Of a DNA stretch of 64,000 bases, positions 1-64,000 are shown piece by piece; position 1 is the first letter of the stretch, and the number at the start of each line of letters is the position of its first letter. Both the position numbers and the translations under genes were made by a program. The DNA comes from Massilia soli (lineage in GTDB: Bacteria; Pseudomonadota; Gammaproteobacteria; Burkholderiales; Burkholderiaceae_D), in assembly GCF_016809835.1 (NCBI RefSeq), contig NZ_JAFBIL020000008.1, forward strand, positions 248,001 to 312,000, in the 5' to 3' direction. The notes below the pieces were generated by a model. It saw nothing but the letters and a program-made list of their open reading frames with translations. It was not told the origin of the DNA and made no database searches.

Positions 1-1
1 C

Positions 2-562
2 CGCAGGCAACTTTCACACGAGCGCATTCTCGATGCGGCGGCGCGCGCCGTGCGCAAGCATGGCTACAGCGGCGTCGGGGTCGCCGATGTGATGAAGGAA
101 GCTGGCCTGACGCACGGCGGTTTTTATGCCCACTTCACATCGCGCGACGCCCTGCTGGCCGCTGCCGTCGAACATGCCGGTAACGACAGTGCCGGCTTCA
201 TCGCCAGGCGCATCGCCGCACGGGTCGAGGGCGGCGCCAGTCCCGTGCGCGCCCTGGTCGAATCGTATCTCGCCGACATTCACGTCAGTGCAGCCGAGCA
301 TGGCTGCCCGGTCGCCGCGCTGGGTTCCGAGATGCCGCGCCAGGCCGACGGCGTGCGCGGGGCATCGCGCCGCCGGGTGGACGCGCTGATCGAGATGGCG
401 CGCCAGGCGTTGCCGCCCGGCAGCCCGGCGCATTACCCGTTCGCGCTGGCCAGCAGCCTGGTCGGCGCAGTGCAGATGGCGCGCGCGCTGGGCGACCTCG
501 GACGCGAAATGCTCGACGCGACCGGCGAAACGCTGATCGCCCAATACGACCGCGCTGCTTAA
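2..562 (+). CDS. TetR/AcrR-family repressor (5' end outside window)
   Basis: The reading frame is open from base 2, so the start codon lies outside the window. The visible protein begins with a helix 1 typical of TetR proteins (HERILDAAARAVRKHG), followed by the helix-turn-helix with VGVADVMKEAGLTHGGFYAHF, in which GGFYAHF is the recognition-helix signature of the family. The remaining ~120 residues are the ligand-binding part, which cannot be assigned a ligand. A stem-loop terminator follows the stop codon, and a palindromic operator candidate lies before the next gene, a dehydrogenase, which with the MFS exporter behind it is the likely target. Alternative start codons inside the frame would truncate the DNA-binding domain and are rejected. 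Confidence 0.9.
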   Translation, partial: RRQLSHERILDAAARAVRKHGYSGVGVADVMKEAGLTHGGFYAHFTSRDALLAAAVEHAGNDSAGFIARRIAARVEGGASPVRALVESYLADIHVSAAEHGCPVAALGSEMPRQADGVRGASRRRVDALIEMARQALPPGSPAHYPFALASSLVGAVQMARALGDLGREMLDATGETLIAQYDRAA

Positions 563-571
563 ACGCTTCCC

Positions 572-598
572 GGCCGCAGCTTCGACGCGGCCTTTTTT
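572..598 (+). terminator. Rho-independent terminator after the TetR gene
   Basis: A GGCCGC / GCGGCC stem (572-577 with 587-592) closes a 9-nt loop and is followed directly by six T residues. It lies ten bases after the TetR stop codon, so regulator and dehydrogenase are probably separate transcripts. Confidence 0.75.
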
Positions 599-605
599 GC
601 ACCTT

Positions 606-627
606 AAATATGATGCTCGTCATATTT
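606..627. promoter_or_regulatory. Candidate TetR operator upstream of the dehydrogenase
   Basis: Perfect inverted repeat AAATATGA - 6 nt - TCATATTT, centred about 44 bases before the dehydrogenase start. Size and symmetry fit a TetR-family dimer site, and the regulator gene is immediately upstream. Binding is inferred from position only. Confidence 0.6.
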
Positions 628-660
628 TAATCGACGTCTCTTAACCGAAAAGGAATCACC

Positions 661-1365
661 ATGAAACTCAAGGACAGCACAGTGTTCGTTACCGGCGCCA
701 ACCGCGGACTCGGCCTCGAATTTGCCCGCCAGGCCCTGGCCCGCGGCGCCCGCAAGGTCTACGCCGGCGCCCGCGATCCGTCAACCGTCACCCTGCCGGG
801 TGTCATTCCGGTCCAGCTCGACGTCAACGATCCCGCGCAGGTTGCCGCTGCCGCCGCCGCATGCGGCGACGTGACGCTGGTGATCAACAACGCCGGCATC
901 GTCACGCTTAAAGGCGTGCTTGACGAGGACAGCGTCGCGGCGACCCAGCGTTTGATGGAGACCAACCTGTACGGCGTGATGCGGGTGAGCCAGGCGTTCG
1001 CGCCGGTGCTGGGCAACAATGGCGGCGGCGGCATGCTCAACGTGCTGTCGGTATCGAGCTGGTTGAGCGCGCCGGTGCTGGCCGCCTATTCGATCACCAA
1101 GGCGGCCGCGTGGAGCCTGACCAACGCGCTGCGCAACGAAATGCGCGAACAGCAAACCCAGGTGCTCGGCCTGCACGTCGGCTTCATCGACACCGACATG
1201 ACGAAGGGCTTCGACGCTGACAAGATGACGCCTGAATTTGTTGTCGCGCGTACCTTCGACGCGTTTGAAGCCGGCGCCAGCGAAGTATCGGTCGGCGACT
1301 GGACCCAGGAAATCAAGCGCGGCTTGTCCGACGAGCCTGGCGTGTACATCGACTACCAGCGCTGA
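661..1365 (+). CDS. Short-chain dehydrogenase/reductase (SDR)
   Basis: A 234-residue classical SDR, predicted to be a cytoplasmic NAD(P)H-dependent oxidoreductase. The dinucleotide-binding motif TGANRGLG is at residues 11-18, the NNAG motif near residue 78, and the catalytic Tyr143-x3-Lys147 in YSITK, preceded by the active-site serine region (VLSVSSW). An AGGAATCACC ribosome site precedes the ATG. The MFS exporter follows after 25 bases, suggesting one operon under the TetR regulator upstream. The arrangement regulator-dehydrogenase-exporter usually reflects a response to a toxic carbonyl or drug-like compound; the actual substrate cannot be read from the sequence. Confidence 0.92.
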   Translation: MKLKDSTVFVTGANRGLGLEFARQALARGARKVYAGARDPSTVTLPGVIPVQLDVNDPAQVAAAAAACGDVTLVINNAGIVTLKGVLDEDSVAATQRLMETNLYGVMRVSQAFAPVLGNNGGGGMLNVLSVSSWLSAPVLAAYSITKAAAWSLTNALRNEMREQQTQVLGLHVGFIDTDMTKGFDADKMTPEFVVARTFDAFEAGASEVSVGDWTQEIKRGLSDEPGVYIDYQR

Positions 1366-1390
1366 TTCCCTACCCTCGACGGAGCACGCC

Positions 1391-2803
1391 ATGACATCCC
1401 CCTCGCTCGCACCGGCCGCGCCAGCCGCGCTGCCGTCGGTCCAGGCCTCGCCCTGGCCGACATTCTGGATCGCCTGTATCGCGGTGTTCCTGGTCTCGAT
1501 CGACAGCACCGTGCTGTTCGCCGCTTTCGGCGCGCTGCAGCAGGCTTTCCCCGACGCCACCCCGGCCGACCTGTCATGGGTGCTCAACGCCTATACCGTG
1601 GTCTATGCGACGATGCTGATCCCGGCCGGCGGGCTGGCCGATGCGCACGGCCGCAAGCGGGTGTTCCTGGCCGGTGTCGCGCTGTTCCTCGCTGCCTCGG
1701 CAGCATGCGGCATGGCCGGCAGCGTCGGCCTGCTGATCGCCGCGCGGGTGGTGCAGGCGCTCGGTGCCGCCCTGCTCACGCCGGCATCGCTGTCGATCAT
1801 CCTCGACGCGTTCCCGGAAGACAAGCGCACGGTGGCGGTCAGTTTGTGGGGCGCGGTGGGCGGACTGGCCGCGGCAATTGGCCCGAGCCTTGGCAGCAGC
1901 ATCGTCGACTACCTCGGCTGGCCGTGGGCGTTCTACATCAACATTCCGCTCGGCGCAGTGTCGCTGTGGTTCGGTGCGGCCCGGCTGCGCGAAGCGAAGA
2001 CCGCCGCACTCAAGGCGCGGATCGACGTGGTGGGCATGCTGCTGCTGATTGCCGCCGTCGGCGCCGCGGCGATGGCGATCACCCAGCTGGAGTCGGCGCA
2101 CTGGAGCCGGCTGGAGCTGGCCGCGCTTGGCGGCGCCAGCGTGACCGCTCTCGGCGCCTTCATCGCCTGGGCGCGCAATGCGGCGGCGCCACTGGTCGAC
2201 CTGAGCCTGTTCGCCAACCGCAGCTATGGCGCGGTCAACCTGGCCACGCTGGCCTTCGGCACTGCGTTTGCGATGATGTTCTTCGGCTTTTTTGCGTACC
2301 TGACCGGCGTCTGGCACTACACCCTGCCTGCCGCCGGCCTGGCGGTCACGCCCGGTCCGCTGATGGTGGTGCCGACGGCGATCATCACCGGCCGCATCGC
2401 GGCGCGGATCGGCTACCGGCCGATCCTGGTGACTGGATCGATGGTGTACGCGGCGGCGGGCCTGTGGATGCTGCTGGTACCGGGCAGCGAACCGGCCTAC
2501 CTGACGCACTGGCTGCCGGGGCTGATCCTGAGCGGCCTGGGAGTGGGTATGGTACTGCCATCGCTATCGGGTGCGGCGGTGGCGGGCTTGCCGCCGGCGC
2601 AGTATGCGGTGGGCAGCGCGGTCAACCAGGCCACGCGCCAGCTTGGGTCGGTGATGGGCGTGGCGACTACCGTGCTATTGGTAGGCCAAGCGGCGCTGGC
2701 ACGCGCCGACTTTTTGCCGCTGTACTGGCTTCAGTTCGTGCTGGCGCTGGTCACGGGCGCGTTGTGCCTGGGCGTCCAGGCGCGCGGCGCCAAGGCTGAA
2801 TGA
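1391..2803 (+). CDS. MFS drug-exporter-like transporter (DHA2, 14-TM type)
   Basis: A 470-residue inner-membrane protein with repeated hydrophobic segments consistent with 14 helices and proton-driven export. The loop signature GGLADAHGRKRVF (motif A) follows the second helix, and LTPASLSIILDAFPEDKR with the following glycine-rich helix resembles motif C of drug:H+ antiporters. An earlier start at 1238 would overlap the dehydrogenase; ATG 1391 has GGAG seven bases upstream and begins just before the first helix (WPTFWIACIAVFLVSIDSTV). Likely co-transcribed with the dehydrogenase. The substrate is unknown. Confidence 0.9.
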   Translation: MTSPSLAPAAPAALPSVQASPWPTFWIACIAVFLVSIDSTVLFAAFGALQQAFPDATPADLSWVLNAYTVVYATMLIPAGGLADAHGRKRVFLAGVALFLAASAACGMAGSVGLLIAARVVQALGAALLTPASLSIILDAFPEDKRTVAVSLWGAVGGLAAAIGPSLGSSIVDYLGWPWAFYINIPLGAVSLWFGAARLREAKTAALKARIDVVGMLLLIAAVGAAAMAITQLESAHWSRLELAALGGASVTALGAFIAWARNAAAPLVDLSLFANRSYGAVNLATLAFGTAFAMMFFGFFAYLTGVWHYTLPAAGLAVTPGPLMVVPTAIITGRIAARIGYRPILVTGSMVYAAAGLWMLLVPGSEPAYLTHWLPGLILSGLGVGMVLPSLSGAAVAGLPPAQYAVGSAVNQATRQLGSVMGVATTVLLVGQAALARADFLPLYWLQFVLALVTGALCLGVQARGAKAE

Positions 2804-2829
2804 ACGCGCACGGCTGATGCGGCAGCGCG

Positions 2830-3075
2830 TCAGAACTCGGCCAGCCGGGCCTGGTCGACAGCGATCAGGCGGTCCAGCCGCACGGTCTCGCCAGTGCTCA
2901 ATGCGACGAATTCGCTGCCGTCCCGCGCAAATATATCCTTGACGGCGGCGAGGCGTTCCTGCACCCCGCCGCCGTCATCGCGAAACCGGATCTGCACCGG
3001 CTTGCGCAGCGTCGCATTGGCCTCGAGCACATCGTGAAACTCGCAGCTGATCGGTTGATATCCGGTCGCGGCCAT
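2830..3075 (-). CDS. Rho-binding antiterminator (Rof/YaeO family)
   Basis: An 81-residue protein opening with YQPISCEFHDVLEANATLRKPVQIRFRD, which matches the start of the Rof/YaeO family (YxPIxCxxHDxLE). Rof proteins adopt an Sm-like fold and inhibit the transcription terminator Rho by binding its primary RNA site. The product is cytoplasmic with no membrane segment. It lies 18 bases downstream of msrA on the same strand, so both are probably one transcript; why a Rho inhibitor is coupled to oxidative repair is not evident. It is convergent with the MFS exporter. Confidence 0.8.
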   Translation of the reverse strand: MAATGYQPISCEFHDVLEANATLRKPVQIRFRDDGGGVQERLAAVKDIFARDGSEFVALSTGETVRLDRLIAVDQARLAEF

Positions 3076-3093
3076 GGTTGCTTCCTCGTCGTT

Positions 3094-3603
3094 TCAGGAA
3101 CTGGCTGTTGGCAGCTTCCAGTCCGGACGGATGAAATGGCAGGTGTATCCGTCAGGGCGGCGCTCCAGATAATTCTGATGCTCCGGCTCGGCCTCCCAGA
3201 ACGGGCCGGCCGCCGCGATCTCGGTGACGACCTTGCCCGGCCAGAGGCCGGAGGCATCCACATCGCGCACGGTGTTCTCGGCCATGTTCTTCTGCTCGTC
3301 GCTGAGATAGAAGATCGCCGAACGATAGCTGGTGCCCATGTCGTTGCCCTGGCGGTTGATCGTCGTCGGATCGTGGATCTGGAAGAAGATCTCCAGGATT
3401 TTCCGGTAGCTGATGACCGCCGGGTCGAACACGATCTCGATCCCTTCGGCGTGGGTGCCATGGTTGCGGTAGGTCGCATTGGGCACGTCGCCACCGGTGT
3501 AGCCCACCCGGGTGGATAGAATCCCGGGATAGCGCCGCAGCAGATCTTCCATGCCCCAGAAGCAGCCGCCCGCCAGGATGGCAGTCTCAGTTTTCGTCGT
3601 CAT
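3094..3603 (-). CDS. msrA: Peptide methionine-(S)-sulfoxide reductase MsrA
   Basis: A 169-residue MsrA, which reduces methionine-S-sulfoxide in proteins using thioredoxin. The catalytic GCFWG motif is at residues 13-17 (Cys14), and RVGYTGG and [11 protein letters not shown] are conserved family stretches; the C-terminal [11 protein letters not shown] carries a possible resolving cysteine. No signal peptide is present, so it should be cytoplasmic. AAAGGA lies eight bases before the ATG. The leader is remarkable for a near-perfect 37-bp palindrome starting 27 bases upstream of the start. Confidence 0.96.
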
Positions 3604-3629
3604 CGCAGTCCTTTTGATGTATAAATATT

Positions 3630-3666
3630 CAATTACCGCATACGATTACATCGCATGCGGTAATTG
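3630..3666. promoter_or_regulatory. Near-perfect 37-bp palindrome upstream of msrA
   Basis: CAATTACCGCAT at 3630-3641 pairs exactly with ATGCGGTAATTG at 3655-3666. The space between holds CGAT-TAC-ATCG, so the arms extend to 17 bp with a single A/G mismatch and a 3-nt centre. No T tract follows on either strand, so it is not a standard terminator. It is a candidate operator for the divergent msrA and glycosyltransferase genes, or a 5'-leader hairpin of msrA. Confidence 0.7.
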
Positions 3667-3772
3667 TAGCCCAAAAAAAATCAGGCCGCCGCGGCAGTCG
3701 GAAAAGCGCCTGTCATCGCCCGGTCACACCAGCTCAATAGAATCAGCCCGCTTCCATCCTGAACAGGCGCAA

Positions 3773-4897
3773 ATGGGCACGATCAACATCCTCTTCGTCA
3801 GTGCCTCCGCCGGCAACGGTCACACGCGCGCCGCTGAAGCATTGCGGGTCCACTCCCGGCACGCCGGCGTCAGCGCCACCCACATCGACATCTTGCAGTT
3901 CGTCTCTCCCCTGCTGCGCATGGTTTATACGACCTTGTATGCGTGGCTGGTGAGGCGCGCACCGGCCGTGTGGCGGCAGGTATACCAGTCGACCCACGCC
4001 GCCGACAGCGCTGGCCCCCTGCACCTGCTGCGCCGTTGGGCCGAACGCCTCAACAGTACGCGCTTCGAGCGCGAGATCGGGCGCATCGCGCCAGGCGCCA
4101 TCGTCTGCACCCATTTCCTGGCGGCGGAGCTGCTGTCGCAGCTGACCGCGCGCGGCCGCCTGACATGCCCGGTGTGGGTGCAGGTGACCGATTTCGACCT
4201 GCACCGGATCTGGGTGCACGACCATATGGCAGGCTATTTCGTCCCTAACGACGAGGTGGCGTTCCGCCTGCGCGCGCACGGCATTGCGGCGGCGCGCATC
4301 CATATCACCGGCATTCCGATCATGCCGGCTTTTTCGGGGCCGCGCGAGCGCCAGCGATGCGCGCGCGAATTGGGTATCCTGCCTTTCCGGATGACGGTCC
4401 TGCTGATGGGCGCCGGGCCGGGATTCGGCACGGTGGCATGCATTGCCGAGCGCCTGCTTGGCGCACATGCCGACCTGCAGGTCATCGCACTGGCGGGCCG
4501 CGACGAGGCTGCGCTGGCGGCGTTGAAACAGCTCGCCGCGCGCTATCCCGGGCGCCTGTCGCCCCAGCCCCATACCGACACCATCGAGCGCCTGATGGCC
4601 TCGGCCGATATCGTGGTCACCAAGCCGGGCGGGTTGACGACCTCCGAAGCGCTCGCGCTTGGCCTGCCGATGATCGTCATCGCACCGATACCGGGGCAGG
4701 AAGAACACAACGCCAATTTCCTGCTGGAGCGCGGCGCCGCGTTGAAGGCGTTCGACTTGCTGACGCTGGAATACCGAATCGGCCATCTGCTCGCCCACCC
4801 CGCCAGGCTGGCCGAAATGCGCGCCATCGCGCAGGCGCTCGGAAAGCCCGCCGCCGCCAGCGAGGTCCTTGCCACCATCCTCAAGCAGGTCAAATAA
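3773..4897 (+). CDS. MGDG-synthase/UgtP-like glycosyltransferase
   Basis: A 374-residue GT28-type glycosyltransferase. The N-terminus NILFVSASAGNGHTRAAEAL is the signature of the MGDG synthase / processive diacylglycerol glucosyltransferase family, and the C-terminal half has the nucleotide-sugar fold with MGAGPGFG and the donor site VTKPGGLTTSEALALGLP. Family members transfer galactose or glucose from UDP-sugar to diacylglycerol, making membrane glycolipids at the inner leaflet. ATG 3773 starts the conserved strand; the longer frame upstream has no family similarity and crosses the msrA promoter. The stop overlaps the next ATG (TAATG), so the two are coupled. Acceptor lipid is inferred. Confidence 0.82.
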   Translation: MGTINILFVSASAGNGHTRAAEALRVHSRHAGVSATHIDILQFVSPLLRMVYTTLYAWLVRRAPAVWRQVYQSTHAADSAGPLHLLRRWAERLNSTRFEREIGRIAPGAIVCTHFLAAELLSQLTARGRLTCPVWVQVTDFDLHRIWVHDHMAGYFVPNDEVAFRLRAHGIAAARIHITGIPIMPAFSGPRERQRCARELGILPFRMTVLLMGAGPGFGTVACIAERLLGAHADLQVIALAGRDEAALAALKQLAARYPGRLSPQPHTDTIERLMASADIVVTKPGGLTTSEALALGLPMIVIAPIPGQEEHNANFLLERGAALKAFDLLTLEYRIGHLLAHPARLAEMRAIAQALGKPAAASEVLATILKQVK

Positions 4898-5382
4898 TGC
4901 CCGTGCCGGAACTGACCCAATTCCTGTCGACGCTCGCGTTTGTCGTGGTCCTTGCCTTCGTCTTTGCGAAGGTCGAAATCCAGATCGAAGGCGATGCCGG
5001 CTGGGCGGCCAATCTGCCGACCTGGCGCGTGGAAGAGCACTGGCTGCTCACTATTTTCTGGGGCGGTCGCGCGATGACGGGCTATCACGCATGGGTCATG
5101 TCGTTTATCGTGCTGGTGTTCCACCTGCCGGCATTGATCGCCTGGCAGTGGTCGCTGCAGCTGGAGGCGCGCATCCTGGCGTCGCTGATGGTGTTCTGGA
5201 TCGTCGAGGATCTTTTATGGTTCATCCTGAATCCGGCGTTTGGATTGAAACGCTTTCGAGCGGCGCACGTGCCGTGGCATAAGCACTGGGTGCTTGGCGC
5301 GCCGGTCGATTACTGGGTGTTCACGGCGCTCAGCTGCCTGCTGTTCGGGTATTCGTACGGCGGCTGGGCGTGGCGATTTTAA
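4897..5382 (+). CDS. Small integral membrane protein, unknown function
   Basis: A 161-residue protein with about four hydrophobic helices (residues ~7-25, 65-85, 95-115 and 140-158) and conserved-looking aromatic/histidine stretches between them (GYHAW, HVPWHKHW). I do not recognise the family. Its start codon overlaps the stop of the glycosyltransferase, so translational coupling suggests a joint role in membrane lipid or envelope modification. Its last 53 bases overlap the end of the convergent HAD gene. Confidence 0.75.
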   Translation: MPVPELTQFLSTLAFVVVLAFVFAKVEIQIEGDAGWAANLPTWRVEEHWLLTIFWGGRAMTGYHAWVMSFIVLVFHLPALIAWQWSLQLEARILASLMVFWIVEDLLWFILNPAFGLKRFRAAHVPWHKHWVLGAPVDYWVFTALSCLLFGYSYGGWAWRF

Positions 5383-6079
5383 GCGCCTGAACGTCGGGCG
5401 CCGGAATATCGAACGCGTGCCAGATACGCTGGCGCAGAGCCGCGGGGCTGCGCGAAATTACCTCGTCGGGAATCGCGAACTTCTCCACCAGCCGGTCATG
5501 GTCCTCGAACCCGTACGACACCATGAACGGATGCATGCCGCTGCCGATTGCCGCGTGGAAATCCTTGTGTTCGTCGCCGCAGGCATACGCGCGCGCCGGG
5601 TTGATCTGGAAGCGTTCGCGAATCAGGCGAAATTGCGCGGTCTTGCCCTCGCTGAGCGGCACATGGTCGAAGAAGTCAAACTGGTCGACGTCGATGCCGT
5701 GGCGGGCAAACAGCATCCTCAGGGTGTCCAGCGGTTCGTTGGTGACATTCCGTGTGACCAGGCCGACAACAATATCCGGCGCCGCCAGCAGCGACTGGAT
5801 CATCTCGGGGATACCCGTATATAGGCGCGCTTCGGTGCGGTAGACATCGGTCAGCGAATCGACGATCTTCTTGCGCGCCTTCTTGCGCAGGTTCTTCTTG
5901 ATAATCGACGGAAATTCCTTCAAGCCGCCCAGATACTTGAACAGGTGATGGCGCTTCTGGAAGCTCTTTTCCTCCCCCAGGGTCATGCCGTGCTGGGCGA
6001 ACGCCGCTTCGATCGCAGGATACGCATCGATCGTGGTGCCGTCGGCGTCCAGGATGATCAACTTCTTGGTTTGGTACAT
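5330..6079 (-). CDS. HAD-superfamily hydrolase
   Basis: A 249-residue phosphatase-like protein with motif I LDADGTTIDAY near residues 10-20 (nucleophile Asp of DxDGT), a helical cap, motif II around GLVTRN, and motif IV/III region YACGDEHKDFHAA with the terminal acidic pair for Mg2+. Probably a cytoplasmic phosphatase of the phosphoglycolate/nucleotidase type; the substrate is not identifiable. GGAGACAGCC precedes the ATG. Its 3' end overlaps the convergent membrane-protein gene by 53 bases. Confidence 0.85.
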   Translation of the reverse strand: MYQTKKLIILDADGTTIDAYPAIEAAFAQHGMTLGEEKSFQKRHHLFKYLGGLKEFPSIIKKNLRKKARKKIVDSLTDVYRTEARLYTGIPEMIQSLLAAPDIVVGLVTRNVTNEPLDTLRMLFARHGIDVDQFDFFDHVPLSEGKTAQFRLIRERFQINPARAYACGDEHKDFHAAIGSGMHPFMVSYGFEDHDRLVEKFAIPDEVISRSPAALRQRIWHAFDIPAPDVQALKIATPSRRTNTRTAGS

Positions 6080-6152
6080 GGCTGTCTCCTATGCGCTCTG
6101 AGCGAACACGCTCATTCTGGGGAGATTCGATGACAGCTTGATGACAGGGGTT

Positions 6153-6189
6153 TGTATCCCTGTGTATCAGGCACTGCGCCCGATACACA
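6153..6189. promoter_or_regulatory. TGTATC repeat cluster upstream of the ccdA-thioredoxin-RR-HK operon
   Basis: TGTATC occurs at 6153 and again exactly 10 bp later at 6163, followed by an inverted copy GATACA at 6182-6187; the last two are part of a longer dyad TGTGTATC - 13 nt - GATACACA (6161-6189). Tandem copies one helical turn apart are the usual geometry for OmpR/PhoB-type regulators, and such a regulator is encoded in the downstream operon. Confidence 0.5.
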
Positions 6190-6287
6190 AGATTGCACAA
6201 GGCGCCATCGCCCGACACACCCGGGATACCCCGCTCGGGTCCAATAGCCCCATACCGCGCTGCGGCCCATCATCCCGGATCTCCACC

Positions 6288-6995
6288 ATGCAAAGTCTGA
6301 TCGAAGCGCCACTCGCACTGCTGGCGGGCGTACTGACCGTCGCCTCGCCATGCGTCCTTCCCGTGCTGCCGATCGTTCTCGGCACCTCGGTCGGGCAAAC
6401 CAGCCGCACCCGGCCCCTGTTCATCTCACTCGGCTTCGTGCTGGCCTTCGGCGCCTTCGGCATGCTGCTCAGCGTGGTATCGAGCTTCGCCGAGATCGCG
6501 CAGGACACCTTGCGCAATGCCGGAATCGCCTTGCTTGCGCTCGCCGGCCTGGCGCGCATCTGGCCGGCGCCGTACGACTGGCTCGCGATGCGCATCGGCG
6601 GCCCGCTGAGCCGCCTGGGCGACGCCGGCGCCAGCGCCGGCCCGAGCAACACCGGCGGCTTCGTACTCGGCATGTCGCTGGGCGCCGCGTGGACCCCATG
6701 CGCCGGCCCGGTGCTGGCGTCGATCCTGGCGCTGGTGGCCCGCTCGCAGGACCTGGCCTGGGCCGCCACGCTGCTCGGCATCTACGCCGTCGGCGCCGGC
6801 ATCCCGATGCTCGCCATCGCCTACGGCGGCCAGTTCGCCAGCACCAGGGTGCGCGCCCTCGCACGCCATACCGAACGGCTGCAGAAAGCCTTCGGCGTGC
6901 TGGTCCTGCTGACCGCTGGCGCCATGTTCTACCACTACGACGTGCTGGCCTATGCCTGGCTCGCCGACAGCTTCCCCACCTTGAAAGGACTCTGA
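6288..6995 (+). CDS. CcdA/DsbD-like membrane electron-transfer protein
   Basis: A 235-residue inner-membrane protein with about six helices. It carries the two conserved cysteines of the CcdA/DsbD transmembrane domain: ASPCVLPVLP near residue 22 and WTPCAGPVL near residue 136. These proteins pass electrons from cytoplasmic thioredoxin to periplasmic thiol proteins. The next gene, one base downstream, encodes a periplasmic thioredoxin-like protein that is the obvious recipient. ATG 6288 is chosen because it directly precedes the first helix; longer starts enter the repeat-containing promoter. Confidence 0.88.
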   Translation: MQSLIEAPLALLAGVLTVASPCVLPVLPIVLGTSVGQTSRTRPLFISLGFVLAFGAFGMLLSVVSSFAEIAQDTLRNAGIALLALAGLARIWPAPYDWLAMRIGGPLSRLGDAGASAGPSNTGGFVLGMSLGAAWTPCAGPVLASILALVARSQDLAWAATLLGIYAVGAGIPMLAIAYGGQFASTRVRALARHTERLQKAFGVLVLLTAGAMFYHYDVLAYAWLADSFPTLKGL

Positions 6996-6996
6996 A

Positions 6997-7509
6997 ATGA
7001 CTGCCACCAAACACCTCGCCGCCCTGGCGCTATCGGCCGCCCTGTCGGCCAGCGCAAGCGCCGCAACCCGCGACCTTGGCCCCGCCCCGGAATTCAAGGG
7101 CATCAGTAACTGGCTCAACAGTGAGCCGCTGACCATGGCCGGGCTCAAGGGCAAAGTCGTGCTGGTCGACTTCTGGACCTACACCTGCATCAACTGCATC
7201 CGCACCCTGCCCTATGTGACCAGGTGGTACGACAGCTACAAGGACAAGGGCCTGGTGGTGGTGGGCGTGCACACGCCCGAATACGGGTTCGAGCGCAAAA
7301 CCGCCAACGTACAGGCGGCTATCCAGCGGTTCAGGATCAACTATCCGGTCGCGCAGGACAACCGCTACGACACCTGGAGCGCGTACAACAACATGTACTG
7401 GCCGGCGGTCTACCTGATCGACAAAAAAGGCCGTATCGCCTACACCCATTTCGGCGAAGGCGCCTACGCCGAAACTGAAGCCCAGATCCGCCGCCTGCTG
7501 GCGGAATAA
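6997..7509 (+). CDS. Periplasmic thioredoxin-like protein (redoxin/TlpA type)
   Basis: A 170-residue protein with a signal peptide (cleavage after ASASA, about residue 22) and a thioredoxin fold containing WTYTCINCIRTLP, active-site Cys64 and Cys67. The CINC site and the following YxxYKDKGLVVVGVHTPEYGFE are typical of the C-terminal domains of DipZ/TlpA-like proteins. It should be kept reduced by the CcdA protein encoded immediately upstream and act on periplasmic thiols or peroxides. It shares an operon with the two-component pair that follows. Confidence 0.88.
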   Translation: MTATKHLAALALSAALSASASAATRDLGPAPEFKGISNWLNSEPLTMAGLKGKVVLVDFWTYTCINCIRTLPYVTRWYDSYKDKGLVVVGVHTPEYGFERKTANVQAAIQRFRINYPVAQDNRYDTWSAYNNMYWPAVYLIDKKGRIAYTHFGEGAYAETEAQIRRLLAE

Positions 7510-7527
7510 TTGCGATATCCTTGTCAT

Positions 7528-8268
7528 ATGGACCATTCAAACCACGTGCTGATTGTCGACGACGACAGCGAGATCCGCGAGCTGCTTGCGGCCTACCTGA
7601 CCAGGAACGGGTTGCGTGCGACGGCGGTCGGCAACGGGCGCCAGATGCGCGCCGTGCTGGCAGACACGCCGGTCGACCTGATCGTGCTTGACCTGATGCT
7701 GCCCGGCGAAGATGGCCTGAGCCTGTGCCGCGACCTGCGCGCCGGGCCTCACCGCAACATGCCGATCCTGATGCTGACGGCGCGTTCCGACGAGAGCGAC
7801 CGCATCCTGGGTCTCGAAATGGGGGCCGACGATTACCTGGTCAAGCCGTTCGCCGCGCGCGAACTGCTCGCCAGGATCAATTCCATCTTGCGCCGCGCGC
7901 GCATGCTGCCGCCTAACCTGCAGATCACCGAAGCGGCCAGCTTCATCTGCTTTGGCGACTGGCGCCTCGACACCGTGGGACGCCACCTGCTTGACGCGAA
8001 CGCGACGATGGTGGCCCTGACCGGCGCCGAGTACCGTTTGCTGCGCGTGTTCCTCGACCACCCGCAGCGCGTGCTCACGCGCGACCAGCTGCTCAACCTC
8101 ACGCAGGGGCGCGACGCCGACCAGTTCGACCGCTCGATCGACCTGCTGGTGAGCCGGCTGCGCCAGCGCCTTGGCGACGACGCGCGCGAACAGAAGTACA
8201 TCAAGACGCTGCGCAGCGAAGGCTACATCTTCTCGGCCAGCGTCACGCTGGACGGGGAAATACGGTGA
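7528..8268 (+). CDS. OmpR-family response regulator
   Basis: A 246-residue regulator: receiver domain (DDD at residues 11-13, phospho-acceptor Asp55 in VLDLMLPGEDG, Thr/Lys switch in LTARS and LVKPF) followed by a winged-helix DNA-binding domain (LTGAEYRLLRVFLDHPQRVLTRDQLL). A TTG start at 7510 is possible, but ATG 7528 leaves the normal short N-terminus. It overlaps the kinase gene by four bases (GTGA). The TGTATC repeats ahead of the operon have the spacing expected of its binding site, suggesting autoregulation of the thiol-redox operon. Confidence 0.94.
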   Translation: MDHSNHVLIVDDDSEIRELLAAYLTRNGLRATAVGNGRQMRAVLADTPVDLIVLDLMLPGEDGLSLCRDLRAGPHRNMPILMLTARSDESDRILGLEMGADDYLVKPFAARELLARINSILRRARMLPPNLQITEAASFICFGDWRLDTVGRHLLDANATMVALTGAEYRLLRVFLDHPQRVLTRDQLLNLTQGRDADQFDRSIDLLVSRLRQRLGDDAREQKYIKTLRSEGYIFSASVTLDGEIR

Positions 8269-9578
8269 TCCCACGTTCGCTGTTTGCGCGCCTGTCGATC
8301 ATCGTCATCGTCGGCATGCTGCTGGCGCAGACGCTGTCGTTCGCGATCACGCTCATGGAGCGCAACCAGGCCACCACCAAACTGATGATGGGCTATATCG
8401 AACGCGAAGTCGCCACGTCGGTCGCCCTGCTTGATCACCTCCCGGCCGACCAGCGCGCGCAGTGGCTCGACCGGCTGGCACGTCGCAGTTACACCTTCAT
8501 CCTCGGCCCCGGGATCGGCGGCCCGCCGCTGGACGCCGAATTGTCGGCGCAGGTGGCCGAGTCGATCAACACCGGCATCGGCAAGACCTACGCCCTGGCA
8601 GCGAACGCGGTCTCAGGCGAGCGCGAACGCTTGCAGGTGCACCTGCAGCTAAGCGACGGCAGCCCGCTCACCATCGATATCCGGCCGATGCCGGGAGTAC
8701 CGCTGTCGCCCTGGCTGCCGCTGGTACTGGCCGGGCAGCTGATCCTGCTGGCTGTGGCGTGCTGGCTGGCGGTGCGGCTGGCTACTCGCCCGCTGCTGCA
8801 GCTGGCGCACGCCGCCGACACGCTCGGACCGGATCTCAAAGCGAATCCCTTGCCTGAAGACGGCCCGACCGAGGTGGCGCGCGCGGCGCGCGCCTTTAAC
8901 GCCATGCAGGAGCGAATCGGCATGTATGTGGCCGACCGCATCCAGATCCTGGCGGCGATCTCGCACGACCTGCAAACACCGATCACGCGCATGCGGCTGC
9001 GCCTCGACCTGATGGACGAAGGCCACGAACAGGACAAGATGCGCCAGGACCTGCAGCAGATGGAGGCACTGGTGCGTGAGGGCGTCGAGTATGCGCGCAC
9101 CTTGCACGGAACCGCCGAGGAAGCGCGCCGCATCGACATCGACGGCCTGCTCGACACGATGGTGTGCGACTACACCGACGCCGGCCAGCGGGTCCGCCTG
9201 CATGGCCAGCTCGGCGCGCCGCTGCTGGCGCGCCCGCATGCGCTGCGCCGCGTGGTCGGCAACCTGATCGACAATGCGCTCAAATACGCCGGCGCGGCCG
9301 ACGTATCGGTGGCGGAAGGCGAGGACGGCACGGTGCGCATTACCGTGGCCGACCCCGGCCCCGGCATTCCGCCCGAGCTGCTCGATACCGTGTTCACGCC
9401 GTTCTACCGGCTCGAAGGCTCGCGCAACCGCGATACCGGCGGCACCGGGCTAGGCCTGGCGATCGCGCGCCAGTTGTCGCTGGCCATGGATGGGGAACTG
9501 TCGCTGGCGAACCGCGACGGCGGCGGACTCGCGGCGACACTGGTTTTGCCATCGCGCCTGCGCGTGACCGACGCGTAA
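8265..9578 (+). CDS. EnvZ-type sensor histidine kinase
   Basis: A 437-residue inner-membrane kinase: two transmembrane helices (about residues 10-30 and 145-170) enclosing a periplasmic sensor of ~115 residues, a HAMP linker, the dimerisation box AAISHDLQTPITRMRLRLD with phospho-accepting His234, and the ATPase boxes NLIDNALKYAG, DPGPGIP and GTGLGLAIARQ. It starts with GTG inside the stop of the regulator gene, so both partners are co-translated. Its link to CcdA and a periplasmic thioredoxin suggests sensing of a periplasmic redox or envelope stress, which is inference. Confidence 0.94.
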   Translation: MIPRSLFARLSIIVIVGMLLAQTLSFAITLMERNQATTKLMMGYIEREVATSVALLDHLPADQRAQWLDRLARRSYTFILGPGIGGPPLDAELSAQVAESINTGIGKTYALAANAVSGERERLQVHLQLSDGSPLTIDIRPMPGVPLSPWLPLVLAGQLILLAVACWLAVRLATRPLLQLAHAADTLGPDLKANPLPEDGPTEVARAARAFNAMQERIGMYVADRIQILAAISHDLQTPITRMRLRLDLMDEGHEQDKMRQDLQQMEALVREGVEYARTLHGTAEEARRIDIDGLLDTMVCDYTDAGQRVRLHGQLGAPLLARPHALRRVVGNLIDNALKYAGAADVSVAEGEDGTVRITVADPGPGIPPELLDTVFTPFYRLEGSRNRDTGGTGLGLAIARQLSLAMDGELSLANRDGGGLAATLVLPSRLRVTDA

Positions 9579-9823
9579 AAATCGGGCTCGCTCGCAGGCC
9601 GGGGCGCTTCGGCCCGGTTGGCCGCGGACGCCCGCTCGCGGCGGCAAACGATGCAGCTGGTCGTGGTGCCCGCTTCCAGCAGCACGATGGCGCCGAGCCT
9701 GTTTTCACGGCTGGTGCTGTCGCTGTTGATCCACAGCCCGGTCGCGCCGGCCTGCGTCGCGAACGCTACGGCGATGGCCGCGCAGGCCCTGCGTAAAGGT
9801 GCTGCCATGGCCCTCTCCATCAT
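9404..9823 (-). CDS. Doubtful secreted small protein
   Basis: The open frame encodes MMERAMAAPLRRACAAIAVA followed by FATQAGATG, which looks like a signal peptide, then a short region with two cysteines (CIVC). The start overlaps the stop of the short frame upstream (ATGA), as in coupled genes. Against it, the last 175 bases lie antisense to the kinase gene and their composition there looks like a shadow reading. The true protein may be shorter or absent. Confidence 0.22.
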   Translation of the reverse strand: MMERAMAAPLRRACAAIAVAFATQAGATGLWINSDSTSRENRLGAIVLLEAGTTTSCIVCRRERASAANRAEAPRPASEPDFYASVTRRRDGKTSVAASPPPSRFASDSSPSMASDNWRAIARPSPVPPVSRLREPSSR

Positions 9824-10090
9824 GAAAGCGCAACGGCGTCGCTGACCGTCGGCGCGCCCGGTTGAGCGATGCTGCGGACAAGCGCCGGAGGCATCGCGCC
9901 GAACAAGCGGCGGCTGGGATTGAACGGATCGGTCACGGGTCTCTCCCACAGGAATTTGGATTGCATGTGCTGCAACGAGACCTGATTACACCGCGCCGCC
10001 GTATCCGGGGTATGTCCGCGGCGGCCGGGTTCTGCCATGTTGTGTACCAGTTAGCCGCTCAGATACATTGGCTTACAGAACCCGCTCCTG
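9579..10090. other. 512-bp stretch without a confident gene
   Basis: Only two weak minus-strand frames are visible: a 48-residue one at 9820-9966 (MQSKFLWERPVTDPF...) and the overlapping signal-peptide-like one after it, joined by an ATGA overlap. The pairing is suggestive of a small two-gene unit, but neither resembles a family I know and there is no clear ribosome site. No strong terminator or repeat was seen. Confidence 0.5.
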
Positions 10091-11059
10091 TTAGTCCAGC
10101 TTGATGGCCTTCGCCTTGATGACCTTGCCCCACTTCTCGCGTTCGCCTCTGGCGTACGCGCCCATCTCGGCCGGGGTCCCCGGGATGGCTTCAAGACCCA
10201 GGGCCTGGAAGCGCGCCTTGGCGGCGTCGCTGTTGACTGCCGTAACCAGCGCCTTATTCAAGGTCGCGACGGTGGCGGCGGGCGTATTGGCCGGTGCGAC
10301 CATGCCTTGCCAGGCGTATGCTTCAAACCCTTTCAGCCCCTGTTCGTCGAGTGTCGGAATGGTGTCGAAGCCGGCAACGCGCTTCAGGCTCGCCACGCCG
10401 ATGGCCTTGAGCTTGCCGGCGCGGATATGCGGCCCGCCGACGGCAGTATCGACGATCATGAAGGGAACCTGCCCTGCCAGCACATCCTGAACCGCAGGCG
10501 CGGCGCCCTTGTAAGGCGCGTGCAGCAGTTTGAGCCCGGTCGCGTCCGAGAACAGCTCGGTGGCCAGATGGTGCGGACTGCCAGCGCCAGGCGTGCCGAA
10601 GGCGACCGCGTTGGGTTGCGCTTTGGCCCAGGCCAGGAACTCCTTGAGGTCTTTGGCCGGCACCTGCGGATTGACCACCAGAATCATCGGAAACCGCGCG
10701 ATCAGCCCGACCGGCGCAAAGTCCTGCTCCGCGCTGTAACCGGGTTTGCTGTACAGGAACTGGTTTGCCGCCAGGGTTGCGGTGTCGGCCGTCAGCACCA
10801 CGTGGCCGTCGGCCTTCGCCTTGGCCGCGTAGGCCGCGCCGATATTGGTCCCGGCGCCCGGCTTGTTGTTGATGATGATCGGCTGTCCCAGCGACTTGGC
10901 CATCTCGGCCGCGATCACCCGCGCCACGACATCGGACCCGCCGCCAGCCGCATAAGGCACCACCCATTCGATGGTTCCAGTCGGGAACGCGTTCGCCATC
11001 GCGGGAATGGCAACTGCGATTGCGGCCAGGCACTGCCAGGTTTTGGTCCAGAATGTCAT
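10091..11059 (-). CDS. Bug-family (TctC) extracytoplasmic solute receptor
   Basis: A 322-residue periplasmic binding protein of the tripartite tricarboxylate / Bug family, which is greatly expanded in Burkholderiales. A signal peptide (cleavage after AMANA, about residue 23) is followed by IEWVVPYAAGGGSDVVARVIA, QPIIINNKPGAGTNIGA and HVVLTAD, all hallmark stretches of the family. GGAG lies nine bases before ATG 11059. The membrane partners TctA/TctB are not adjacent, which is common for these receptors. The ligand, usually a carboxylate or amide, cannot be predicted. Confidence 0.93.
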   Translation of the reverse strand: MTFWTKTWQCLAAIAVAIPAMANAFPTGTIEWVVPYAAGGGSDVVARVIAAEMAKSLGQPIIINNKPGAGTNIGAAYAAKAKADGHVVLTADTATLAANQFLYSKPGYSAEQDFAPVGLIARFPMILVVNPQVPAKDLKEFLAWAKAQPNAVAFGTPGAGSPHHLATELFSDATGLKLLHAPYKGAAPAVQDVLAGQVPFMIVDTAVGGPHIRAGKLKAIGVASLKRVAGFDTIPTLDEQGLKGFEAYAWQGMVAPANTPAATVATLNKALVTAVNSDAAKARFQALGLEAIPGTPAEMGAYARGEREKWGKVIKAKAIKLD

Positions 11060-11317
11060 GTAGGTCTCCGTGAATGTTAGATTGGGATACGCCATATGCG
11101 GCTGTTGAGAGAATAGCATCAGCAGCTTTGCAAGGGTTACCTGCTCCAGGGAGGAACGGCAGCCGCGTGAATATACTCAGGTGTCTTGAACCGGACATGG
11201 TGTTCATCCGTTTGGATTGTCGAGTCGCTTTTCTGGTACGAAGGCGCGTGTGTCAGTCGCCATGCCAGCGTGACTTTGCTAGAGTCGAGACATCGGGGAG
11301 CGGAACAGGAGCATGCC

Positions 11318-12103
11318 ATGGACCTCTCAACCAGGGCTGTTTTCGTGCTATTACTCGCTTTAGCCGGCACGGCCGTGGCCGAGCCGGTAACGGTCACCAC
11401 GCGTTCGACCGGCACAACGGCGCCGGACGCGACGATCATGATGGCACTGGGCCTGAAACAAGTTCCAGCCACAGCGTCGCTTCCCTACGCCCTGACACTG
11501 ACCTCGCACTTCGACTCCGACGATCCGTGGGCCCGTGACCACGGCATCAACGAAGGCGGCGAGGTGATGGTCGACTTTCTGATTGGGGGCCAGGCCTACC
11601 ATTACAAAGGCAGCGCTACCAGCAAGGTCGAGCGTACCTCGGTGTCGGTTTTCGACAGCTATCAGCATCGGGGCTGGTTTGATATCAGCGCGCCCGACGC
11701 CGGCTTCACGGTGCAGTTCTATAACGATGTATATTATTTGCCGGGCAGTAGCGGTCAAGCGGGACCGTTGACGCCCTTCGACGCCACCGAAAAATCGGGA
11801 AAGGATGTGTTCGGCCACTCCGCGGTCATCATGTATCCCGACAATCCGGATGTGCCGCTCAGGTGGGCGATGGATGCGACCGTCGCGACCATCGCCGTCC
11901 AGGTGGCGGTCGTGCCCGAGCCGCCGCAAGTCGCCTTGCTCGCCGCTGGCCTGTTGACGCTAGCGATGCGGCTGCGCGCGAGTAGCGTCCGCCGTAGCGC
12001 AGCCACGGCGCACCTTCGTCAGGCGCGCAAGGCCCCAGCCTGCATCCTGCGCCACGCCAGCGGCGCAGTGCCCATCTGCAGGTGGAAGCTGCGGCTCAGG
12101 TGA
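11318..12103 (+). CDS. Exosortase-sorted (VPEP) secreted protein with abnormal tail
   Basis: A 261-residue protein with a signal peptide (cleavage after AVA, about residue 21), a ~200-residue extracellular domain of unknown function, and a sorting signal VVPEPPQVALLAAGLLTLAMRLR. Such VPEP-helix-Arg tails are cut and anchored by exosortase in polysaccharide-producing proteobacteria. Normally the protein stops a few residues after the basic cluster, but here the frame continues for about 40 residues into DNA that codes on the other strand for an AraC protein, suggesting a recent frameshift or lost stop. AGGAG stands seven bases before the ATG. No exosortase gene is in the window. Confidence 0.75.
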   Translation: MDLSTRAVFVLLLALAGTAVAEPVTVTTRSTGTTAPDATIMMALGLKQVPATASLPYALTLTSHFDSDDPWARDHGINEGGEVMVDFLIGGQAYHYKGSATSKVERTSVSVFDSYQHRGWFDISAPDAGFTVQFYNDVYYLPGSSGQAGPLTPFDATEKSGKDVFGHSAVIMYPDNPDVPLRWAMDATVATIAVQVAVVPEPPQVALLAAGLLTLAMRLRASSVRRSAATAHLRQARKAPACILRHASGAVPICRWKLRLR

Positions 12104-12399
12104 GCCTGGTCGGAGAAGCCGCAGGCATGGGCGATGGCAGTGAGCGGCTGGTCGGTGGCGAGCATTTCGCGGCAAGCCGCCTGGACCCGCCGCTGCAGGA
12201 TAAACAGCCGCGGCGACAATCCGGTCGCCTGCTTGAAGGCGCGCGTGAAATGGCTGGCGCTGAGCGCGCACTGCGAGGCCAGGTGGCAGCTGCGCAACGG
12301 CTGATCGAGGTGATGGTCGATATACGCCACCACGCGCTGCAGCTGCCATCGCGGCAATGCCGTTCGAGCGCCCGCCTTGCTGGAAATTGCTTGCTTCAC
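12019..12399 (-). CDS. AraC-type regulator lacking a sensor domain
   Basis: A 126-residue protein consisting almost only of the AraC double helix-turn-helix: VVAYIDHHLDQPLRSCHLA, ALSASHFTRAFKQATGLSP, and the second half with LTAIAHACGFSDQAHLSRSF. It begins with GTG and has GGGAG seven bases upstream. No ligand-binding domain is encoded, so it may act constitutively or through protein contacts. It follows the LuxR-type regulator on the same strand after 112 bases and overlaps the end of the convergent VPEP protein by 85 bases. Target genes are unknown. Confidence 0.88.
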   Translation of the reverse strand: MKQAISSKAGARTALPRWQLQRVVAYIDHHLDQPLRSCHLASQCALSASHFTRAFKQATGLSPRLFILQRRVQAACREMLATDQPLTAIAHACGFSDQAHLSRSFHLQMGTAPLAWRRMQAGALRA

Positions 12400-12511
12400 T
12401 CTTGCTCCCGTCAGGCGATATCGTCATGACATCGTGCCAGTTTTTCACGGGAGCCGGCAGGCCTATACGGGTGGGAAACATCTACACGAAAGTGTTGGCG
12501 CGAGCCTGGTA

Positions 12512-13144
12512 TCAGACGTCAATGAATCCCCGTTCGATGCCGATCGTAACGGCGTGAGTGCGGTTGTTCGCGCCCAGCTTGGCCGTGATGGTGCGCAGGT
12601 AGCCCTTGATCGTATCTTCCGACAGGTTCAGCGCAAGTCCGACGTCGCGGTTGGAATAGCCGCGCGCCAGCAACTGCAGCACCTGCACCTCGCGTGCGCT
12701 CAGGCTGTCCTGCCCGACAATGCCGGCAATGTCGGCGGCGATCTCCGGCGCGAAGTAGCGCCGCCCGGCGGCCAGTGCGCGAATCGCCTCGCACAGTTCC
12801 TTGCGCAGCGCGCTCTTGAGCAGGTAGGCGCGCGCGCCCGCTTTCACCGCGTGCAGCAGGCGCGCGTCGCCGCGGTAGGTGGTCAGGATGGCCAGCTGCG
12901 CATCCGGAAATTCGGTCCTGATCGCTTCAATTGCCTCGATCCCGTTCATGCCCGGCATCTGCAGGTCGATCAGGGCCACATCCGGGCGCAGCGCGCGGTA
13001 CAGGCGTACCGCCTCGGCGCCGTCGCCAGCTTCGCCGGCGACCTCCATGTCGGGCTGGCTGTCGATCACCGCGGCGATTCCTTCGCGCATCAGCGGATGG
13101 TCATCGGCGACCAGCACCCGTATGCTCTTGTGCGTCTCTGTCAC
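12512..13144 (-). CDS. NarL/LuxR-family response regulator
   Basis: A 210-residue regulator with a receiver domain (DDHPLMREGI, phospho-acceptor Asp60 in IDLQMPGMNG, Lys in LLKSA) and a C-terminal LuxR helix-turn-helix (LSAREVQVLQLLARGYSNRDVGLALNLSEDTIKGYL). It starts with GTG, with AAGGATT upstream, nine bases after the kinase gene. The pair forms a two-component system; the regulated genes are not evident, though the neighbouring DUF1275 and AraC genes are candidates. Confidence 0.94.
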   Translation of the reverse strand: MTETHKSIRVLVADDHPLMREGIAAVIDSQPDMEVAGEAGDGAEAVRLYRALRPDVALIDLQMPGMNGIEAIEAIRTEFPDAQLAILTTYRGDARLLHAVKAGARAYLLKSALRKELCEAIRALAAGRRYFAPEIAADIAGIVGQDSLSAREVQVLQLLARGYSNRDVGLALNLSEDTIKGYLRTITAKLGANNRTHAVTIGIERGFIDV

Positions 13145-13153
13145 ATCGAATCC

Positions 13154-16100
13154 TTATCGCGATAAAAAGCCGCGCCAGCCTGCCTGGCGGCCATGGCTGC
13201 GACGATAGGCCATCCTTGCTGGCAGGCTGAGCGTGATGGCCGCACCGCGGGTGGCGCCGCTGCACACCTCGAGGCTGGCACCAATTCGTTCGGCGCGCTC
13301 GTGCATGCCGCGCAGCCCCCAGTGGTCCGGCCGTCCTTGCGGCGACAGGAAGGCCGGATCGATACCGCGACCGTCGTCGGAAATGGTCAGTCCGAAGACT
13401 TCTTGCCCGTACCCGATCTCGGCCCGGATCTGGCGCGCGCCCGCGTGCGCGAACGCGTTGACGATGGCCTCATGCGCGATCCGGTAAACCTCGTCCAGCA
13501 CCACCGGCAACAGCGGCTTTACCTGGCCGGCCAGATGAACCGAGAAACCGCGGCCCGACTGCTGCGCCAGTTCTGCACCCACCGCCGCCAGCGCCTGCTG
13601 CAGGCCGCGCGCATCCTGCGGCCCGCTGCGCAGGTCGCGCACCCGGTCGCGCCCCTCGACCAGCACCTGGTCGGCGCGGTCCAGCGCCTGCTCCAGGCTG
13701 GCGCGCGCGGGCGCATCCTGGGGCATGCTGCCGGCCACGGCATGAAAGCGCAGTACCAGCCCCTGCACACCCTGCAGCAGGGTGTCGTGCAGCTCGCGCG
13801 CGATGCGCTCGCGCTCGCGGTGACGCTCTTCCAGGCGGTCGCGCAGGCGCTGGGCGGCGCGGCGCATATTGATTTTATATGCCAGCCACAGGCTGCCTGC
13901 CGCCAGCGTGGCCATCAGGGCCAGGAACAGCGGCTCGCGATAGAACGCCAGCGCGATGTTAAAGGAAAACGTCGCCTCTTGCGTGCTCGACATGCCGTCC
14001 TTGTTCAGCGCCATCACGCGGAACGTATAGTTCCCGGGACCGAGCCCGGTGTAGCTGGCCTGCCGTTCGCGCCCGGCGTCTTGCCAGTCGGCATCGAAGC
14101 CGTCGAGGCGGTAGCGGAAGTTGAGCTGTTCCGGCGCCGACAGGCTCAGCGCGGTGTAATCGACCGTGACCCGCTGCGTGCCTGAGCCCAGCGCCAGCGG
14201 CGCGGCGGTGCCGACCCTGGCGCCATCGACGCTGACCGATTCGATCACCACCGTCGGTCCGGGATGCTGCGATGGCGGGCGTGCCGGGTCGATCCACGCG
14301 ACCCCGCCGCTGGTCGAGAACCAGAGCCGGCCGTCGCTGCTGCGCACCGCGGTCGGCAGCGGCAGCACCTGGTACGGGTCGTTGGCCAGGCCGCCCATCA
14401 GGTCGAACGAGCGGTAGCGGATCCGGTGCTGGGGATCGGCGGCGGCGCGGCGCAATTCGGCCACCGTCAGCTGGAAGATGCCCGAGCGCGTATGCAGCCA
14501 CAGGTCAACGCCGCGGCCGTCGCGCACCGGCACCGGGACCATCGCGTAGATATTGTTGAACAAGCCGTTTTCCGGCAGTTGCAGGCGCTGGAAACGGCCG
14601 CCGTCGATGTAGCCGACGCCGCGCTGCCCGCCGACCCAGGTCCTGCCGCCGTGCTGCGCCAGCGCGGTGACGTGGCCGATGTCGAGCCCGTCGTCGCTGG
14701 TCCAGCGCAGCTCCTCGCTGCCGCGGCGCGCCACCAGCAGGCTGTCGCGGTAGCCGAACCACAGCCAGCCGCCGGGCGCAGCCAGCGCGCTGACCGGCAT
14801 GCGCTGGTTGGCCAGCGCCGACACCGGCGGCTCGGCGCGCCATTGCCCGCCGCGCAGGCGGAACAGGCCGACCCGGTTGATCGACACCCACAAGTCGCCG
14901 GCAGCGTCGCGCGCCATCGCCCGTACCGGCGTCTCCATCCCGGGCGCGCCGGGCAGCGCCGCGACGCGCTCAAGCGCATTGCCGCGCGAACGCCAGATGC
15001 CCGACGGGCCGCCCATCCAGACCGTCCCGCTGCTGTCGGTCATGGCGCTGTTGACCGGCGCCGGCATCGCCATCTGCTCGACCAGGTCGCCCACCATGCG
15101 CATTGCCGGACGATTGCTGGGCCCGCCCCAGACGCTGCCGTCGGCGCCCGCCGCCAGCGCGAAATTGAGGGCGCCGGCGGGAAACGCCGCCGGCATCAGG
15201 GTACGCGGCCGGAACCTGTCGAGGCCGGCGTTGGTGCCGACCCACATGTTGCCCTCGCTGTCTTCGTGCATCTTCCAGATGAAGTCGGAACTGAGGCCCT
15301 GCCTGGCCGTAAACACCGTGGCGCTGTCGAGCGCTGCCAGATTCACGGGCTGGGCGATGTGGCGGATGCCCTGCCCGGTGGTGCTGAGCCACAGGCTGCC
15401 GGCCCGGTCGAACAGCAGGCCGATCGCGGCCGCCTTCATCTGCCTGCTGGCAGTGGTCACTTGTCCCTTGTCGAGCACCACGCGGTGCAGCGTACCGCCG
15501 TAGCGCTCGGCAACCCAGATCGCGCCGTCAGGCGCCTGGGCGATCTGGCTGACCGTGTCGACCGCGAGACCGGTATCCACAAAGCTGCGCGAGCCCTCGG
15601 GCAGGTACAGCAGGCGCTTGCCGCTGGCTGCCCACAGCACGCCGTCGCGGTCGGTGAAGACGGCGCGCGCGTTGGCGCCGGCGAACCCCCAGTCGGCACC
15701 GATGCGCTGCCAGCGCCCGCCGGCATAGCGCGCCAGGCCGTCGTCGGCGGCGGCCCAGATCGCACCGCCGCGGTCGCGCGCCAGGCTGTAGATCACGCCG
15801 TCGGGCAAGCCTGCGCCGACCGGGAACGCGCGCATGGCGCCGTCGCGGATCACGCGCACCCCGCCGTAGCGCAAGCCGACCCACAGCTCGTCGCCGACCA
15901 CCAGCAGCGATGCGACGATATTGAGCGTATTGCGCGCCGCTGCTTCGTAGCGCACGAAGCGCATGCCATCGAAGCGGAACAGCGAATCGTTGGTGCCCAG
16001 CCACAGGTAGCCGTCGCGGGTCTGGGCGATGGCGCCGACCTGGCTCGGCCCGCCATCGGCGGACAGCCAGCGCCGGTGCTCCATGCTGTCGAGCGAGCGC

Positions 16101-16180
16101 TCCTGCGCGCCGGCGGGCACGGCCAGAAGCGAGCACAGCAACAGCAGCGCGCCGAACAGCAATTGTCGCGTGACTTTCAT
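13154..16180 (-). CDS. Giant sensor kinase with periplasmic beta-propeller and Y_Y_Y domain
   Basis: A 1008-residue hybrid-sized sensor. After a signal peptide (cleavage after AGAQ) come about 12-14 propeller-type repeats of the form DGYLWLGTNDSLFRFDG, then a Y_Y_Y immunoglobulin-like domain (LNFRYRLDGFDADWQDAG...YTGLGPGNYTFRVMA), one transmembrane helix near residues 755-780, a HisKA_3 dimerisation segment (RERIARELHDTLLQGVQGL, phospho-His near residue 797) and a HATPase (EAIVNAFAHAGA, DDGRGID, WGLRGMHERA). The layout is that of NarX-class kinases fused to propeller sensors. The ligand is likely a polymer or glycan fragment by analogy, which is inference. Confidence 0.93.
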   Translation of the reverse strand: MKVTRQLLFGALLLLCSLLAVPAGAQERSLDSMEHRRWLSADGGPSQVGAIAQTRDGYLWLGTNDSLFRFDGMRFVRYEAAARNTLNIVASLLVVGDELWVGLRYGGVRVIRDGAMRAFPVGAGLPDGVIYSLARDRGGAIWAAADDGLARYAGGRWQRIGADWGFAGANARAVFTDRDGVLWAASGKRLLYLPEGSRSFVDTGLAVDTVSQIAQAPDGAIWVAERYGGTLHRVVLDKGQVTTASRQMKAAAIGLLFDRAGSLWLSTTGQGIRHIAQPVNLAALDSATVFTARQGLSSDFIWKMHEDSEGNMWVGTNAGLDRFRPRTLMPAAFPAGALNFALAAGADGSVWGGPSNRPAMRMVGDLVEQMAMPAPVNSAMTDSSGTVWMGGPSGIWRSRGNALERVAALPGAPGMETPVRAMARDAAGDLWVSINRVGLFRLRGGQWRAEPPVSALANQRMPVSALAAPGGWLWFGYRDSLLVARRGSEELRWTSDDGLDIGHVTALAQHGGRTWVGGQRGVGYIDGGRFQRLQLPENGLFNNIYAMVPVPVRDGRGVDLWLHTRSGIFQLTVAELRRAAADPQHRIRYRSFDLMGGLANDPYQVLPLPTAVRSSDGRLWFSTSGGVAWIDPARPPSQHPGPTVVIESVSVDGARVGTAAPLALGSGTQRVTVDYTALSLSAPEQLNFRYRLDGFDADWQDAGRERQASYTGLGPGNYTFRVMALNKDGMSSTQEATFSFNIALAFYREPLFLALMATLAAGSLWLAYKINMRRAAQRLRDRLEERHRERERIARELHDTLLQGVQGLVLRFHAVAGSMPQDAPARASLEQALDRADQVLVEGRDRVRDLRSGPQDARGLQQALAAVGAELAQQSGRGFSVHLAGQVKPLLPVVLDEVYRIAHEAIVNAFAHAGARQIRAEIGYGQEVFGLTISDDGRGIDPAFLSPQGRPDHWGLRGMHERAERIGASLEVCSGATRGAAITLSLPARMAYRRSHGRQAGWRGFLSR

Positions 16181-16251
16181 CGGCCGATGATAGCACCGGC
16201 TAGCTGGCGCAGCCACAGCCAGCCCGGCGGGTCAGAAGCCATGGCGCATGC

Positions 16252-16938
16252 TCACGCGCCCGCCGGTGCGGGCGCATCCTGCTTCACGAGTTCCTGCAGC
16301 AGGATCGCGATCGGCAGTATCAGCGCCAGGAAGCCGACCGCCTGGTAGGCAAACGCCGCCACAATGCAACCGAGCGCAAACGCACACAGCGGCCAGAAGA
16401 ACTTGCCGCAGCGCTCGGCCGTGCCCGCGTCGGCCGCGCCGCGCAGCACGTCCACGCTGTCGATCACGAGCTGGGTCACGTTCCCGGTCATCATCGATGT
16501 TGGCGCGAGATGGCCGAGCAGCAGGCGGCTGGTGGCGCTGTGGGCGCCCATGCCGGCGGTGCCGAGCAAACCGGCGGCCATCGCCAGCGGCGTGACCGTG
16601 CTGCCGATCGGTTCGGCCAGATAGCCGCACAACATGAACCCAAACAGCAGCGAAGCCTGCAGACCGAGGGCCAGCTTGAGCGCCGGGCCATTGCTGCGCT
16701 GGGCCGCGGCGATCAGCAGGCGCGCCGCGGCGATCCCGGCCACAAAGGCCGGGAAAGCGAGGAATTTCAGCAGGACCGATGCCTGCGAGGCGTCCGCCAG
16801 CGCCACCGCGATCAGGACGAAGTTGCCCGTCACGTGCGCCGTGAACAGCCCGAACAGCGCGATGAAGCCAAGCGTATCGACATAGCCGGCCAGAAATCCC
16901 AGCCCGACGCTGGTCCAGCGGTTGCGCCCTGAAGTCAT
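16252..16938 (-). CDS. DUF1275 (YoaK-like) membrane protein
   Basis: A 228-residue inner-membrane protein with about six helices. The opening GFLAGYVDTLGFIALFGLFTAHVTGNFV is the DUF1275 signature (GYVDaxgfxxlxgxFxahmTGN), and a second TGN occurs in the middle (TSMMTGNVTQLVIDS), consistent with an internal repeat. Transport has been suggested for the family, but no substrate is established. It starts 13 bases after the alpha/beta hydrolase upstream and probably shares its transcript. Confidence 0.88.
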   Translation of the reverse strand: MTSGRNRWTSVGLGFLAGYVDTLGFIALFGLFTAHVTGNFVLIAVALADASQASVLLKFLAFPAFVAGIAAARLLIAAAQRSNGPALKLALGLQASLLFGFMLCGYLAEPIGSTVTPLAMAAGLLGTAGMGAHSATSRLLLGHLAPTSMMTGNVTQLVIDSVDVLRGAADAGTAERCGKFFWPLCAFALGCIVAAFAYQAVGFLALILPIAILLQELVKQDAPAPAGA

Positions 16939-16951
16939 GCCGGCAGCCCGC

Positions 16952-17791
16952 TCATGCGCGCGCGAATGCCAGCAGGTCGGCGTTGAGCCTTTCCTTGTGC
17001 GTTTCGCTCAGGCCATGCGGCGCCCCTGGATAGACCAGCAGTTGCGCACCCGGCACCATCGCCGCGGCCGCCTTGCCTGCTGCCTCGAACGGCACGATCT
17101 GGTCGTCGTCGCCATGCACCACCAGGGTCGGCCGGTCAAATTTTTTCAAGTCGTCACGGAAATCGGTTTCGGAGAATGCCTTGATCGAGTCATAGGTGTT
17201 CTTGTGGCCCGCCATCATGCCCTGCATCCACCATGCGTCGATGGCGCCCTGCGATTTGATCGCGCCCGCGCGGTTGTAGCCAAAGAAGGGACCGCTGGCG
17301 ATATCGATGTACAACTGCGCGCGGTCCTTCAGCGATCCTGCGCGGATGCCGTCGAACACGGATATCGGCAAGCCGCCCGGATTGTCGCCGGTCTGCAGCA
17401 TCAGCGGCGGCACCGCGGAAACCAGGGCCAGCTTGGCGACCCGCGCGGTGCCGTGGCGGCCGACATAGCGCGCCACCTCGCCGCCGCCGGTCGAGAAGCC
17501 GATCAGGATGGCATCTTTCAAGTCCAGCGCAGCGATCAGCTGTGCGAGGTCGTCGGCGTAATGGTCCATGTCATTGCCGTCCCACGGCTGGCTGGAGCGG
17601 CCATGCCCGCGGCGGTCGTGGGCAATGGCGCGAAAGCCATTGCTCGCCAGGTGGAACATCTGCGCTTCCCAGCTGTCCGAATTGAGCGGCCATCCGTGGC
17701 AAAAAACGACCGGCTGGCCGCTGCCCCAATCCTTGTAGTACAGCTCGACGCCGTCGGTGGTGGTGAAGGTGCTGCCAGTCATGTTAGACAT
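16952..17791 (-). CDS. Alpha/beta hydrolase (cofactor-free chloroperoxidase-like)
   Basis: A 279-residue alpha/beta hydrolase close to the non-heme chloroperoxidase/arylesterase group: [14 protein letters not shown] oxyanion region, nucleophile Ser100 in GFSTGGGE, Asp in [11 protein letters not shown] and His in [12 protein letters not shown]. Family members hydrolyse esters or lactones and may show perhydrolase activity. ATG 17791 is chosen because the conserved fold starts at [16 protein letters not shown]. It follows the isochorismatase-like gene after 55 bases on the same strand. Confidence 0.9.
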
Positions 17792-17846
17792 AAACGATTC
17801 TCCTGGTCGGGAAAGACATGCCGCCGTTGCCGGCGGCGCGAAGCGA

Positions 17847-18530
17847 TCAGCGTGCCGGCACCGGCGCCAGCGTTTCGTGCGCGCCGGTGGCGCGGGTAGC
17901 GGCCTTGTGCACCATCGAATACGCATAGTCGACGCCCATGCCGTACGCGCCCGAATGTTCGGTCACGATCGCCATGACCGCTTCGTAGGTATCCTTGTGG
18001 GCCCAGTCGCGCTGCCACTCCAGCATCACCTGCTGCCATGTCACCGGGATCACGCCGGCCTGGACCATGCGCTGCATCGCGTAGTCATGGGCTTCCTTGC
18101 TGGTGCCGCCCGACGCGTCGGCCACCATGTAGATCTCGTAGTCGCCTTCGGCCATCGCGCACAGGGCGAAGCTGCAGTTGCACACTTCGGTCCACAGGCC
18201 CGCCACCACCACCTTCTTGCGGCCATTGGCCTTGAGCGCGTCGCGCACTTTCTGGTCGTCCCAGGAATTCATCGAGGTACGCTCGAGGATCGGCTGGCCA
18301 GGGAAAACATCGAGCAGTTCAGGATAGGTGTACCCCGAGAAGCCCAGCGTTTCAACGGTGGTGATGGTGGTCGGGATGTTGAACGCCTTGGCCGCCTTGG
18401 CCAGCGCGACGGTGTTGTTCTTCATCGCCTGGCGGTCCATCGACTGCACCCCGAACGCCATCTGGGGCTGGTGGTCGATGAAGATCAGCTGCGAGTTGCT
18501 TGGGCTGAGAACGTCAAGTTTCGGATTCAT
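17847..18530 (-). CDS. Isochorismatase-family (YcaC-like) hydrolase
   Basis: A 227-residue cysteine hydrolase. The catalytic triad of the family is visible as Asp19 ([13 protein letters not shown]), a Lys in the NGRKK segment near residue 105, and Cys117 ([10 protein letters not shown]). The length and the TSMNSWDD motif resemble YcaC, whose substrate is unknown, so amide hydrolysis is only a general expectation. It lies between an amidohydrolase and an alpha/beta hydrolase on one strand, suggesting a catabolic or detoxifying hydrolase set. Confidence 0.88.
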
Positions 18531-18555
18531 GGTGAAATACTCCTTGGGTTGAAAA

Positions 18556-20406
18556 TCAGAACGCGAAGCAGCTGCAGCCCAGCGCGCCCCAGAAACCGGT
18601 GAAATCGGCTACCGGAACGGTCGAGGCGCGCGCGCTGTCGTGGCCGTGCCCGTGCACGCCGCAGGGGCCCGAGCAGATATGCGGCAGCGCCATCCGCGGC
18701 GCGGCGGCGCGCGGCCGGTAGCTGCCGGGGAAGGACTTGACCGGCGACCAGTCGGGCAGCACCGGGATCGGCGGCGGCGCGTACGATGCAAAGCCGGCGT
18801 CGCCGTAGACAGGCTTGCCGCCCACGATGGTCAGCACCGATTCGATGGCCTTGATGTCGTCTTCCGGAACGCTGAAGAAGTCAGCGGACAGCACGGCCAG
18901 GTCGGCCAGCTGGCCCGCCTTGATCCTGCCTTTCTTGTCTTGCTCGCTCGAGAACCAGGCGCTGCCGGCCGTCCACAGCGCGAGCGCGCTGGCGCGCGGC
19001 AGGCGCTGGTCGGCGCCGTACATGCGCAAGCCGCCGACGGTGCTGCCCGAGACCAGCCAGTACAGCGCTGTCCACGGGTTGTAGCTGGCGACACGCGTGG
19101 CATCGGTGCCGGCGCCCACCGGCACGCCGGTGGCGAGCATGCGCGCGATCGGCGGCGTGTGGCTGGCCGCATCGGCGCCGTAGCGCTCGACAAAGTACTC
19201 GCCCTGGAACGCCATCCGGTGCTGGATCGCGATGCCGCCGCCCAGCGCGGCCACGCGGTCGATATTGCGCTGCGTGATGGTTTCGGCGTGGTCGAACATC
19301 CAGTGCAGGCCGGCGAAAGGAATCTCGCGGTTGACCTTTTCGAACACGTCGAGCATGCGGCTGATCGATTCGTCGTAGGTGGCGTGCAGGCGGAACGGCC
19401 AGCGCTGCTCGACCAGGTGGCGCACCACCTGCTCCAGTTCGTCCTCCATGCTCGGGGACAGGTCGGGCCGCGGCTCCAGGAAATCCTCGAAGTCAGCGGC
19501 CGAGAACACCAGCATCTCGCCGGCGCCGTTGTGGCGGTAGAAGTCGCTGCCGTCGCCCGGCTTGACCATGCCGGTCCACGCCTTGAAGTCTTGCAGTTCG
19601 GCGCCCTTGTTCTGGGTGAACAGGTTGTAGGCGATACGCACGGTCAGCTGGCCGGCGCGCGCGAGCTGGTCGACCACGGCGTAATCGTCAGGATAGTTCT
19701 GGAAACCGCCGCCGGCGTCGATCACGCTGGTCACGCCCAGCCGGTTCAGCTCGCGCATGAACTGGCGCGTCGAGTTCACTTGCTGGTCGAGCGGCAAGGC
19801 CGGCCCTTTGGCCAGCGTGGCGTACAGGATCATCGCGTTGGGCCGGGCGATCAGCATGCCGGTCGGGTTGCCGGCGGCATCGCGCGCGATCTCGCCGCCG
19901 GGCGGATTCGGCGTGTCCCTGGTGTAGCCGACAGCGCGCAGCGCGGCGCGGTTGAGCAAGGCCCGGTCGTACAGGTGCAGCACGAACACCGGGGTATCCG
20001 GCGCCGCCTCGTTCAATTCGTCGAGGGTCGGCATGCGGCGCTCGGCAAACTGGAACTCGGTCCAGCCGCCCACCACCCTCACCCATTGCGGGCTGGGCGT
20101 GACCATGGCTTGCTGGCGCAGCATGCGCAAGGCGTCGGCCAGCGACGGCACGCCTTCCCAGCGCAACTCCAGGTTGTAGTTGAGCCCGCCGCGAATCAGG
20201 TGCATGTGCGAATCGTTCAGGCCCGCGATGGCGGTATGCCCTGCCAGGTCGATGACCTCGGTGGCCGGCGTGCGGTGGCGCATCACCGCCTCCGCATCGC
20301 CCACTTCCAGGAAGCGGCCGTCGGCAATCGCCACCGCGCTGGCGGCCGGATTGGCGCGGTCGCCGGTGTGGAAGCGGCCATTGACGAGGATCAGCGACGC
20401 GCTCAT
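18556..20406 (-). CDS. YtcJ-like metal-dependent amidohydrolase with Cys/His-rich tail
   Basis: A 616-residue amidohydrolase-3 family protein without signal peptide. Metal-binding His67-x-His69 occurs in LNDSHMHLIRGGLNYN; VGGWTEFQFAERRMPTLDEL, DAGGGFQNYPDDY and FDHAETIT are family hallmarks, and GAGTDATRVASYNPW near the end of the barrel supplies the last metal Asp. The last 45 residues are rich in Cys and His (HICSGPCGVHGHGHD ... GCSCFAF) and are not part of the barrel, suggesting an extra metal site. A paralogue lies at 22141-23904. Its ATG overlaps the stop of the XapX gene. Substrate unknown. Confidence 0.9.
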   Translation of the reverse strand: MSASLILVNGRFHTGDRANPAASAVAIADGRFLEVGDAEAVMRHRTPATEVIDLAGHTAIAGLNDSHMHLIRGGLNYNLELRWEGVPSLADALRMLRQQAMVTPSPQWVRVVGGWTEFQFAERRMPTLDELNEAAPDTPVFVLHLYDRALLNRAALRAVGYTRDTPNPPGGEIARDAAGNPTGMLIARPNAMILYATLAKGPALPLDQQVNSTRQFMRELNRLGVTSVIDAGGGFQNYPDDYAVVDQLARAGQLTVRIAYNLFTQNKGAELQDFKAWTGMVKPGDGSDFYRHNGAGEMLVFSAADFEDFLEPRPDLSPSMEDELEQVVRHLVEQRWPFRLHATYDESISRMLDVFEKVNREIPFAGLHWMFDHAETITQRNIDRVAALGGGIAIQHRMAFQGEYFVERYGADAASHTPPIARMLATGVPVGAGTDATRVASYNPWTALYWLVSGSTVGGLRMYGADQRLPRASALALWTAGSAWFSSEQDKKGRIKAGQLADLAVLSADFFSVPEDDIKAIESVLTIVGGKPVYGDAGFASYAPPPIPVLPDWSPVKSFPGSYRPRAAAPRMALPHICSGPCGVHGHGHDSARASTVPVADFTGFWGALGCSCFAF

Positions 20407-20657
20407 GCCCGGTCCTCCCCGGGCTGCTGCTCCTTGGGCGCGATGCCGGTGATCTTGGGCGCGCATTCGCTGGCGAGCCAGGCTTTGGTCAGCGGCGCGC
20501 CCTGGGCCAGCCGCTTGGCGACCGGAACCACCTGCTCGCCGATCAGCATGCCCAGCAATCCGACCAGGGCAATCGCCGGCGGCGCCGGCGAGCGCACATT
20601 GATCAGGCCATAGATGATCCCTACGAGTATTCCCGCGCCAATCGACATCAGGTACAT
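20403..20657 (-). CDS. XapX-domain small membrane protein
   Basis: An 84-residue protein with two hydrophobic helices (SIGAGILVGIIYGLINV and AIALVGLLGMLIGEQVV) around the conserved VRSPAPPAIALVGLLG stretch that defines the XapX domain (DUF1427). The C-terminus is polar. It overlaps the amidohydrolase start by four bases (ATGA) and is therefore co-translated with it. Function is unknown; the family is often found beside NhaA and amidohydrolases, as here. Confidence 0.85.
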   Translation of the reverse strand: MYLMSIGAGILVGIIYGLINVRSPAPPAIALVGLLGMLIGEQVVPVAKRLAQGAPLTKAWLASECAPKITGIAPKEQQPGEDRA

Positions 20658-20678
20658 TGCGGCCCCCTTCAGCTGTCC

Positions 20679-20695
20679 GGGCCGCGACGCGGCCC
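20679..20695. repeat. 17-bp perfect palindrome before XapX
   Basis: GGGCCGCG - A - CGCGGCCC lies 22 bases before the XapX start and 41 bases after the nhaA stop. It may be an RNA hairpin marking the nhaA/XapX boundary or an operator; no T tract follows. Confidence 0.6.
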
Positions 20696-20735
20696 ACACC
20701 CGGAGTATGCCGCGCTGCCTGCTACAAAACTTGAA

Positions 20736-21968
20736 TCAGCCTGCTGTTTTTTCCCGCCCAGGCTCCGGCCCGCTGTCGAAGTCCATCGTATCCGGATTGG
20801 TGTCCGAAGCCAGCGGCGCGCCCATGAACTTCAGCCAGACAAACCCGATGACGCCGGCCAACAGCGAACCGATCACGATGGCCATCTTGGACGAGTTGAT
20901 GACATCGGCCTGCCCCGTGAACGCCAGGTTGGTGATGAAGATCGACATCGTGAAGCCGATGCCGCCAAGCAGGCCGGCGCCAAGGACGTGGCGCCAGGCC
21001 AGGTCGAGCGGCAACCTGCACAGGCCCAGCGCCACCGCGGCAAAACTGAACAGGAAGATGCCCACGGGCTTGCCCACGAGCAGACCGAGCAGGACGCCTA
21101 GGCTATTCGCCGACAACAGTTCCTGGGTCCAGCCGGGGGCGATCGCGATGCCGGTGTTGGCCAGCGCAAACACCGGCAAGATCAGGAAGGCGACCGGAAT
21201 GTGGAGCGCGTTTTCCAGCCGGTGCGAAGGCGACCTGGCATCGTCCTGCACCGACGAGTAGGGAATCGCGAAGGCCAGCAGCACCCCGGCGATGGTCGCA
21301 TGGACACCGGATTTGAGCATCAGGAACCACATCAAGGCGCCGCCGACCAGATACGGCAGCAAGCGCATGACGCGCATCACCCGGTTCATCGCCACCAGCG
21401 CCGCAAACACGGCGAACGCCGCGGCAAGGTAAGCCAGCGACAGCTCGGCCGTGTAGAACACCGCGATGACCATGATCGCGCCAAGGTCGTCCATGACGGC
21501 CAGCGCGGTGAGGAAGATCTTGAGCGACGCTGGCAGCCGGCTGCCAAGCAGCGCCAGCACGCCCAGCGCGAAGGCAATGTCGGTGGCCATCGGGATGCCG
21601 ATGCCGGGCTGGGTCGGCGAGCCGTAGTTGAGGCCGAAGTGAATCAGCGCGGGGACGGCAATGCCGCCGGCCGCGGCCAGCATCGGCAGCATGGCGTTGC
21701 GCAGGTCGGACAATTCGCCGTTATACAGCTCGCGTTCGAGTTCCAGGCCGATCAGCAGGAAGAAGATCGCCATCAGCGCGTCGTTGATCCAGTGCTCGAT
21801 ACTCAGGCCGGCCACTTTCAGCTGCCAGAACCCGAGATAGCCCTCGGCCACCGGCGAATTGGCGAGCGCCATCGAGACCAGCGTGCACGCGATGAGCACG
21901 ATGCCGCCGGCTTTACTGGACTGGATGAATTTTTTGAAGGAGAGTGAGAGCTGTTTTTCAATACGCAT
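20736..21968 (-). CDS. nhaA: Na+/H+ antiporter NhaA
   Basis: A 410-residue inner-membrane antiporter exchanging Na+ (or Li+) for H+ to control internal pH and sodium. Family features are FFLLIGLELERELYNGELS, the unwound-helix region ATDIAFALGVLALLG and the ion-binding aspartate pair in AVMDDLGAIMVIA. About 12 helices can be drawn. Start ATG 21968 begins MRIEKQLSLSFKKF, the usual amphipathic first helix. A perfect TATAAT box and two palindromes lie upstream, so it probably has its own promoter. Confidence 0.95.
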   Translation of the reverse strand: MRIEKQLSLSFKKFIQSSKAGGIVLIACTLVSMALANSPVAEGYLGFWQLKVAGLSIEHWINDALMAIFFLLIGLELERELYNGELSDLRNAMLPMLAAAGGIAVPALIHFGLNYGSPTQPGIGIPMATDIAFALGVLALLGSRLPASLKIFLTALAVMDDLGAIMVIAVFYTAELSLAYLAAAFAVFAALVAMNRVMRVMRLLPYLVGGALMWFLMLKSGVHATIAGVLLAFAIPYSSVQDDARSPSHRLENALHIPVAFLILPVFALANTGIAIAPGWTQELLSANSLGVLLGLLVGKPVGIFLFSFAAVALGLCRLPLDLAWRHVLGAGLLGGIGFTMSIFITNLAFTGQADVINSSKMAIVIGSLLAGVIGFVWLKFMGAPLASDTNPDTMDFDSGPEPGREKTAG

Positions 21969-22019
21969 GGGTGATGGACGCAAAGGTACCGCGTGGCGGC
22001 CCGACCATCGCGCATCCTG

Positions 22020-22038
22020 TCATGCCGTTACGGCATGA
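22020..22038. promoter_or_regulatory. 19-bp palindrome in the nhaA leader
   Basis: TCATGCCGT - T - ACGGCATGA, perfect arms of nine. It would lie just downstream of the start point set by the TATAAT box at 22053-22058, the place of a repressor operator or a leader hairpin. Confidence 0.6.
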
Positions 22039-22052
22039 TCACCCTTGCATAG

Positions 22053-22058
22053 ATTATA
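22053..22058 (-). promoter_or_regulatory. -10 box of a probable nhaA promoter
   Basis: On the minus strand the sequence reads TATAAT, a perfect sigma-70 -10 element, 85 bases before the nhaA ATG. The -35 region (about 22076-22081, CGTCAT) matches poorly and lies within a 33-bp palindrome, which suggests activation or control there. Confidence 0.45.
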
Positions 22059-22070
22059 ACGGGAAAGAGT

Positions 22071-22103
22071 CACGCATGACGGCGCACTGCGCCGTCATGC
22101 GTG
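22071..22103. repeat. 33-bp perfect palindrome between two minus-strand genes
   Basis: CACGCATGACGGCGCA - C - TGCGCCGTCATGCGTG has perfect 16-bp arms around one base. It lies 38 bases after the amidohydrolase stop and over the -35 region of the nhaA promoter. It may form a transcript-ending hairpin for the amidohydrolase, an operator for nhaA, or both. Only a weak pyrimidine run (CTCTTT) follows on the minus strand. Confidence 0.75.
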
Positions 22104-22140
22104 CCGCGATGCCGGCCGACGGCGTGCCGGCCGAACGCGG

Positions 22141-23904
22141 CTACTTGTTCTGGTAGCCGCCGTAGGCGCCGACCGGACTCCAGGCTGGCGACACCGGCGG
22201 CAGCTGCGGCGCCAGCGACTGGTAAGGACCGGCGCCGTACACCACCTGGCCGTTGACGATGGTGAGGACGCTGTCGAGCTTCTTGATGTCTTCCGCGGGG
22301 ATCGAGAAGTAATCTGCCGGCAGCACCACCAGGTCGGCGTACTGGCCGGTGCGGATCGTGCCCTTCAGCTGCTCCTCGCCGCTCATCCATGCGCTGCCGG
22401 TCGTCATCAGGCGCAGCGCCTCGAAGCGGCTCAGCACGTCGCGGTCCTGCCACATCCTCATGCCGCCGGCGGTCTTGCCGGTCACCGCCCAGTACAGGGC
22501 CGGCCACGGCGCATAGCTGCTGACGCGGGTGCCGTCGGTGCCGAGGCCCACCGGCACGCCGAGCTCGAGCATCTTGCGGATCGGCGGCATCTGGCGTGCC
22601 TGGGCGCCGTAGCGTTCCCAGTACGACTCGCCCTGGAAGAACATGCGGTTTTGCACCGCCACCCCGCCGCCGAGCTTCTTGATGCGCTTGAGCTGGTCGT
22701 CGGTGATGGTTTCCGCATGGTCGACAATCCAGCGCAATCCATTGAACGGCGTCTTCTGGTTGACGCGCTCGATCACGGCCAGGTCGCGCTCGATGCTTTC
22801 GGCATAGGTCGCATGCAGGCGGAACGGCCAGCGGTTCTTGACCAGCAGGCTGATCACAGGCTCCAGTTCGCTTTCCATATGCCCGGGCAGGTCGGGACGC
22901 GGCTCGAGGAAGTTTTCGAAGTCGCCGGCGCTCGCCACCAGGTTTTCGCCCGCGCCTTCGGCACTGAAGCCGTTCGGATACAGCATGTGGTCATTCTTGT
23001 TCGGCCTGGTCTGGTCCATCCAGCGCTGGAAGTCGGCCAGCTCGGTGCCCGGCTTTTGCGCAAACAGGAAGTACGAGGTGCGGACCGTGACCTTGCCCTG
23101 GCGCGCCAGTTCGATGCTGACGCTGTAGTCGTCCGGATAAGCCTGCCCTCCGCCGCCGGCGTCGATCGCGCTGGTCACGCCGAGGCGGTTGAGTTCATGG
23201 TAGAAGTGGATCGACGAATTGACCTGGTCCGCGCGGCCAAGCTTGTTGGTCTTGCCAAGCGTGGAATACAGCACCATCGCATTTGGCTTGGCCACCAGCA
23301 GGCCGGTCGGCTCGCCCTTGGCGTCCAGTTCGATGACGCCGTCCTTGTACTTGGTGTCCTTGTTGTAGCCGAGCGTCTCGACGCCCTTCTTGTTCAGGAA
23401 GCCGAGGCCGTACAGGTACAGGATGAACACCGGCTTGTCCGGCACGGCGGCGTTGATCTCGGCGAGGGTCGGCATGCGCTTTTCGTCGAACTGGTGCGCG
23501 CTCCAGCCGCCCACCACCTTCACCCATTGGCCGTCGGGCGTGCGCGCGGCCTGCTCCTTGAGCATCTCCAGCGCCCGCTTGAGCGACGTCACGCCGTCCC
23601 AGCGCAGCTCCATGTTGTAGTTCAGTCCGGCGCGGATCACGTGGGTGTGCGAATCGTTCAGGCCTGGAATGACTGTGCGGCCCTGGGCGTCGATCACCTT
23701 GGTATCGGCGCGCTTGAGCTTGAGCACGGCCGCATTGCTGCCAGCGGCGGCGATCTTGCCGTCCTTGATCGCGACCGCCTGGACAAATTCGCCCTGTTTC
23801 ACCATCGTGGCGATCTTGCCGTTCGTCAGGATCAAATCCGCTTGCGCCTGGGCCATGCCGGCCGCTGCCAGGCCCGCCAAAAAGAGGTACGAAGATGGTT
23901 TCAT
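22141..23904 (-). CDS. Exported YtcJ-like amidohydrolase, paralogue of the gene at 18556
   Basis: A 587-residue amidohydrolase-3 protein with a signal peptide (cleavage after MAQAQA, about residue 22), so it acts in the periplasm. It shares LNDSHTHVIRAGLNYNMELRWDG, VVGGWSAHQFDEKRMPTL, DAGGGGQAYPDDYSV and the terminal GLGTDGTRVSSYAPW with the paralogue at 18556-20406, but lacks that protein's Cys/His-rich tail. Two compartment-specific copies of one enzyme in a single gene series imply the same class of substrate is met outside and inside the cell. Substrate unknown. Confidence 0.9.
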   Translation of the reverse strand: MKPSSYLFLAGLAAAGMAQAQADLILTNGKIATMVKQGEFVQAVAIKDGKIAAAGSNAAVLKLKRADTKVIDAQGRTVIPGLNDSHTHVIRAGLNYNMELRWDGVTSLKRALEMLKEQAARTPDGQWVKVVGGWSAHQFDEKRMPTLAEINAAVPDKPVFILYLYGLGFLNKKGVETLGYNKDTKYKDGVIELDAKGEPTGLLVAKPNAMVLYSTLGKTNKLGRADQVNSSIHFYHELNRLGVTSAIDAGGGGQAYPDDYSVSIELARQGKVTVRTSYFLFAQKPGTELADFQRWMDQTRPNKNDHMLYPNGFSAEGAGENLVASAGDFENFLEPRPDLPGHMESELEPVISLLVKNRWPFRLHATYAESIERDLAVIERVNQKTPFNGLRWIVDHAETITDDQLKRIKKLGGGVAVQNRMFFQGESYWERYGAQARQMPPIRKMLELGVPVGLGTDGTRVSSYAPWPALYWAVTGKTAGGMRMWQDRDVLSRFEALRLMTTGSAWMSGEEQLKGTIRTGQYADLVVLPADYFSIPAEDIKKLDSVLTIVNGQVVYGAGPYQSLAPQLPPVSPAWSPVGAYGGYQNK

Positions 23905-23949
23905 TTTTATATCCTGACGCCGCACTGCGGCACGATGGTTGACCGAGGA

Positions 23950-24516
23950 TTATTGTTTGACTGCTTCGACCGCGATGGTCAAGGTGACTTCGTCGCCGAC
24001 ATACGGTGCGTGCTTGCCAGCGTTGAACTCGCTGCGCTTGATCTTGGCGACCGCATTCGCGCCACAGGCATCCTTCTTCAGCAGCGGGTGCGGCATGCAG
24101 TGGAACGAGGTGACTTCCAGGCGCACCGGCTTGCTGACGCCCTTGATGGTCAGGTCGCCGTCGACCGATCCCGGCTTGTCGCCCGCGAAATTCAGCTTAG
24201 TCGATTTAAATGTAATCGTCGGGAATTTCTTGGTGTCGAGGAAGTCTTCGCCCTGGATGTGCTCGTTAAACAGCGGGAAGCCGGTGTTCACACTGGTGGT
24301 GTCGATGGTGACATTGACCGAACCGGTCCTGGCGGCGCGGTCGAGGACGATGGTGCCGCTGGTCTTGTCGAAGCGGCTGACCTGGGTCGAATAGCCGAAG
24401 TGGCTGTATTCGAAACGCGGGAAGGTATGGGAACCGTCGATGGCGTAGGTCTCGGGCGCTGCCAGCGCGCCCAGCGAGACCGTGGCCGCGAGGAAGAAGA
24501 GTGCAATTTTTTTCAT
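23950..24516 (-). CDS. Periplasmic YceI-family lipocalin-like protein
   Basis: A 188-residue YceI protein with signal peptide (cleavage after GALA, about residue 19). The mature part begins ETYAIDGSHTFPRFEYSHFGYSTQVSRFDKTSG and carries GDLTIKGVSKPVRLEVT, both classic YceI stretches; these beta-barrels bind isoprenoid-type lipids such as polyprenyl chains. The single pair of cysteines (FHCMP...DACGA) may form a disulphide. It precedes the exported amidohydrolase by 45 bases. Upstream, TTTAAAGT-type sequences at 24527-24539 and 24595-24608 form a wide inverted repeat. Confidence 0.93.
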   Translation of the reverse strand: MKKIALFFLAATVSLGALAAPETYAIDGSHTFPRFEYSHFGYSTQVSRFDKTSGTIVLDRAARTGSVNVTIDTTSVNTGFPLFNEHIQGEDFLDTKKFPTITFKSTKLNFAGDKPGSVDGDLTIKGVSKPVRLEVTSFHCMPHPLLKKDACGANAVAKIKRSEFNAGKHAPYVGDEVTLTIAVEAVKQ

Positions 24517-24682
24517 GATGCTGTCCTTTAAAGTGGGCGAATCCGGCTTGGGATGCACGGCTTCTTGTAGGCGAGGAATGCAGTATGCCGGGTCCGCCCA
24601 ACTTTAAAAAACGGAAAATTTGCAGCTCTATCGTCGAAATTATCGAACGATACTGTCCAGGCGAACCTGGCGGATCGCGGCC

Positions 24683-25459
24683 TTAGTTTGCGCCAGCGGC
24701 CGCTTCGATCAAGCTGGCCACGGCGGCCGGGTTCGAGGTCATCACCACGTGCGAAGCGCCTGCCACCGTCACGGTTTTGCGCGACTTGGCGCGTTCGGCC
24801 ATGAAGCCAAGCGCCGCGGCCGGGATGTTCTTGTCGCCGGTGCCGTAGATAAAGTAAGACGGCAGCGTCTTCCATGCCGGCGCAGCGGACGCTTCCGTCA
24901 GCGCCGCCTCGGCAATCGGACGCTGGGCAACGGCCATCAGCGCGGCCTCGGCTTTCGGCAAGTCCGCGGCGAACTGTTTGTGGAATTTGTCTTGCTGGAT
25001 GTAGAAGTCCTTGCCGCCTTCGGCCAGCACGACCGGGGTGGCCAGCGCCTGGCCCAGGGTGCCGCCAGGGAAGCGTCCGGACAGTTCGAGCGCGGTTTCC
25101 CCTTGTTCCGGTGCGAACGCGGCGACATAGACCAGGCTCTTGACGTTGGCGTTGCCATTGGCCGCGGCGCTGATCACCGAGCCGCCGTAGGAGTGGCCGA
25201 CCAGGACCACCGGACCGTCGATGCTCTTGACGATGTTCGACACCACCTGCGCGTCGCCTTTGACGCTACGCAGCGGATTGGCGGCGCCGATGACGGTGTA
25301 GCCGTCCTTGCGCAGTTTGGCGGCCACGCCGTTCCAGCTGGTGGCGTCGGCGAAGGCGCCATGCACCAGGATGACGGTTGGCTTGACGGCCGGGGCGGCC
25401 GCGGCGGCGGAGGCGGCGGCGATCATCAGGGCGGCGGCGGCGGTTTTGAGCTTGTTCAT
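24683..25459 (-). CDS. Exported alpha/beta hydrolase (EstC/salicylate-esterase-like)
   Basis: A 258-residue hydrolase with an alanine-rich signal peptide (cleavage near residue 22). It resembles the plant-type methyl-ester/hydroxynitrile lyase branch: ILVHGAFADATSWNGVAAKL, nucleophile Ser in VLVGHSYGGSVIS, and terminal His in GASHVVMTSNP with Asp in YGTGDKNIP. Expected to hydrolyse a small ester in the periplasm. ATG 25459 is preferred because the signal peptide starts there. It is followed by YceI after 166 bases and preceded by the AhpD-like gene after 42 bases. Confidence 0.9.
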   Translation of the reverse strand: MNKLKTAAAALMIAAASAAAAAPAVKPTVILVHGAFADATSWNGVAAKLRKDGYTVIGAANPLRSVKGDAQVVSNIVKSIDGPVVLVGHSYGGSVISAAANGNANVKSLVYVAAFAPEQGETALELSGRFPGGTLGQALATPVVLAEGGKDFYIQQDKFHKQFAADLPKAEAALMAVAQRPIAEAALTEASAAPAWKTLPSYFIYGTGDKNIPAAALGFMAERAKSRKTVTVAGASHVVMTSNPAAVASLIEAAAGAN

Positions 25460-25501
25460 GGTGGTTCCTTTTAAGTGTTTTTTAGTGGACAAGGGCGACA
25501 A

Positions 25502-26038
25502 TCAGTCTGCCTTCGGGAAATCAAGCACCGTGTCGTTGACGCGGTTGAAATAATTGGTGAAGAGAATCGCGGAGATGGCCAGCAACGACTCGACGATCTG
25601 CGTGTCGGTGTAGCCGGCAGCCTTGACCGCATCGACCGTTTCCACCGGCACCGTTCCCTTGGTGCCGTGCACGGTGCGGGCGAACAGCGCCAGGGCGTCG
25701 AGGCGGTCGTCGCCCGATGCGCTGCCGTGGCGCGCGGCCAGGATCTGCTCTTTTTTCAGGCCGGCGCTCTTGCCGATCATGGTGTGGGCGGCCAGGCAAT
25801 AGTCGCAACCGGTGTCTTGGCTCAAGGCCAGCTTGATGGTTTCGACTTCCTTTTTGCTCAGCGAACCCTTTGCAAGGGTGGCGTCCATCGCCAGCAGCGT
25901 GCTGAGCACGTTCGGGCTGTTGGTGCCGATGCCGGCGTAGGCGTTCGGCACCACGCCGATGGCGGCCTGGATGCTGGCGAAGATGTCGGCGGCTGGGCCG
26001 GTGGCTTGGGAGACAGGTTGCGAGTTCAGGCGGGTCAT
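25502..26038 (-). CDS. AhpD-like carboxymuconolactone-decarboxylase-family protein
   Basis: A 178-residue helical protein with the CMD/AhpD active site TGCDYCLAAHTMIGK: Cys78, Cys81 and His85. This CxxCxxxH arrangement gives peroxidase-linked disulphide chemistry in AhpD relatives. The C-terminal half has ARHGSASGDDRLDALALFARTV and LTNYFNRVNDTVLDFP-like stretches typical of uncharacterised peroxidase-related members. It is the first gene of the minus-strand series running to nhaA and is divergent from the AraC regulator, with a nested palindrome between. Confidence 0.9.
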   Translation of the reverse strand: MTRLNSQPVSQATGPAADIFASIQAAIGVVPNAYAGIGTNSPNVLSTLLAMDATLAKGSLSKKEVETIKLALSQDTGCDYCLAAHTMIGKSAGLKKEQILAARHGSASGDDRLDALALFARTVHGTKGTVPVETVDAVKAAGYTDTQIVESLLAISAILFTNYFNRVNDTVLDFPKAD

Positions 26039-26049
26039 ACGATGTCCTT

Positions 26050-26093
26050 TATAGTCGGTTGAGGCCGGAACGTTTCCGGATGACTAGACTATA
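26050..26093. promoter_or_regulatory. Nested inverted repeats in the AhpD-like/AraC divergent promoter
   Basis: Outer arms TATAGTC (26050-26056) and GACTATA (26087-26093) enclose inner arms CCGGAA (26065-26070) and TTCCGG (26074-26079), with nearly the same centre. This is a good candidate operator for the adjacent AraC-type regulator controlling both directions. Confidence 0.55.
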
Positions 26094-26168
26094 GATGGAC
26101 CAAAAAGCGTATTGGTGACACAATGGCTCAGAAATTTGCTCCACAGTCTCAACCAAGGAAAAAGCACC

Positions 26169-27125
26169 ATGGACCTGCTGAGCCGCCTGCTCCACCTCTA
26201 TCCGGTCGACGTCGACCTTGAGCTCGCCTGCAAGCTGGGCGCGCCGTGGTCGCTGGAGAATGCGCAGGCCGGGGCCGGCACGGCGCCCTACCACATCATC
26301 ACCTCCGGCAACGTTTGGCTGCATACCCCCAATGTGCGCGCGGCCTTGCTGGAGGAAGGCGATATCGTGGTGCTGCCCTCGGGCATGGCCCACACCCTGT
26401 TCGCCGACGGCGACAGCAGCGGCACCAGTATCGAGGTGACCTACAGCGACGCCTTGCCGGTGGTCGCCAACGGCGGCCATGGCGTGCAGAACGAGATGCT
26501 ATGCGGGCACTTCAGTTTCGAACCCGATGTCGCGGGCACCCTGATGTCGTCCCTGCCGGAAGTGCTGCACGTACGCCACGCCCATCGCAGCGACCTGGAC
26601 GAGATGGCCCTGCTGATCCAGCTGCTGCGCAAGGAAGCCCAGGCGACCCGGCTCGGCTCGTCCGTCATCGTGCGCCAGCTGGCCTCGGTGCTGTTCGCCC
26701 TGATCCTGCGCGCCTGGACCGAGCAAGCCCCGGCCCAGTCCGGCATGCTCAGCCTGCTCGCGGACCCGCGCTTGCGGCGCGGCTTGCAGGCGATGCTTGA
26801 CGATCCGGCGCGCCAGTGGTCGGTCGACGAGCTGGCCGAAGCGTGCCACATGTCGCGCGCCAGCTTCGCGCGCCACTTCGGCAAGGCCGCCGGGATGACG
26901 CCGGGCGACATGCTGATGCGGATCCGCATGGCGCGCGCGGCCCAGTTGCTGCGCGGCGATGGACGCAACGTGGCAATCATCGCCAATGCGGTGGGCTACC
27001 AGTCCGAAGCGGCCTTTAACCGGGCCTTCAGCCGCTTCTACGGCAGCACACCCGGCATCTGGCGCAAGGCGGCGCCGGTCGAAAACACGTTTTCCTTGCT
27101 GGGGGGCAGCCCGGCAGCGCCCTAA
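26169..27125 (+). CDS. AraC-family regulator with N-terminal cupin
   Basis: A 318-residue regulator of the cupin_6/AraC type. Residues ~1-150 form the cupin-like sensor (LLHLYPVDVDLELACKLGAPW, YHIITSGNVWLHT, LEEGDIVVLPSGMAHTLF), and the last ~100 residues the AraC DNA-binding domain (WSVDELAEACHMSRASFARHFGKAAGMTPGDML, ending NAVGYQSEAAFNRAFSRFYGSTPG). ATG 26169 follows AAGGAAAAAGCACC, a better ribosome site than the upstream alternative at 26112. Such regulators typically control a neighbouring oxidoreductase or AhpD-like gene; the divergent series is the probable target. Confidence 0.93.
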   Translation: MDLLSRLLHLYPVDVDLELACKLGAPWSLENAQAGAGTAPYHIITSGNVWLHTPNVRAALLEEGDIVVLPSGMAHTLFADGDSSGTSIEVTYSDALPVVANGGHGVQNEMLCGHFSFEPDVAGTLMSSLPEVLHVRHAHRSDLDEMALLIQLLRKEAQATRLGSSVIVRQLASVLFALILRAWTEQAPAQSGMLSLLADPRLRRGLQAMLDDPARQWSVDELAEACHMSRASFARHFGKAAGMTPGDMLMRIRMARAAQLLRGDGRNVAIIANAVGYQSEAAFNRAFSRFYGSTPGIWRKAAPVENTFSLLGGSPAAP

Positions 27126-27127
27126 GC

Positions 27128-28354
27128 TCACATGACAGCGGCCGGCATCTCCAGGCCGCACACCCGTGCGGCCCCCTCCGGCGCCGGCTTGCCGCTGGCG
27201 TAGATCGTGGCCAGCCCATGGTCCTCCAGCGACAGCAGCGAGCCGAGCAGCTCGAGCGAGGTCTGCTGCAAAGAGCCCAGCATTGGCCGCACCTGCTCCA
27301 GATCCGCCCCCTGGCCCATGCGCTCGACCAGCTCGGCGCCGATCGCGTGCAGCCGCCGATGGGCGCGCTCCGACAGCGCGAAGGTCGGCGAACCGGCCAG
27401 CGTCGCGCCCTCGTTGCGGTACCAGCGCCCGATCTGGCACTTGTCGCAATTCAGTGTTGGAAAGTCGGTGGCCGCGCGCTGCGGCGAGTCGGCCGGCTCG
27501 CCGGCGTGGCGCAGCGTGTAGGCCACCATCTTGCGGCGCCACTGGATATGGTCGACGATCGCCATCTGCACCAGCCCGACCGCCATCGACACCGGACACG
27601 GCGCGAAGCGCTCATGCGCGATCAGCGCCGCCAATGCCAGCGGCCGGCTGATCAGGTAGCCCTGCATCTTCATGCAGCCTGCTTCGACCAGGAAGTGGTA
27701 CTGGGCCGCCGTCTCGACGCCTTCGGCCACCAGTCCAATATCGAGTTCATGCGCCATCCGGATCGCCGAACGCACGATGCCCGCATTCTTGTCCGAGTTG
27801 AGCATCCGCTGCACCAGCCCCTGGTCGAGCTTGATCGAGGTAAATGGCCATTTGCTCAGGGTGTCGACCGACGAATAGCCCAGGCCATAGTCGTCCATGA
27901 CCAGCCCGAGACCGGCCTCGCGCAGGCGCCTGATGTTGGCCAGCACGCGCGGGCTGCACGACAGCGCATGGTGCTCGGTGATTTCGATTTCCAGCGAGGC
28001 GGGGGCGGTACCGGTGGCGGCCATGCCGGCGAAAATCTGCCCGCTCAGGGCGTCATCTTCGAAATCGGTGGCCACGGTGTTGAAGGACACAGGCGCAAAC
28101 CGGGTCGGGCCAAGTACCGCCATGTCCTCGAACAGGCGCGCGACGATGTAGGCGCTCATCCGGGGCGACAGGCCGGCGCTGTGGGTTAGCGGAAGAAATG
28201 CGCCGGGTTCGATCACGCTGCCGTCAGGCGGACACCAGCGCACCAGCGCTTCCGAGCCGCACACTTCGCCATGGGCCATCGAAAACTTCGGCTGATAGTA
28301 CAACTGGAACTGGCGGGCGCCGAGTCCGGCCTCGATATCTTGCGCGGTGATCAT
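27128..28354 (-). CDS. EAL phosphodiesterase fused to a CZB zinc-binding domain
   Basis: A 408-residue cytoplasmic protein. Residues ~1-245 are an EAL domain, which cleaves cyclic di-GMP; EALVRW, FNTVATDF, EITE, MDDYGLGYSSV, IKLDQ, EGVET and QGYLISRPL retain the catalytic glutamates, Asp pair, Lys and Gln. The last ~130 residues match the chemoreceptor zinc-binding CZB domain: His in VDHIQWRRKM, CQIGRW and HRRLH give the His-Cys-His-His zinc set. Zinc or hypochlorite sensing would thus control c-di-GMP. The domain pair is more often GGDEF-CZB, so this is a less usual combination. ATG 28354 has AGGGTG upstream. Confidence 0.88.
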   Translation of the reverse strand: MITAQDIEAGLGARQFQLYYQPKFSMAHGEVCGSEALVRWCPPDGSVIEPGAFLPLTHSAGLSPRMSAYIVARLFEDMAVLGPTRFAPVSFNTVATDFEDDALSGQIFAGMAATGTAPASLEIEITEHHALSCSPRVLANIRRLREAGLGLVMDDYGLGYSSVDTLSKWPFTSIKLDQGLVQRMLNSDKNAGIVRSAIRMAHELDIGLVAEGVETAAQYHFLVEAGCMKMQGYLISRPLALAALIAHERFAPCPVSMAVGLVQMAIVDHIQWRRKMVAYTLRHAGEPADSPQRAATDFPTLNCDKCQIGRWYRNEGATLAGSPTFALSERAHRRLHAIGAELVERMGQGADLEQVRPMLGSLQQTSLELLGSLLSLEDHGLATIYASGKPAPEGAARVCGLEMPAAVM

Positions 28355-28420
28355 ATGGCACCCTGCCCGCTGCGACGAATGGACTTTCAGCATAGTCCAT
28401 CCGGTAAATTTTTCCAGCCG

Positions 28421-29218
28421 TCAGCCGGGTCTTTCGCCGTCCCTGTGCCCGCCCGGCGCGGGCGGCAGGTAGCGCTCGCTCCAGGCGGCGATCACATTGG
28501 CGATGTAGAGCGCGTCGCTCTTCTGGCTCAGCAGGTGGTCGGCCGTGTCGAGGGAAACGAAGCTTTTCGGATGCTTGGCATGGGTGAAGATGTCGAGCGC
28601 GTTGCTGATATCGACGGTCTGGTCGCGCGGCGAATGCATCACCAGCAGCGCCTTGCGCATGCGCGCGACCGTTTCGCCGAGGCGATGCTGGGCGGCGTCG
28701 TGCAGGAACTGGCGCTGGATGCGGAAAGTGCGCCCGGCCAGCTTGACTTCGGCCTCGCCGTCGGCTTCGATCTGGGCCAGCTGATCGCGGAACAGCCCGG
28801 CCACGTGCGAGGGATCGCTGGGGGCGGCCACCGTGACCACGGCGCGCGCTTCCGGCACCTGCTCGGCAGCGGCCAGCACCGCCGCCCCGCCCAGGCTGTG
28901 GCCGATCAGCACCGCCGGCGCATGGTGGTGCCGGCGCAGATAATCGGCCGCTGCCACGAGGTCGGCGACATTCGACGAGAAATTGGTGTTCGCGAATTCT
29001 CCGTCGCTGGCGCCCAGCCCGGTGAAGTCGAAGCGCAGCACGGCCACGCCGTGCTCGGTCAGCGCCTGGGAAATACGGGTCGCCGCGAACACGTCCTTGC
29101 CGCAGGTGAAGCAATGCGCGAACAGCGCGTAGGCGCGGATCGGGCCGGCGGGCGCGTCCAGGCGCGCGGCCAGCATGGTGCCGTGCGCGCCGGGGAATTC
29201 AATACGCTGCTGAGTCAT
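28421..29218 (-). CDS. Alpha/beta hydrolase (dienelactone-hydrolase-like)
   Basis: A 265-residue hydrolase with [42 protein letters not shown] and nucleophile Ser in [13 protein letters not shown]. These stretches are those of the hydrolase half of the bifunctional alpha/beta hydrolase-OsmC proteins, but no OsmC domain follows here; the chain ends in [14 protein letters not shown]. The His is in [14 protein letters not shown] role in peroxide or lipid-ester metabolism is inferred from the fused relatives. GGAG stands nine bases before the ATG. Confidence 0.88.
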
Positions 29219-29294
29219 GTGATCCTCCAGATCAGGAAGCCGGAACAGCGCTACTGTACACCCAAGCCGGTGGCGCCCGTCGACGCCGCCACGC

Positions 29295-30179
29295 TCAGCC
29301 CTGCAGCTCCGGCTGGGCGCGCAGCCGCTCGACCACGCAATCGATAAACGCGCGCACTTTGAACGCGCCGTATTTGCCTTCCCGGTGCACGACCTGCACC
29401 GGCCACGGCGCCTCTTCGAAATTCTCCAGCACCAGGACCAGGGCGCCGCGCGCCACTTCCTGGGCGACCTGGTAGGACAGCAATCGTGTGATCCCGAGTC
29501 CGCCCAGGGCCGCCTGCATCGCCGCGTCATTGCTGGTCACCACCAGGCGCGGCTTCATGCGCACGGTCAGCTGCTCCGCGCCGCTGCCGAAGTGCCATTC
29601 GACCCGCGGCGAGATCGCGCTCGACGAGACGATGGTGTGCTGCAGCAGGTCCGACGGATGCCCGGGCACCCCATGCGCCGCCAGGTAGGCAGGCGAAGCG
29701 CACAGCACGCGCCGGATCTGGCCGACCCGGAATGCGCGCAGCGACGAATCGGGAAGGTGGCCGATGCGCACCGCCACGTCGATGCCCTCTTCGACGATAT
29801 TGACCACCCGGTCCAGCAGGTGCGCGCTCACCTCGACCTGGGGATGGCGCTGCATGTACTCGACGATGCAAGGCATCAGGTACATGCGCCCGAACAGCAC
29901 CGACGCCGTCACCGACAGCTGCCCGCGCGGTTCGGCATTGACGCCGGACGCGGCTTCATTGGCCTCGGCGATGCTGGCGAGGATGGCGCGCGAATCGTCG
30001 AAGTACTGGCGGCCGGCGTCGGTCAGGCGCACATTGCGCGTGGTCCGCTGCAGCAGCACGGTACCGAGCTGTTCCTCCAGCGCCACGATGGCGCGCGTGA
30101 CCGCCGCCGGCGAGACATCGAGCTTGCGCGATGCCGCGGCAAACCCGCCCTCCTCGCTGACGGTGACGAAAACCTGCAT
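29295..30179 (-). CDS. LysR-family transcriptional regulator
   Basis: A 294-residue LysR protein: winged helix at residues 1-60 ([53 protein letters not shown]) and the effector-binding domain behind it. Family members usually have five to eight residues before MQVFV; here the frame upstream offers no ATG/GTG/TTG, only a CTG next to the ATG, so the short start stands. It is divergent from the flavoprotein/reductase pair at 30328-32201, which is its likely target. Confidence 0.93.
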
Positions 30180-30287
30180 CAGATGGACCTGGTCGATGAG
30201 CGTTACTCCTGGCGAAACAGTGAATGTCGGCGGGCGGGGATTCTATTTCCCCTCATTATTTCCCAAAATATCTCCATCGACAATCAA

Positions 30288-30308
30288 AACCGGGCAGCTT
30301 GCCCGGTT
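30288..30308. promoter_or_regulatory. Inverted repeat in the leader of the PNPOx-like gene
   Basis: AACCGGGCA - GCT - TGCCCGGTT, perfect 9-bp arms, lies 20 bases before the ATG and just ahead of its AGGAG site. It may be an RNA hairpin affecting translation or an operator in the LysR-controlled divergent region. Confidence 0.55.
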
Positions 30309-30327
30309 CGCTACCCAGGAGAACATC

Positions 30328-31260
30328 ATGCAGACCAAATTCAGCTTCCACCCGGGCGAACGCGCGGTGCAGGAACGTGCCGGAGAAGCGGCCATGGCCG
30401 AGCGCAACGGCAGCGTCATCGCCGACACCATCCTCGGCGGCGCCCGGCCCTTCATCGCCAAACAATTCATGGTGGTGCTGGCCAGCGTGGACGCCGGCGG
30501 CGCGGTCTGGTCGTCGGTCGTCTACGGCCAGCCGGGCTTTGTCCATGCCGACAGCGCCACCGTCGTCACGCTCGACGTTCCCGCCGAACGCCGCGCCGAC
30601 AGCGAGCCGTTCTGGGACAATATCCGCTTCAACCCGGCAGTCGGGATGCTCTTCATCGAGCTCGGCACGCGCCGCCGCTACCGGATCAACGGCACCATCG
30701 AGCGCGACGACTGCGCCGCCATCGACATCCGGGTCGGCGAAGCCTACCCGAACTGTCCCAAGTTCATCCAGCGCCGCCACTTGCGGGCACAAGGCGAATT
30801 CCACGAGGCCGGAGGCGTTGCGACCGGCGCGGCCATCGGCGGCCTTGTCGCCACCCTGATCCGCGCAGCCGACACCGTCTTCGTCGCCAGCACCAACGCC
30901 GACACCGGGGCCGACGCATCGCACCGCGGCGGCAATCCAGGATTCGTACAGGTTACCGGCGAACGCACGCTGCGCATTCCCGACTACGCCGGCAACAGCC
31001 TGTTCAACAGCTTCGGCAATTTTGAACTCGACCCGCGCGTGGGCCTGTGCATTCCGGATTTCGCGGGGCAGCGCCTGCTGCAGATCAGCGGCGCCGCGCG
31101 GGTGCTGTGGGATCAGCCCGACCCGGCCAACCTGACCGGCGGCACCGGGCGCTTCTGGGAAGTCGAGATCGCCAGCTGGGTCCTGCGCCAGGTGCCGCAG
31201 CGGCTGGAGTGGGAATACCTCGATGCATCGCCGTTCAACCTGCCAACCGCGGAGGGGTGA
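30328..31260 (+). CDS. Pyridoxamine-5'-phosphate-oxidase-like flavoprotein
   Basis: A 310-residue protein with two split-barrel segments of the PNPOx fold: AKQFMVVLASVDAGGAVWSSVVYGQPGFVHA and FIELGTRRRYRINGTIER near the N-terminal half, and SLFNSFGNFELDPRVGLCIPDF with FAGQRLLQISGAARVLWD near the end. Family members bind FMN or F420. It starts five bases-plus ahead of a ferredoxin reductase gene; in many bacteria these two modules are fused, so they probably form one NAD(P)H-driven flavin system acting on an unidentified substrate. CCCAGGAG precedes the ATG. Confidence 0.88.
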   Translation: MQTKFSFHPGERAVQERAGEAAMAERNGSVIADTILGGARPFIAKQFMVVLASVDAGGAVWSSVVYGQPGFVHADSATVVTLDVPAERRADSEPFWDNIRFNPAVGMLFIELGTRRRYRINGTIERDDCAAIDIRVGEAYPNCPKFIQRRHLRAQGEFHEAGGVATGAAIGGLVATLIRAADTVFVASTNADTGADASHRGGNPGFVQVTGERTLRIPDYAGNSLFNSFGNFELDPRVGLCIPDFAGQRLLQISGAARVLWDQPDPANLTGGTGRFWEVEIASWVLRQVPQRLEWEYLDASPFNLPTAEG

Positions 31261-31265
31261 CGACC

Positions 31266-32201
31266 ATGGACTATTTCATCGACAGCATCTTGCAGCATGG
31301 CCCGGCGGTCAAGGAATTTCGCCTGGTGCGGGTGGACGGCGGCGCCGCACCGGCGTGGCAAGCGGGCGACCATGTCGAACTCGATATCGCCGCGCAGTCG
31401 GGCGAGCGCCACCGCAATGCGTATTCGCTGATTGGCGAACCCGGCGCGCAACTGCGCATCGCCGTCCAGCGCGAGGCGGCAGGACGCGGCGGATCGCGCG
31501 TGCTGCATGACGAGTACATCGCCGGCATGCGGATTTCGGTGAGCGCGCCGATGGGCAACTTCGCACTGCACACCGGCAGCGCGCGCAACCTGCTGATCGC
31601 CGGCGGGATCGGCATCACCCCCATGGTCTCGATGGCGCGCGCGCTGGATCGCGGCGGCAGCCGGTTCGAGCTGCACTACCTCGCCCGCGACGCCGGGCGG
31701 CTGGTGCTGCTGCACGAGGTCGACCGGCTGGCGCATGGGCAGCTGGCCACCTATACGACCGAGTCGGGCAACCGTCCGGACCTCCAGGCAATGATCGGCG
31801 CCTACAGCGAAGGCAGCGAGCTGCACGCCTGCGGACCGGCGTCCTTACTCGACGCCATCCGTACCGCAGCCGCCGCGCTGGGCTGGCCGATGGCCAATGT
31901 GCATGTCGAAAGCTTCGGTGCGCGCAGCGCAGCCACCGACCGGCCCATCAAGCTGTACCTGCGCCAGAGCGACATGCGCATCGACGTGATGCCGGGCACG
32001 TCTATCCTGGACGCAATGATTGCCGCCGATGCGTTCGTGTCCTTCGACTGCAAACGCGGCGAGTGCGGCCACTGCTTCGCCAATGTCGTTGCCGGCGAGC
32101 CGATCCACCGCGACGCCTGCCTCACGCCCGGCCAGCGGGCGCAGGGGATGACGACCTGCGTTTCATGGGCCGCGGGCGATGATCTGGAGTTGGACCTGTA
32201 G
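31266..32201 (+). CDS. PDR/VanB-type ferredoxin reductase with C-terminal [2Fe-2S] domain
   Basis: A 311-residue iron-sulfur flavoreductase. From the N-terminus: FMN-binding barrel (HRNAYSLIGEPGAQLRIAVQ, matching the RxYS motif), NAD-binding domain (LLIAGGIGITPMVSMA, HACGPASLLDAI) and a plant-type [2Fe-2S] domain with Cys262, Cys267, Cys270 and Cys298 (CKRGECGHC ... TTCVSW). It transfers electrons from NADH to a partner oxygenase or flavoprotein. The PNPOx-like gene just upstream is the natural partner; no Rieske oxygenase is nearby. Confidence 0.92.
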   Translation: MDYFIDSILQHGPAVKEFRLVRVDGGAAPAWQAGDHVELDIAAQSGERHRNAYSLIGEPGAQLRIAVQREAAGRGGSRVLHDEYIAGMRISVSAPMGNFALHTGSARNLLIAGGIGITPMVSMARALDRGGSRFELHYLARDAGRLVLLHEVDRLAHGQLATYTTESGNRPDLQAMIGAYSEGSELHACGPASLLDAIRTAAAALGWPMANVHVESFGARSAATDRPIKLYLRQSDMRIDVMPGTSILDAMIAADAFVSFDCKRGECGHCFANVVAGEPIHRDACLTPGQRAQGMTTCVSWAAGDDLELDL

Positions 32202-32627
32202 CAGTGCCCCCCGCGACAGGCAAGCATGTCGCGCGGTGGGCCGGCCTTAGCGGCGGACAATGTCGGTCCGCCGCTTCCTGCCTGCCAGTGCTTCGGATAG
32301 CGCGCCGTGCGCGTGGCGTTGTTGTAGACCAGCGCAACCACGGTCACGGCCAATGCGCCGCTCACGGTCGGGAACAGCAGTAAGTCCCGCCCCGGCGGCG
32401 CCAGCAAGATGATTACAGGATTCGAGACGGCCCGCGCATGCGCGGTGCGGGTCAGCGGCATCAGTGCAATCGCGGCGCCGAGCCAGGCCCGCAGGATGTT
32501 GCGCATACCGGCGTACGGCGGCAACGCCGCCCGGTCGCCGCGGCCCTGACGACATGACTGTCTTTTCGTGCAATCGCCACTGCCAGCTTGAAGGCAGCCG
32601 CCTGCGCGGCTGCCGACCGTGCGGCGC
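32202..32627. other. 426-bp stretch, possibly with a decayed minus-strand gene
   Basis: A minus-strand frame starting at 32506 encodes MRNILRAWLGAAIALMPL and then a hydrophobic segment (LLLFPTVSGALAVTVVALVYN), plausible as a small membrane protein of roughly 90 residues. It does not stop and runs 400 bases antisense through the reductase gene, so it is probably a remnant that has lost its stop. An inverted repeat CGCGACA ... TGTCGCG lies just after the reductase stop and could end transcription. Confidence 0.35.
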
Positions 32628-33002
32628 CTAGAAACTGAAGATGGTGTAGCCCTGCTCCGACAGCTGCGCAATGCTCGGCAGGCCCGAGGTGCCCGGCACG
32701 CTGTTGTCGGTGATCAGGTCGAAACCGTTTTTTTCCGCTTCTTCGCGCGCGCCGAACACATCGGCGCAACCGCAGGACACCCCGGCGACCGTGTCGGCCA
32801 CCGCGTTGTACAGCGCGTGCACCGGATGGTCCGGCTTGCCGACGACCCCGGCCCAGCGGGTTCCCGTACCCTGGAAATAGATCGCCACGTCGGTGCCGCG
32901 CTGCTTGAAGTCGTAGGCGGCCGCCAGGGCGTTGAACAACCGGCCGAGGGCTTCTTCGCCGCCGTGTGTTGGATCGGAGAAGACGATGATGGCTGCTTTC
33001 AT
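32628..33002 (-). CDS. DsrE-family protein
   Basis: A 124-residue cytoplasmic protein with the DsrE fold: KAAIIVFSDPTHGGEEALGRLFNALAAAYDFKQRGTDVAIYFQGTGT, then HPVHALYNAV and CGCADVFGAREEAE. DsrE relatives bind or relay sulfane sulfur through a cysteine; two cysteines (SCGCAD) are available here. It stands alone, divergent from the RCC1-like gene, about 1.4 kb from the first sulfur-oxidation locus, so a link is possible but not shown. Confidence 0.85.
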   Translation of the reverse strand: MKAAIIVFSDPTHGGEEALGRLFNALAAAYDFKQRGTDVAIYFQGTGTRWAGVVGKPDHPVHALYNAVADTVAGVSCGCADVFGAREEAEKNGFDLITDNSVPGTSGLPSIAQLSEQGYTIFSF

Positions 33003-33120
33003 GATGATTCCTTTGCGTGAGTGGCTTGGTTGATGTGTCGGTAGTCGACCAAGCCATCTTAGGAACTTGCGCCCGGGAGCGAAACGGGGCGGGGCGAAAT
33101 TGATTGTTTCGGCCAGCGCA

Positions 33121-34386
33121 ATGGCTCAGCGTCACACCCGACTGCACCAAAGGACAATATCGCTAGCGGCACAAGCAATTTACAGTGATCACTGTCGCTA
33201 CCGCTCCGTCAACCCAGCCTTCCGCTGCCGCCACATGCGCTTCCAGCTCGATGGTTGCGCCGCAGTCACCGAAGCCGCCGGCGGCAGTAAAACGCGCCGG
33301 GTGTTCAGTTGTACCCCATCGGGCAGCGCCGGTAGCCGGACGCTGCAGGTCTTCCAATCGGCCACCGCCACGACCAGCCTGTCCAGCAAGGCAGTCGAGC
33401 ATCTCACGCCAGTGCTCGACATTGGCGAACTCAATTCCAGGGTGAACGTGGTGAAGGCCGACGGTACATTGTGGGTGTGGGAAAACGACTGGACCGCCAG
33501 CACCGCGGCCAATACCGTGATCACGCGCACGCAACTGGGGACCAACTACACCAAGCTGGAAGTGAGCGAGGAATCGGTGCTGGGAATCCGGACCGACGGC
33601 ACCTTGTGGGCATGGGGTTCCAACAATGCCGGCACGTTTGCCGATGGCCCGAGGGCCGGCAGCCCAACCCCGATTGAAATTGGCAAGGACTTCATCGAAG
33701 TCGCGGCAAAGGGCTCGCACACCAGCGCCGGGGGCCGGGTGGTCGGACTAAAGCGTGATGGATCATTATGGGCCTGGGGTTCCCGTTCGAGTCCGGTTCC
33801 GAATTCGTGGGAGCGCCAGTTCACCCCGCACCAGTTCGGCTCGGGCTTCTCCGCCCTTGCCGGGGGCAGCAGCGGGCTATCGATGGCGCTGCAGGCAAAC
33901 GGCAGCATATGGTCGTGGCACGAAAATATCTCGGACGCGCCATTTGTCGTGAAAAAAATCGGCGACGATTACCAGGCGCTCGCCACTGCCTATGGCGCTA
34001 CCTATGGCCTCAAGAAAAACGGCGATCTATGGGCGTGGGGCCGCAATGCGCCGAACCGCGGGGAGGTCGGCACAGAGGACGTGCCGGTGCTGGCCGGACA
34101 GGGTTATGCCTCGCTCGCGGCCGGCGCGTATTACACGATGGCGCTGAAGACCGACGGAACGCTCTGGGCGCACGGCAGCAATTCAGAAGGACAGTTCGGC
34201 GATGGCACAACGGGGGGCGCGCCCACGCTCACCCAGGTAGCGACCGGCGTGCGCAAGGTATGGGCCGGGGACTCATGCACCATCATCGAGAAGCGCAACG
34301 GAACGCTGTGGGGCACGTCCTATTGCAGGCTGGGTGTGACGTCCGGCATCCCGGCCCATGGCTTCCGCCAGCTGCCGCAGTTCTGA
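33121..34386 (+). CDS. RCC1-like beta-propeller protein, probably truncated at its 5' end
   Basis: The C-terminal ~300 residues form about six RCC1-type repeats, each with a DGTLWAWGSN-like core (KADGTLWVWEND, RTDGTLWAWGSN, KRDGSLWAWGSR, KKNGDLWAWGRN, KTDGTLWAHGSN), expected to fold as a propeller. Before them is a piece resembling the end of an Ig/IPT-like domain (QLDGCAAVTEAAGGSKTRRVFSCTPSGSAGS). Proteins of this kind are normally exported, but no signal peptide and no ribosome site is found at any start (33121 or 33235), and the N-terminal residues look non-coding. It is likely a fragment of a longer gene. Confidence 0.6.
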   Translation: MAQRHTRLHQRTISLAAQAIYSDHCRYRSVNPAFRCRHMRFQLDGCAAVTEAAGGSKTRRVFSCTPSGSAGSRTLQVFQSATATTSLSSKAVEHLTPVLDIGELNSRVNVVKADGTLWVWENDWTASTAANTVITRTQLGTNYTKLEVSEESVLGIRTDGTLWAWGSNNAGTFADGPRAGSPTPIEIGKDFIEVAAKGSHTSAGGRVVGLKRDGSLWAWGSRSSPVPNSWERQFTPHQFGSGFSALAGGSSGLSMALQANGSIWSWHENISDAPFVVKKIGDDYQALATAYGATYGLKKNGDLWAWGRNAPNRGEVGTEDVPVLAGQGYASLAAGAYYTMALKTDGTLWAHGSNSEGQFGDGTTGGAPTLTQVATGVRKVWAGDSCTIIEKRNGTLWGTSYCRLGVTSGIPAHGFRQLPQF

Positions 34387-34439
34387 TGCGACGTGTTTTG
34401 CGGGTGGCCGGGGCGGCGGCGCCGGCTATCCGAGCCTGA

Positions 34440-35687
34440 TCAGCCCAGCGTGTCGGCCCAGATATTGCGGGCCCAGTTGAACGCATACACGCCCTCCTGC
34501 GCACTGGCGTTGGCCGAGACGCCGCCCGACCCCGGCACCACGATCAGCGTCTTTTGCGCCGCGTCGTACGCATGCACCGACGCCACGTGAATGACGTCGC
34601 TGTCGGAGACGAAGCTGTAGCAGGTGTTGGTGAGCACCGGATGGGCGTCCGGTGCACGGCCGCCCAGCATGTCCACCACCGCCGCCGCGCACACTTTCGC
34701 ATGCTGGTTCGCCATGTGCGCGGACTTCGGCATGAACGGCGAGGTCTGGATGGCGTCGCCGAGCACGTGGACGTTGGCATGCACAGTCGATTCGAAGCTG
34801 AGGAAATTCACCCCGCACCAGCGCTGGTTCAGGTTTGCCAGTCCGGATTGCACGGCGATGGCGCCGGCACGCTGGGGCGGAATGATATTGAGTACGTGCG
34901 CATCGACGCGGTCCCCCAGTTCGGAAAACACCGCATTCGCCTGCGCCCTCACCGTCTTGAATTGCGGCCGGTAGTCGATCATGCCGCGATAGCGCTGCGA
35001 CCAGATCCGCTTGAACAGCGCGCCTTTCGAGACCACGTCGTCGTTGGCGTCGAGGATCAGCACCTTGGCGCGCGGCTTGGCGCGGCTGAAATACTGCGCT
35101 ACCTGGCAGGCACGCTCGTAGGGGCCCGGAGGGCAGCGATACGGCGCCGCTGGAATGGTCATGACGAAAGTGCCGCCATCGGGCATCTGTTCCAGCGCGG
35201 CGCGCAGCGCCAGCGTCGCCGGTCCCGCTTTCCACGCATGCATCGCGGTGCTTGATCCGGGCAAGTCGTCAAACATGAAGTCGATGCCAGGCGAAACGAT
35301 CAGGCGGTCGTAGCGCAGCACCTGCCCGCCTGCCAGCGTGACAGTGCGTTGAACCGCGTCGATGGCTCGCGCCGTATCGTGAATCACGCGGATGCCGTGT
35401 TTTGACGACAGTGCTGCATAGCTCATCGTGAGCTCTCCCAGCTGGCGCGATCCACCCAGCACCAGGTTGGACAGCGGGCAGGAGACAAAGCTGGCGTTCG
35501 GCTCGACCAGCGTGACCTCGATCGCCGCCTCGCTCCACATTCGCACATACTTCGCCGCGGTCGCGCCGCCGTAGCCGCCGCCGATCACCAGCACATGGGG
35601 CCTGGCTTGCCCGCCAATACTGGCGCAGCCGGTCGATGCCAGGGCCGCCGCAGTCCCCGCCGCATGAATGAACTGACGGCGCTTCAT
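34440..35687 (-). CDS. fccB: Flavocytochrome c sulfide dehydrogenase, flavoprotein subunit
   Basis: A 415-residue FAD protein of the FccB/SoxF group, which oxidises sulfide in the periplasm and passes electrons to its cytochrome subunit. The N-terminus MKRRQFIHAAG looks like a Tat signal and STGC could be a lipobox. VLVIGGGYGGATAAKY is the FAD-binding fold; the redox-active cysteine pair is Cys70 (FVSCPLSNLVLGG) and the Cys in NTCYSFVSDSD near residue 357. Its ATG overlaps the stop of the small cytochrome c gene. It is the last gene of the divergent sox locus. Confidence 0.92.
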   Translation of the reverse strand: MKRRQFIHAAGTAAALASTGCASIGGQARPHVLVIGGGYGGATAAKYVRMWSEAAIEVTLVEPNASFVSCPLSNLVLGGSRQLGELTMSYAALSSKHGIRVIHDTARAIDAVQRTVTLAGGQVLRYDRLIVSPGIDFMFDDLPGSSTAMHAWKAGPATLALRAALEQMPDGGTFVMTIPAAPYRCPPGPYERACQVAQYFSRAKPRAKVLILDANDDVVSKGALFKRIWSQRYRGMIDYRPQFKTVRAQANAVFSELGDRVDAHVLNIIPPQRAGAIAVQSGLANLNQRWCGVNFLSFESTVHANVHVLGDAIQTSPFMPKSAHMANQHAKVCAAAVVDMLGGRAPDAHPVLTNTCYSFVSDSDVIHVASVHAYDAAQKTLIVVPGSGGVSANASAQEGVYAFNWARNIWADTLG

Positions 35688-35974
35688 GGCTTCTGCCTCG
35701 ACAAATACACCGCGATCTCTTCGATCTGCTTGTCGGTGTAGCCCTTTGAGATCTGATGCATGATGGTAGCGGGACGCGCACCGGTTTTGAACGCGCGCAT
35801 GCTCGCCACCAGCGCGTCCTTCGGCTGCCCTGCCAGCACCGGCAGGGCATTGCCCGCGCCGGCGCCGTTGGTGCCGTGGCACGCCGCGCAACTCGCGTAC
35901 AGGCGCTGGCCGTTGGCGGCCGCCGCACTGCTGGCCAGCGCCAGCACCATCCCAAGCGTCAATCCGATCCGCAT
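35684..35974 (-). CDS. Small periplasmic cytochrome c (FCSD/SoxE-like haem subunit)
   Basis: A 96-residue protein with a signal peptide (cleavage after SSAAAA, about residue 20) and one haem site Cys29-Cys32-His33 (YASCAACHG). A methionine ligand is offered by IMHQISKGY, and the chain ends in a helix IEEIAVYLSRQKP typical of class I cytochromes. It is translationally coupled to the FccB gene, so it most likely forms the haem half of a flavocytochrome c. Relatives encoded in sox clusters are called SoxE. Ten bases separate it from soxA. Confidence 0.88.
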   Translation of the reverse strand: MRIGLTLGMVLALASSAAAANGQRLYASCAACHGTNGAGAGNALPVLAGQPKDALVASMRAFKTGARPATIMHQISKGYTDKQIEEIAVYLSRQKP

Positions 35975-35984
35975 GATCACCCTT

Positions 35985-36740
35985 TCAAGGCCGCACACCC
36001 GGCGACTCCATCGCCATTCCCCTGGCGCGCGCGGCCAGGTACAGTTCCAGCTCCACCAATTCAAGCGCGCCATACGGCGGCACCTCGGCGCGCACGCCGC
36101 TCATGCAATTGCGCAGGCGCCGCTGCAGCGATCCCATGTCCTGCCATTCCAGCCGGTAGATAGGATACGCGCTCGCGTGCCCTTGCGGTATCGTGCTGCC
36201 CGCCAGCCGCTTGCCCCAGTTGGCGTCATGGCACTGCGCGCACGACAAATTCAATTGGCCGATCCGCTGGTTGAACAGCTGCTTTCCGCGCTCGGTCGGC
36301 TGCTTCAGGCGCGCGTCGCGCGGCGGCGCCACCGGCATGCCGCGCGACTGCAGCGCAACGTAGGCTTCCATCGCCAGCAGTTCGCGGCTCTCGGGGCGCC
36401 ACGGCGGCAGCTTCTGCTTGCCCACGCGGCACTGGTTGATGCGCTGCGCAAGGTTGATCGGCAGCTTGCTGTGGGTGTCGAAGGCCGGAAAGCGCGCAGC
36501 CACGCCGCGCATGCCCGCGCTGGCGTCGCCGTGGCAGCTGGCGCACGACTTGCCGTCCCTGCCGGCTTTCGCCTGCCATTGCGCCTCGCCGTCTCCCACC
36601 CACAGCATGGCAGGGTTTAGCGTGTCGTCGCGCTGCATGGCCTGGGTCGACGCGCCCATGAACTGGGCGCCGGACTTGCGTTCGTCGGCGGCGGCGCCAA
36701 GCGCGAGCGCACAGGCCAGCAACCCAAAGGCGCGCTTCAT
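35985..36740 (-). CDS. soxA: SoxA of the divergent locus, diheme type
   Basis: A 251-residue c-type cytochrome with signal peptide. Two haem motifs are seen, Cys66-x2-Cys69-His70 (SCASCHGDAS) and Cys167-x2-Cys170-His171 (SCAQCHDANWG), and the cysteine expected as active-site haem ligand is Cys212 (RLRNCMSGVRAE). SoxAX joins thiosulfate to the carrier cysteine of SoxY. The SoxA of the second locus has only one haem motif, so the two copies represent different subtypes. Its start overlaps the soxZ stop (ATGA). Confidence 0.92.
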   Translation of the reverse strand: MKRAFGLLACALALGAAADERKSGAQFMGASTQAMQRDDTLNPAMLWVGDGEAQWQAKAGRDGKSCASCHGDASAGMRGVAARFPAFDTHSKLPINLAQRINQCRVGKQKLPPWRPESRELLAMEAYVALQSRGMPVAPPRDARLKQPTERGKQLFNQRIGQLNLSCAQCHDANWGKRLAGSTIPQGHASAYPIYRLEWQDMGSLQRRLRNCMSGVRAEVPPYGALELVELELYLAARARGMAMESPGVRP

Positions 36741-37060
36741 CCGGCCACCGTGATTGCGGCGGTCTCCGTTTGCGAGAAACCGTTATCGCCTTCCCACAAG
36801 AATTCGAGCGTGCCGGTGTCGGTCGCCACGGTATGGAATGCGATGTATGGATTGGCCGAGATGGCCGGATGCAGTTCGGCCGCAAACACCTGTTCGCCGT
36901 TGTAGCGAACCGTGAAACGGCGAATGATGTCGCGCTTCTGCACCACGCCGTCGGCGCCGGGCCGGTAGCCGGTTTCCATCGTGTGGCCGATCAGCGCGCG
37001 TATTTCGATGATCTCACCGCGCCTGGCTGTTTTCGGCATATTGATCAATGCGCGTGCCAT
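36737..37060 (-). CDS. soxZ: SoxZ of the divergent locus
   Basis: A 107-residue immunoglobulin-like periplasmic subunit without its own signal peptide, which binds SoxY and is exported with it. ARRGEIIEIRALIGHTMETGYRP is the SoxZ hallmark, and LHPAISANPYIAFHTVATDTGTLEFLWEGDNG matches the second sheet. The Shine-Dalgarno AAGGAGAG lies inside the last codons of soxY, one base between the soxY stop and this ATG. Confidence 0.93.
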   Translation of the reverse strand: MARALINMPKTARRGEIIEIRALIGHTMETGYRPGADGVVQKRDIIRRFTVRYNGEQVFAAELHPAISANPYIAFHTVATDTGTLEFLWEGDNGFSQTETAAITVAG

Positions 37061-37061
37061 C

Positions 37062-37517
37062 TCAGCCCTCTCCTTCAATGCAGGCGGCAAGCGTGACGAT
37101 CACGTCGGCGCTGCCGGACCAGAAGCTGCCGTCGCTCATGCGCGCCACCGCAATCAGCTTCTGCGATGTGGCCATGCGGATGCGGGTCGATACCTGCGCC
37201 TTGCCGGAACGCGGGCCAAGCGTGAACTTGACCACATCGGTCTGCGGATTGCGCTCGTTGAAAACCGCAATCGCTGTTACATGGTCTGCCGCGGTCATCG
37301 GGCTGTCGACCGCCACGGTGATGGGCACCGCATTGCCGTTGTCGACCAGCGCGGCCACATCCAGCTTGACCCTGCCTGCTGTGGGCGCAGCCCCGCCGGT
37401 AAAGGCGCCGATCGCCGCCGCCATCTCGGCGGGCGTGGCAAACACCGGACCGGCGATGGCAACGGCGATGCCTGCTGCGAGCAGTTTGCGTCGGTGAAGA
37501 TTGGCTGTGTCTGTCAT
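37062..37517 (-). CDS. soxY: SoxY of the divergent locus with atypical carrier tail
   Basis: A 151-residue SoxY-like protein with an N-terminal export signal (HRRKLLAAGIAVAIAG, Tat-like without the full consensus). The core matches SoxY: VPITVAVDSPMTAADHVTAIAVFNERNPQTDVVKFTLGPRSG and ARMSDGSFWSGSADVIVTL. SoxY normally ends in a flexible GGCGG whose Cys carries the sulfur substrate. Here the end is LAACIEGEG: Cys146 is present but is flanked by alanines and followed by five residues, two of them acidic. Whether it still works as a swinging arm is open. Start overlaps the soxX stop. Confidence 0.9.
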   Translation of the reverse strand: MTDTANLHRRKLLAAGIAVAIAGPVFATPAEMAAAIGAFTGGAAPTAGRVKLDVAALVDNGNAVPITVAVDSPMTAADHVTAIAVFNERNPQTDVVKFTLGPRSGKAQVSTRIRMATSQKLIAVARMSDGSFWSGSADVIVTLAACIEGEG

Positions 37518-37939
37518 TGGCTCGGCTGCTGTCGTAAAGTCTGAAGGTACGCTACCACGTCTTCGACCTGCTGCGCGCTCAGGATGGTTTTGTCTTTCAA
37601 CTGGGTGGGCACGCGTTGCAGCCCTTCGCTCGCGTAGTAGGCCGGCATGATGGTGCCAGGGTTAATGCGGCGCGAGTCGACCATCCGCAAGCGCAGTTGC
37701 GCTTCGGTCCAGCGGTCACCCGCGCCAGACAGGTCGGGCGCCAGGTTGCCCTGGAAGCGCTCTTCGGGAATCGGGCCGGTATGGCACAGCAGGCACAATC
37801 CGAGCTGGCGGTTGGCCACGATCGCGCGGCCGCGGACGGCGTCGCCCGGCGTGGCGGTCAGCGGCGTGGAAAGGCCCTCCTGTGCCTGCGCCAGGGTGCA
37901 CGCGCAGGACAGCAGGATGGCGGCGAGACGGACCGTCAC
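37514..37939 (-). CDS. soxX: SoxX of the divergent locus
   Basis: A 141-residue monohaem cytochrome c with signal peptide (cleavage after LAQAQ). The haem site is Cys49-x2-Cys52-His53 (GLCLLCHTGPIPEERFQGNLAPDLSG), and TIMPAYY provides the axial Met; VEDVVAYLQTL is the terminal helix. It pairs with SoxA. It is shorter than the 205-residue SoxX of the second locus. The start is GTG and lies only 16 bases after the stop of the molybdenum enzyme gene, implying one transcript. Confidence 0.92.
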   Translation of the reverse strand: MTVRLAAILLSCACTLAQAQEGLSTPLTATPGDAVRGRAIVANRQLGLCLLCHTGPIPEERFQGNLAPDLSGAGDRWTEAQLRLRMVDSRRINPGTIMPAYYASEGLQRVPTQLKDKTILSAQQVEDVVAYLQTLRQQPSQ

Positions 37940-37955
37940 GCCTGGTCCCGCACCG

Positions 37956-40148
37956 TTACGCCTTTTTCAGGCTGTGGTTTTTAAGCGGCAGGTCGCGCAC
38001 GCGCTTGCCGGTGGCGGCGAAGATCGCGTTCAGCACCGCTGGCGCGGCGACGGCAATCGTCGGCTCGCCCACGCCGCCCCAGAAGCCACCCGACGGCATC
38101 GTGATGGTCTCGACCTTCGGCATCTCGTCCATCTTCAATACCTGATACGTGCTAAAGTTGTCCTGCTCCATGCGGCCATCCTTGAGCGTGCACTCGCCAT
38201 ACAGCGCGGCCGACAAGCCATACACGAACGAGCCCTCCACCTGCGCCTCGATCTGCTGCGGGTTCACTGCGTGGCCCGGATCGGTGGCCGCCACGATGCG
38301 GTGAATCTTCAGCTTGCCGTCCTTGCTGACCGAGACCTCGGCGCAGGCCGCGACATAGCTGCCGAAACCCATGGTCTGCGCCAAGCCGCGGAACACGCCC
38401 TTCGGCGGCTTCTTGCCCCAGCCCGCGCGCTCGGCGACGGCATTGAGCACCGCCAGGTGCTTCGGATGGTTGGCCATCAGCTTGCGTCGCAGCGCCAGCG
38501 GATCCTGCTTGGTGGCGTGCGCGATCTCGTCGATGAAGCACTCGAGGTAGATCGCGTTCTGGTTCAGGTTCACGCCGCGCCAGAAGCCGGCCGGCACCGG
38601 CGGATTGCGCATCGCATGGTCCACCAGCAGGTTGGGGAAAGTGTAGCCGATCGACGCGTCGGGACCGGGCGCGTTCAGGCCCTGGAACACGACCGGGTCC
38701 TTGCCGTCCTTGATATTTTGCGGCAGCACCGACGCCAGGATCGACTGTCCCGAGATACGCATGTGCAGGCCGGTGACCTCGCCCTTGGCATCCAGGCCGG
38801 CGGTCAGTTTGCACTGGGTGACCGGATGGTAACGGCCATGCAGCATGTCTTCTTCGCGCGTCCAGATCAGTTTGACCGGCGTGCCGGGCATCTCCCTGGC
38901 GATCGCCACGGCCTGGCGCACCCAGTCGTGGGTGGCGCCGCGGCGGCCAAAACCTCCGCCCAGATGGATTTTATAGACCTCGCACTTTTCAGGCGGCAGG
39001 CCGGACGCTTCGGACGCCGCGGCCAGTGCCGCTTCGCCGTTTTGCGTCGGCGTCCACACTTCGCATCGCTCCGGCGTGAACTTCACCGTGGCGTTCATGG
39101 TTTCCATCGTCGCGTGGTTCTGGTGCGGGTACGAATACACCGCCTCCACCTTGCGCACCGCCTTGCCGATGGCCGCGCGCGCGTCGCCCTGCTGGTGGCC
39201 GACCACCGCATCGGCCGCTTCCAGGCCCGCCTTCAGGGTCGCAGCCACATCGGCGCTCGAGAGCTTGGCGTTGGGGCCTTCGTCCCACACGATCGGCAGC
39301 GCATCGAGCGCGGTCTTGGCGCGCCACCAGGTATCGGCCACCACCGCGACAGCGCTATCGCCCACCTGCACCACCTTCTTCACGCCGGGGCGCTTGAGTA
39401 CTGCGGCGGCGTCGAAGCTTTTGACCTTGCCGCCAAATACAGGGCAGTCCTTGATCGATGCGTTGAGCATGCCGGGCATGGTCAGGTCCATGCCGTAGAT
39501 TTGCGCGCCGGTGGTCTTGTCGACCGTGTCCAGCCTCGCCAGGCGCTTGCCCGCCAGCTTCCAGTCCTTCGGGTCCTTCAGCTTGACGTCGGTGGGCACC
39601 GCCAGTTTGCCGGCGGCTGCCGCGACCTTGCCGTAGCTGGTCTTGCGGCCGGTCGGCGTGTGCGTGATTACGCTGCTCGACGCCGTGCACTCGGCCGCCG
39701 GCACTTTCCACTCGTCGGCCGCGGCCTGCACCAGCATCATGCGCGCGCTGGCGCCGCCCTTGCGGACATAGTCTTGCGAACCGCGGATGCCCTGGCTGCC
39801 GCCGGTGGAGAAGCTGCCCCATGGCCGCTTGCGCGCCAGGTTCTCGCCCGGCGTCGGATATTCGGTGGTGACGCGGCTCCAGTCGCCGTCGAGTTCTTCG
39901 ACGACCAGCTGTGCCAGCCCGGTCAGCGTGCCCTGGCCCATCTCCGAGCGCGCGATGCGCACCACGATGGTGTCGTCGGGTCGCACCACCACCCAGGCGT
40001 TGACTTCGGGCGCGGCCGCGCCTTGCGCCTGCGCGTCGCCAAACGGAATGTGGAAGGCGACCATCAAGCCGGCGGCGCTGGCCGCGGAGGTTTTCAGGAA
40101 GCCGCGGCGCGATGGCGATGCTGGCACTGCGTTGTCGTCGCGGCTCAT
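37956..40148 (-). CDS. Molybdenum hydroxylase large subunit (IorB/xanthine dehydrogenase family)
   Basis: A 730-residue molybdopterin-cytosine-dinucleotide-type subunit related to isoquinoline 1-oxidoreductase beta. A Tat signal [15 protein letters not shown] opens the protein. [64 protein letters not shown] and the C-terminal [19 protein letters not shown] with catalytic Glu are family landmarks. It would oxidise an aldehyde or N-heterocycle in the periplasm. The FeS subunit is encoded directly upstream. Unusually, soxX follows after 16 bases; no dedicated cytochrome subunit is present, so Sox cytochromes might accept its electrons (inference). Confidence 0.93.
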
Positions 40149-40645
40149 GCTTTGTCTCCCACGTGCTGGATGGTCAGGCCGGCCGACTTGGCGTCGCCGC
40201 CCTTGGCCACCACCTTGATGGCGGCGCGGATGCGGTTGTAGGTGCCGCAGCGGCAGATGTTGGTCATGGCCGCGTCGATGTCGGCGTCGGTCGGCTTGGC
40301 TTTTTGCTTGAGCAGCGCGGCGGCGGCCATGATCATGCCCGACTGGCAGAACCCGCATTGCGGCACGTCGAGCGCGGCCCAGGCTTTTTGTACCGGGTGG
40401 CTGCCGTCCTTCGACAGGCCTTCGATGGTGATGATCTTCTGCTTGTCGGTCACTGTCGACACCGGGCGCACGCAGGTGCGGGTCGGCTCGCCATCGATAT
40501 GGACGGTGCAGGCGCCGCAGGCGGCGATCCCGCAGCCGTATTTGGTGCCGGTCAGTCCAAGCTGCTCACGCAGCACCCACAACAGCGGCGTGTCGTCTTC
40601 CGCCTCGAATTCGCGGTCCGTGCCGTTGACATTCAGCTTCGCCAT
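40145..40645 (-). CDS. [2Fe-2S] small subunit of the molybdenum hydroxylase (IorA-like)
   Basis: A 166-residue protein with two [2Fe-2S] domains: plant-type cluster [14 protein letters not shown] plus the Cys in RTCVRPV, and the helical cluster CGFCQSGM ... [13 protein letters not shown]. It has no signal peptide, so it should be exported with the Tat-targeted large subunit after folding. Its stop overlaps the large-subunit start (ATGA). It heads the run that continues into soxXYZA. Confidence 0.94.
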
Positions 40646-40907
40646 GCAGTGCTCCTGTAGTGGGTTGATCATGCGAGTGCCGTGTATATTACATCCGTTC
40701 AACACTGGCCGCACCGTCGCGACCCGGTGTTTTTTTCGGGTATTTACAGGGCGAACGCGGATACCGATGTAGTTTCCATATCGCATTTTCCCTCGCTGAA
40801 TTGCACCGAACATGGCCACATGTTAAGATTCGCCCGTGTCTGCCTGAACAACGCGGCACGTCTCTCATCGGCCCAGCTCCGCCGTCTTTAGCCACAGCGG
40901 AACAGCC
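40646..40907. promoter_or_regulatory. Divergent promoter region between the molybdenum enzyme and a response regulator
   Basis: On the minus strand TAATAT (40685-40690) is a possible -10 box for the molybdenum/sox operon. On the plus strand AACACTGG (40701-40708) pairs with CCGGTGTT (40724-40731) through one G-T pair and is followed by a T run, i.e. a terminator-like element although no plus-strand gene precedes it. AACATG-GCCA-CATGTT (40809-40824) is an operator-like dyad before the response regulator. Confidence 0.45.
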
Positions 40908-41306
40908 ATGTCCATTTCTACCCCTACTCCACAGCGCGTGCTTGTCATCGACGACAACAGCGACGCCGCCCACATGCTTTGCGATCTGGTCGCCATCCTG
41001 GGGCATGACACGCGTTACGCGCTCGATGGCCCTGCAGGGATAGCGCAAGCCGAGGCGTTCAAGCCTGACGTCATCTTCCTCGACATTGGCATGCCCGGCA
41101 TGAATGGCTTCGAGGTCTGCATCGCCTTGCGCGCGCTGGCCGTGCTCGAGCGCACCTGCATTGTCGCGCTGACCGCATGGACCGATGCGGCAACGCGGCT
41201 CAAATGCCAGCAATGCGGTTTTCACTTCCATCTGGCCAAGCCGGCGTCGATCGACCTGATCGAAAGTATCGTCGTCCAGGCAGCTGCGGCGCGCCGGCTG
41301 AACTAA
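40908..41306 (+). CDS. Single-domain response regulator
   Basis: A 132-residue receiver domain without an output domain: VLVIDDNSDAAHMLCDL, phospho-acceptor Asp in IFLDIGMPGMNGFEV near residue 60, Thr in VALTAWTD and Lys in HLAKPASID. Such proteins act as CheY-like or phosphorelay intermediates, often with hybrid kinases. No kinase gene is adjacent. It lies between the molybdenum/sox operon and zwf. Confidence 0.92.
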   Translation: MSISTPTPQRVLVIDDNSDAAHMLCDLVAILGHDTRYALDGPAGIAQAEAFKPDVIFLDIGMPGMNGFEVCIALRALAVLERTCIVALTAWTDAATRLKCQQCGFHFHLAKPASIDLIESIVVQAAAARRLN

Positions 41307-41474
41307 GCACTGGCCGGACCGGGCACCTGGTTCAAGGCTGCCGGCACTGGCGCATTCGCTTCGCGGCGAGAATTGCAGCGCACAGAGCGGCGTCCCGGCG
41401 GGGCTGGCATAATAGTTAGGTGCCTTCGGGTAAATGCCCGACATTTTCCTAACGTCCTTCAGCAAAGAACCAGC

Positions 41475-42941
41475 ATGACATCCACGACAGTGCCTGATAC
41501 CGGTCTCCCCCTCGACATGATCATCTTCGGCGGCATGGGCGACCTCGCGATGCGCAAGCTGCTTCCAGCGCTCTACATGGCTTACCTGCACGGCAACCTG
41601 GAGCCGACGACCAGGATCCTGTCCACCGGACGCCAGCAGTTCGACCGCGCAGCCTATCTCGCCCATGTTGAAGAACATTCGCGCTCCTTCATCGCCAGCA
41701 CCAACTTCGACCAGCGCACCTGGGACGGCTTCCTGCAGCTGCTTGAATACGTCAGGCTCGACGTACAGGCCGCACCCGACTTCAGCGCGCTGGCGCAGGC
41801 CTCGCGCGCAGGTGCGCAGCGGGTGTTTTACCTGTCGACCGCACCGTCGCTTTTCATCACCATCTGCGACAAGCTGTCCGATGCCGGACTGGTCGACAAG
41901 AACGCCCGTGTCGTGCTCGAAAAGCCGCTGGGCCGCGACCTGGCCTCCGCGGTCGACATCAACGAGGCGGTCGGCAAGCATTTCGCCGAATCGCAGATCT
42001 ACCGCATCGATCATTACCTGGGCAAGGAAACCGTACAGAACCTGATGGTGCTGCGCTTCGGCAACTCGATCCTGGAACCGCTGTGGCGCGCGCCGAACAT
42101 CTCCAGCGTGCAGATCACCGTGGCCGAGGAAGTCGGCGTGGGCAGCCGCGCCGGGTTCTACGACAGCACCGGGGCCATGCGCGACATGGTGCAGAACCAC
42201 CTGCTGCAACTGCTGTGCATCGTCGCGATGGAGCCGCCGACCTCGCTGGCGCCGGACGCCGTGCGCGACGAAAAGCTCAAGGTGCTGCGCTCGCTGCGCC
42301 GTTTCAGCCTGGCCGACATCGCACGCGACACGGTACGCGGGCAATATGTGCGCGGCGTCAGCGGCAACGAGGAAGTGCCGGGGTACATGGAAGAGCCGAA
42401 CGTTCCGGCCGACTCGAAGACCGAAACCTTCGTCGCGCTGCGCGCCCACGTCGACACCTGGCGCTGGTCGAAAGTGCCGTTCTACCTGCGCACCGGAAAG
42501 CGCATGGAGCGCCGCTCGTCGAAAATCGTGATCGAATTTACCAACCCGCCGTTTCCGCTGTTCCCGGAAACCCCGGGCGGCGTCGCCAACCGCCTGGTCA
42601 TCGAACTGCAGCCGGAAGAAGCGATCAAGCTGCAGATCATGGCCAAGCAACCGGGCAGCGGCATGCAGATGCAGCAGGTCGAACTCAACCTGGACCTGCA
42701 ATCGGCCTTCCAGCAGCGCCGCGCCGAAGCCTATGAACGCCTGCTGATCGACGTGGTGCGCGGCCGCCTGACCCACTTCATGCGGCGCGATGAACTGGAA
42801 GCGGCGTGGTCGTGGGCCGATCCGATCATCAACGGTTGGGGCGTGCTGGGCGAGAAGCCGGATGCCTATGCGGCCGGTTCGCGCGGGCCGAGCGCGTCGT
42901 TCGCGCTGCTGGCGCGCGATGGCTTCAACTGGATCGAATAA
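41475..42941 (+). CDS. zwf: Glucose-6-phosphate 1-dehydrogenase
   Basis: A 488-residue enzyme oxidising glucose-6-phosphate to 6-phosphogluconolactone with NADP+, the entry to the pentose phosphate and Entner-Doudoroff routes. MIIFGGMGDLAMRKLLPALY is the coenzyme site (a variant of GxxGDLxxRKLxPxLY), and RIDHYLGKETVQNLMVLRF is the active-site signature with the substrate-binding Lys and catalytic His region. The length is normal. No pgl or edd gene is adjacent. ATG 41475 begins nine residues before the coenzyme-binding strand; the frame upstream lacks family similarity. Confidence 0.96.
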   Translation: MTSTTVPDTGLPLDMIIFGGMGDLAMRKLLPALYMAYLHGNLEPTTRILSTGRQQFDRAAYLAHVEEHSRSFIASTNFDQRTWDGFLQLLEYVRLDVQAAPDFSALAQASRAGAQRVFYLSTAPSLFITICDKLSDAGLVDKNARVVLEKPLGRDLASAVDINEAVGKHFAESQIYRIDHYLGKETVQNLMVLRFGNSILEPLWRAPNISSVQITVAEEVGVGSRAGFYDSTGAMRDMVQNHLLQLLCIVAMEPPTSLAPDAVRDEKLKVLRSLRRFSLADIARDTVRGQYVRGVSGNEEVPGYMEEPNVPADSKTETFVALRAHVDTWRWSKVPFYLRTGKRMERRSSKIVIEFTNPPFPLFPETPGGVANRLVIELQPEEAIKLQIMAKQPGSGMQMQQVELNLDLQSAFQQRRAEAYERLLIDVVRGRLTHFMRRDELEAAWSWADPIINGWGVLGEKPDAYAAGSRGPSASFALLARDGFNWIE

Positions 42942-42962
42942 GCACCGTTCGCGGTCAACGCG

Positions 42963-43985
42963 CTACGGCACCAGGACGGCTGCGCCATCGAAGGCCCCCT
43001 CGCGCAGGGCGGCCAGGGCCTGGTTGGCCTGGTCCAGCGGAAACACCGTCACTTCCGTGACCAGCGGACACTCGCTGGCGAGCCGGAAGAACGCGACGCC
43101 GTCGGCGCGTGTCAGGTTGCTGACCGAACGCACAATTCGCTCGCCCCACAGCACGGAATACGGAAACGACGGGATGTCGCTCATGTGAATACCCGCGCAG
43201 ACCACACTGCCCCCCTTGCGGACCGTCGACAGCGCCATCGGCACCAGTGCGCCGTCAGGCGCAAAGATGATCGCGGCGTCGAGCACTTGGGGTGGCCGGT
43301 GCAGCGTGTCACCTGCCCACACCGCCCCGAGCTTGCGCGCAAAACGCTGCGAACGCAGATCGCCTGGCCGGGTGAAAGCGTACACCTCGCGGCCCTGGTG
43401 GCGCGCGATCTGCGTCAGGATATGCGCCGCCGCGCCGAAACCCAGCAGCCCGATGCGGCGTGCCCCATGCGTCATCGCGTACGCCCGGTAGCCGATCAGT
43501 CCCGCGCACAGGAGCGGCGCCGCGTGGACGTCGTCATAGCGCTCGGGCAACCCAAAAGCGTAGCCGGCTTCGGCCAGCACGTATTGGGCATAGCCGCCGT
43601 CGCGGTCGTAGCCGGTAAAACCAGGCGCATCGCAGAGGTTCTCGGTCCGTGCCTGGCAATACGGGCAGGCACCGCAGGTGATGCCGAGCCAGGGGACGCC
43701 GACGCGCTGGCCCGGCCGCCATGCACGCACGCCGGCGCCGCACTGCTCCACGGTACCGACAACCTCATGGCCAGGGATCAGCGGCTGGCGATGCGGCGCC
43801 AGCTCGCCATCGGCAATGTGCAGGTCGGTGCGGCACACGCCGCATGCGCGCACGCGCACCAGGATTTGACCCGGGCCGGGCTGCGGTACCTCGACCTGCG
43901 CGGCGCGCAGCGGGGAACCCGGCTGGTCGAGCAGCATCGCCCGCATGGTTCGGGCGGCGGCAGCGGTAAACTGCGGGGGCATCAT
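42963..43985 (-). CDS. Zinc-dependent alcohol dehydrogenase
   Basis: A 340-residue medium-chain dehydrogenase. Catalytic zinc ligands: Cys in RACGVCRTDLH and the GHE motif (IPGHEVVGTVE); structural zinc ligands in CGACPYCQARTENLCDAPGF; coenzyme fold around GLLGFGAAAHILTQIA. The GFTGYDRDGGYAQYV segment marks the AdhA-like group acting on primary alcohols. It is convergent with zwf and divergent from the lipoprotein gene. Physiological substrate unknown. Confidence 0.93.
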   Translation of the reverse strand: MMPPQFTAAAARTMRAMLLDQPGSPLRAAQVEVPQPGPGQILVRVRACGVCRTDLHIADGELAPHRQPLIPGHEVVGTVEQCGAGVRAWRPGQRVGVPWLGITCGACPYCQARTENLCDAPGFTGYDRDGGYAQYVLAEAGYAFGLPERYDDVHAAPLLCAGLIGYRAYAMTHGARRIGLLGFGAAAHILTQIARHQGREVYAFTRPGDLRSQRFARKLGAVWAGDTLHRPPQVLDAAIIFAPDGALVPMALSTVRKGGSVVCAGIHMSDIPSFPYSVLWGERIVRSVSNLTRADGVAFFRLASECPLVTEVTVFPLDQANQALAALREGAFDGAAVLVP

Positions 43986-44271
43986 GGCCTGGTATCGTAC
44001 CCACGTTATGCAGGATCGCGTAGCGCCCGGGCGACGGCAAGGTCCATCCCGGACGGACGCGGCAAATTTCCGCTTTAAGCTAGCACGGGCAACGACGGCA
44101 ACGCCACACCTTACCTTCCATCAATCGCGTGCGTACAACAGCGCTACTGCGACCCCGGGAGAACTAAAAGCGTTGAGGACGAATCGAACATGCATGGACG
44201 CGCGCCGCGATTCGGATCACCATGACCGTGCGCGCCGCGCGTGCGCTGAATCCACCACAAGGAGATCTATC

Positions 44272-44673
44272 ATGCAGATCGGCTTCAACTTACTCGCCCG
44301 TGTGCTGGCCGCGCTGGCCATGGCGGCGTCGCTGGGCGCCTGCGCTTCGCAAGAATACGGCTCAAACACCGCCGCAAACAATCCCGGGCAACGATCTGGC
44401 AGCACGCCGGATAGCGCCGCGTCGACGGCTACGCCGTCTGGCGGCACAACAATGGGGAGCGGAACGATGGGCGGTATGCAATCTGGCGGTCCGATGATGT
44501 CCGGCCAGATGGACAAGAATGCGATGTGCACCATGTACCGCAACATGCAGGGCGCGACCGAAGAACGGCGCCAGGCCATGATGGACCAGCAGATGCAAGG
44601 CATGTCCCCCGAGATGCGCCAGCGGCACATGCAGATGATGCGGCAGGAGTGTCAGCAACCCCCTGAGCGCTAG
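44272..44673 (+). CDS. Methionine-rich lipoprotein, unknown function
   Basis: A 133-residue protein with a lipoprotein signal (AMAASLGACAS, lipidated Cys near residue 24), a low-complexity Ser/Thr/Gly/Ala linker, then a Met- and Gln-rich C-terminal half (MGGMQSGGPMMSGQM, MQGMSPEMRQRHMQMMRQEC). Methionine-rich surfaces can bind Cu(I) or scavenge oxidants, but I do not recognise a family. AAGGAG lies six bases before the ATG. It stands alone, so no operon partner hints at function. Confidence 0.8.
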   Translation: MQIGFNLLARVLAALAMAASLGACASQEYGSNTAANNPGQRSGSTPDSAASTATPSGGTTMGSGTMGGMQSGGPMMSGQMDKNAMCTMYRNMQGATEERRQAMMDQQMQGMSPEMRQRHMQMMRQECQQPPER

Positions 44674-44708
44674 CAGGTCTGGCAGGTGCGCCAGGCTACG
44701 TGCGGCAT

Positions 44709-44738
44709 CGCGGGCGGGCCGCGGTCGGAGCGCCCGCG
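44709..44738. terminator. GC-rich stem-loop between convergent genes
   Basis: CGCGGGCG pairs with CGCCCGCG across a 14-nt loop, between the lipoprotein stop and the end of the DUF302 gene. No T tract follows, so termination is only suggested by position. Confidence 0.35.
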
Positions 44739-44842
44739 CAGCGGGCTGAACGCGGTGACATGCTTGAAGCGCCTGGGTTGAAACGGCTGCGGAAGACCGA
44801 CGGACTCGTCGCAGCGAGCGCGGCCCGGTGAACCAGGCATGC

Positions 44843-45418
44843 CTAAAACTCGCCCGCCGCCCCGCGTTCGAGCATTTTCAGCAGCGTCGCGCGCACCCGG
44901 TGCAAGGTAACGCTGACGTCCGGGGGGAGTTGCCTGCCCATCTTGATCAGCATGTCCATGTTCATCGTATAGATCCACAATCCGTCGTCGCGCTCGACGA
45001 CCGAGATTCGGCATGGCAGGAACGCCGCCATGTTGGGACTGAAGTCGACCATTTGACGCGCTGCGGCCGGGTCGCAGTACGAATACACCTTCAGGAACTT
45101 TTCTGGTTTTCCCGAGCGCAGCTCCAGCTCTTTCGAGATCGGCAAGTCGCCGACCGCGCGGATATTATCTTCGGCAGCCACACTGGTGAACGCCTCCTCG
45201 ATTTCGGCAACCGTCACGCCCGGTTTTACTTTGCGCGACCAGGTCGTGGCGACGGCAATGTCGCCGTCCGAATCGACCCATGCCGACATCATCCGCCCCG
45301 CTTCGGCCGCGGCGCCAGGCTGGGTATTGACGACGGTCCTGACAGTCGAACAGCCAGCGCCAAGCATCACAGCGGCAAGCGCCACGGCCATTACGCCAAC
45401 CCGTCCCAGTCCTTGCAT
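44843..45418 (-). CDS. DUF302-domain lipoprotein
   Basis: A 191-residue lipoprotein (lipobox LGAGCST, Cys near residue 23). The C-terminal ~110 residues match DUF302: AVGDLPISKELELRSGKPEKFLKVYSYCDPAAARQMVDFSP, then PCRISVVERDDGLWIYTMNMD. DUF302 proteins have been linked to sulfur and redox pathways in some genomes, but their activity is not established. Two cysteines (YSYCD and LPCRI) are in the conserved area. It precedes nothing obvious on its strand. Confidence 0.82.
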   Translation of the reverse strand: MQGLGRVGVMAVALAAVMLGAGCSTVRTVVNTQPGAAAEAGRMMSAWVDSDGDIAVATTWSRKVKPGVTVAEIEEAFTSVAAEDNIRAVGDLPISKELELRSGKPEKFLKVYSYCDPAAARQMVDFSPNMAAFLPCRISVVERDDGLWIYTMNMDMLIKMGRQLPPDVSVTLHRVRATLLKMLERGAAGEF

Positions 45419-45561
45419 GCGTTTACCCTCCCGATCGATTCAACACCGGCGCGTGGCCGAACCGGGAGGATAGAGCCTGCAAGGGCACAAAGCAAGCAGC
45501 ATGTATCGTGCGCAAACAGCACTACCCAGGGCGGCGCGCAGGACCGAACCACGCCAAGCGG

Positions 45562-47163
45562 TCAGCCTGCCAGCGCGAGGCGCGACACCGGCGTGCCAAG
45601 GCGTGCCTTGGCGCTCGGCTGCGCGGCGCTGGCCGAAGCCAGCTTGAACTGGGCCACTGTCGCGGCCAGGCGCTCGGCCTGTTCCTGCATGCTCTGGGCG
45701 GCGGCGGCGGCTTCCTCGACCAGCGCCGCGTTTTGCTGGGTAACTTCATCCATCTGGGTGATCGCCAGGTTGATCTGTTCGATACCCGAACTTTGTTCCT
45801 GGCTGGCGGCGGCGATTTCGTCGAGGATGCTGGTGACGGCTTGCACCGAAGCGACGATCTGCGTCATCGTCGCGCCCGCTTCATCGACCAGCGCGCTGCC
45901 GGCGTCGACGCGGTTGACCGAGTCGCCGATCAGTTCCTTGATTTCCTTGGCCGCCGCCGCCGAACGCTGGGCCAGCGTGCGCACTTCAGACGCGACCACC
46001 GCGAACCCACGGCCCTGCTCGCCCGCACGGGCAGCCTCGACCGCGGCATTCAGCGCCAGGATATTGGTCTGGAACGCGATGCCGTCGATGACGCTGATGA
46101 TCTCGACGATCTTGCGCGAGCCATCCTTAATCGAAGCCATCGTCTCGACCACGCGGCCCACCACCGTGCCGCCCTTGATGGCGATGTCCGAGGCGCTCTT
46201 GCCGAACTGCTTGGCCTGCTGGGCGTTGTCGGCGTTCTGGTGAACGGTGCTGGTCATCTCTTCCATCGAACTGGCAGTCTCTTCGAGGCTGGCCGCTTGC
46301 TCTTCGGTGCGCGCCGACAGGTCGGCATTGCCCACCGCGATTTCGCGCGCGCCGACGTTGACGCTCTGGGCCGCCTGCTGGACGTCGTGCAGGGTCTGGC
46401 TCAGGCGCACCCGCATCGCATCCATCGAGAACAGCAGGCTGTCGTCGTCGTTGCGGTGCAAGTCGACCGGCACCGAGAAGTCGCCCCCGGCAATACCCTG
46501 GGCAATCCGCGCCGCATAGTCGGGCTCGCCACCGAGCTGCTTCATCACGTTGGCGATCAGCCAGCCCATCAGCGCGATACCGGACACCAGCGCCAGCACC
46601 GCCAGCGTCAGGCTGATCGTCACCATCTTCTTGGTGAACGCTTCCATCTCGGCGCGGGTGACCGCCACCGCTTCGTTCTTGGCCTTGGAGAACTTGGTCA
46701 GGCGGTCGCGGATCTGGCGCCACAGCGGCGTTTCTTCCTTGGCGATCATGGCAATCGCCGCGGCCTGGTCGGCGGCGGCCAGCGCGACGACCTGGGCCTG
46801 CACCGGCTGCTGTTGGGCGCGGATCGCGATGATCTCCTTGAACACGGCCAGTTCGGCCGGGCTGTTGGCCAGCAATTCAAGCGCGCGCGCCTGCTGGCGC
46901 GCAAATTCGGCCGCTGCATCGTCCAGGTTCTTGTAGGCGGTGCGGTTGGCCGGATCCATCACGACATTGCGCAGCGCCTGGCCCATTTGCAGCCCCTGGG
47001 CGTACATCGTGGTGGCGGTCTGCAGTTCGGCCTGGTCCTGGTTGATGAAGTGTTCGAACTTGTCCTTGGCGCTGAAGGTCGCCACCAGGGCGGCGGACAG
47101 CGCCAGCAGGAACAGGCCGAAGCACAGCGCCACGGTCAGGCAAAGTTTGGTTTTGAGTTTCAC
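45562..47163 (-). CDS. Methyl-accepting chemotaxis protein
   Basis: A 533-residue receptor: first membrane helix at ~7-27, periplasmic four-helix-bundle sensor ([31 protein letters not shown]) of about 160 residues, second helix ~190-215, HAMP, and the cytoplasmic signalling domain with hairpin tip [38 protein letters not shown]. It begins with GTG and GGAG ten bases before. No CheR/B-binding pentapeptide is visible at the end (RLALAG). An AGCGATAA sequence on the minus strand at 47204-47211 resembles a sigma-28 -10 element, without a convincing -35. The ligand is unknown. Confidence 0.95.
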
Positions 47164-47334
47164 GGTTTAGGTACTCCAGAGAAAGTTTCCGCATGGAATT
47201 CAATTATCGCTTCATGCGCATATAATTACTATGCAGAAACAGGAAATTCAGCGGCCTGTCGCATCTGATCCACACCGGAAGATCGACGCCCAAATGGCGC
47301 GCCGACGAAAAACCAGGTTTGCTATCGTGAGGCC

Positions 47335-48735
47335 ATGACCACAACGGGAACGGCGATGTTCTTTCAACGGATAAAAACCAAGGGGCTGGGGCATAACGCT
47401 TACATGCTCGGCTGCGGCGACGGGCTCGCAGTCATCGTCGATCCGCGCCGCGATGTCGACGACTACCTCGCGCTTGCGCGCGCCAATAACCTGAGCATTG
47501 CGTATGTAATCGAAACCCATCGCCAGGAAGATTTCGAGTTCGGTTCGGCCAGCCTGGCACAACTGTCGGGGGCGAAAATCCTCGGCGGCACCCATCGCCT
47601 GTCCGGCCGCGTCGATGTGGCCCTGGCGGACGGGGAAGAATGCAAGGTAAGCACCACGCGGCTGGTGGCGCTGGCAACGCCGGGCCACACCCCTGAGAGC
47701 ATGTGCTACGCGGTGTATCCCGCAGATTCCGGCGACCAATGCTGGGGCGTGTTCACCGGCGACACGCTGTTCGTCGGCGATACCGGGAGAACCGACCTGT
47801 CGGACCCGGAGCGCACCGCCGAAAACGCCGGCATCCTGTACGACTCGGTCCACGCGAAACTCGCGCCGCTGGGCGGCCAGGCCTTGATCCTGCCCGCCCA
47901 CGGCGCCGGCTCTGCGTGCGGCGGCAACATCTCGCAGCGCGACGACTCCACGCTTGGCGTGGAACAGGCGACCAATCCCGTATTCAAGCAAAGCCGCGCC
48001 CAGTTCATCGACCAGAAAGTGCGCGAGAAGCTGCCGCGCCCGCCCTACTTTACGCACATGGAAGTAGTCAACCTCGATGCCGGGCGCGCGTTGCCCCCGC
48101 CCACCGGCCAACGCATCCTGCAGCCGCAAGAACTGCATCGCCGCCTGGCCGAGGGGCTGCTGATCGACACCCGCTCCCCCGAGGCGTTCGCCGCCTCGCA
48201 CATCGAAGGTTCATACAATATCTGGCTCGGCGGCCTGTCGTCGTTCGGCGGCTGGATCGCGAACGACGCGAGCACGATTTTCCTGGTCGTCGACGAGGGC
48301 GCGCAGGCGCCCGCCGCGGTCGCGGCGCTGGCCCGCATCGGCATCGACGGCGTCGCCGGGGTGCTGGCCAAGGGGGTTGCGGGATGGCGCGAGGCTGGCC
48401 TCGCCGTCGAGGCCAGCGGCACCACCAGCGCGCTCGAAACGTCGCGCTGGATGGAGGACGGCGATGTCCATGTGCTGGATGTGCGCGACGACATGGAATG
48501 GGAAGAAAAACATATTCCGGGCGCCCATCACATGTTCGTCGGCTACCTGGAAGCCAATCCGCTGCAGGTGCCGCACGAGCGCAAGATCGTTGTCCATTGC
48601 AGCGTCGGGCACCGCGCCGGCCTGGCCGTGAGCATCCTGCGGCGCCAGGGGTTCAGCAATGTCTACAACATGCTCGGCGGCCTGACCGCGTGGGAAAAAC
48701 TGGACCTGCCGCTTACAGGTTCAGATCGTCAATAA
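47335..48735 (+). CDS. Metallo-beta-lactamase-fold protein fused to two rhodanese domains
   Basis: A 466-residue protein: MBL fold (1-250) followed by rhodanese domains at ~265-350 and ~370-460. The usual HxHxDH metal motif is replaced by ETHRQEDFEFG, losing two ligands, while TPGHTPES, FTGDTLFVGDTGRTDL and LPAHGAGSACGGNIS remain. The first rhodanese lacks a catalytic Cys; the second keeps it (VVHCSVGHRAGLAVS). It therefore looks like a sulfurtransferase with a modified or inactive dioxygenase-like domain. Its position between the two sox loci supports a sulfane-sulfur role. Its 3' end overlaps the GlcG-like gene by 23 bases. Confidence 0.9.
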   Translation: MTTTGTAMFFQRIKTKGLGHNAYMLGCGDGLAVIVDPRRDVDDYLALARANNLSIAYVIETHRQEDFEFGSASLAQLSGAKILGGTHRLSGRVDVALADGEECKVSTTRLVALATPGHTPESMCYAVYPADSGDQCWGVFTGDTLFVGDTGRTDLSDPERTAENAGILYDSVHAKLAPLGGQALILPAHGAGSACGGNISQRDDSTLGVEQATNPVFKQSRAQFIDQKVREKLPRPPYFTHMEVVNLDAGRALPPPTGQRILQPQELHRRLAEGLLIDTRSPEAFAASHIEGSYNIWLGGLSSFGGWIANDASTIFLVVDEGAQAPAAVAALARIGIDGVAGVLAKGVAGWREAGLAVEASGTTSALETSRWMEDGDVHVLDVRDDMEWEEKHIPGAHHMFVGYLEANPLQVPHERKIVVHCSVGHRAGLAVSILRRQGFSNVYNMLGGLTAWEKLDLPLTGSDRQ

Positions 48736-49207
48736 CGGCGTCGATGGCGGCGCGCGCGCACAGGTCGTCGTTGTCGCCCGACGGCGCGCCGGAGACGCCG
48801 ATGGCGCCGTATGGCGCGCCGGCGGCCTCGACCACCATGCCGCCGCCCACCGCCAGCACCCGCGGCATCTGGCGGATGCCGCTCGAGGCGCTCGCCGCGC
48901 CGGTGGCCTTGGCCAGTGCCGTTGTATCCATCTTGAAGCTGACCGCGGTCCATGCCTTGTCGATCGCGGCCTCGGCCGTGTGCATGCCGGCGAAGCGGTC
49001 GCGCAGCACGACCTGGACCTGGCCGGTGCGGTCGACAACCGCAATGGCCACCTGGAAGCCGGCCTTGCGGCAGGCTGCCTGCCCGGCCAGCGCGGCCTTG
49101 AGCGCGGTCTCCGGCGTCATCAGGCGAATCGCATAGCCGGCATCGGCGGCGAAGGCTGGCGGCAGTGCGCAACAGGTGCCAAGTAGCGCGCTGAGGAGGA
49201 GTTTCAT
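48713..49207 (-). CDS. Exported GlcG/HbpS-like (DUF336) protein
   Basis: A 164-residue protein with signal peptide (cleavage after PAFA, about residue 20). The mature part is a DUF336/GlcG fold: AALAGQAACRKAGFQVAIAVVDRTGQVQVVLRDRFAGMHTAEAAIDKAWTA and LAVGGGMVVEAAGAPYGAIGVSGAPSGDNDDLCARAAIDA. Relatives bind haem or degraded corrinoids. It is the last gene of the canonical sox run, 16 bases after the double-thioredoxin gene; exported DUF336 proteins do occur beside sox genes. Its role there is unknown. Confidence 0.87.
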   Translation of the reverse strand: MKLLLSALLGTCCALPPAFAADAGYAIRLMTPETALKAALAGQAACRKAGFQVAIAVVDRTGQVQVVLRDRFAGMHTAEAAIDKAWTAVSFKMDTTALAKATGAASASSGIRQMPRVLAVGGGMVVEAAGAPYGAIGVSGAPSGDNDDLCARAAIDAVIDDLNL

Positions 49208-49223
49208 ATTGTCGTCCCTGGTG

Positions 49224-50141
49224 TTAGTTGACTGGTGCGGCCAGCCGCGCCCGCGCGGCGGCCAGCCTGTTGTCGAGATACGCGCCATACATGCCGGCCG
49301 TGTCGCCGCCGATCAGCGGTGGCGCCAGCGCGTTGCCGGCGCCATCGACGAACAGCACGGTCGGGCCGAAGCGCGCCTTGAAGCGCAGGGCCAGTTCGCG
49401 GTGGCTTGCCGTCTTGCCGTCGAGCCCGGCGGCCCTGCGCTTGCCGCCGATGACGATCTCGCGCACGGTGTAGCGCTGGCCGCCTTCGCCGCGCACCAGC
49501 GGCGCCAGGTAGTTCTGGCGCACCGCATGGCAATAGGCGCAATCGGGCAGGGTGAAAAACAGCACCAGCGGCGTGCCAGCGCGACTTGCCGCCAGGCTGT
49601 CCTGGCGCAGGTCGGCGGCAAACGGCACGGCCGGCCCCGGCGCCGCCGCCACCGGCCGCTGTGCCTGCGCATAGCGGGCGATGTCGTCGAAGTCTTCGTC
49701 CAGCATCTCCCCCACCTCGGTCCTGACCAGGCTGCCGGAGCGGTCGAACACGTACAGCGAGGGAATGCCCTTCGGCTTGCCCAGCGCCGCTTCGAACGGC
49801 ATGCGGTCGGCCGTGACCAGGTGGGTCAGGCCGTACTTGCGCTTCCATGCATGCGCGCCGGCCAGCGCGTCGTTGCGGTCGACATTCACCGCCACCACGT
49901 TGAGCACGGCGCGGTTCTCGCGGTACAGCTTTTGCAGCTTGGGCGCCTCGTTCATGCAGAACGGGCATGTCACCGAGAACAGGGCAACCACGGTGACCTT
50001 GCCATGCATGCTGGCGGCCGCAACGGCAACGCCGTCCAGCGTGCGAAATGGCGGCAGCAGCGCTGTCGCCAGCGCCGCGCCGGCCTGCAGCAACAGCACT
50101 GCGGCCAGTGCGGCGCGCACGGTCCGGGCCAGGCGGCCCAT
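49224..50141 (-). CDS. Double-thioredoxin protein (TlpA-like plus SoxW-like)
   Basis: A 305-residue exported protein with two thioredoxin modules. The first (residues ~30-160) has a TlpA-like site SVTCPFCMNEAP, Cys59 and Cys62; the second (~175-300) has FFTLPDCAYCHAVRQNYLAPL, Cys201 and Cys204, resembling SoxW/SoxS thioredoxins that keep SoxY cysteine reduced and active. Carrying both modules in one chain suggests an internal electron relay. It starts one base after the soxB stop, in the canonical sox operon. A CcdA/SoxV partner is not adjacent; the one at 6288 could serve. Confidence 0.88.
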   Translation of the reverse strand: MGRLARTVRAALAAVLLLQAGAALATALLPPFRTLDGVAVAAASMHGKVTVVALFSVTCPFCMNEAPKLQKLYRENRAVLNVVAVNVDRNDALAGAHAWKRKYGLTHLVTADRMPFEAALGKPKGIPSLYVFDRSGSLVRTEVGEMLDEDFDDIARYAQAQRPVAAAPGPAVPFAADLRQDSLAASRAGTPLVLFFTLPDCAYCHAVRQNYLAPLVRGEGGQRYTVREIVIGGKRRAAGLDGKTASHRELALRFKARFGPTVLFVDGAGNALAPPLIGGDTAGMYGAYLDNRLAAARARLAAPVN

Positions 50142-50142
50142 A

Positions 50143-51861
50143 TCAGGCGATCAGCCCGGGATTGCCCTTCACGCCGATCAGGCGCGGTGCATTGAGCTTG
50201 CGCGCCTTGACCGTCTTGTGCGAGCGCAGCCAGCCGCCCACCACGTTCCATACCGGCTCGCCCTGGGCGCCTTCGGCCACCGGCGCCCAGCCGGCCACCT
50301 TGTAGACCTTGTCCGCGTCGATCGGCTTGCCGTCCAGGCGCATGTCCTGGATGCGCGCACCCATCTTGCCCCTGGGGTCGATCGCGTACGTCATGCCGCC
50401 CACGCGCACCATGTCGCCGCCCTGCTGGTAGTAAGGGTCCGGATTGAACAGGTTGTCGGCCACGTCTTCCATGATGGTCTTGATCATCGCGCCGCTCAGG
50501 TTCGACACCGTGGTGTGCGAATACGTGGTGGCGGTCTGGTCCATCAGGTGTTCCATCGTGATGGCGCTGTTGGGCAACAGCGAGGTGCCCCAGCGGAAGC
50601 CCGGCGAAAACGCGATTTCGGCCTGCTTGACGTCCATCAGCGCGTCGACAATCAATTGGTCGAAAGTGCCGTTGAAATTGCCGCGGCGGTACAGCGTGCC
50701 CTCGGTCGTCGCCAGCTTTTCGCCCAGCCTGGCTTCGTATGGCGCGCGGATACGGGTGATCAGGGCATCCATTTCCTTGTCGGCCGGCAGGATATTGGCG
50801 AACACCGGCAGCAGGCGGTACTGGTAGCCCTGCACCTTGCCGCCGCGCACGTCGAAGTCGAGCACGCCAAGGAACTTGCTGTTGCTGCCTGCATTCGTGA
50901 CCAGCGTCTTGCCGCCGGCATTGCTGACGACAACCGGCGCCGGCATGCCGTCGTGGGTATGCCCGCCCATGATGGCGTCGATCCCGCGCACCCGCGAGGC
51001 CATCTTCAGGTCGACGTCCATGCCGTTATGCGACAGCACCACGACCACCTTGGCGCCCTTGGCGCGCGCCTCGTCGACGGTCTTTTGCATGTTCTCTTCC
51101 TGGATGCCGAAGCTCCAGTCCGGCACCATGTGGCGCGGGTTGGCGATCGGCGTGTACGGGAAGGCCTGGCCGATGATGGCCACCTGCACGCCATTCATTT
51201 CCTTCATGCTGAACGGGGCGAACACCTGGTCGCCGAAATCGTTGGTCTTGATGTTCTGGGCGACGAAATCGACTTTGCCCTTGAAGTCCTTGTTGACGAT
51301 TTCCTGCACCCGCTTGTCGCCCAGGGTCATTTCCCAGTGCGCCGTCATCACGTCCACGCCCAGCGCCAGGCAGGCGTCGACCATGTCCTGGCCGTTGGTC
51401 CACAGCGCCGTGGCCGAGCCCTGCCAGGTGTCGCCGCCGTCGAGCAGCACGGCATCCGGGCGCGAAGCGCGCATGCGCTTGACCAGCGTCGACAGGTGGG
51501 CGAAGCCGCCCACCTTGCCGTAGGTTTGCGCGGCCTTCTCGAAGTTCAGCGACGTGAAAGCGTATGCCTCGCGGGTGTTCGGGCGCGCGCCGACCGCGCG
51601 CAGCAGGTGTTCGCCCACCAGGTGCGGCAGGCGGCCGTAGGCGTCGCCCAGGCCCAGGTTGACGCTCGGCTCGCGGAAGTACATCGGCTTGAGCTGCGCG
51701 TGGCAGTCGGTGAAATGCAGGAAGTGGACGTTGCCGAAGCGCGGCAGCGAATACAGCGTGTCGGCCGCCCCGGCGCCGAACGCCGCGGTCGAATTGATCG
51801 CCATGCCCCCGGCTGCGGCGATGCCGAGCACCTGCATGAAATCGCGACGGTTCATACTCAT
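50143..51861 (-). CDS. soxB: Thiosulfohydrolase SoxB
   Basis: A 572-residue periplasmic dimanganese enzyme that hydrolyses sulfate from the cysteine-S-thiosulfonate on SoxY. It has a Tat-type N-terminus (MNRRDFMQVLGIAAAGG). Metal-binding motifs FTDCHAQLKPMYFRE, LLDGGDTWQGSATALWT, SHNGMDVDLKMA and IMGGHTHDGMPAP are intact, and the C-terminal domain contains GFRWGTSLLPNSAIT and QQGGDMVRVGGMTYAIDP. Only one soxB is present in the window, so the divergent locus either depends on it or does not use SoxB chemistry. Confidence 0.97.
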   Translation of the reverse strand: MSMNRRDFMQVLGIAAAGGMAINSTAAFGAGAADTLYSLPRFGNVHFLHFTDCHAQLKPMYFREPSVNLGLGDAYGRLPHLVGEHLLRAVGARPNTREAYAFTSLNFEKAAQTYGKVGGFAHLSTLVKRMRASRPDAVLLDGGDTWQGSATALWTNGQDMVDACLALGVDVMTAHWEMTLGDKRVQEIVNKDFKGKVDFVAQNIKTNDFGDQVFAPFSMKEMNGVQVAIIGQAFPYTPIANPRHMVPDWSFGIQEENMQKTVDEARAKGAKVVVVLSHNGMDVDLKMASRVRGIDAIMGGHTHDGMPAPVVVSNAGGKTLVTNAGSNSKFLGVLDFDVRGGKVQGYQYRLLPVFANILPADKEMDALITRIRAPYEARLGEKLATTEGTLYRRGNFNGTFDQLIVDALMDVKQAEIAFSPGFRWGTSLLPNSAITMEHLMDQTATTYSHTTVSNLSGAMIKTIMEDVADNLFNPDPYYQQGGDMVRVGGMTYAIDPRGKMGARIQDMRLDGKPIDADKVYKVAGWAPVAEGAQGEPVWNVVGGWLRSHKTVKARKLNAPRLIGVKGNPGLIA

Positions 51862-51876
51862 GTGAATCCTTCCTGC

Positions 51877-52494
51877 TTAATCTTTATTGACGGGCGAAGC
51901 CGGGTCGAGCAGCAAGGCGACCACGTCCTTGAGCTGCTGTTCGTCGAGGATGCCCTTGTGGCCGAAGCGCGGCATGTTCGAGCAGGCGGTGAAGGCCTGC
52001 GAGTTGTACACCTTGGCCCAGGTGTACTTCATGATTTCTTCGCTCTGGCCCCGCAGCTTGCCGTACTGGTACAGCGACGGCCCGATGTTGCCGAACGAGA
52101 TTTCCTTCTTGGTCATCTGGTGGCAGGCGTAGCAGTTGCCGCCGTTGGGTACGCCGGCCTTGTCGGACGACTGCATGCCGCGGCCGTTCTGGGCGATCTT
52201 CTCGCCCTCTTCCCACTTGCCGATGTACTGGCCGTCGGCCGGGTACTTGACCTGCTTGAGCTGGTCGGCTTCCAGTTTTGCCGCGATCTTTTTCGGGCGC
52301 TCCATCGGATAGGCGCTGCAGGTGCGCTGCGCCTCGTCCTGGGTCAGCGCGCCGTCGACCGTGGCCATGCCCTTGGAGCGGAAGTCGGCCTTCATCAGCG
52401 CTTCGGCCTGTTTGGCGTAGTCCGCCGCCAGGGCCGGCGCCGCGAAGCCGCCGAGCATGGCGGCCGCTGCGATCATGCGTACGATAGTCTTCAT
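51877..52494 (-). CDS. soxX: SoxX of the canonical locus
   Basis: A 205-residue monohaem cytochrome c with signal peptide (cleavage after PALA). The haem site Cys121-x2-Cys124-His125 sits in GGNCYACHQMTKKEISFGNIGPSL, and the Met ligand in CSNMPRFGHKGILDEQQLKDVVALLLDP. The ~90-residue N-terminal extension before the haem domain marks the longer SoxX subtype. It pairs with the monohaem SoxA encoded 10 bases upstream. Confidence 0.95.
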   Translation of the reverse strand: MKTIVRMIAAAAMLGGFAAPALAADYAKQAEALMKADFRSKGMATVDGALTQDEAQRTCSAYPMERPKKIAAKLEADQLKQVKYPADGQYIGKWEEGEKIAQNGRGMQSSDKAGVPNGGNCYACHQMTKKEISFGNIGPSLYQYGKLRGQSEEIMKYTWAKVYNSQAFTACSNMPRFGHKGILDEQQLKDVVALLLDPASPVNKD

Positions 52495-52504
52495 GGTGTT
52501 CTCC

Positions 52505-53311
52505 TCAGCGCTTCAGCGCGGGTGCGTTATAGGTGCCGCCGTCGGCATTCTTGGCCAGGAACATGGTCACCGCGGTGATCAGGTCCGACGCATACACCGG
52601 CTCGGGGAAGCGCTGCTGGCGGAAGCAGTCGTTCAGGCGGTGCTGCATGGTGCGCACCTCGCCCTGCGAGACGCGGTAGGCCGGCCAGGTGGTGTAGGCA
52701 GCCTGGGCGTTTTCCTTGTTGAGGATATTCGGCAGCTCTTGCAGGCGGATGCGCTGGCCATTGCTCGAGTGGCAGGTGGCGCAGGCGAAGTCATGCGCGC
52801 CGCCGCGGTAGAAGAACACTTTCTTGCCAATTTCGTAGGCCGCCTTTTCCTGCGGATGGCGGGTCGAGACAGCCATTTTCATGCCCTTCGACTGCGCCGT
52901 GATGTAGGAGACCAGCGCCTCGATGTCGGACGGGTTGCCGGCCGAGCCGAACGGGCGCGTGACGGCCTGCTCCGGCGTCAGGCCCTGCAGGTTGACACGG
53001 CAGTGCACCAGCCGCTGCTCCAGGTCCATGACCTTCTTGACGTCCTTGAAGTAACGCGGCAGCTCCACGTAGGCGCCCTTGAGCACGCCGGGGCCCTTGC
53101 CCAGGTCGCACTGTTCGAGCGATGCGGCGCGCGGGCCGTCCTTCTTGGTCCACAGCTCTTCGCCGCGCATTTCCCACAGTTCGGCGGGATTGCCGTCGGC
53201 CAGCAGCTGGCGGTATTTCGCAATCTCGTCGGTTGCCGAGGTCTGCGCCACGGCGCTGCCCAGCGCGGACGCGGCCAGCGCAGCGACGAGGTATTGGCTA
53301 GTGCGTTTCAT
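52505..53311 (-). CDS. soxA: SoxA of the canonical locus, monohaem type
   Basis: A 268-residue c-type cytochrome with signal peptide (cleavage after SAVAQ). The only haem site is Cys177-x2-Cys180-His181 (FACATCHSSNGQRI); the predicted catalytic Cys ligand is Cys229 (HRLNDCFRQQRFPEPVY). In place of the first haem, Cys68 (EQCDLGKGPG) and Cys104 (VHCRVN) probably form a disulphide. It differs in this from the diheme SoxA at 35985. It binds thiosulfate to SoxY together with SoxX. Confidence 0.95.
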   Translation of the reverse strand: MKRTSQYLVAALAASALGSAVAQTSATDEIAKYRQLLADGNPAELWEMRGEELWTKKDGPRAASLEQCDLGKGPGVLKGAYVELPRYFKDVKKVMDLEQRLVHCRVNLQGLTPEQAVTRPFGSAGNPSDIEALVSYITAQSKGMKMAVSTRHPQEKAAYEIGKKVFFYRGGAHDFACATCHSSNGQRIRLQELPNILNKENAQAAYTTWPAYRVSQGEVRTMQHRLNDCFRQQRFPEPVYASDLITAVTMFLAKNADGGTYNAPALKR

Positions 53312-53394
53312 GTCGTCTCCAAAAATTATTCGATGTGGTCTGTGCCACCTGGAAGCCGGCGCGGGAAATCCCGCGCCGGCCTGGCCCTGCTGAA

Positions 53395-53706
53395 TCAGGC
53401 GATGACGGCTTCGTCGGTACGGCTGTCGCCCTTGTTGTCGGTCCACGAGACGCTGACCTTGTCGCCCTTGGCGCCGCCCTTGAACTTGAACGACAGGAAC
53501 GGATCCTTCGAGATCGAGGTGCCCATGACGGCGTCCAGCACAACCTTGTCGTTCCACTTGGCGACCAGGTTCTGGATGAAGTGCGCCGGCACGGCCTTGC
53601 CGGCGGCGTCCTTGCGCTGGCCGGTCTCCATGTCGTGGCGGATCAGGACCTTGACTTCAACGGTGTCGCCTGAAACATTGGCGCGAATGCGCATCGGATT
53701 ACCCAT
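53395..53706 (-). CDS. soxZ: SoxZ of the canonical locus
   Basis: A 103-residue sulfur-carrier partner with MRIRANVSGDTVEVKVLIRHDMETGQRKDAAGKAVPAHFIQNL, the typical SoxZ N-terminus, and DPFLSFKFKGGAKGDKVSVSWTDNKG near the end. No signal peptide; exported as a complex with Tat-targeted SoxY, whose gene is 33 bases upstream. Confidence 0.96.
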   Translation of the reverse strand: MGNPMRIRANVSGDTVEVKVLIRHDMETGQRKDAAGKAVPAHFIQNLVAKWNDKVVLDAVMGTSISKDPFLSFKFKGGAKGDKVSVSWTDNKGDSRTDEAVIA

Positions 53707-53739
53707 GATGATTTCCTTTCAATTCGTTAGTCGGGCCGC

Positions 53740-54201
53740 TTAGCCGCCGCAGCCGCCAAGGGTGACCTTGATTTCCTTGCTCGCGATGAACCACTTGCCA
53801 TCGGCCTTGACCAGCGCGTGCACGTTCGAGGTGCCGCCCATCTTGACGCGGGTGCTGACCGACGCTTCGGTGCCGGCCGGGATGGTGAAGCGGGCCGACA
53901 GCGGGTTCGGGTTCTTTTCAACCAAGATCGCGATCATCTCGGTGTTCGGGATGGCGCTGGCCACCACCACCGGCACCACCGCGCCGTTCTCGGCGATTTC
54001 CGGTCCGGAGACCGAGACGTCCTTGCTGATGGTGTAGTTGTCGCCGCCCATCGCCTTGACCGCGTCGGCCAGCGACTTGGCGTCGAACATGCCGGCCTGC
54101 CAATCGGCTGCGAACACGTCGCTCGGCTTGAGCAGGCCGGCCGTGATGGCCAGCCCGAGGATGGAACCGATGCGCATGGCATCCCGTCGATTCTGATTCA
54201 T
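53740..54201 (-). CDS. soxY: SoxY of the canonical locus
   Basis: A 153-residue sulfur carrier with a Tat-like signal (NRRDAMRIGSILGLAITAG). It ends in the complete carrier arm VTLGGCGG, with the substrate-bearing cysteine third from the end. AIPNTEMIAILVEKNPNPLSARFTIPAGTEASVSTRVKMGGTSNVHALV is the conserved sheet. Contrast the SoxY at 37062, which lacks the GGCGG ending. Confidence 0.97.
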   Translation of the reverse strand: MNQNRRDAMRIGSILGLAITAGLLKPSDVFAADWQAGMFDAKSLADAVKAMGGDNYTISKDVSVSGPEIAENGAVVPVVVASAIPNTEMIAILVEKNPNPLSARFTIPAGTEASVSTRVKMGGTSNVHALVKADGKWFIASKEIKVTLGGCGG

Positions 54202-54224
54202 AGTCTTCTCCACTGAAATTGGAT

Positions 54225-54659
54225 TTACTTCACCTGGTCCAGCGCTTTGGCCAGCCGGTCCTTGTTCATCACGAAGCCCTTGGCCAGCTCGGCCGACTGC
54301 TTTTTCGCCTCGGCCAGGTTGACTGGCTTGCCGACCTGGATCACGCCGGCCATGGCCATGACCTTGTGCGGGTCGCAGACGTACACGTACACGCCTTCCT
54401 TGTCGAGCTTGACGGTGATTTCCTCATCCATCTTGCCCTTCCACTCGGACGCGCCGGCCGGCACGATCACGGCGGCGCTGTTGTGCGACGGATCGACCTT
54501 GACGAACTTGACGCTGTCGCCTTTCGCCACTTTCAGGAACGACGGCTCGAATACCATCGCGCCGTCCTTGCCCGTGTTGAGCATCTTTACCTGGTGCTCG
54601 GCGGCGCCGGCCGTGAACGCGGCCAGGCCGAGGATTGCCGCTACTACTGTTTTCTTCAT
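54225..54659 (-). CDS. Pseudoazurin-type blue copper protein
   Basis: A 144-residue periplasmic cupredoxin with signal peptide (cleavage after TAGA, about residue 19). Type 1 copper ligands are the His in VDPSHNSA and the Cys-His-Met set in YVYVCDPHKVMAMAGVI. EHQVKMLNTGKDGAMVFEPSFLKVAKGDSV is the pseudoazurin opening. Lying inside the sox operon between soxD and soxY, it probably carries electrons from SoxAX or SoxCD to the terminal oxidase. Confidence 0.92.
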   Translation of the reverse strand: MKKTVVAAILGLAAFTAGAAEHQVKMLNTGKDGAMVFEPSFLKVAKGDSVKFVKVDPSHNSAAVIVPAGASEWKGKMDEEITVKLDKEGVYVYVCDPHKVMAMAGVIQVGKPVNLAEAKKQSAELAKGFVMNKDRLAKALDQVK

Positions 54660-54729
54660 GCACTTCTCTCCAAGTTGACTTGCTGCTTTTGTCGGCGGGG
54701 TTCGGGCCCCGCTCCGGTCCAGTCGGCGC

Positions 54730-55803
54730 TTACTTCGCGCCGCCCAGTATCCATTCCACCATCACGGCGATGTCCGCGTCCTTGACGTGGCCCTGCGCCG
54801 GCATCGGCACCGGTCCCCAGGCGCCGCTGCTGCCGCCCTTGACCTTGGCGGCCAGCCGCGCGGCCGCGCCCGCATCGCCCTGGTACTTCGCGGCGATGTC
54901 CGACAGCGCCGGCCCGACGATCTTGTTGCTCACGCCGTGGCATGCCATGCAGGCATTGGCCTTGGCCAGCGCCAGCGCGCCCGGTTTGGCGGGAGCGGCC
55001 GGCGCAGGCGCCGGCGCTGGCGCCGCGATTGCGCGCGCCTTGCCCGACAGCGGCGCCTCCGAGGGCGGACGGGTGGTGTCGACGCCGCGGACCGCGCCAA
55101 CGCTGCGGTTCTGGGCCGACAGGTCGCCATGCACATTGCGCGCCGACGCCGGCAACTCGGAACGGACCTGGATGTCCTTGCCGCAGTTGCTCATGCAGGC
55201 AACGCTGCGCACGTCGGCCTTGCCCTTGACGTCCCACATGCCGTGGGCATTGCTCATGCCGTTACGGTTCGGCATCATCGCCTGCACCTGGGCGATGTTC
55301 TGGTCCGACAGCGTGAAATCTTCCGGCAGCACTTCAGCCATGTTGAGGATGTAGGCCGTTACCGCGTACACCTCTTCCGTGGACAGGCTTTTCGGCGCCG
55401 TCCACGGCATCGCGCGGTTGATGTAGTCCCACAGCGTGGACACGGTCGGCACCTTCATCATGGTGGTGCGCTGCGGCTGCGAATTGCCGCGCAGCGCAGC
55501 CACGCGGCCGGTCTTGACGTCCTCGGCAGTGGTGCCGCCGACGATCGGCGTGAACACCTCGTTCGATTCGCCGAAGCTGCCGTGGCAGGAGGCGCACTTG
55601 CCTTCCCACACATCCATGCCTTTTCTAACGCTGCCCGAACCTTTCGGCAGCCCCTTGAAGTCGGGGCGCACGTCGATGTCCCAGGCCGCCACTTCCTTGC
55701 CGGTCGCTTCGCGGCCCACGTTGCTGTATGGCGGCGCGGCGATGGCGGCCGACAGCGCGGCCATGCCCAGCAGCGCCGCGCTGGCTTTAATAAACCTGGA
55801 CAT
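54730..55803 (-). CDS. soxD: SoxD, diheme cytochrome c of sulfur dehydrogenase
   Basis: A 357-residue periplasmic cytochrome with signal peptide (cleavage after AAIAA). Two haem sites: Cys70-x2-Cys73-His74 (GKCASCHGSFGESNEVFTPIVGG) and CMACHGVSNKIVGPAL near residue 285, separated by an Ala/Pro-rich linker (APAPAPAPAAPAKPG). A conserved CMSNCG pair lies in the middle. With SoxC it oxidises the SoxY-bound sulfane sulfur, delivering six electrons. Its start overlaps the end of soxC by 17 bases. Confidence 0.95.
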   Translation of the reverse strand: MSRFIKASAALLGMAALSAAIAAPPYSNVGREATGKEVAAWDIDVRPDFKGLPKGSGSVRKGMDVWEGKCASCHGSFGESNEVFTPIVGGTTAEDVKTGRVAALRGNSQPQRTTMMKVPTVSTLWDYINRAMPWTAPKSLSTEEVYAVTAYILNMAEVLPEDFTLSDQNIAQVQAMMPNRNGMSNAHGMWDVKGKADVRSVACMSNCGKDIQVRSELPASARNVHGDLSAQNRSVGAVRGVDTTRPPSEAPLSGKARAIAAPAPAPAPAAPAKPGALALAKANACMACHGVSNKIVGPALSDIAAKYQGDAGAAARLAAKVKGGSSGAWGPVPMPAQGHVKDADIAVMVEWILGGAK

Positions 55804-57136
55804 TGGACACCTCCCCGGACGCTGCAACGTGCCACGACTGGATGGCGTTATTGTGGTAAATCGATTTGGTGCCGCGCACTGCGCGCAGCTCGTTGATCTT
55901 CGGCTGCACGTAGCCGGTCTCGTCGATGGCGCGCGACTGCAGCAGCGCCGGCGAGCCGTTCCAGGTCCAGTCGATGTTAAAGCGCGTCAGGCACTTCGAC
56001 AGCACCGGCGTTTCCAGCCGCGCCGTGCGCCAGTTGCGCCCGCCGTCGACCGACACGTCGACCCGCTTGACCTTGCCGCGCCCCGACCAGGCCAGCCCGG
56101 TGATGTTGTGGAAACCGGTGTCGAGCAGGCGCTGGCCGGCCGACGGCGTGGTGATCACCGACTTGCATTCCTGGATCGAGGTGTACTGGCGGTACATTCC
56201 GTCTGGCATGGCATCGATGTAGTGGATAGCCTCGTCCTTGGCGCCGTACGGCTGGTCGCCCACCTCGATGCGGCGCAGCCACTTGACCCAGGACACGCCC
56301 TGCACGCCCGGCACCACCAGGCGCAGCGGGTAGCCGTTTTCCGGGCGCAGCATTTCGCCGTTCATGCCCCAGGCCACGATCACGTCGTCGAGCGCGCGGT
56401 CGATCGAGATGGTGCGCGTCATGCCGGAGCCGTCGGCCCCCTCGGCCAGCACGAAGCGCGCCGTTTTCTTGTCGTAGCCGCAGTCGTCGAGCAGCACCGA
56501 CAGCGGCACCCCGGTGAATTCGCTGCAGCTGAGCATGCCGTGCGAGTACTGGACCGACGGCACCGCCACGTTGCCCCACTCCATCGCGGTGTTCGCGCCG
56601 CACTCGATGAAATGAATGCGCGACACCGACGGCAGGCGCATCAGGTCATCCATCGTGTAGACCTTCTGCTGCTTGACCAGGCCATTGACCATCAGGCGGT
56701 GCTGCGACGGATCGATGTCGTGCCAGCCCTGGTGGTGGCGCTCGAAGTGCAGGCCGCTTGGGGTGATGATGCCGAACAGGCTTTGCAGCGGGGTGAACGA
56801 CACCGAGGCCGCGTTGACGCGGGTCAGGCCGGGCGACTCGCGCCGCTGCAGCGCGCTTTCAAAGCGCGACGGCACGCCATACGGGTTGGCCGCCACCGGG
56901 CGTCCCAGCGTGGTCGAATGCTCGGGGAGCTTGAGGATGGCTGGATCGCCATCGGCAACCTGGGCCAGGGCCGTGCCGCTGGCCAGCGCCGCGCTGGCCG
57001 CCATGAAGCTGCGGCGCAGGAAGCCGCGCCGCTGCTCGTTCAGGCCGTTGGTCGTGATATCGAGCGCGAGCGCGCTGTCGACGAAATTCTCGGGGGCGCG
57101 CAGGACGCGACCCTTCCTTGGTACATCACCAGCCAT
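55787..57136 (-). CDS. soxC: SoxC, molybdenum subunit of sulfur dehydrogenase
   Basis: A 449-residue sulfite-oxidase-family protein. A Tat motif QRRGFLRRSFMAASAALASG begins near residue 35 after a short extension. The molybdenum ligand is Cys179 in RIHFIECGANTAMEWG; HSHG-type residues in YSHGMLSCSEFTGVPLSVLLDDCG and the dimerisation domain (VDVSVDGGRNWRTARLETP) follow. It oxidises protein-bound sulfane sulfur with SoxD, avoiding sulfur globule formation. AAGGAG precedes the ATG. It is the first structural gene of the canonical operon. Confidence 0.96.
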   Translation of the reverse strand: MAGDVPRKGRVLRAPENFVDSALALDITTNGLNEQRRGFLRRSFMAASAALASGTALAQVADGDPAILKLPEHSTTLGRPVAANPYGVPSRFESALQRRESPGLTRVNAASVSFTPLQSLFGIITPSGLHFERHHQGWHDIDPSQHRLMVNGLVKQQKVYTMDDLMRLPSVSRIHFIECGANTAMEWGNVAVPSVQYSHGMLSCSEFTGVPLSVLLDDCGYDKKTARFVLAEGADGSGMTRTISIDRALDDVIVAWGMNGEMLRPENGYPLRLVVPGVQGVSWVKWLRRIEVGDQPYGAKDEAIHYIDAMPDGMYRQYTSIQECKSVITTPSAGQRLLDTGFHNITGLAWSGRGKVKRVDVSVDGGRNWRTARLETPVLSKCLTRFNIDWTWNGSPALLQSRAIDETGYVQPKINELRAVRGTKSIYHNNAIQSWHVAASGEVSNVQVY

Positions 57137-57242
57137 ACTGTCTCCTTGCTTATAATTTCTAATTTCTCATTGCAAGGAAAGTATATAGCTAATTACGCAT
57201 ATTCAAAAAGAACTTTCTTTCGTATGTGTATGCGCGTCGATG
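57137..57242 (-). promoter_or_regulatory. soxC promoter with candidate SoxR site
   Basis: Reading the minus strand, TTGAAT (57201-57206) and TATACT (57180-57185) are promoter-like boxes with a short 15-nt spacer. Between them lies a dyad-like ATAT-GCG-TAATTA-GCT-ATAT (57183-57202), the size of an ArsR-family operator. The soxR gene lies immediately upstream. Confidence 0.45.
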
Positions 57243-57614
57243 TTACGAGGTGGCTGCGGTGACGTTAAAGGTGTCCGACGCCTGGCGCGCGGCGCCGCGG
57301 CCCATGATGTTGGAGGCCACGCGGGTACACACGCTCTGGCAGATTTCCAGCGTCGCCGGATCGTCGATGCGGTAATAGACCTGGGTGCCCTCCTTGCGGC
57401 GGGCCAGGATCTTGGCGCGGAACAGCATGTTGAGCTGGCGCGACACATTGGCCTGGGTCGCCTCGATGGCCGAGACGATGTCGCCGACAGGCCGCTCGCC
57501 GTGGCACAGGCTGTGCAGGATCTTGAGCCGCGTCGGTTCGGAGAGCAGGAAGAAGAAATTCGATACTTCGTCAAACAGCTCGGCCAACTGCTCCTTGTTC
57601 AGGCTATCGTCCAC
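57243..57614 (-). CDS. soxR: ArsR-family regulator SoxR
   Basis: A 123-residue winged-helix repressor: FFLLSEPTRLKILHSLCHGERPVGDIVSAIEATQANVSRQLNMLFRAKILARRKEGTQVYYRIDD. Cys45 (LHSLCHGE) and the Cys in EICQSVCTRV near the C-terminus correspond to the two cysteines through which SoxR-type repressors sense sulfane sulfur. It starts with GTG. It precedes soxC on the same strand. A TATAAT box and a CCGGTA-CA-TACCGG palindrome lie upstream. Confidence 0.92.
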   Translation of the reverse strand: MDDSLNKEQLAELFDEVSNFFFLLSEPTRLKILHSLCHGERPVGDIVSAIEATQANVSRQLNMLFRAKILARRKEGTQVYYRIDDPATLEICQSVCTRVASNIMGRGAARQASDTFNVTAATS

Positions 57615-57658
57615 GGTTCGGTTTCAGGTGAGGTAATCGCGTCAGGCCGGCGCGCGCG

Positions 57659-57682
57659 CCGGTACATACCGGAATTATATAC
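57659..57682 (-). promoter_or_regulatory. soxR promoter elements
   Basis: On the minus strand TATAAT (57674-57679) is a perfect -10 box, and CCGGTA-CA-TACCGG (57659-57672) lies at the expected transcription start, suited to a repressor. The plus-strand string ATTATATAC here (57674-57682) recurs in the porin promoter. Confidence 0.45.
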
Positions 57683-57689
57683 CGCGGCA

Positions 57690-58112
57690 CTAAGGCTTCA
57701 GGTAGACGTAGCCCTCTTCGGCCTGCAGGCGCGCGACCTCGGCCACGCCGGAGGGCACGATGCGCGCTTCGGGCAGCAGTTTGGACTTGTCGATCTTGCG
57801 CCCGTCGAGCGTGTTTTTGCAGACGCGGAACTCGACCCCGCGGTCGGCCAGCTCCTGCACCGGCACGTCATACGGGTTGCCGGTCGGGTTCTTGGCCCCT
57901 TCCAGCAGGAAGTCAATGCCCTTGCCGTGGGTAACGACGACGATCTTGGCCTGCGGCGCGGCGGCCAAGTGGTTGCGGATGTTGTTCAGCGCCGCCGAGG
58001 CGTTCTCGCTATCGTTGATATGGTAGACCACCTTCTGCTGGGGGGCGGCGGCAATGGCAGCGCCGGCAAACAGCACCAGCAGGACAGCGGCAAACATGCG
58101 AAACAGTTTCAT
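57690..58112 (-). CDS. Exported DsrE-like protein
   Basis: A 140-residue DsrE/F-fold protein with a signal peptide (cleavage after AIAAA, about residue 23). KVVYHINDSENASAALNNIRNHLAAAPQAKIVVVTHGKGIDFLLEGAK and VQELADRGVEFRVCKNTLDGRKI are typical; the single Cys in RVCKNTL is the likely sulfur-binding residue. Periplasmic DsrE-like proteins often accompany sox clusters and may bind sulfane sulfur. It lies 20 bases after the SoxH-like gene. Confidence 0.88.
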   Translation of the reverse strand: MKLFRMFAAVLLVLFAGAAIAAAPQQKVVYHINDSENASAALNNIRNHLAAAPQAKIVVVTHGKGIDFLLEGAKNPTGNPYDVPVQELADRGVEFRVCKNTLDGRKIDKSKLLPEARIVPSGVAEVARLQAEEGYVYLKP

Positions 58113-58132
58113 GGTATCTCCTCCAGTTGGTT

Positions 58133-59098
58133 TCAGGGCTTGGCAAGACTTTCACGTTCCATCAGCAGGTAGGTGCCGTAGGCATTCAGGCGGTTGGCCT
58201 CTTTGAACGCCGGCACCTGTTCGAACTTGCGCCAGTCGACCGCGCGATAGGCCTCCTCGAACGGCACCATGTCGGCCACCGCGTTTCCCATCTGCTCGCG
58301 CAGGAACAACAGATAGCTGCGCGTCAGTTCCAGGTCGGCCACCGGATTGGCCGAGGCCGCCCCATGGCCGGGAATGACCACGGCCGGCCGGCTGGCGTTG
58401 ATCTTGTCGAGCGCCAGCAGCCATGCCTTGCTGTCGGCCTCGCCGACGAACGGCAGGCGGCCGGTAAAGAACAGGTCGCCCGCGAACAGCACCCCGTCAT
58501 CCTCGACCAGCAGCATCAGGTCTTCCTGGGTGTGGGCGCCGCCGGCGTCGATGACGGCAAAGCGCATGCCGCCCAGCGTGAATTTCAACACCTTCGCCGC
58601 GCCCAGGTCAAGCCAGCGGTCGGCGGGACGCAGCTCGGTATGCTGGTCGACCCACGGCGCCAGCGACGTGCGGCGCTCGGCCAGCCGGGCCCGGGTGAAG
58701 TCCGAGCGCAGCGTTGCCTGGGCATTCCGGTGCGCCCAGACCTGCGCGCCATCGGCGGCGAGCGTCTGCAGGCCGTAGAAATGGTCGGCGTGGTAATGGC
58801 TGACGATGATGGTCTTCACCGGCTGCGGCGTCACCTGGGCGATCGCCGCGCGCATCGCCTTGCCCAGCGCCGGGGTGGCCAGCGCGTCGAACACGACCAC
58901 GCCAGCGGGCGTGACCACGAAGCCGGCGTTGGACATGAAGCCGCGGTTCTCCTTTGAGGCCATGCCGGCGGCGCCGCGGAAGTAGTACACATGCGGCGAC
59001 ACCTTGACCGCCTCGAGCTTTGGCAGCGCCGGCGCCGCGTGCGCAGCGCCGCAGGCGAGCGACGCCATCAAGAACAACCGTCTCATCGCAGTTCCCAT
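58133..59098 (-). CDS. SoxH-like periplasmic metallo-beta-lactamase-fold hydrolase
   Basis: A 321-residue exported MBL protein (signal peptide to about residue 21). Metal motifs are complete: SHYHADHFYG, the H in GGAHTQEDLM, the D in FAGDLFFTG and PGHGAASANP. It resembles SoxH and the quinoprotein-relay-system hydrolases. GGAG lies six bases before ATG 59098. It heads the run SoxH-like, DsrE-like, soxR leading to the sox operon; its biochemical role in sulfur oxidation is not established. Divergent from the porin gene. Confidence 0.9.
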   Translation of the reverse strand: MGTAMRRLFLMASLACGAAHAAPALPKLEAVKVSPHVYYFRGAAGMASKENRGFMSNAGFVVTPAGVVVFDALATPALGKAMRAAIAQVTPQPVKTIIVSHYHADHFYGLQTLAADGAQVWAHRNAQATLRSDFTRARLAERRTSLAPWVDQHTELRPADRWLDLGAAKVLKFTLGGMRFAVIDAGGAHTQEDLMLLVEDDGVLFAGDLFFTGRLPFVGEADSKAWLLALDKINASRPAVVIPGHGAASANPVADLELTRSYLLFLREQMGNAVADMVPFEEAYRAVDWRKFEQVPAFKEANRLNAYGTYLLMERESLAKP

Positions 59099-59231
59099 AC
59101 TGTCTCCGTGTTGCCTGATTTTACAGCGACTGCATTTTTACTTGCAGACAATTTTATTACATGATTATATACGCATGAAGCACTAGTTAGCGCACAGCGG
59201 ATGCGCGATATTGATAACCATGGAGAGACGA
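59099..59231. promoter_or_regulatory. SoxH-like/porin divergent promoter
   Basis: For the porin, TTGCAG (59142-59147) and TTATAT (59165-59170) form a -35/-10 pair with 17 nt between. The -10 lies in ATTATATACG, a string also seen upstream of soxR, suggesting shared control. Confidence 0.45.
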
Positions 59232-60242
59232 ATGACTTTAAAAATGATGGCGGCACTGTTGGCGGCAGCCCTTCCCCTGATGGCATCGGCGCAAAGCGCG
59301 GTAACCGTGTACGGCCAGCTCGATGCGGCGCTTGCCCACGAGGACGCGGACGCGCCCGGCGTTGCCAGCCGCACCGCGCTGCACGCGGGCCAGGCCAGCA
59401 GCCGGATCGGTTTCCGCGGCACCGAAGACCTGGGCGGCGGCATGAAGGCGCTGTTCAATGTCGAAGCAGGCTACGGCATCGACACCGGCATGGGCGACAG
59501 CGCGCTGTTCGGCCGCCGCGCGGTGGTCGGCCTGGAAGGCAACTTCGGCCAGGTCACGATTGGCCGCGAATACACGCCGATCGACAACATCAGCGGCGCC
59601 ACGCATATCCTCGGCCAGGGTTTCTACGGCACCAACCTGAACGCCTTCGCCAACGGCCGCATGACGCGCCGCATCAGCAACTCGGTCAACTACAAGTCCA
59701 AGCCGATGGCCGGACTGAAGTTCAGCGCGGCGGTCGGACTGGGCGAAACGCCGGCCGGCCCGTCGCAGGACCTGAAGACCGTGTCGGTCGAATACCAGCA
59801 AGGCAAGCTGTTCGCCGGCATCGGCTACGCCACCTACGACCGACTCGCCAGCGGCAATGACCGCGAAATGATCTTCGGCGCCGCCTACGCCGTCGGCGCG
59901 CTTGAATTCAAGGGCAATTACATGGTCGGCGACCAGACCGGGCCGAACAACCGCTATACCCAGGCCAACCTGGGCGCGGCGATGACCTTCGGCGCCGGCA
60001 AGCTGTACGGCAACCTGCAGCAAAGCAAGCTACAAAACGGCGCGCGCGGCAATGGCTACGCGGTGTCGTACGCGTACAGCCTGTCCAAGCGCACCAATGT
60101 GTACGCCTCGTACGGCACCACCGTCAACAATGAACGCGCCGCGTTCAGCCTGTCGGCCGCCGGCAGCACCATCACGCCGCCGGCAAGCGCGCTGGGCGCC
60201 GATCCGGTCGCCTACGCAGCCGGCGTACGCCACACGTTCTGA
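59232..60242 (+). CDS. Outer-membrane porin (betaproteobacterial OmpC-like)
   Basis: A 336-residue porin with signal peptide (cleavage after MASAQ, about residue 19). It opens with SAVTVYGQLDAALAHED, contains SRIGFRGTEDLGGGMKALFNVEAGYGIDTG and GQVTIGREYTPIDNI, and ends in VAYAAGVRHTF with the terminal Phe needed for outer-membrane assembly. Such trimeric porins admit small anions. Position beside the sox genes suggests thiosulfate or sulfate passage. GGAGAG precedes ATG 59232. Confidence 0.95.
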   Translation: MTLKMMAALLAAALPLMASAQSAVTVYGQLDAALAHEDADAPGVASRTALHAGQASSRIGFRGTEDLGGGMKALFNVEAGYGIDTGMGDSALFGRRAVVGLEGNFGQVTIGREYTPIDNISGATHILGQGFYGTNLNAFANGRMTRRISNSVNYKSKPMAGLKFSAAVGLGETPAGPSQDLKTVSVEYQQGKLFAGIGYATYDRLASGNDREMIFGAAYAVGALEFKGNYMVGDQTGPNNRYTQANLGAAMTFGAGKLYGNLQQSKLQNGARGNGYAVSYAYSLSKRTNVYASYGTTVNNERAAFSLSAAGSTITPPASALGADPVAYAAGVRHTF

Positions 60243-60249
60243 CGCCCCG

Positions 60250-60588
60250 TCAGCCGCCCCGCGCCAGCTTCCACAGTGTTTCGGAGCGGTTGCCGGTGCG
60301 GCAGTACGCCGCGATCGGCTTGGGCAGCTCGGCCAGCAGCGCTGCGAAGGCGGCGCCGTCGGCCGGCGTGACCTTGCCGGGGACCACCGGCAGGTAGCGC
60401 GCCTGCATACCGAGCCGCTCCGCTTCCGCGGCGATCTCGGCAAACCGCGGCTGCCCTGCCGCTTCATCGTCGGGGCGGTTGCAGATGATCGCGGCGAAAC
60501 CGGCCTGCCGGAGGTCTGCGATTGCCGCTGGCGTTGGCTGGGCCAAAATGGCCACGTCTTCATCGAGCTTCCTGATATCCATGTTCAC
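60250..60588 (-). CDS. DUF442/TIGR01244-type sulfur-transferase-like protein
   Basis: A 112-residue protein with a tyrosine-phosphatase-like fold: LDEDVAILAQPTPAAIADLRQAGFAAIICNRPDDE and a C-x5-R loop in AYCRTGNRSETLWKLA. It matches the domain fused to sulfur dioxygenases in Blh-type proteins, where it is thought to act on persulfides. It is divergent from the BigR-type operon across an 82-bp promoter and belongs to that system. ATG 60582 is an equally likely start. Confidence 0.9.
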   Translation of the reverse strand: MNMDIRKLDEDVAILAQPTPAAIADLRQAGFAAIICNRPDDEAAGQPRFAEIAAEAERLGMQARYLPVVPGKVTPADGAAFAALLAELPKPIAAYCRTGNRSETLWKLARGG

Positions 60589-60612
60589 TCCCTCTCTTCG
60601 ACATACATTCTA

Positions 60613-60641
60613 TTGAATTACAAACTGTTAGACTATATAAT
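60613..60641 (+). promoter_or_regulatory. Promoter of the bigR persulfide operon
   Basis: TTGAAT (60613-60618) and TATAAT (60636-60641) are separated by 17 nt, close to ideal sigma-70 spacing, 30 bases before the bigR ATG. Confidence 0.7.
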
Positions 60642-60655
60642 ATACGAATACATAG
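60633..60655. promoter_or_regulatory. Candidate BigR operator
   Basis: An AT-rich imperfect dyad CTATATAAT - ATACG - AATACATAG (7 of 9 positions symmetric) covers the -10 box and transcription start, where an ArsR-type repressor would block RNA polymerase in both the bigR and the divergent direction. Confidence 0.5.
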
Positions 60656-60670
60656 AGTAATGGAGGACAA

Positions 60671-61003
60671 ATGGAGAAAGACGTTCAGCTCGACATCGCC
60701 GCGATGCAGGCGGCCGCGGCCAGGAGCGCCAGCCTGCTGAAGGTGCTGGGCAATCCCGACCGCCTGATCCTGCTGTGCTTCCTGACCCAGGGCGAATACT
60801 GCGTCAGCGAATTGCTCGAAATCAGCGGCATCGTCCAGCCGACCTTGTCCCAGCAGCTGGCCGTGCTGCGCGAAGAGCAATTGGTCAGCACGCGGCGCGA
60901 CGGCAAGCAGATCTACTACAGCATTAACAACACCCCGGCGCTCGCCGTCATGCAGGTCCTGTACGAACAGTTTTGCGCACCATGCGAAGGAGCATCGAAA
61001 TGA
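60671..61003 (+). CDS. bigR: BigR/SqrR-type persulfide-sensing repressor (ArsR family)
   Basis: A 110-residue ArsR protein: LLKVLGNPDRLILLCFLTQGEYCVSELLEISGIVQPTLSQQLAVLREEQLVSTRRDGKQIYYSI. Cysteines at 36, 44, 102 and 105 include the pair (44 and 102) matching the two that form a polysulfide bridge in BigR and SqrR, releasing DNA. AATGGAGGAC precedes the ATG. The following transporter gene overlaps by four bases (ATGA), so the repressor controls its own operon. Confidence 0.92.
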   Translation: MEKDVQLDIAAMQAAAARSASLLKVLGNPDRLILLCFLTQGEYCVSELLEISGIVQPTLSQQLAVLREEQLVSTRRDGKQIYYSINNTPALAVMQVLYEQFCAPCEGASK

Positions 61004-61428
61004 TTGACTGGAATAACTTTACCCCGGTGGCCGCGTTGGCCGGCGGAGCGATCATCGGCCTGGCCGCTGGCGCCTTCGTCCTGCTGAACGGGCGCATCGC
61101 GGGCATCAGCGGCATCGCCGGCGGCCTGCTGTCGGCCGCCAAAGGCGACATCGGCTGGCGCATCGCGTTCCTGGCCGGGCTGATCGGGGCGCCGCTGGCA
61201 TTCCAGCTGGTGGCGCCGCTGCCCGCTGTCGAGGTCGACGCAGGCACCGCCACGCTGGTCGCCGCCGGCCTGCTGGTCGGGATCGGCACCCGCTACGGGT
61301 CCGGCTGCACCAGCGGCCATGGCGTATGCGGCATCTCGCGCTTCTCGCCGCGCTCGCTCGTTGCCACGGCGGCGTTCATGGCTGCCGGCTTTGCCACCGT
61401 GTTCGTGGTACGCCACGTGCTCGGATAA
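61000..61428 (+). CDS. YeeE/YedE half-transporter, first subunit (PmpA-like)
   Basis: A 142-residue inner-membrane protein with about four helices. [19 protein letters not shown] and the signature [28 protein letters not shown], with two cysteines, define the YeeE/YedE sulfur-transporter family. Members import thiosulfate or pass sulfane sulfur across the membrane; those in BigR operons form a two-subunit pair with the next gene. Confidence 0.92.
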
Positions 61429-61438
61429 GGGGAACACG

Positions 61439-61876
61439 ATGAAAATATTCACTTCACTTCTTGCCGGCCTGGTGTTCGGCATCGGCCTGATTATTTCGGG
61501 CATGACCAACCCGGCCAAGGTGCTCGGTTTCCTCGACCTGGCCGGCCTGTGGGACCCATCGCTCGCACTGGTAATGGCCGGCGCGATCGCGGTCGGCGTG
61601 CTGGCGTTCGGCATCGCGCGCAAGCGCAGCAAGTCGCTGCTGGGCGAGCCGATGCGCCTGCCCGGCGCGACCCAGGTCGACCGCCGCCTGCTGCTGGGCG
61701 GGCTGGCGTTCGGCGTGGGTTGGGGCCTGGCCGGGTTCTGCCCCGGCCCGGCGCTGGCATCGCTGGCCACCGGCGGCGTCAAGCCGGCCATCTTCACCGT
61801 CGCGATGATCGCCGGCATGGTCATCTACGAGCTGCTCGAGCGCGCCTCGGCGCCAAGCACCAAGCGGGCCGCCTGA
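61439..61876 (+). CDS. YeeE/YedE half-transporter, second subunit (PmpB-like)
   Basis: A 145-residue membrane protein with about four helices: [41 protein letters not shown] and the signature [19 protein letters not shown], whose Cys is conserved. It complements the preceding subunit. AAGGGGAAC stands before the ATG. The stop overlaps the start of the TauE-like gene (TGATG). Confidence 0.92.
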
Positions 61877-62670
61877 TGGCCACCAGCGCTGTCCTCGGCC
61901 TGCTGATCGGCGTGCTGCTCGCGCTGACCGGCGCCGGCGGCGGCATCCTGGCCGTTCCGCTGCTGGTGTTCGGCGCGCACCTGGGCGTCGCCCAGGCCGG
62001 CCCGATCGCCCTGATGGCGGTCGGGATGGCGGCGGGCATCGGCGCCCTGCTCGGCCTGCGCGCCGGCATCGTGCGCTACAAGGCCGCGCTGCTGATCGCC
62101 GGCGCCGGCATGCTGCTCGCGCCGGCCGGCCTGTGGCTGGCCGGACGCATCGACAACCGCTGGCTGAGTATCGTGTTTGCGCTGGTGCTGCTGTATGTGG
62201 CATGGAAGACCTGGCGCGGCGCGCGCCCGGCGGCGCCGGACGGCACGCCGGCCGCGGCGCCGGTGTGCACGCGCAGCCCGGTGACCAATCGCTTTATCTG
62301 GACGCGGCCGTGCGCGCTGGCCCTCGGACTGTCGGGCACGGTGGCCGGGCTGCTGTCCGGCCTGCTTGGCGTGGGCGGCGGCTTCGTCATGGTGCCTGTG
62401 CTCAAGCGCTACACCGACCTGTCGATGCAGTCGGTCGTCGCCACCTCGCTGGCGGTGATTGCGCTGGTGTCGGCGACCGGGGTGGCCGCGAGCGCCGCCA
62501 GCGGCGCGCTCAACTGGCCGATCGCCCTGCCCTTCACCGGCGGCGCGGTGGCCGGCATGCTCATCGGCAGAACCGTTTCGGCGCGCCTGGCCGGCCCCCT
62601 CCTGCAACGGGGATTTGCCGCCATCGCCGCCATCGTCGCCCTGACCATGCTGGGCAGGGCGGCACTTTAA
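61876..62670 (+). CDS. TauE/SafE-family (TSUP) sulfite/sulfonate exporter
   Basis: A 264-residue membrane protein with about eight helices and an internal repeat: LTGAGGGILAVPLLVF in the first half and LLSGLLGVGGGFVMVPVLKRYTDLSMQSVVATSLAVIALVS in the second, the TSUP hallmark GxGGGxxxVP. In this operon it would export sulfite produced by the sulfur dioxygenase encoded next. Confidence 0.93.
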   Translation: MATSAVLGLLIGVLLALTGAGGGILAVPLLVFGAHLGVAQAGPIALMAVGMAAGIGALLGLRAGIVRYKAALLIAGAGMLLAPAGLWLAGRIDNRWLSIVFALVLLYVAWKTWRGARPAAPDGTPAAAPVCTRSPVTNRFIWTRPCALALGLSGTVAGLLSGLLGVGGGFVMVPVLKRYTDLSMQSVVATSLAVIALVSATGVAASAASGALNWPIALPFTGGAVAGMLIGRTVSARLAGPLLQRGFAAIAAIVALTMLGRAAL

Positions 62671-62693
62671 ATGATTCAACCAAGGAGATGACC

Positions 62694-63395
62694 ATGAACC
62701 TGAACCCGATCCAGCTGTTCGATACCGAATCGTCGACCTACACCTATATTCTGTCCGGTCCGGGCGACAACGAGGCGGTGCTGATCGATCCGGTCGATCA
62801 CCACTGGGAACGCGACCTGCGCCACCTCGAGCGCCTGAACCTGAAGCTGGCGTACATCTTTGAAACGCACGCCCACGCCGACCATGTGACGTCGGCCGGC
62901 AAGCTGCGCGAGGTGACCGGCGCGAAAGCCTGCGTGCCGAGCGGTTGCGGCATTCCCCCGGCCGACCAGCAACTCAGCGACGGCGATGTGATCCGTTTCG
63001 GCGCCGGCGAAGAAATCACCGTCCTGCACACGCCCGGCCATACCGCAGGGAGCATGAGCTACCTATGGCGCGGCAACGTGTTCACCGGCGACACCTTGCT
63101 GATCGACGGTTGCGGCCGCACCGACTTCCAGAGCGGCAGCGCGGACGCCCTGTACGACAGCGTGATGGGCAAGCTGTTTACCCTTGATGGCACCACCCGC
63201 GTTTGGCCGGGCCATGATTACAAGGGCCAGGCCGTGTCGACGATCGGCTGGGAAAAGGAGCATAACGCGCGCCTCGCCCACAAGTCGAAACAAGCGTTCG
63301 TCACGATCATGAGCGAATTGAACCTGCCCAAGCCGAAGCTGATCGATATTGCCGTGCCGGCCAACCAGAACCTCGGCTTGCCGCACGGGGCCTAA
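62694..63395 (+). CDS. Persulfide (sulfur) dioxygenase, ETHE1/Blh type
   Basis: A 233-residue iron-dependent MBL-fold enzyme that oxidises glutathione persulfide to sulfite. Iron ligands are intact: FETHAHADHVTSAGKLREVTGAKAC, HTPGHTAGSMSY, FTGDTLLIDGCGRTDFQSG and WPGHDYKGQAVSTIGWEKEHNARL. In some relatives a DUF442 domain is fused; here that domain is the divergent gene at 60250. AAGGAG stands six bases before ATG 62694, which rules out the ATG at 62688 that would abut the ribosome site. Confidence 0.95.
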   Translation: MNLNPIQLFDTESSTYTYILSGPGDNEAVLIDPVDHHWERDLRHLERLNLKLAYIFETHAHADHVTSAGKLREVTGAKACVPSGCGIPPADQQLSDGDVIRFGAGEEITVLHTPGHTAGSMSYLWRGNVFTGDTLLIDGCGRTDFQSGSADALYDSVMGKLFTLDGTTRVWPGHDYKGQAVSTIGWEKEHNARLAHKSKQAFVTIMSELNLPKPKLIDIAVPANQNLGLPHGA

Positions 63396-63447
63396 CGCTG
63401 GCCTGGGCCCGCTCCAGGCGGCCGGGCCCAGGTCCAGCCGAGGCTGA

Positions 63448-64000
63448 TCACGCCTGCGCGGGCCAGTCGACAACGCTGCGTGCGCCGTTGACGGTGATGC
63501 CACGGTAGCCCGCCCTGCCTGCGCGCTTGGCCTGGTACAGCGCTTCGTCTGCCGCACTGCCGATCTGGTCGAACCCGACTTCGTCATGCGTGAAGGCCAC
63601 GCCAATGCTGGCCGACACATGCACGCTTTCCGAGCCGATCGTAAAGTCAGGTTCGAGCGCAGCGATGATTTTGCCGGCCACCCGCTCGGCCACCTGGAGA
63701 CTGTCGACGTTTTCAAGCAAGACGGTAAATTCATCGCCCGCCAGCCTGGAGAGCACGTCCGAGCTGCGCAGGATGCCCTGGATGCGTCGCCCCAGCTCCT
63801 TGAGCACTTCATCACCTGCAGCGTGTCCAAATGAGTCGTTGATCGATTTGAAGTGGTCGATATCGAGGTACATCAGGGCCAGGCCGCGAGTGCGCCCCGA
63901 GCGGCTGACGGCCGCTGCGAGGGCCTGTTCATAGCAGCGGCGGTTCGGCAGCCCGGTCAGCGCATCGGAATTGGCCAGGTCGCGCAACCTGCTGCTGTCT
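63448..64000 (-). CDS. GGDEF-domain diguanylate cyclase (5' end outside window)
   Basis: The C-terminal GGDEF domain is complete: RLRDLANSDALTGLPNRRCYEQAL, LMYLDIDHFKSINDSFGHAAGDEVLKEL, active-site RLAGDEFTVLLE (AGDEF instead of GGDEF, usually still active) and SASIGVAF. The frame stays open through the window edge, so any sensor domain lies beyond it. An RxxD inhibitory site is present (RSSDVLSRLAGDEF). It is convergent with the sulfur dioxygenase gene and has no evident link to it. Confidence 0.92.
   Translation of the reverse strand, partial: DSSRLRDLANSDALTGLPNRRCYEQALAAAVSRSGRTRGLALMYLDIDHFKSINDSFGHAAGDEVLKELGRRIQGILRSSDVLSRLAGDEFTVLLENVDSLQVAERVAGKIIAALEPDFTIGSESVHVSASIGVAFTHDEVGFDQIGSAADEALYQAKRAGRAGYRGITVNGARSVVDWPAQA

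Follow-up and report, generated by a model that had tools for sequence, protein, structure and literature searches.

A xanthine-oxidase-family molybdenum hydroxylase encoded with an AACIE-arm SoxYZ carrier in Massilia soli: a conserved gene set and its possible function

Described Sox systems and the layout of the Massilia soli operon

In the accepted scheme of Sox-dependent oxidation, SoxB removes the sulfonate from SoxY (PMC5336275). Starkeya novella carries a second sox cluster, soxX2Y2Z2A2F2, together with a molybdenum enzyme, Snov_1975/1976 (Kappler et al. 2013, PMC3797975). According to the passages of that report used here, this second cluster showed very little expression with glucose, methanol or thiosulfate, and the authors raised the possibility that it is without function in that organism; the same passages make no mention of the type of carrier arm or of conservation in other organisms (PMC3797975). 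A survey of SoxYZ carriers, as far as its text was available, discarded SoxY sequences without GGC, and such a filter would omit carriers with an AACxE-type arm (PMC11237559).

The window studied here is the whole analysed stretch of Massilia soli DNA (64,000 nucleotides). At 34440-40645 it holds eight minus-strand genes in the order iorA-iorB-soxX-soxY-soxZ-soxA-cytochrome c-fccB:

40145..40645, minus strand: iorA-like [2Fe-2S] small subunit of a xanthine-oxidase-family molybdenum hydroxylase, 166 aa (Pfam Fer2_2 101.5 bits, Fer2 41.5 bits)
37956..40148, minus strand: iorB-like molybdenum-cofactor large subunit, 730 aa (MoCoBD_1 109.6 bits, MoCoBD_2 102.9 bits)
37514..37939, minus strand: soxX, monohaem cytochrome c, GTG start (TIGR04485 80.9 bits, cut-off 61)
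37062..37517, minus strand: soxY, AACIE-arm type, cargo cysteine Cys146, twin-arginine signal (TIGR04487 203.7 bits, cut-off 172)
36737..37060, minus strand: soxZ, carrier partner subunit (TIGR04490 78 bits, cut-off 76; PF08770 89.7 bits)
35985..36740, minus strand: soxA, dihaem, with Cys212 and Arg208 (RxxxC) kept (TIGR04484 230 bits, cut-off 110)
35684..35974, minus strand: small monohaem cytochrome c (PF00034 44 bits)
34440..35687, minus strand: fccB / soxF-like flavoprotein of flavocytochrome c sulfide dehydrogenase (FCSD_central 137 bits, FCSD-flav_bind 81.2 bits)

In the sequence, iorA/iorB, soxX/soxY, soxZ/soxA and cytochrome c/fccB each overlap by 4 bases, while gaps of 16, 1 and 10 bases separate iorB/soxX, soxY/soxZ and soxA/cytochrome c, respectively. 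An earlier sequence-only reading of this DNA had described eight packed minus-strand genes with overlaps or gaps of 1-16 bases, and all eight were found where it had placed them. A simple scan of the minus strand from 34200 to 41000 returned no terminator-like site and a single promoter-like site, which is the chance level. The arrangement, which that reading did not know, is a published one: the gene content has been reported once before, in the 2013 description of the Starkeya novella second cluster with its xanthine-oxidase-family molybdenum enzyme, as given in the parts of that paper used here (PMC3797975).

The operon SoxY matches TIGR04487 (SoxY-related AACIE arm protein) above its curated cut-off and falls below the cut-off of the true-SoxY model TIGR04488 (94.2 bits against 125), its arm being AACIE and not GGCGG. 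By sequence, this is a separate kind of SoxY, with an arm of the AACxE type in place of GGCGG. A complete classical sox locus, with soxB, soxX, soxA, soxZ, soxY, soxD and soxC, lies about 10 kb from the operon in the same window and includes the following genes:

50143-51861: classical soxB
53740-54213: classical soxY, GGCGG arm
55787-57136: classical soxC

The absence of SoxB and SoxCD noted earlier therefore holds for the operon itself and not for the genome, which has both through this locus. The classical SoxA of the window has one CxxCH motif versus two in the operon SoxA, and two are present in 73 of 74 relatives of the latter, with C212 and R208 kept in at least 95%; with haem motifs and Cys212/Arg208 conserved, loading activity of SoxXA is a prediction. 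The small monohaem cytochrome c is probably the partner of FccB, in which the FCSD central and flavin-binding domains were matched (PF21706, PF09242). Cys185 and Cys356 of FccB are conserved (37 aligned rows), and we take them to be the two active cysteines of flavocytochrome c sulfide dehydrogenase.

Conservation of the gene set and of the carrier arm

Among 80 named loci, kept out of at least 511 SoxY relatives, iorB adjoins soxXYZA in 77, from both Alpha- and Betaproteobacteria, and in the remaining three the locus runs into a contig end. No other neighbour is common to more than 15 of the 80, and beyond fccAB no further constant partner gene was found in sets of 60 and 80 loci. Gene order varies across the 80 loci while content stays. 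The operon is thus more than a chance assembly, because the unit recurs across many families and its flanks do not. Among the matches listed, the nearest named SoxY loci belong to Massilia, Duganella and Pseudoduganella, consistent with Oxalobacteraceae. The link between molybdenum enzyme and Sox carrier put forward in the sequence-only reading, and the conservation in relatives by which it proposed to check that link, thus both held up, with no lack of synteny to speak against them. For the locus set, 20 of 90 listed places were taken.

Across 399 genomes of the order, IorB and SoxY occurred together in 65, IorB alone in 11, SoxY alone in 6 and neither in 317 (thresholds of at least 46% identity for IorB and at least 88 bits for SoxY; in one source list no more than two candidates were scored in each genome); in two of the 11 genomes counted as IorB alone (G125 and G198), blast found a linked soxY. 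Phylogenetic agreement was partial: 32 of 43 strong IorB splits were compatible with all strong splits of the four Sox proteins, and the alphaproteobacteria formed one group in the Sox tree and not in the midpoint-rooted IorB tree. For this reason we make no claim that the genes have always been transferred together as a unit. No relative turned up when viral contigs were scanned.

The arm of SoxY follows its partner enzyme. In 165 loci with SoxY, the arm was non-GGC in 142 of 143 IorB-linked cases and GGC in all nine SoxB-linked cases, and no locus had both partners; because similarity to SoxY or IorB was the basis for choosing the loci, the counts are not a random sample. The remaining 35 of 200 mapped loci have no SoxY and were left out, and one locus (L053) was counted as IorB-linked although only a 32-residue iorB remnant lies there. 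The arm cysteine was present in all 165 SoxY proteins. Nine non-GGC SoxY proteins had no adjoining IorB: five in whole soxXYZA loci (L060, L064, L069, L071 and L078), one in L097 and three in the cut loci L171, L211 and L230. Unlinked iorAB was found in four of the five genomes behind those whole loci.

The molybdenum enzyme and a proposed carrier-bound oxidation

IorA and IorB together match PF02738, PF20256, PF00111 and PF01799 above cut-off, the domain set of the xanthine oxidase family, and a Pfam search of the eight operon proteins found no FAD subunit of the XdhB/PaoB kind. IorB has a TAT-like signal with R14 and R15, and two PF02625 matches for an XdhC-type maturation chaperone lie in the genome outside the operon. 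The closest solved chain to IorB is 8gy3_C, an aldehyde dehydrogenase large subunit. IorB carries Glu695, and Gln369 within TPTQNGE, which we take, as in the xanthine oxidase family, to be the catalytic Glu (GEP) and the molybdenum-site Gln; they are kept in at least 97% of 140 linked IorBs and at least 90% of 12 outgroup IorBs. The residues that adjoin them (N370, E372, F689 and W690) occur in 94-99% of the linked proteins versus at most 25% of the outgroup, where one outgroup-clade protein linked to soxYZ (L093) was counted among the 140 and excluded from the 12.

The operon could be a relic that sees little use, or a group of co-regulated genes that share no pathway. Such a reading would fit the very low expression in Starkeya novella under three conditions (PMC3797975) and the soxY2 of Bradyrhizobium diazoefficiens, presumably of the AACIE kind, which was dispensable for thiosulfate oxidation (PMC5748708), in the portions of both reports used here. 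We nevertheless regard it as improbable, as Glu695, Gln369, Cys212/Arg208 of SoxA and the arm cysteine of SoxY are intact over two classes, IorB shows the highest conservation among five proteins compared (mean identity 0.74 over 66 loci), and gene content persists through changes of order.

We propose instead, with middling confidence, a periplasmic carrier-and-enzyme module in which SoxXA loads Cys146 of SoxY and IorAB oxidises the cargo, most likely at carbon. SoxXA would attach the cargo to the dedicated SoxYZ through an oxidative sulfur-sulfur bond, as in classical Sox, and the AACxE arm would present it to IorAB, not to SoxB or SoxCD. IorAB would then add water-derived oxygen and take two electrons, which would pass through IorA's Fe-S clusters and on to a cytochrome of the c type (SoxX/SoxA or FccA-like). 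Where present, FccAB may handle released sulfide or persulfide, or keep SoxYZ active. The cargo would most likely have a hydroxylatable carbon, for instance an organic thiol held as a mixed disulfide or an aldehyde held as a thiohemiacetal. We infer the loading by SoxXA, the action of IorAB on bound cargo, the electron route and the cargo identity, and the enzyme family and nearest solved relative point to carbon as the oxidised atom. As a counterpoint, the presence of SoxXA and a flavocytochrome suggests sulfur rather than carbon chemistry. Published data speak against a role of thiosulfate as substrate.

Loci that break the full set bear on the role of the carrier. In about 20 loci iorAB and soxYZ are retained while soxX, soxA and the small cytochrome of the operon gave no match, the search being limited to these, and SoxA was above cut-off elsewhere in all 25 genomes of this kind (21 loci viewed, 4 judged by coordinates). 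The reverse combination, iorAB and soxXA without soxYZ, was found in none of 40 loci (L098-L137), mostly around IorB matches. The sequence-only reading had offered two ideas, and on these counts the one in which SoxYZ carries a substrate for the molybdenum enzyme is favoured, while electron transfer from that enzyme to Sox cytochromes has become the less favoured.

The same loci weigh on a further rival, in which IorAB is a conventional oxidase of aldehydes or heterocycles in the periplasm, with Sox cytochromes as its acceptors and SoxYZ as a passenger. A cytochrome is a likely acceptor for IorA, because IorA has Fe-S domains and the operon lacks a FAD subunit; among solved structures an aldehyde dehydrogenase is the closest, and unlinked IorABs exist in the same clade. 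We had expected a strictly linked IorB clade, and this was ruled out by 22 loci inside it without linked soxYZ, of which 20 have the FW signature (L098 has SW and L101 KW). One genome (G319) likewise has an IorB of the linked clade and no SoxY match, and IorAB can therefore do without the SoxYZ carrier. A passenger role for SoxYZ is still doubtful, with only a small chance of being right, since about 20 loci retain soxYZ without soxXA, the arm type tracks the partner enzyme and, to our knowledge, SoxYZ has no redox cofactor.

IorAB might also be a second type of sulfane dehydrogenase, oxidising the SoxY-bound sulfur itself like SoxCD. It holds the place of SoxCD, also a molybdenum enzyme, and SoxXA and FccAB are sulfur enzymes. 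In 64 genomes drawn from the SoxY matches, SoxB was above cut-off in 48, and 13 of these, including one with only an iorB remnant at the locus (G382), have no SoxC above cut-off. SoxC was nevertheless above cut-off in 37 of the 64, the window's genome included, and in 35 of the 48 SoxB-positive genomes, which is no replacement pattern. Moreover, the accepted scheme has SoxB clear the sulfonate from SoxY (PMC5336275), yet nine module genomes have no SoxB above cut-off (seven with the module seen whole, two on cut contigs; in one, G012, a stop interrupts iorB), and SoxB, like SoxC and SoxD, gave no match at any of the 80 named loci kept from the at least 511 relatives. For these nine, a SoxH-like protein in the place of SoxB was considered and rejected, as a search for a close SoxH-like hydrolase gave no match at 1e-15 in five and only 26-29% matches in four. 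We hold a sulfane dehydrogenase to be unlikely, if the more credible of the alternatives weighed here.

Taken together, the linkage, the arm type, the IorB active-site residues, the SoxB-less genomes and the SoxA encoded elsewhere in 25 of 25 genomes indicate that IorAB is tied to its own SoxYZ. More tentatively, and with less than even confidence, we suggest that carrier-dependent carbon oxidation forms a SoxB/SoxCD-independent branch of Sox across Alpha- and Betaproteobacteria.

Significance and comparison with known systems

In soil and freshwater bacteria, this conserved set joins a sulfur carrier to a molybdenum enzyme in place of the sulfur partners it normally has, suggesting an oxidation pathway in the periplasm. 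Should the carrier reading be true, SoxYZ would be a more general periplasmic tether, beyond thiosulfate, and a molybdenum hydroxylase acting on protein-bound cargo would, in our judgement, be unusual for its family. In metagenome work, sox genes are easily taken as thiosulfate oxidation, and genomes that hold only the module, without SoxB, would be misread. Why bacteria retain a second sox cluster is now a question that knockouts in cultivated strains can answer.

Compared by text with the parts of the report used here, the second cluster of Starkeya novella has the same SoxAX, SoxYZ, SoxF-like flavocytochrome and xanthine-oxidase-family molybdenum enzyme, likewise without SoxB and SoxCD; its locus numbers place the molybdenum-enzyme and flavocytochrome genes on one side of soxXYZA, whereas in the window fccB ends the operon (PMC3797975). 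With classical Sox (SoxXA, SoxYZ, SoxB and SoxCD) the operon shares SoxXA and SoxYZ homologues, the cargo cysteine and the haem-ligand cysteine and arginine of SoxA, but it has the AACIE arm and neither SoxB nor SoxCD, in contrast to the GGCGG arm, SoxB and SoxCD of the classical system. The large subunit of the molybdenum-cofactor aldehyde dehydrogenase 8gy3 resembles IorB along almost its whole length; in most linked IorBs FW precedes the catalytic Glu and TQN(G/A)E is present, whereas 8gy3 has KPTGLGEP and NQWQS at these positions. Isoquinoline 1-oxidoreductase IorAB is of the same two-subunit type with an Fe-S and a molybdenum subunit, and the "Ior" name used here marks this resemblance only. 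Finally, the SoxYZ-like carriers associated with quinoprotein dehydrogenases (TIGR04557; the ped cluster, PMC12997753; SoxYZ-S2/S4, PMC11237559) are likewise tied to carbon-oxidising enzymes; in the portions of these papers used here, those carriers are fused SoxYZ proteins that go with PQQ dehydrogenases, whereas the operon encodes separate SoxY and SoxZ together with a molybdenum hydroxylase and SoxXA (PMC12997753, PMC11237559).

A second sox set beside the classical locus

The eight minus-strand genes at 34440-40645 form a tightly packed operon, which confirms, from the sequence, the gene content, strand and packing described in the sequence-only reading. On the minus strand of the operon region, no terminator-like site turned up in a simple scan. 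That reading had also called SoxB and SoxCD missing from this set, which holds for the operon and fails for the cell, as both are encoded in a classical locus.

Sox features of the window
Operon, minus strand: IorA-like Fe-S subunit, then IorB-like Mo subunit with twin-arginine signal (family profile matches)
Operon, minus strand: SoxX, SoxY, SoxZ, SoxA (family profile matches)
Operon, minus strand: small cytochrome c and flavoprotein of flavocytochrome c (family profile matches)
50143-57614, minus strand: classical sox locus, with soxB, soxX, soxA, soxZ, soxY (GGCGG arm), pseudoazurin, soxD, soxC, ArsR-type regulator
54225-54659, minus strand: pseudoazurin gene inside the classical locus

The Massilia soli genome encodes two SoxY proteins, the second belonging to this complete classical locus (soxB, soxC, soxD, GGCGG arm), and carries the MoCoBD_1 domain at five places, one being the operon IorB. 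Next after the classical locus lie a DsrE-like gene (57690-58112; labelled by eye) and, beyond it, a SoxH-like metallohydrolase (58133-59098). Between both sox loci, on the plus strand (47335-48735), a metallo-beta-lactamase-type domain is fused to rhodanese domains, presumably resembling persulfide dioxygenase-rhodanese fusions, with weak NCBIfam matches.

Carrier arm and Mo enzyme

The operon SoxY scored 203.7 bits against the NCBIfam model 'SoxY-related AACIE arm protein' (cut-off 172), versus 94.2 bits, under the cut-off of 125, for the true-SoxY model. Its arm, the segment with the cargo cysteine (Cys146), reads AACIE here and GGCGG in classical SoxY, and each of the 165 SoxY loci examined encodes a cysteine in the arm. 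The arm was non-GGC in 142 of 143 IorB-adjacent SoxY (a set that includes L053, although merely an iorB remnant lies there) and GGC in 9/9 SoxB-adjacent SoxY, and none of the 165 loci held both IorB and SoxB; because these loci were found by similarity, the split is a pattern rather than a natural frequency. It was complete in a phylum-wide sample of 20 loci (AAC or SAC arm with IorB in 8; GGC arm, no IorB in 12). Nine non-GGC SoxY had no adjoining IorB: three at contig ends, five in soxXYZA loci, and L097. At L097, soxYZ with an SGCGM arm lies downstream of two fccB-like genes, with no soxXA match.

Gln369 and Glu695 are kept in linked IorBs (encoded beside soxYZ), and N370, E372, F689 and W690 beside them occur in 94-99% of 140 linked IorBs versus at most 25% of 12 outgroup IorBs. 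As 20/22 unlinked clade members also have FW, the signature is a mark of the enzyme rather than of its linkage. The unlinked IorBs of L106, L109, L128 and L129 have a glycine-rich loop reading SGCGLGRR or GCGFGRR versus the usual GGGFGRR. The closest solved chain to IorB is 8gy3, an aldehyde dehydrogenase large subunit. SoxA has two CxxCH motifs in 73/74 cases, with C212 and R208 conserved, and FccB keeps C185 and C356.

Conservation and coupling of the module

Among 399 Burkholderiales genomes, 24 exceeded the AACIE-model cut-off. At 60 places fetched from that list, many scoring under the cut-off, iorB and soxYZ were found in 52 (oppositely oriented in three, L094-L096), an iorB remnant in one more, and neither kind of iorB in 7. 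In L053 (5909-6004), iorB is cut to its last 32 residues upstream of soxXYZA, and the Mo enzyme seems to have been lost while the sox part persists. A SoxY-alignment scan of named genomes gave at least 511 relatives, of which the 80 kept comprised 59 Beta-, 18 Alphaproteobacteria and 3 unassigned, including Massilia, Duganella, Pseudoduganella, Noviherbaspirillum, Polaromonas, Rhodoferax, Curvibacter, Bradyrhizobium, Mesorhizobium, Ancylobacter, Acetobacteraceae and others. In these 80 loci, iorB lay within the unit in 77 (L171, L211 and L230 start inside it), fccB was present in 39 (tblastn), the most frequent additional neighbour gene in 15, and a SoxB, SoxC or SoxD match in none, within flanks of up to 8 kb, shorter at contig ends. 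The 39 fccB genes followed soxA, the window order, in 20 loci, preceded soxX in 18, all alphaproteobacterial by title, and preceded iorA in one. Plasmids also carry the module: Methylobacterium pNMS14P1 has the same eight genes in its annotation, and Neorhizobium galegae pNgVX lists neither iorB nor the small cytochrome; its iorB may be broken, because the match at the expected place comes in two pieces.

About 20 loci hold iorAB and soxYZ without soxXA, and all 25 such genomes tested (21 loci viewed; G023, G114, G153 and G393 judged by coordinates) encode SoxA above cut-off elsewhere; in the 13 with the SoxA locus viewed, this SoxA belongs to a separate set containing a classical-type SoxY or adjoins a classical SoxX. 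Four genomes (G131, G169, G263, G293) have non-GGC soxXYZA and clade-type iorAB at separate places. At IorB ≥46% identity and SoxY ≥88 bits, 65 of the 399 genomes had both, 11 IorB alone (two of which do have linked soxY scoring under 88 bits, L116 and L117), 6 SoxY alone and 317 neither. The 22 unlinked iorAB inside the IorB clade count against a strict bond with soxYZ, as does G319, a genome with clade-type iorAB and no SoxY match anywhere. At L093, SoxYZ adjoins an outgroup IorAB of another subfamily, without the FW signature, which is a second, separate pairing of SoxYZ-kind and IorAB-kind proteins.

INDEPENDENCE from SoxB was assessed in 64 genomes drawn from SoxY matches, and SoxB exceeded the cut-off in 48. 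SoxB above cut-off was absent where the module was seen whole in G005, G012, G060, G140 and G181 (96-99% complete) and G100 and G272 (87-88%), and also in G242 and G330, whose module sits on cut contigs; contamination estimates reach 6%, and the G012 iorB has an internal stop. Among these nine, the linked SoxA was the sole SoxA in all six searched, SoxC exceeded the cut-off in G140 only, and SoxH-like relatives at 1e-15 were absent from five and merely 26-29% matches in four. In the accepted scheme, as outlined in passages of PMC5336275, thiosulfate oxidation requires SoxB for sulfate release, so these genomes use the module otherwise or free the product by another route.

Proposed mechanism and known Sox systems

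A functional link between IorAB and the Sox carrier is likely, and we give roughly even chances to a dedicated SoxYZ bearing cargo for the Mo hydroxylase. SoxXA would join a thiol-bearing cargo to Cys146, the AACxE arm would visit IorAB instead of SoxB, and IorAB, by its family chemistry, would hydroxylate the cargo, most likely at carbon; carbon as the oxidised atom is a more tentative proposal than the carrier role itself. Electrons would pass to c-type cytochromes, because the operon encodes no FAD subunit, and FccAB could handle leftover sulfide or persulfide. At 4417-6576 in L110, an IorAB carrying the active-site signature of the linked IorBs is flanked by genes read by eye as formate dehydrogenase and selA/selB, a single case that hints at one-carbon compounds.

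Excerpts of Kappler et al. 2013 (PMC3797975) describe a second sox cluster of Starkeya novella with the same gene content, whose SoxAX and SoxYZ were undetected, one flavocytochrome subunit low, and transcripts very low with glucose, methanol and thiosulfate; its authors suggested that the cluster either has no function or serves under different conditions. In Bradyrhizobium diazoefficiens, according to portions of PMC5748708, soxY1 of locus I is the only soxY essential for thiosulfate oxidation. Its soxY2 may well be of AACIE type, judging from relatives rather than the strain's sequence: L214, L229, L230 (cut), L233 and L238 are named Bradyrhizobium loci with the module, and G606, G709 and G670 each have a high-scoring AACIE SoxY plus a second, lower-scoring one, which in G670 (L148; the one viewed of three) has a GGC arm and adjoins SoxB. 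The literature searches turned up no earlier account of how widely the module is conserved, of the arm split or of the IorB signature. PMC11237559 and PMC12997753 already describe divergent SoxYZ carriers that are linked to dehydrogenases of alcohol, methanol and formate. The gene content is likewise known, from one species, Starkeya novella, and the module's breadth and features set it apart as a variant of the Sox kind.
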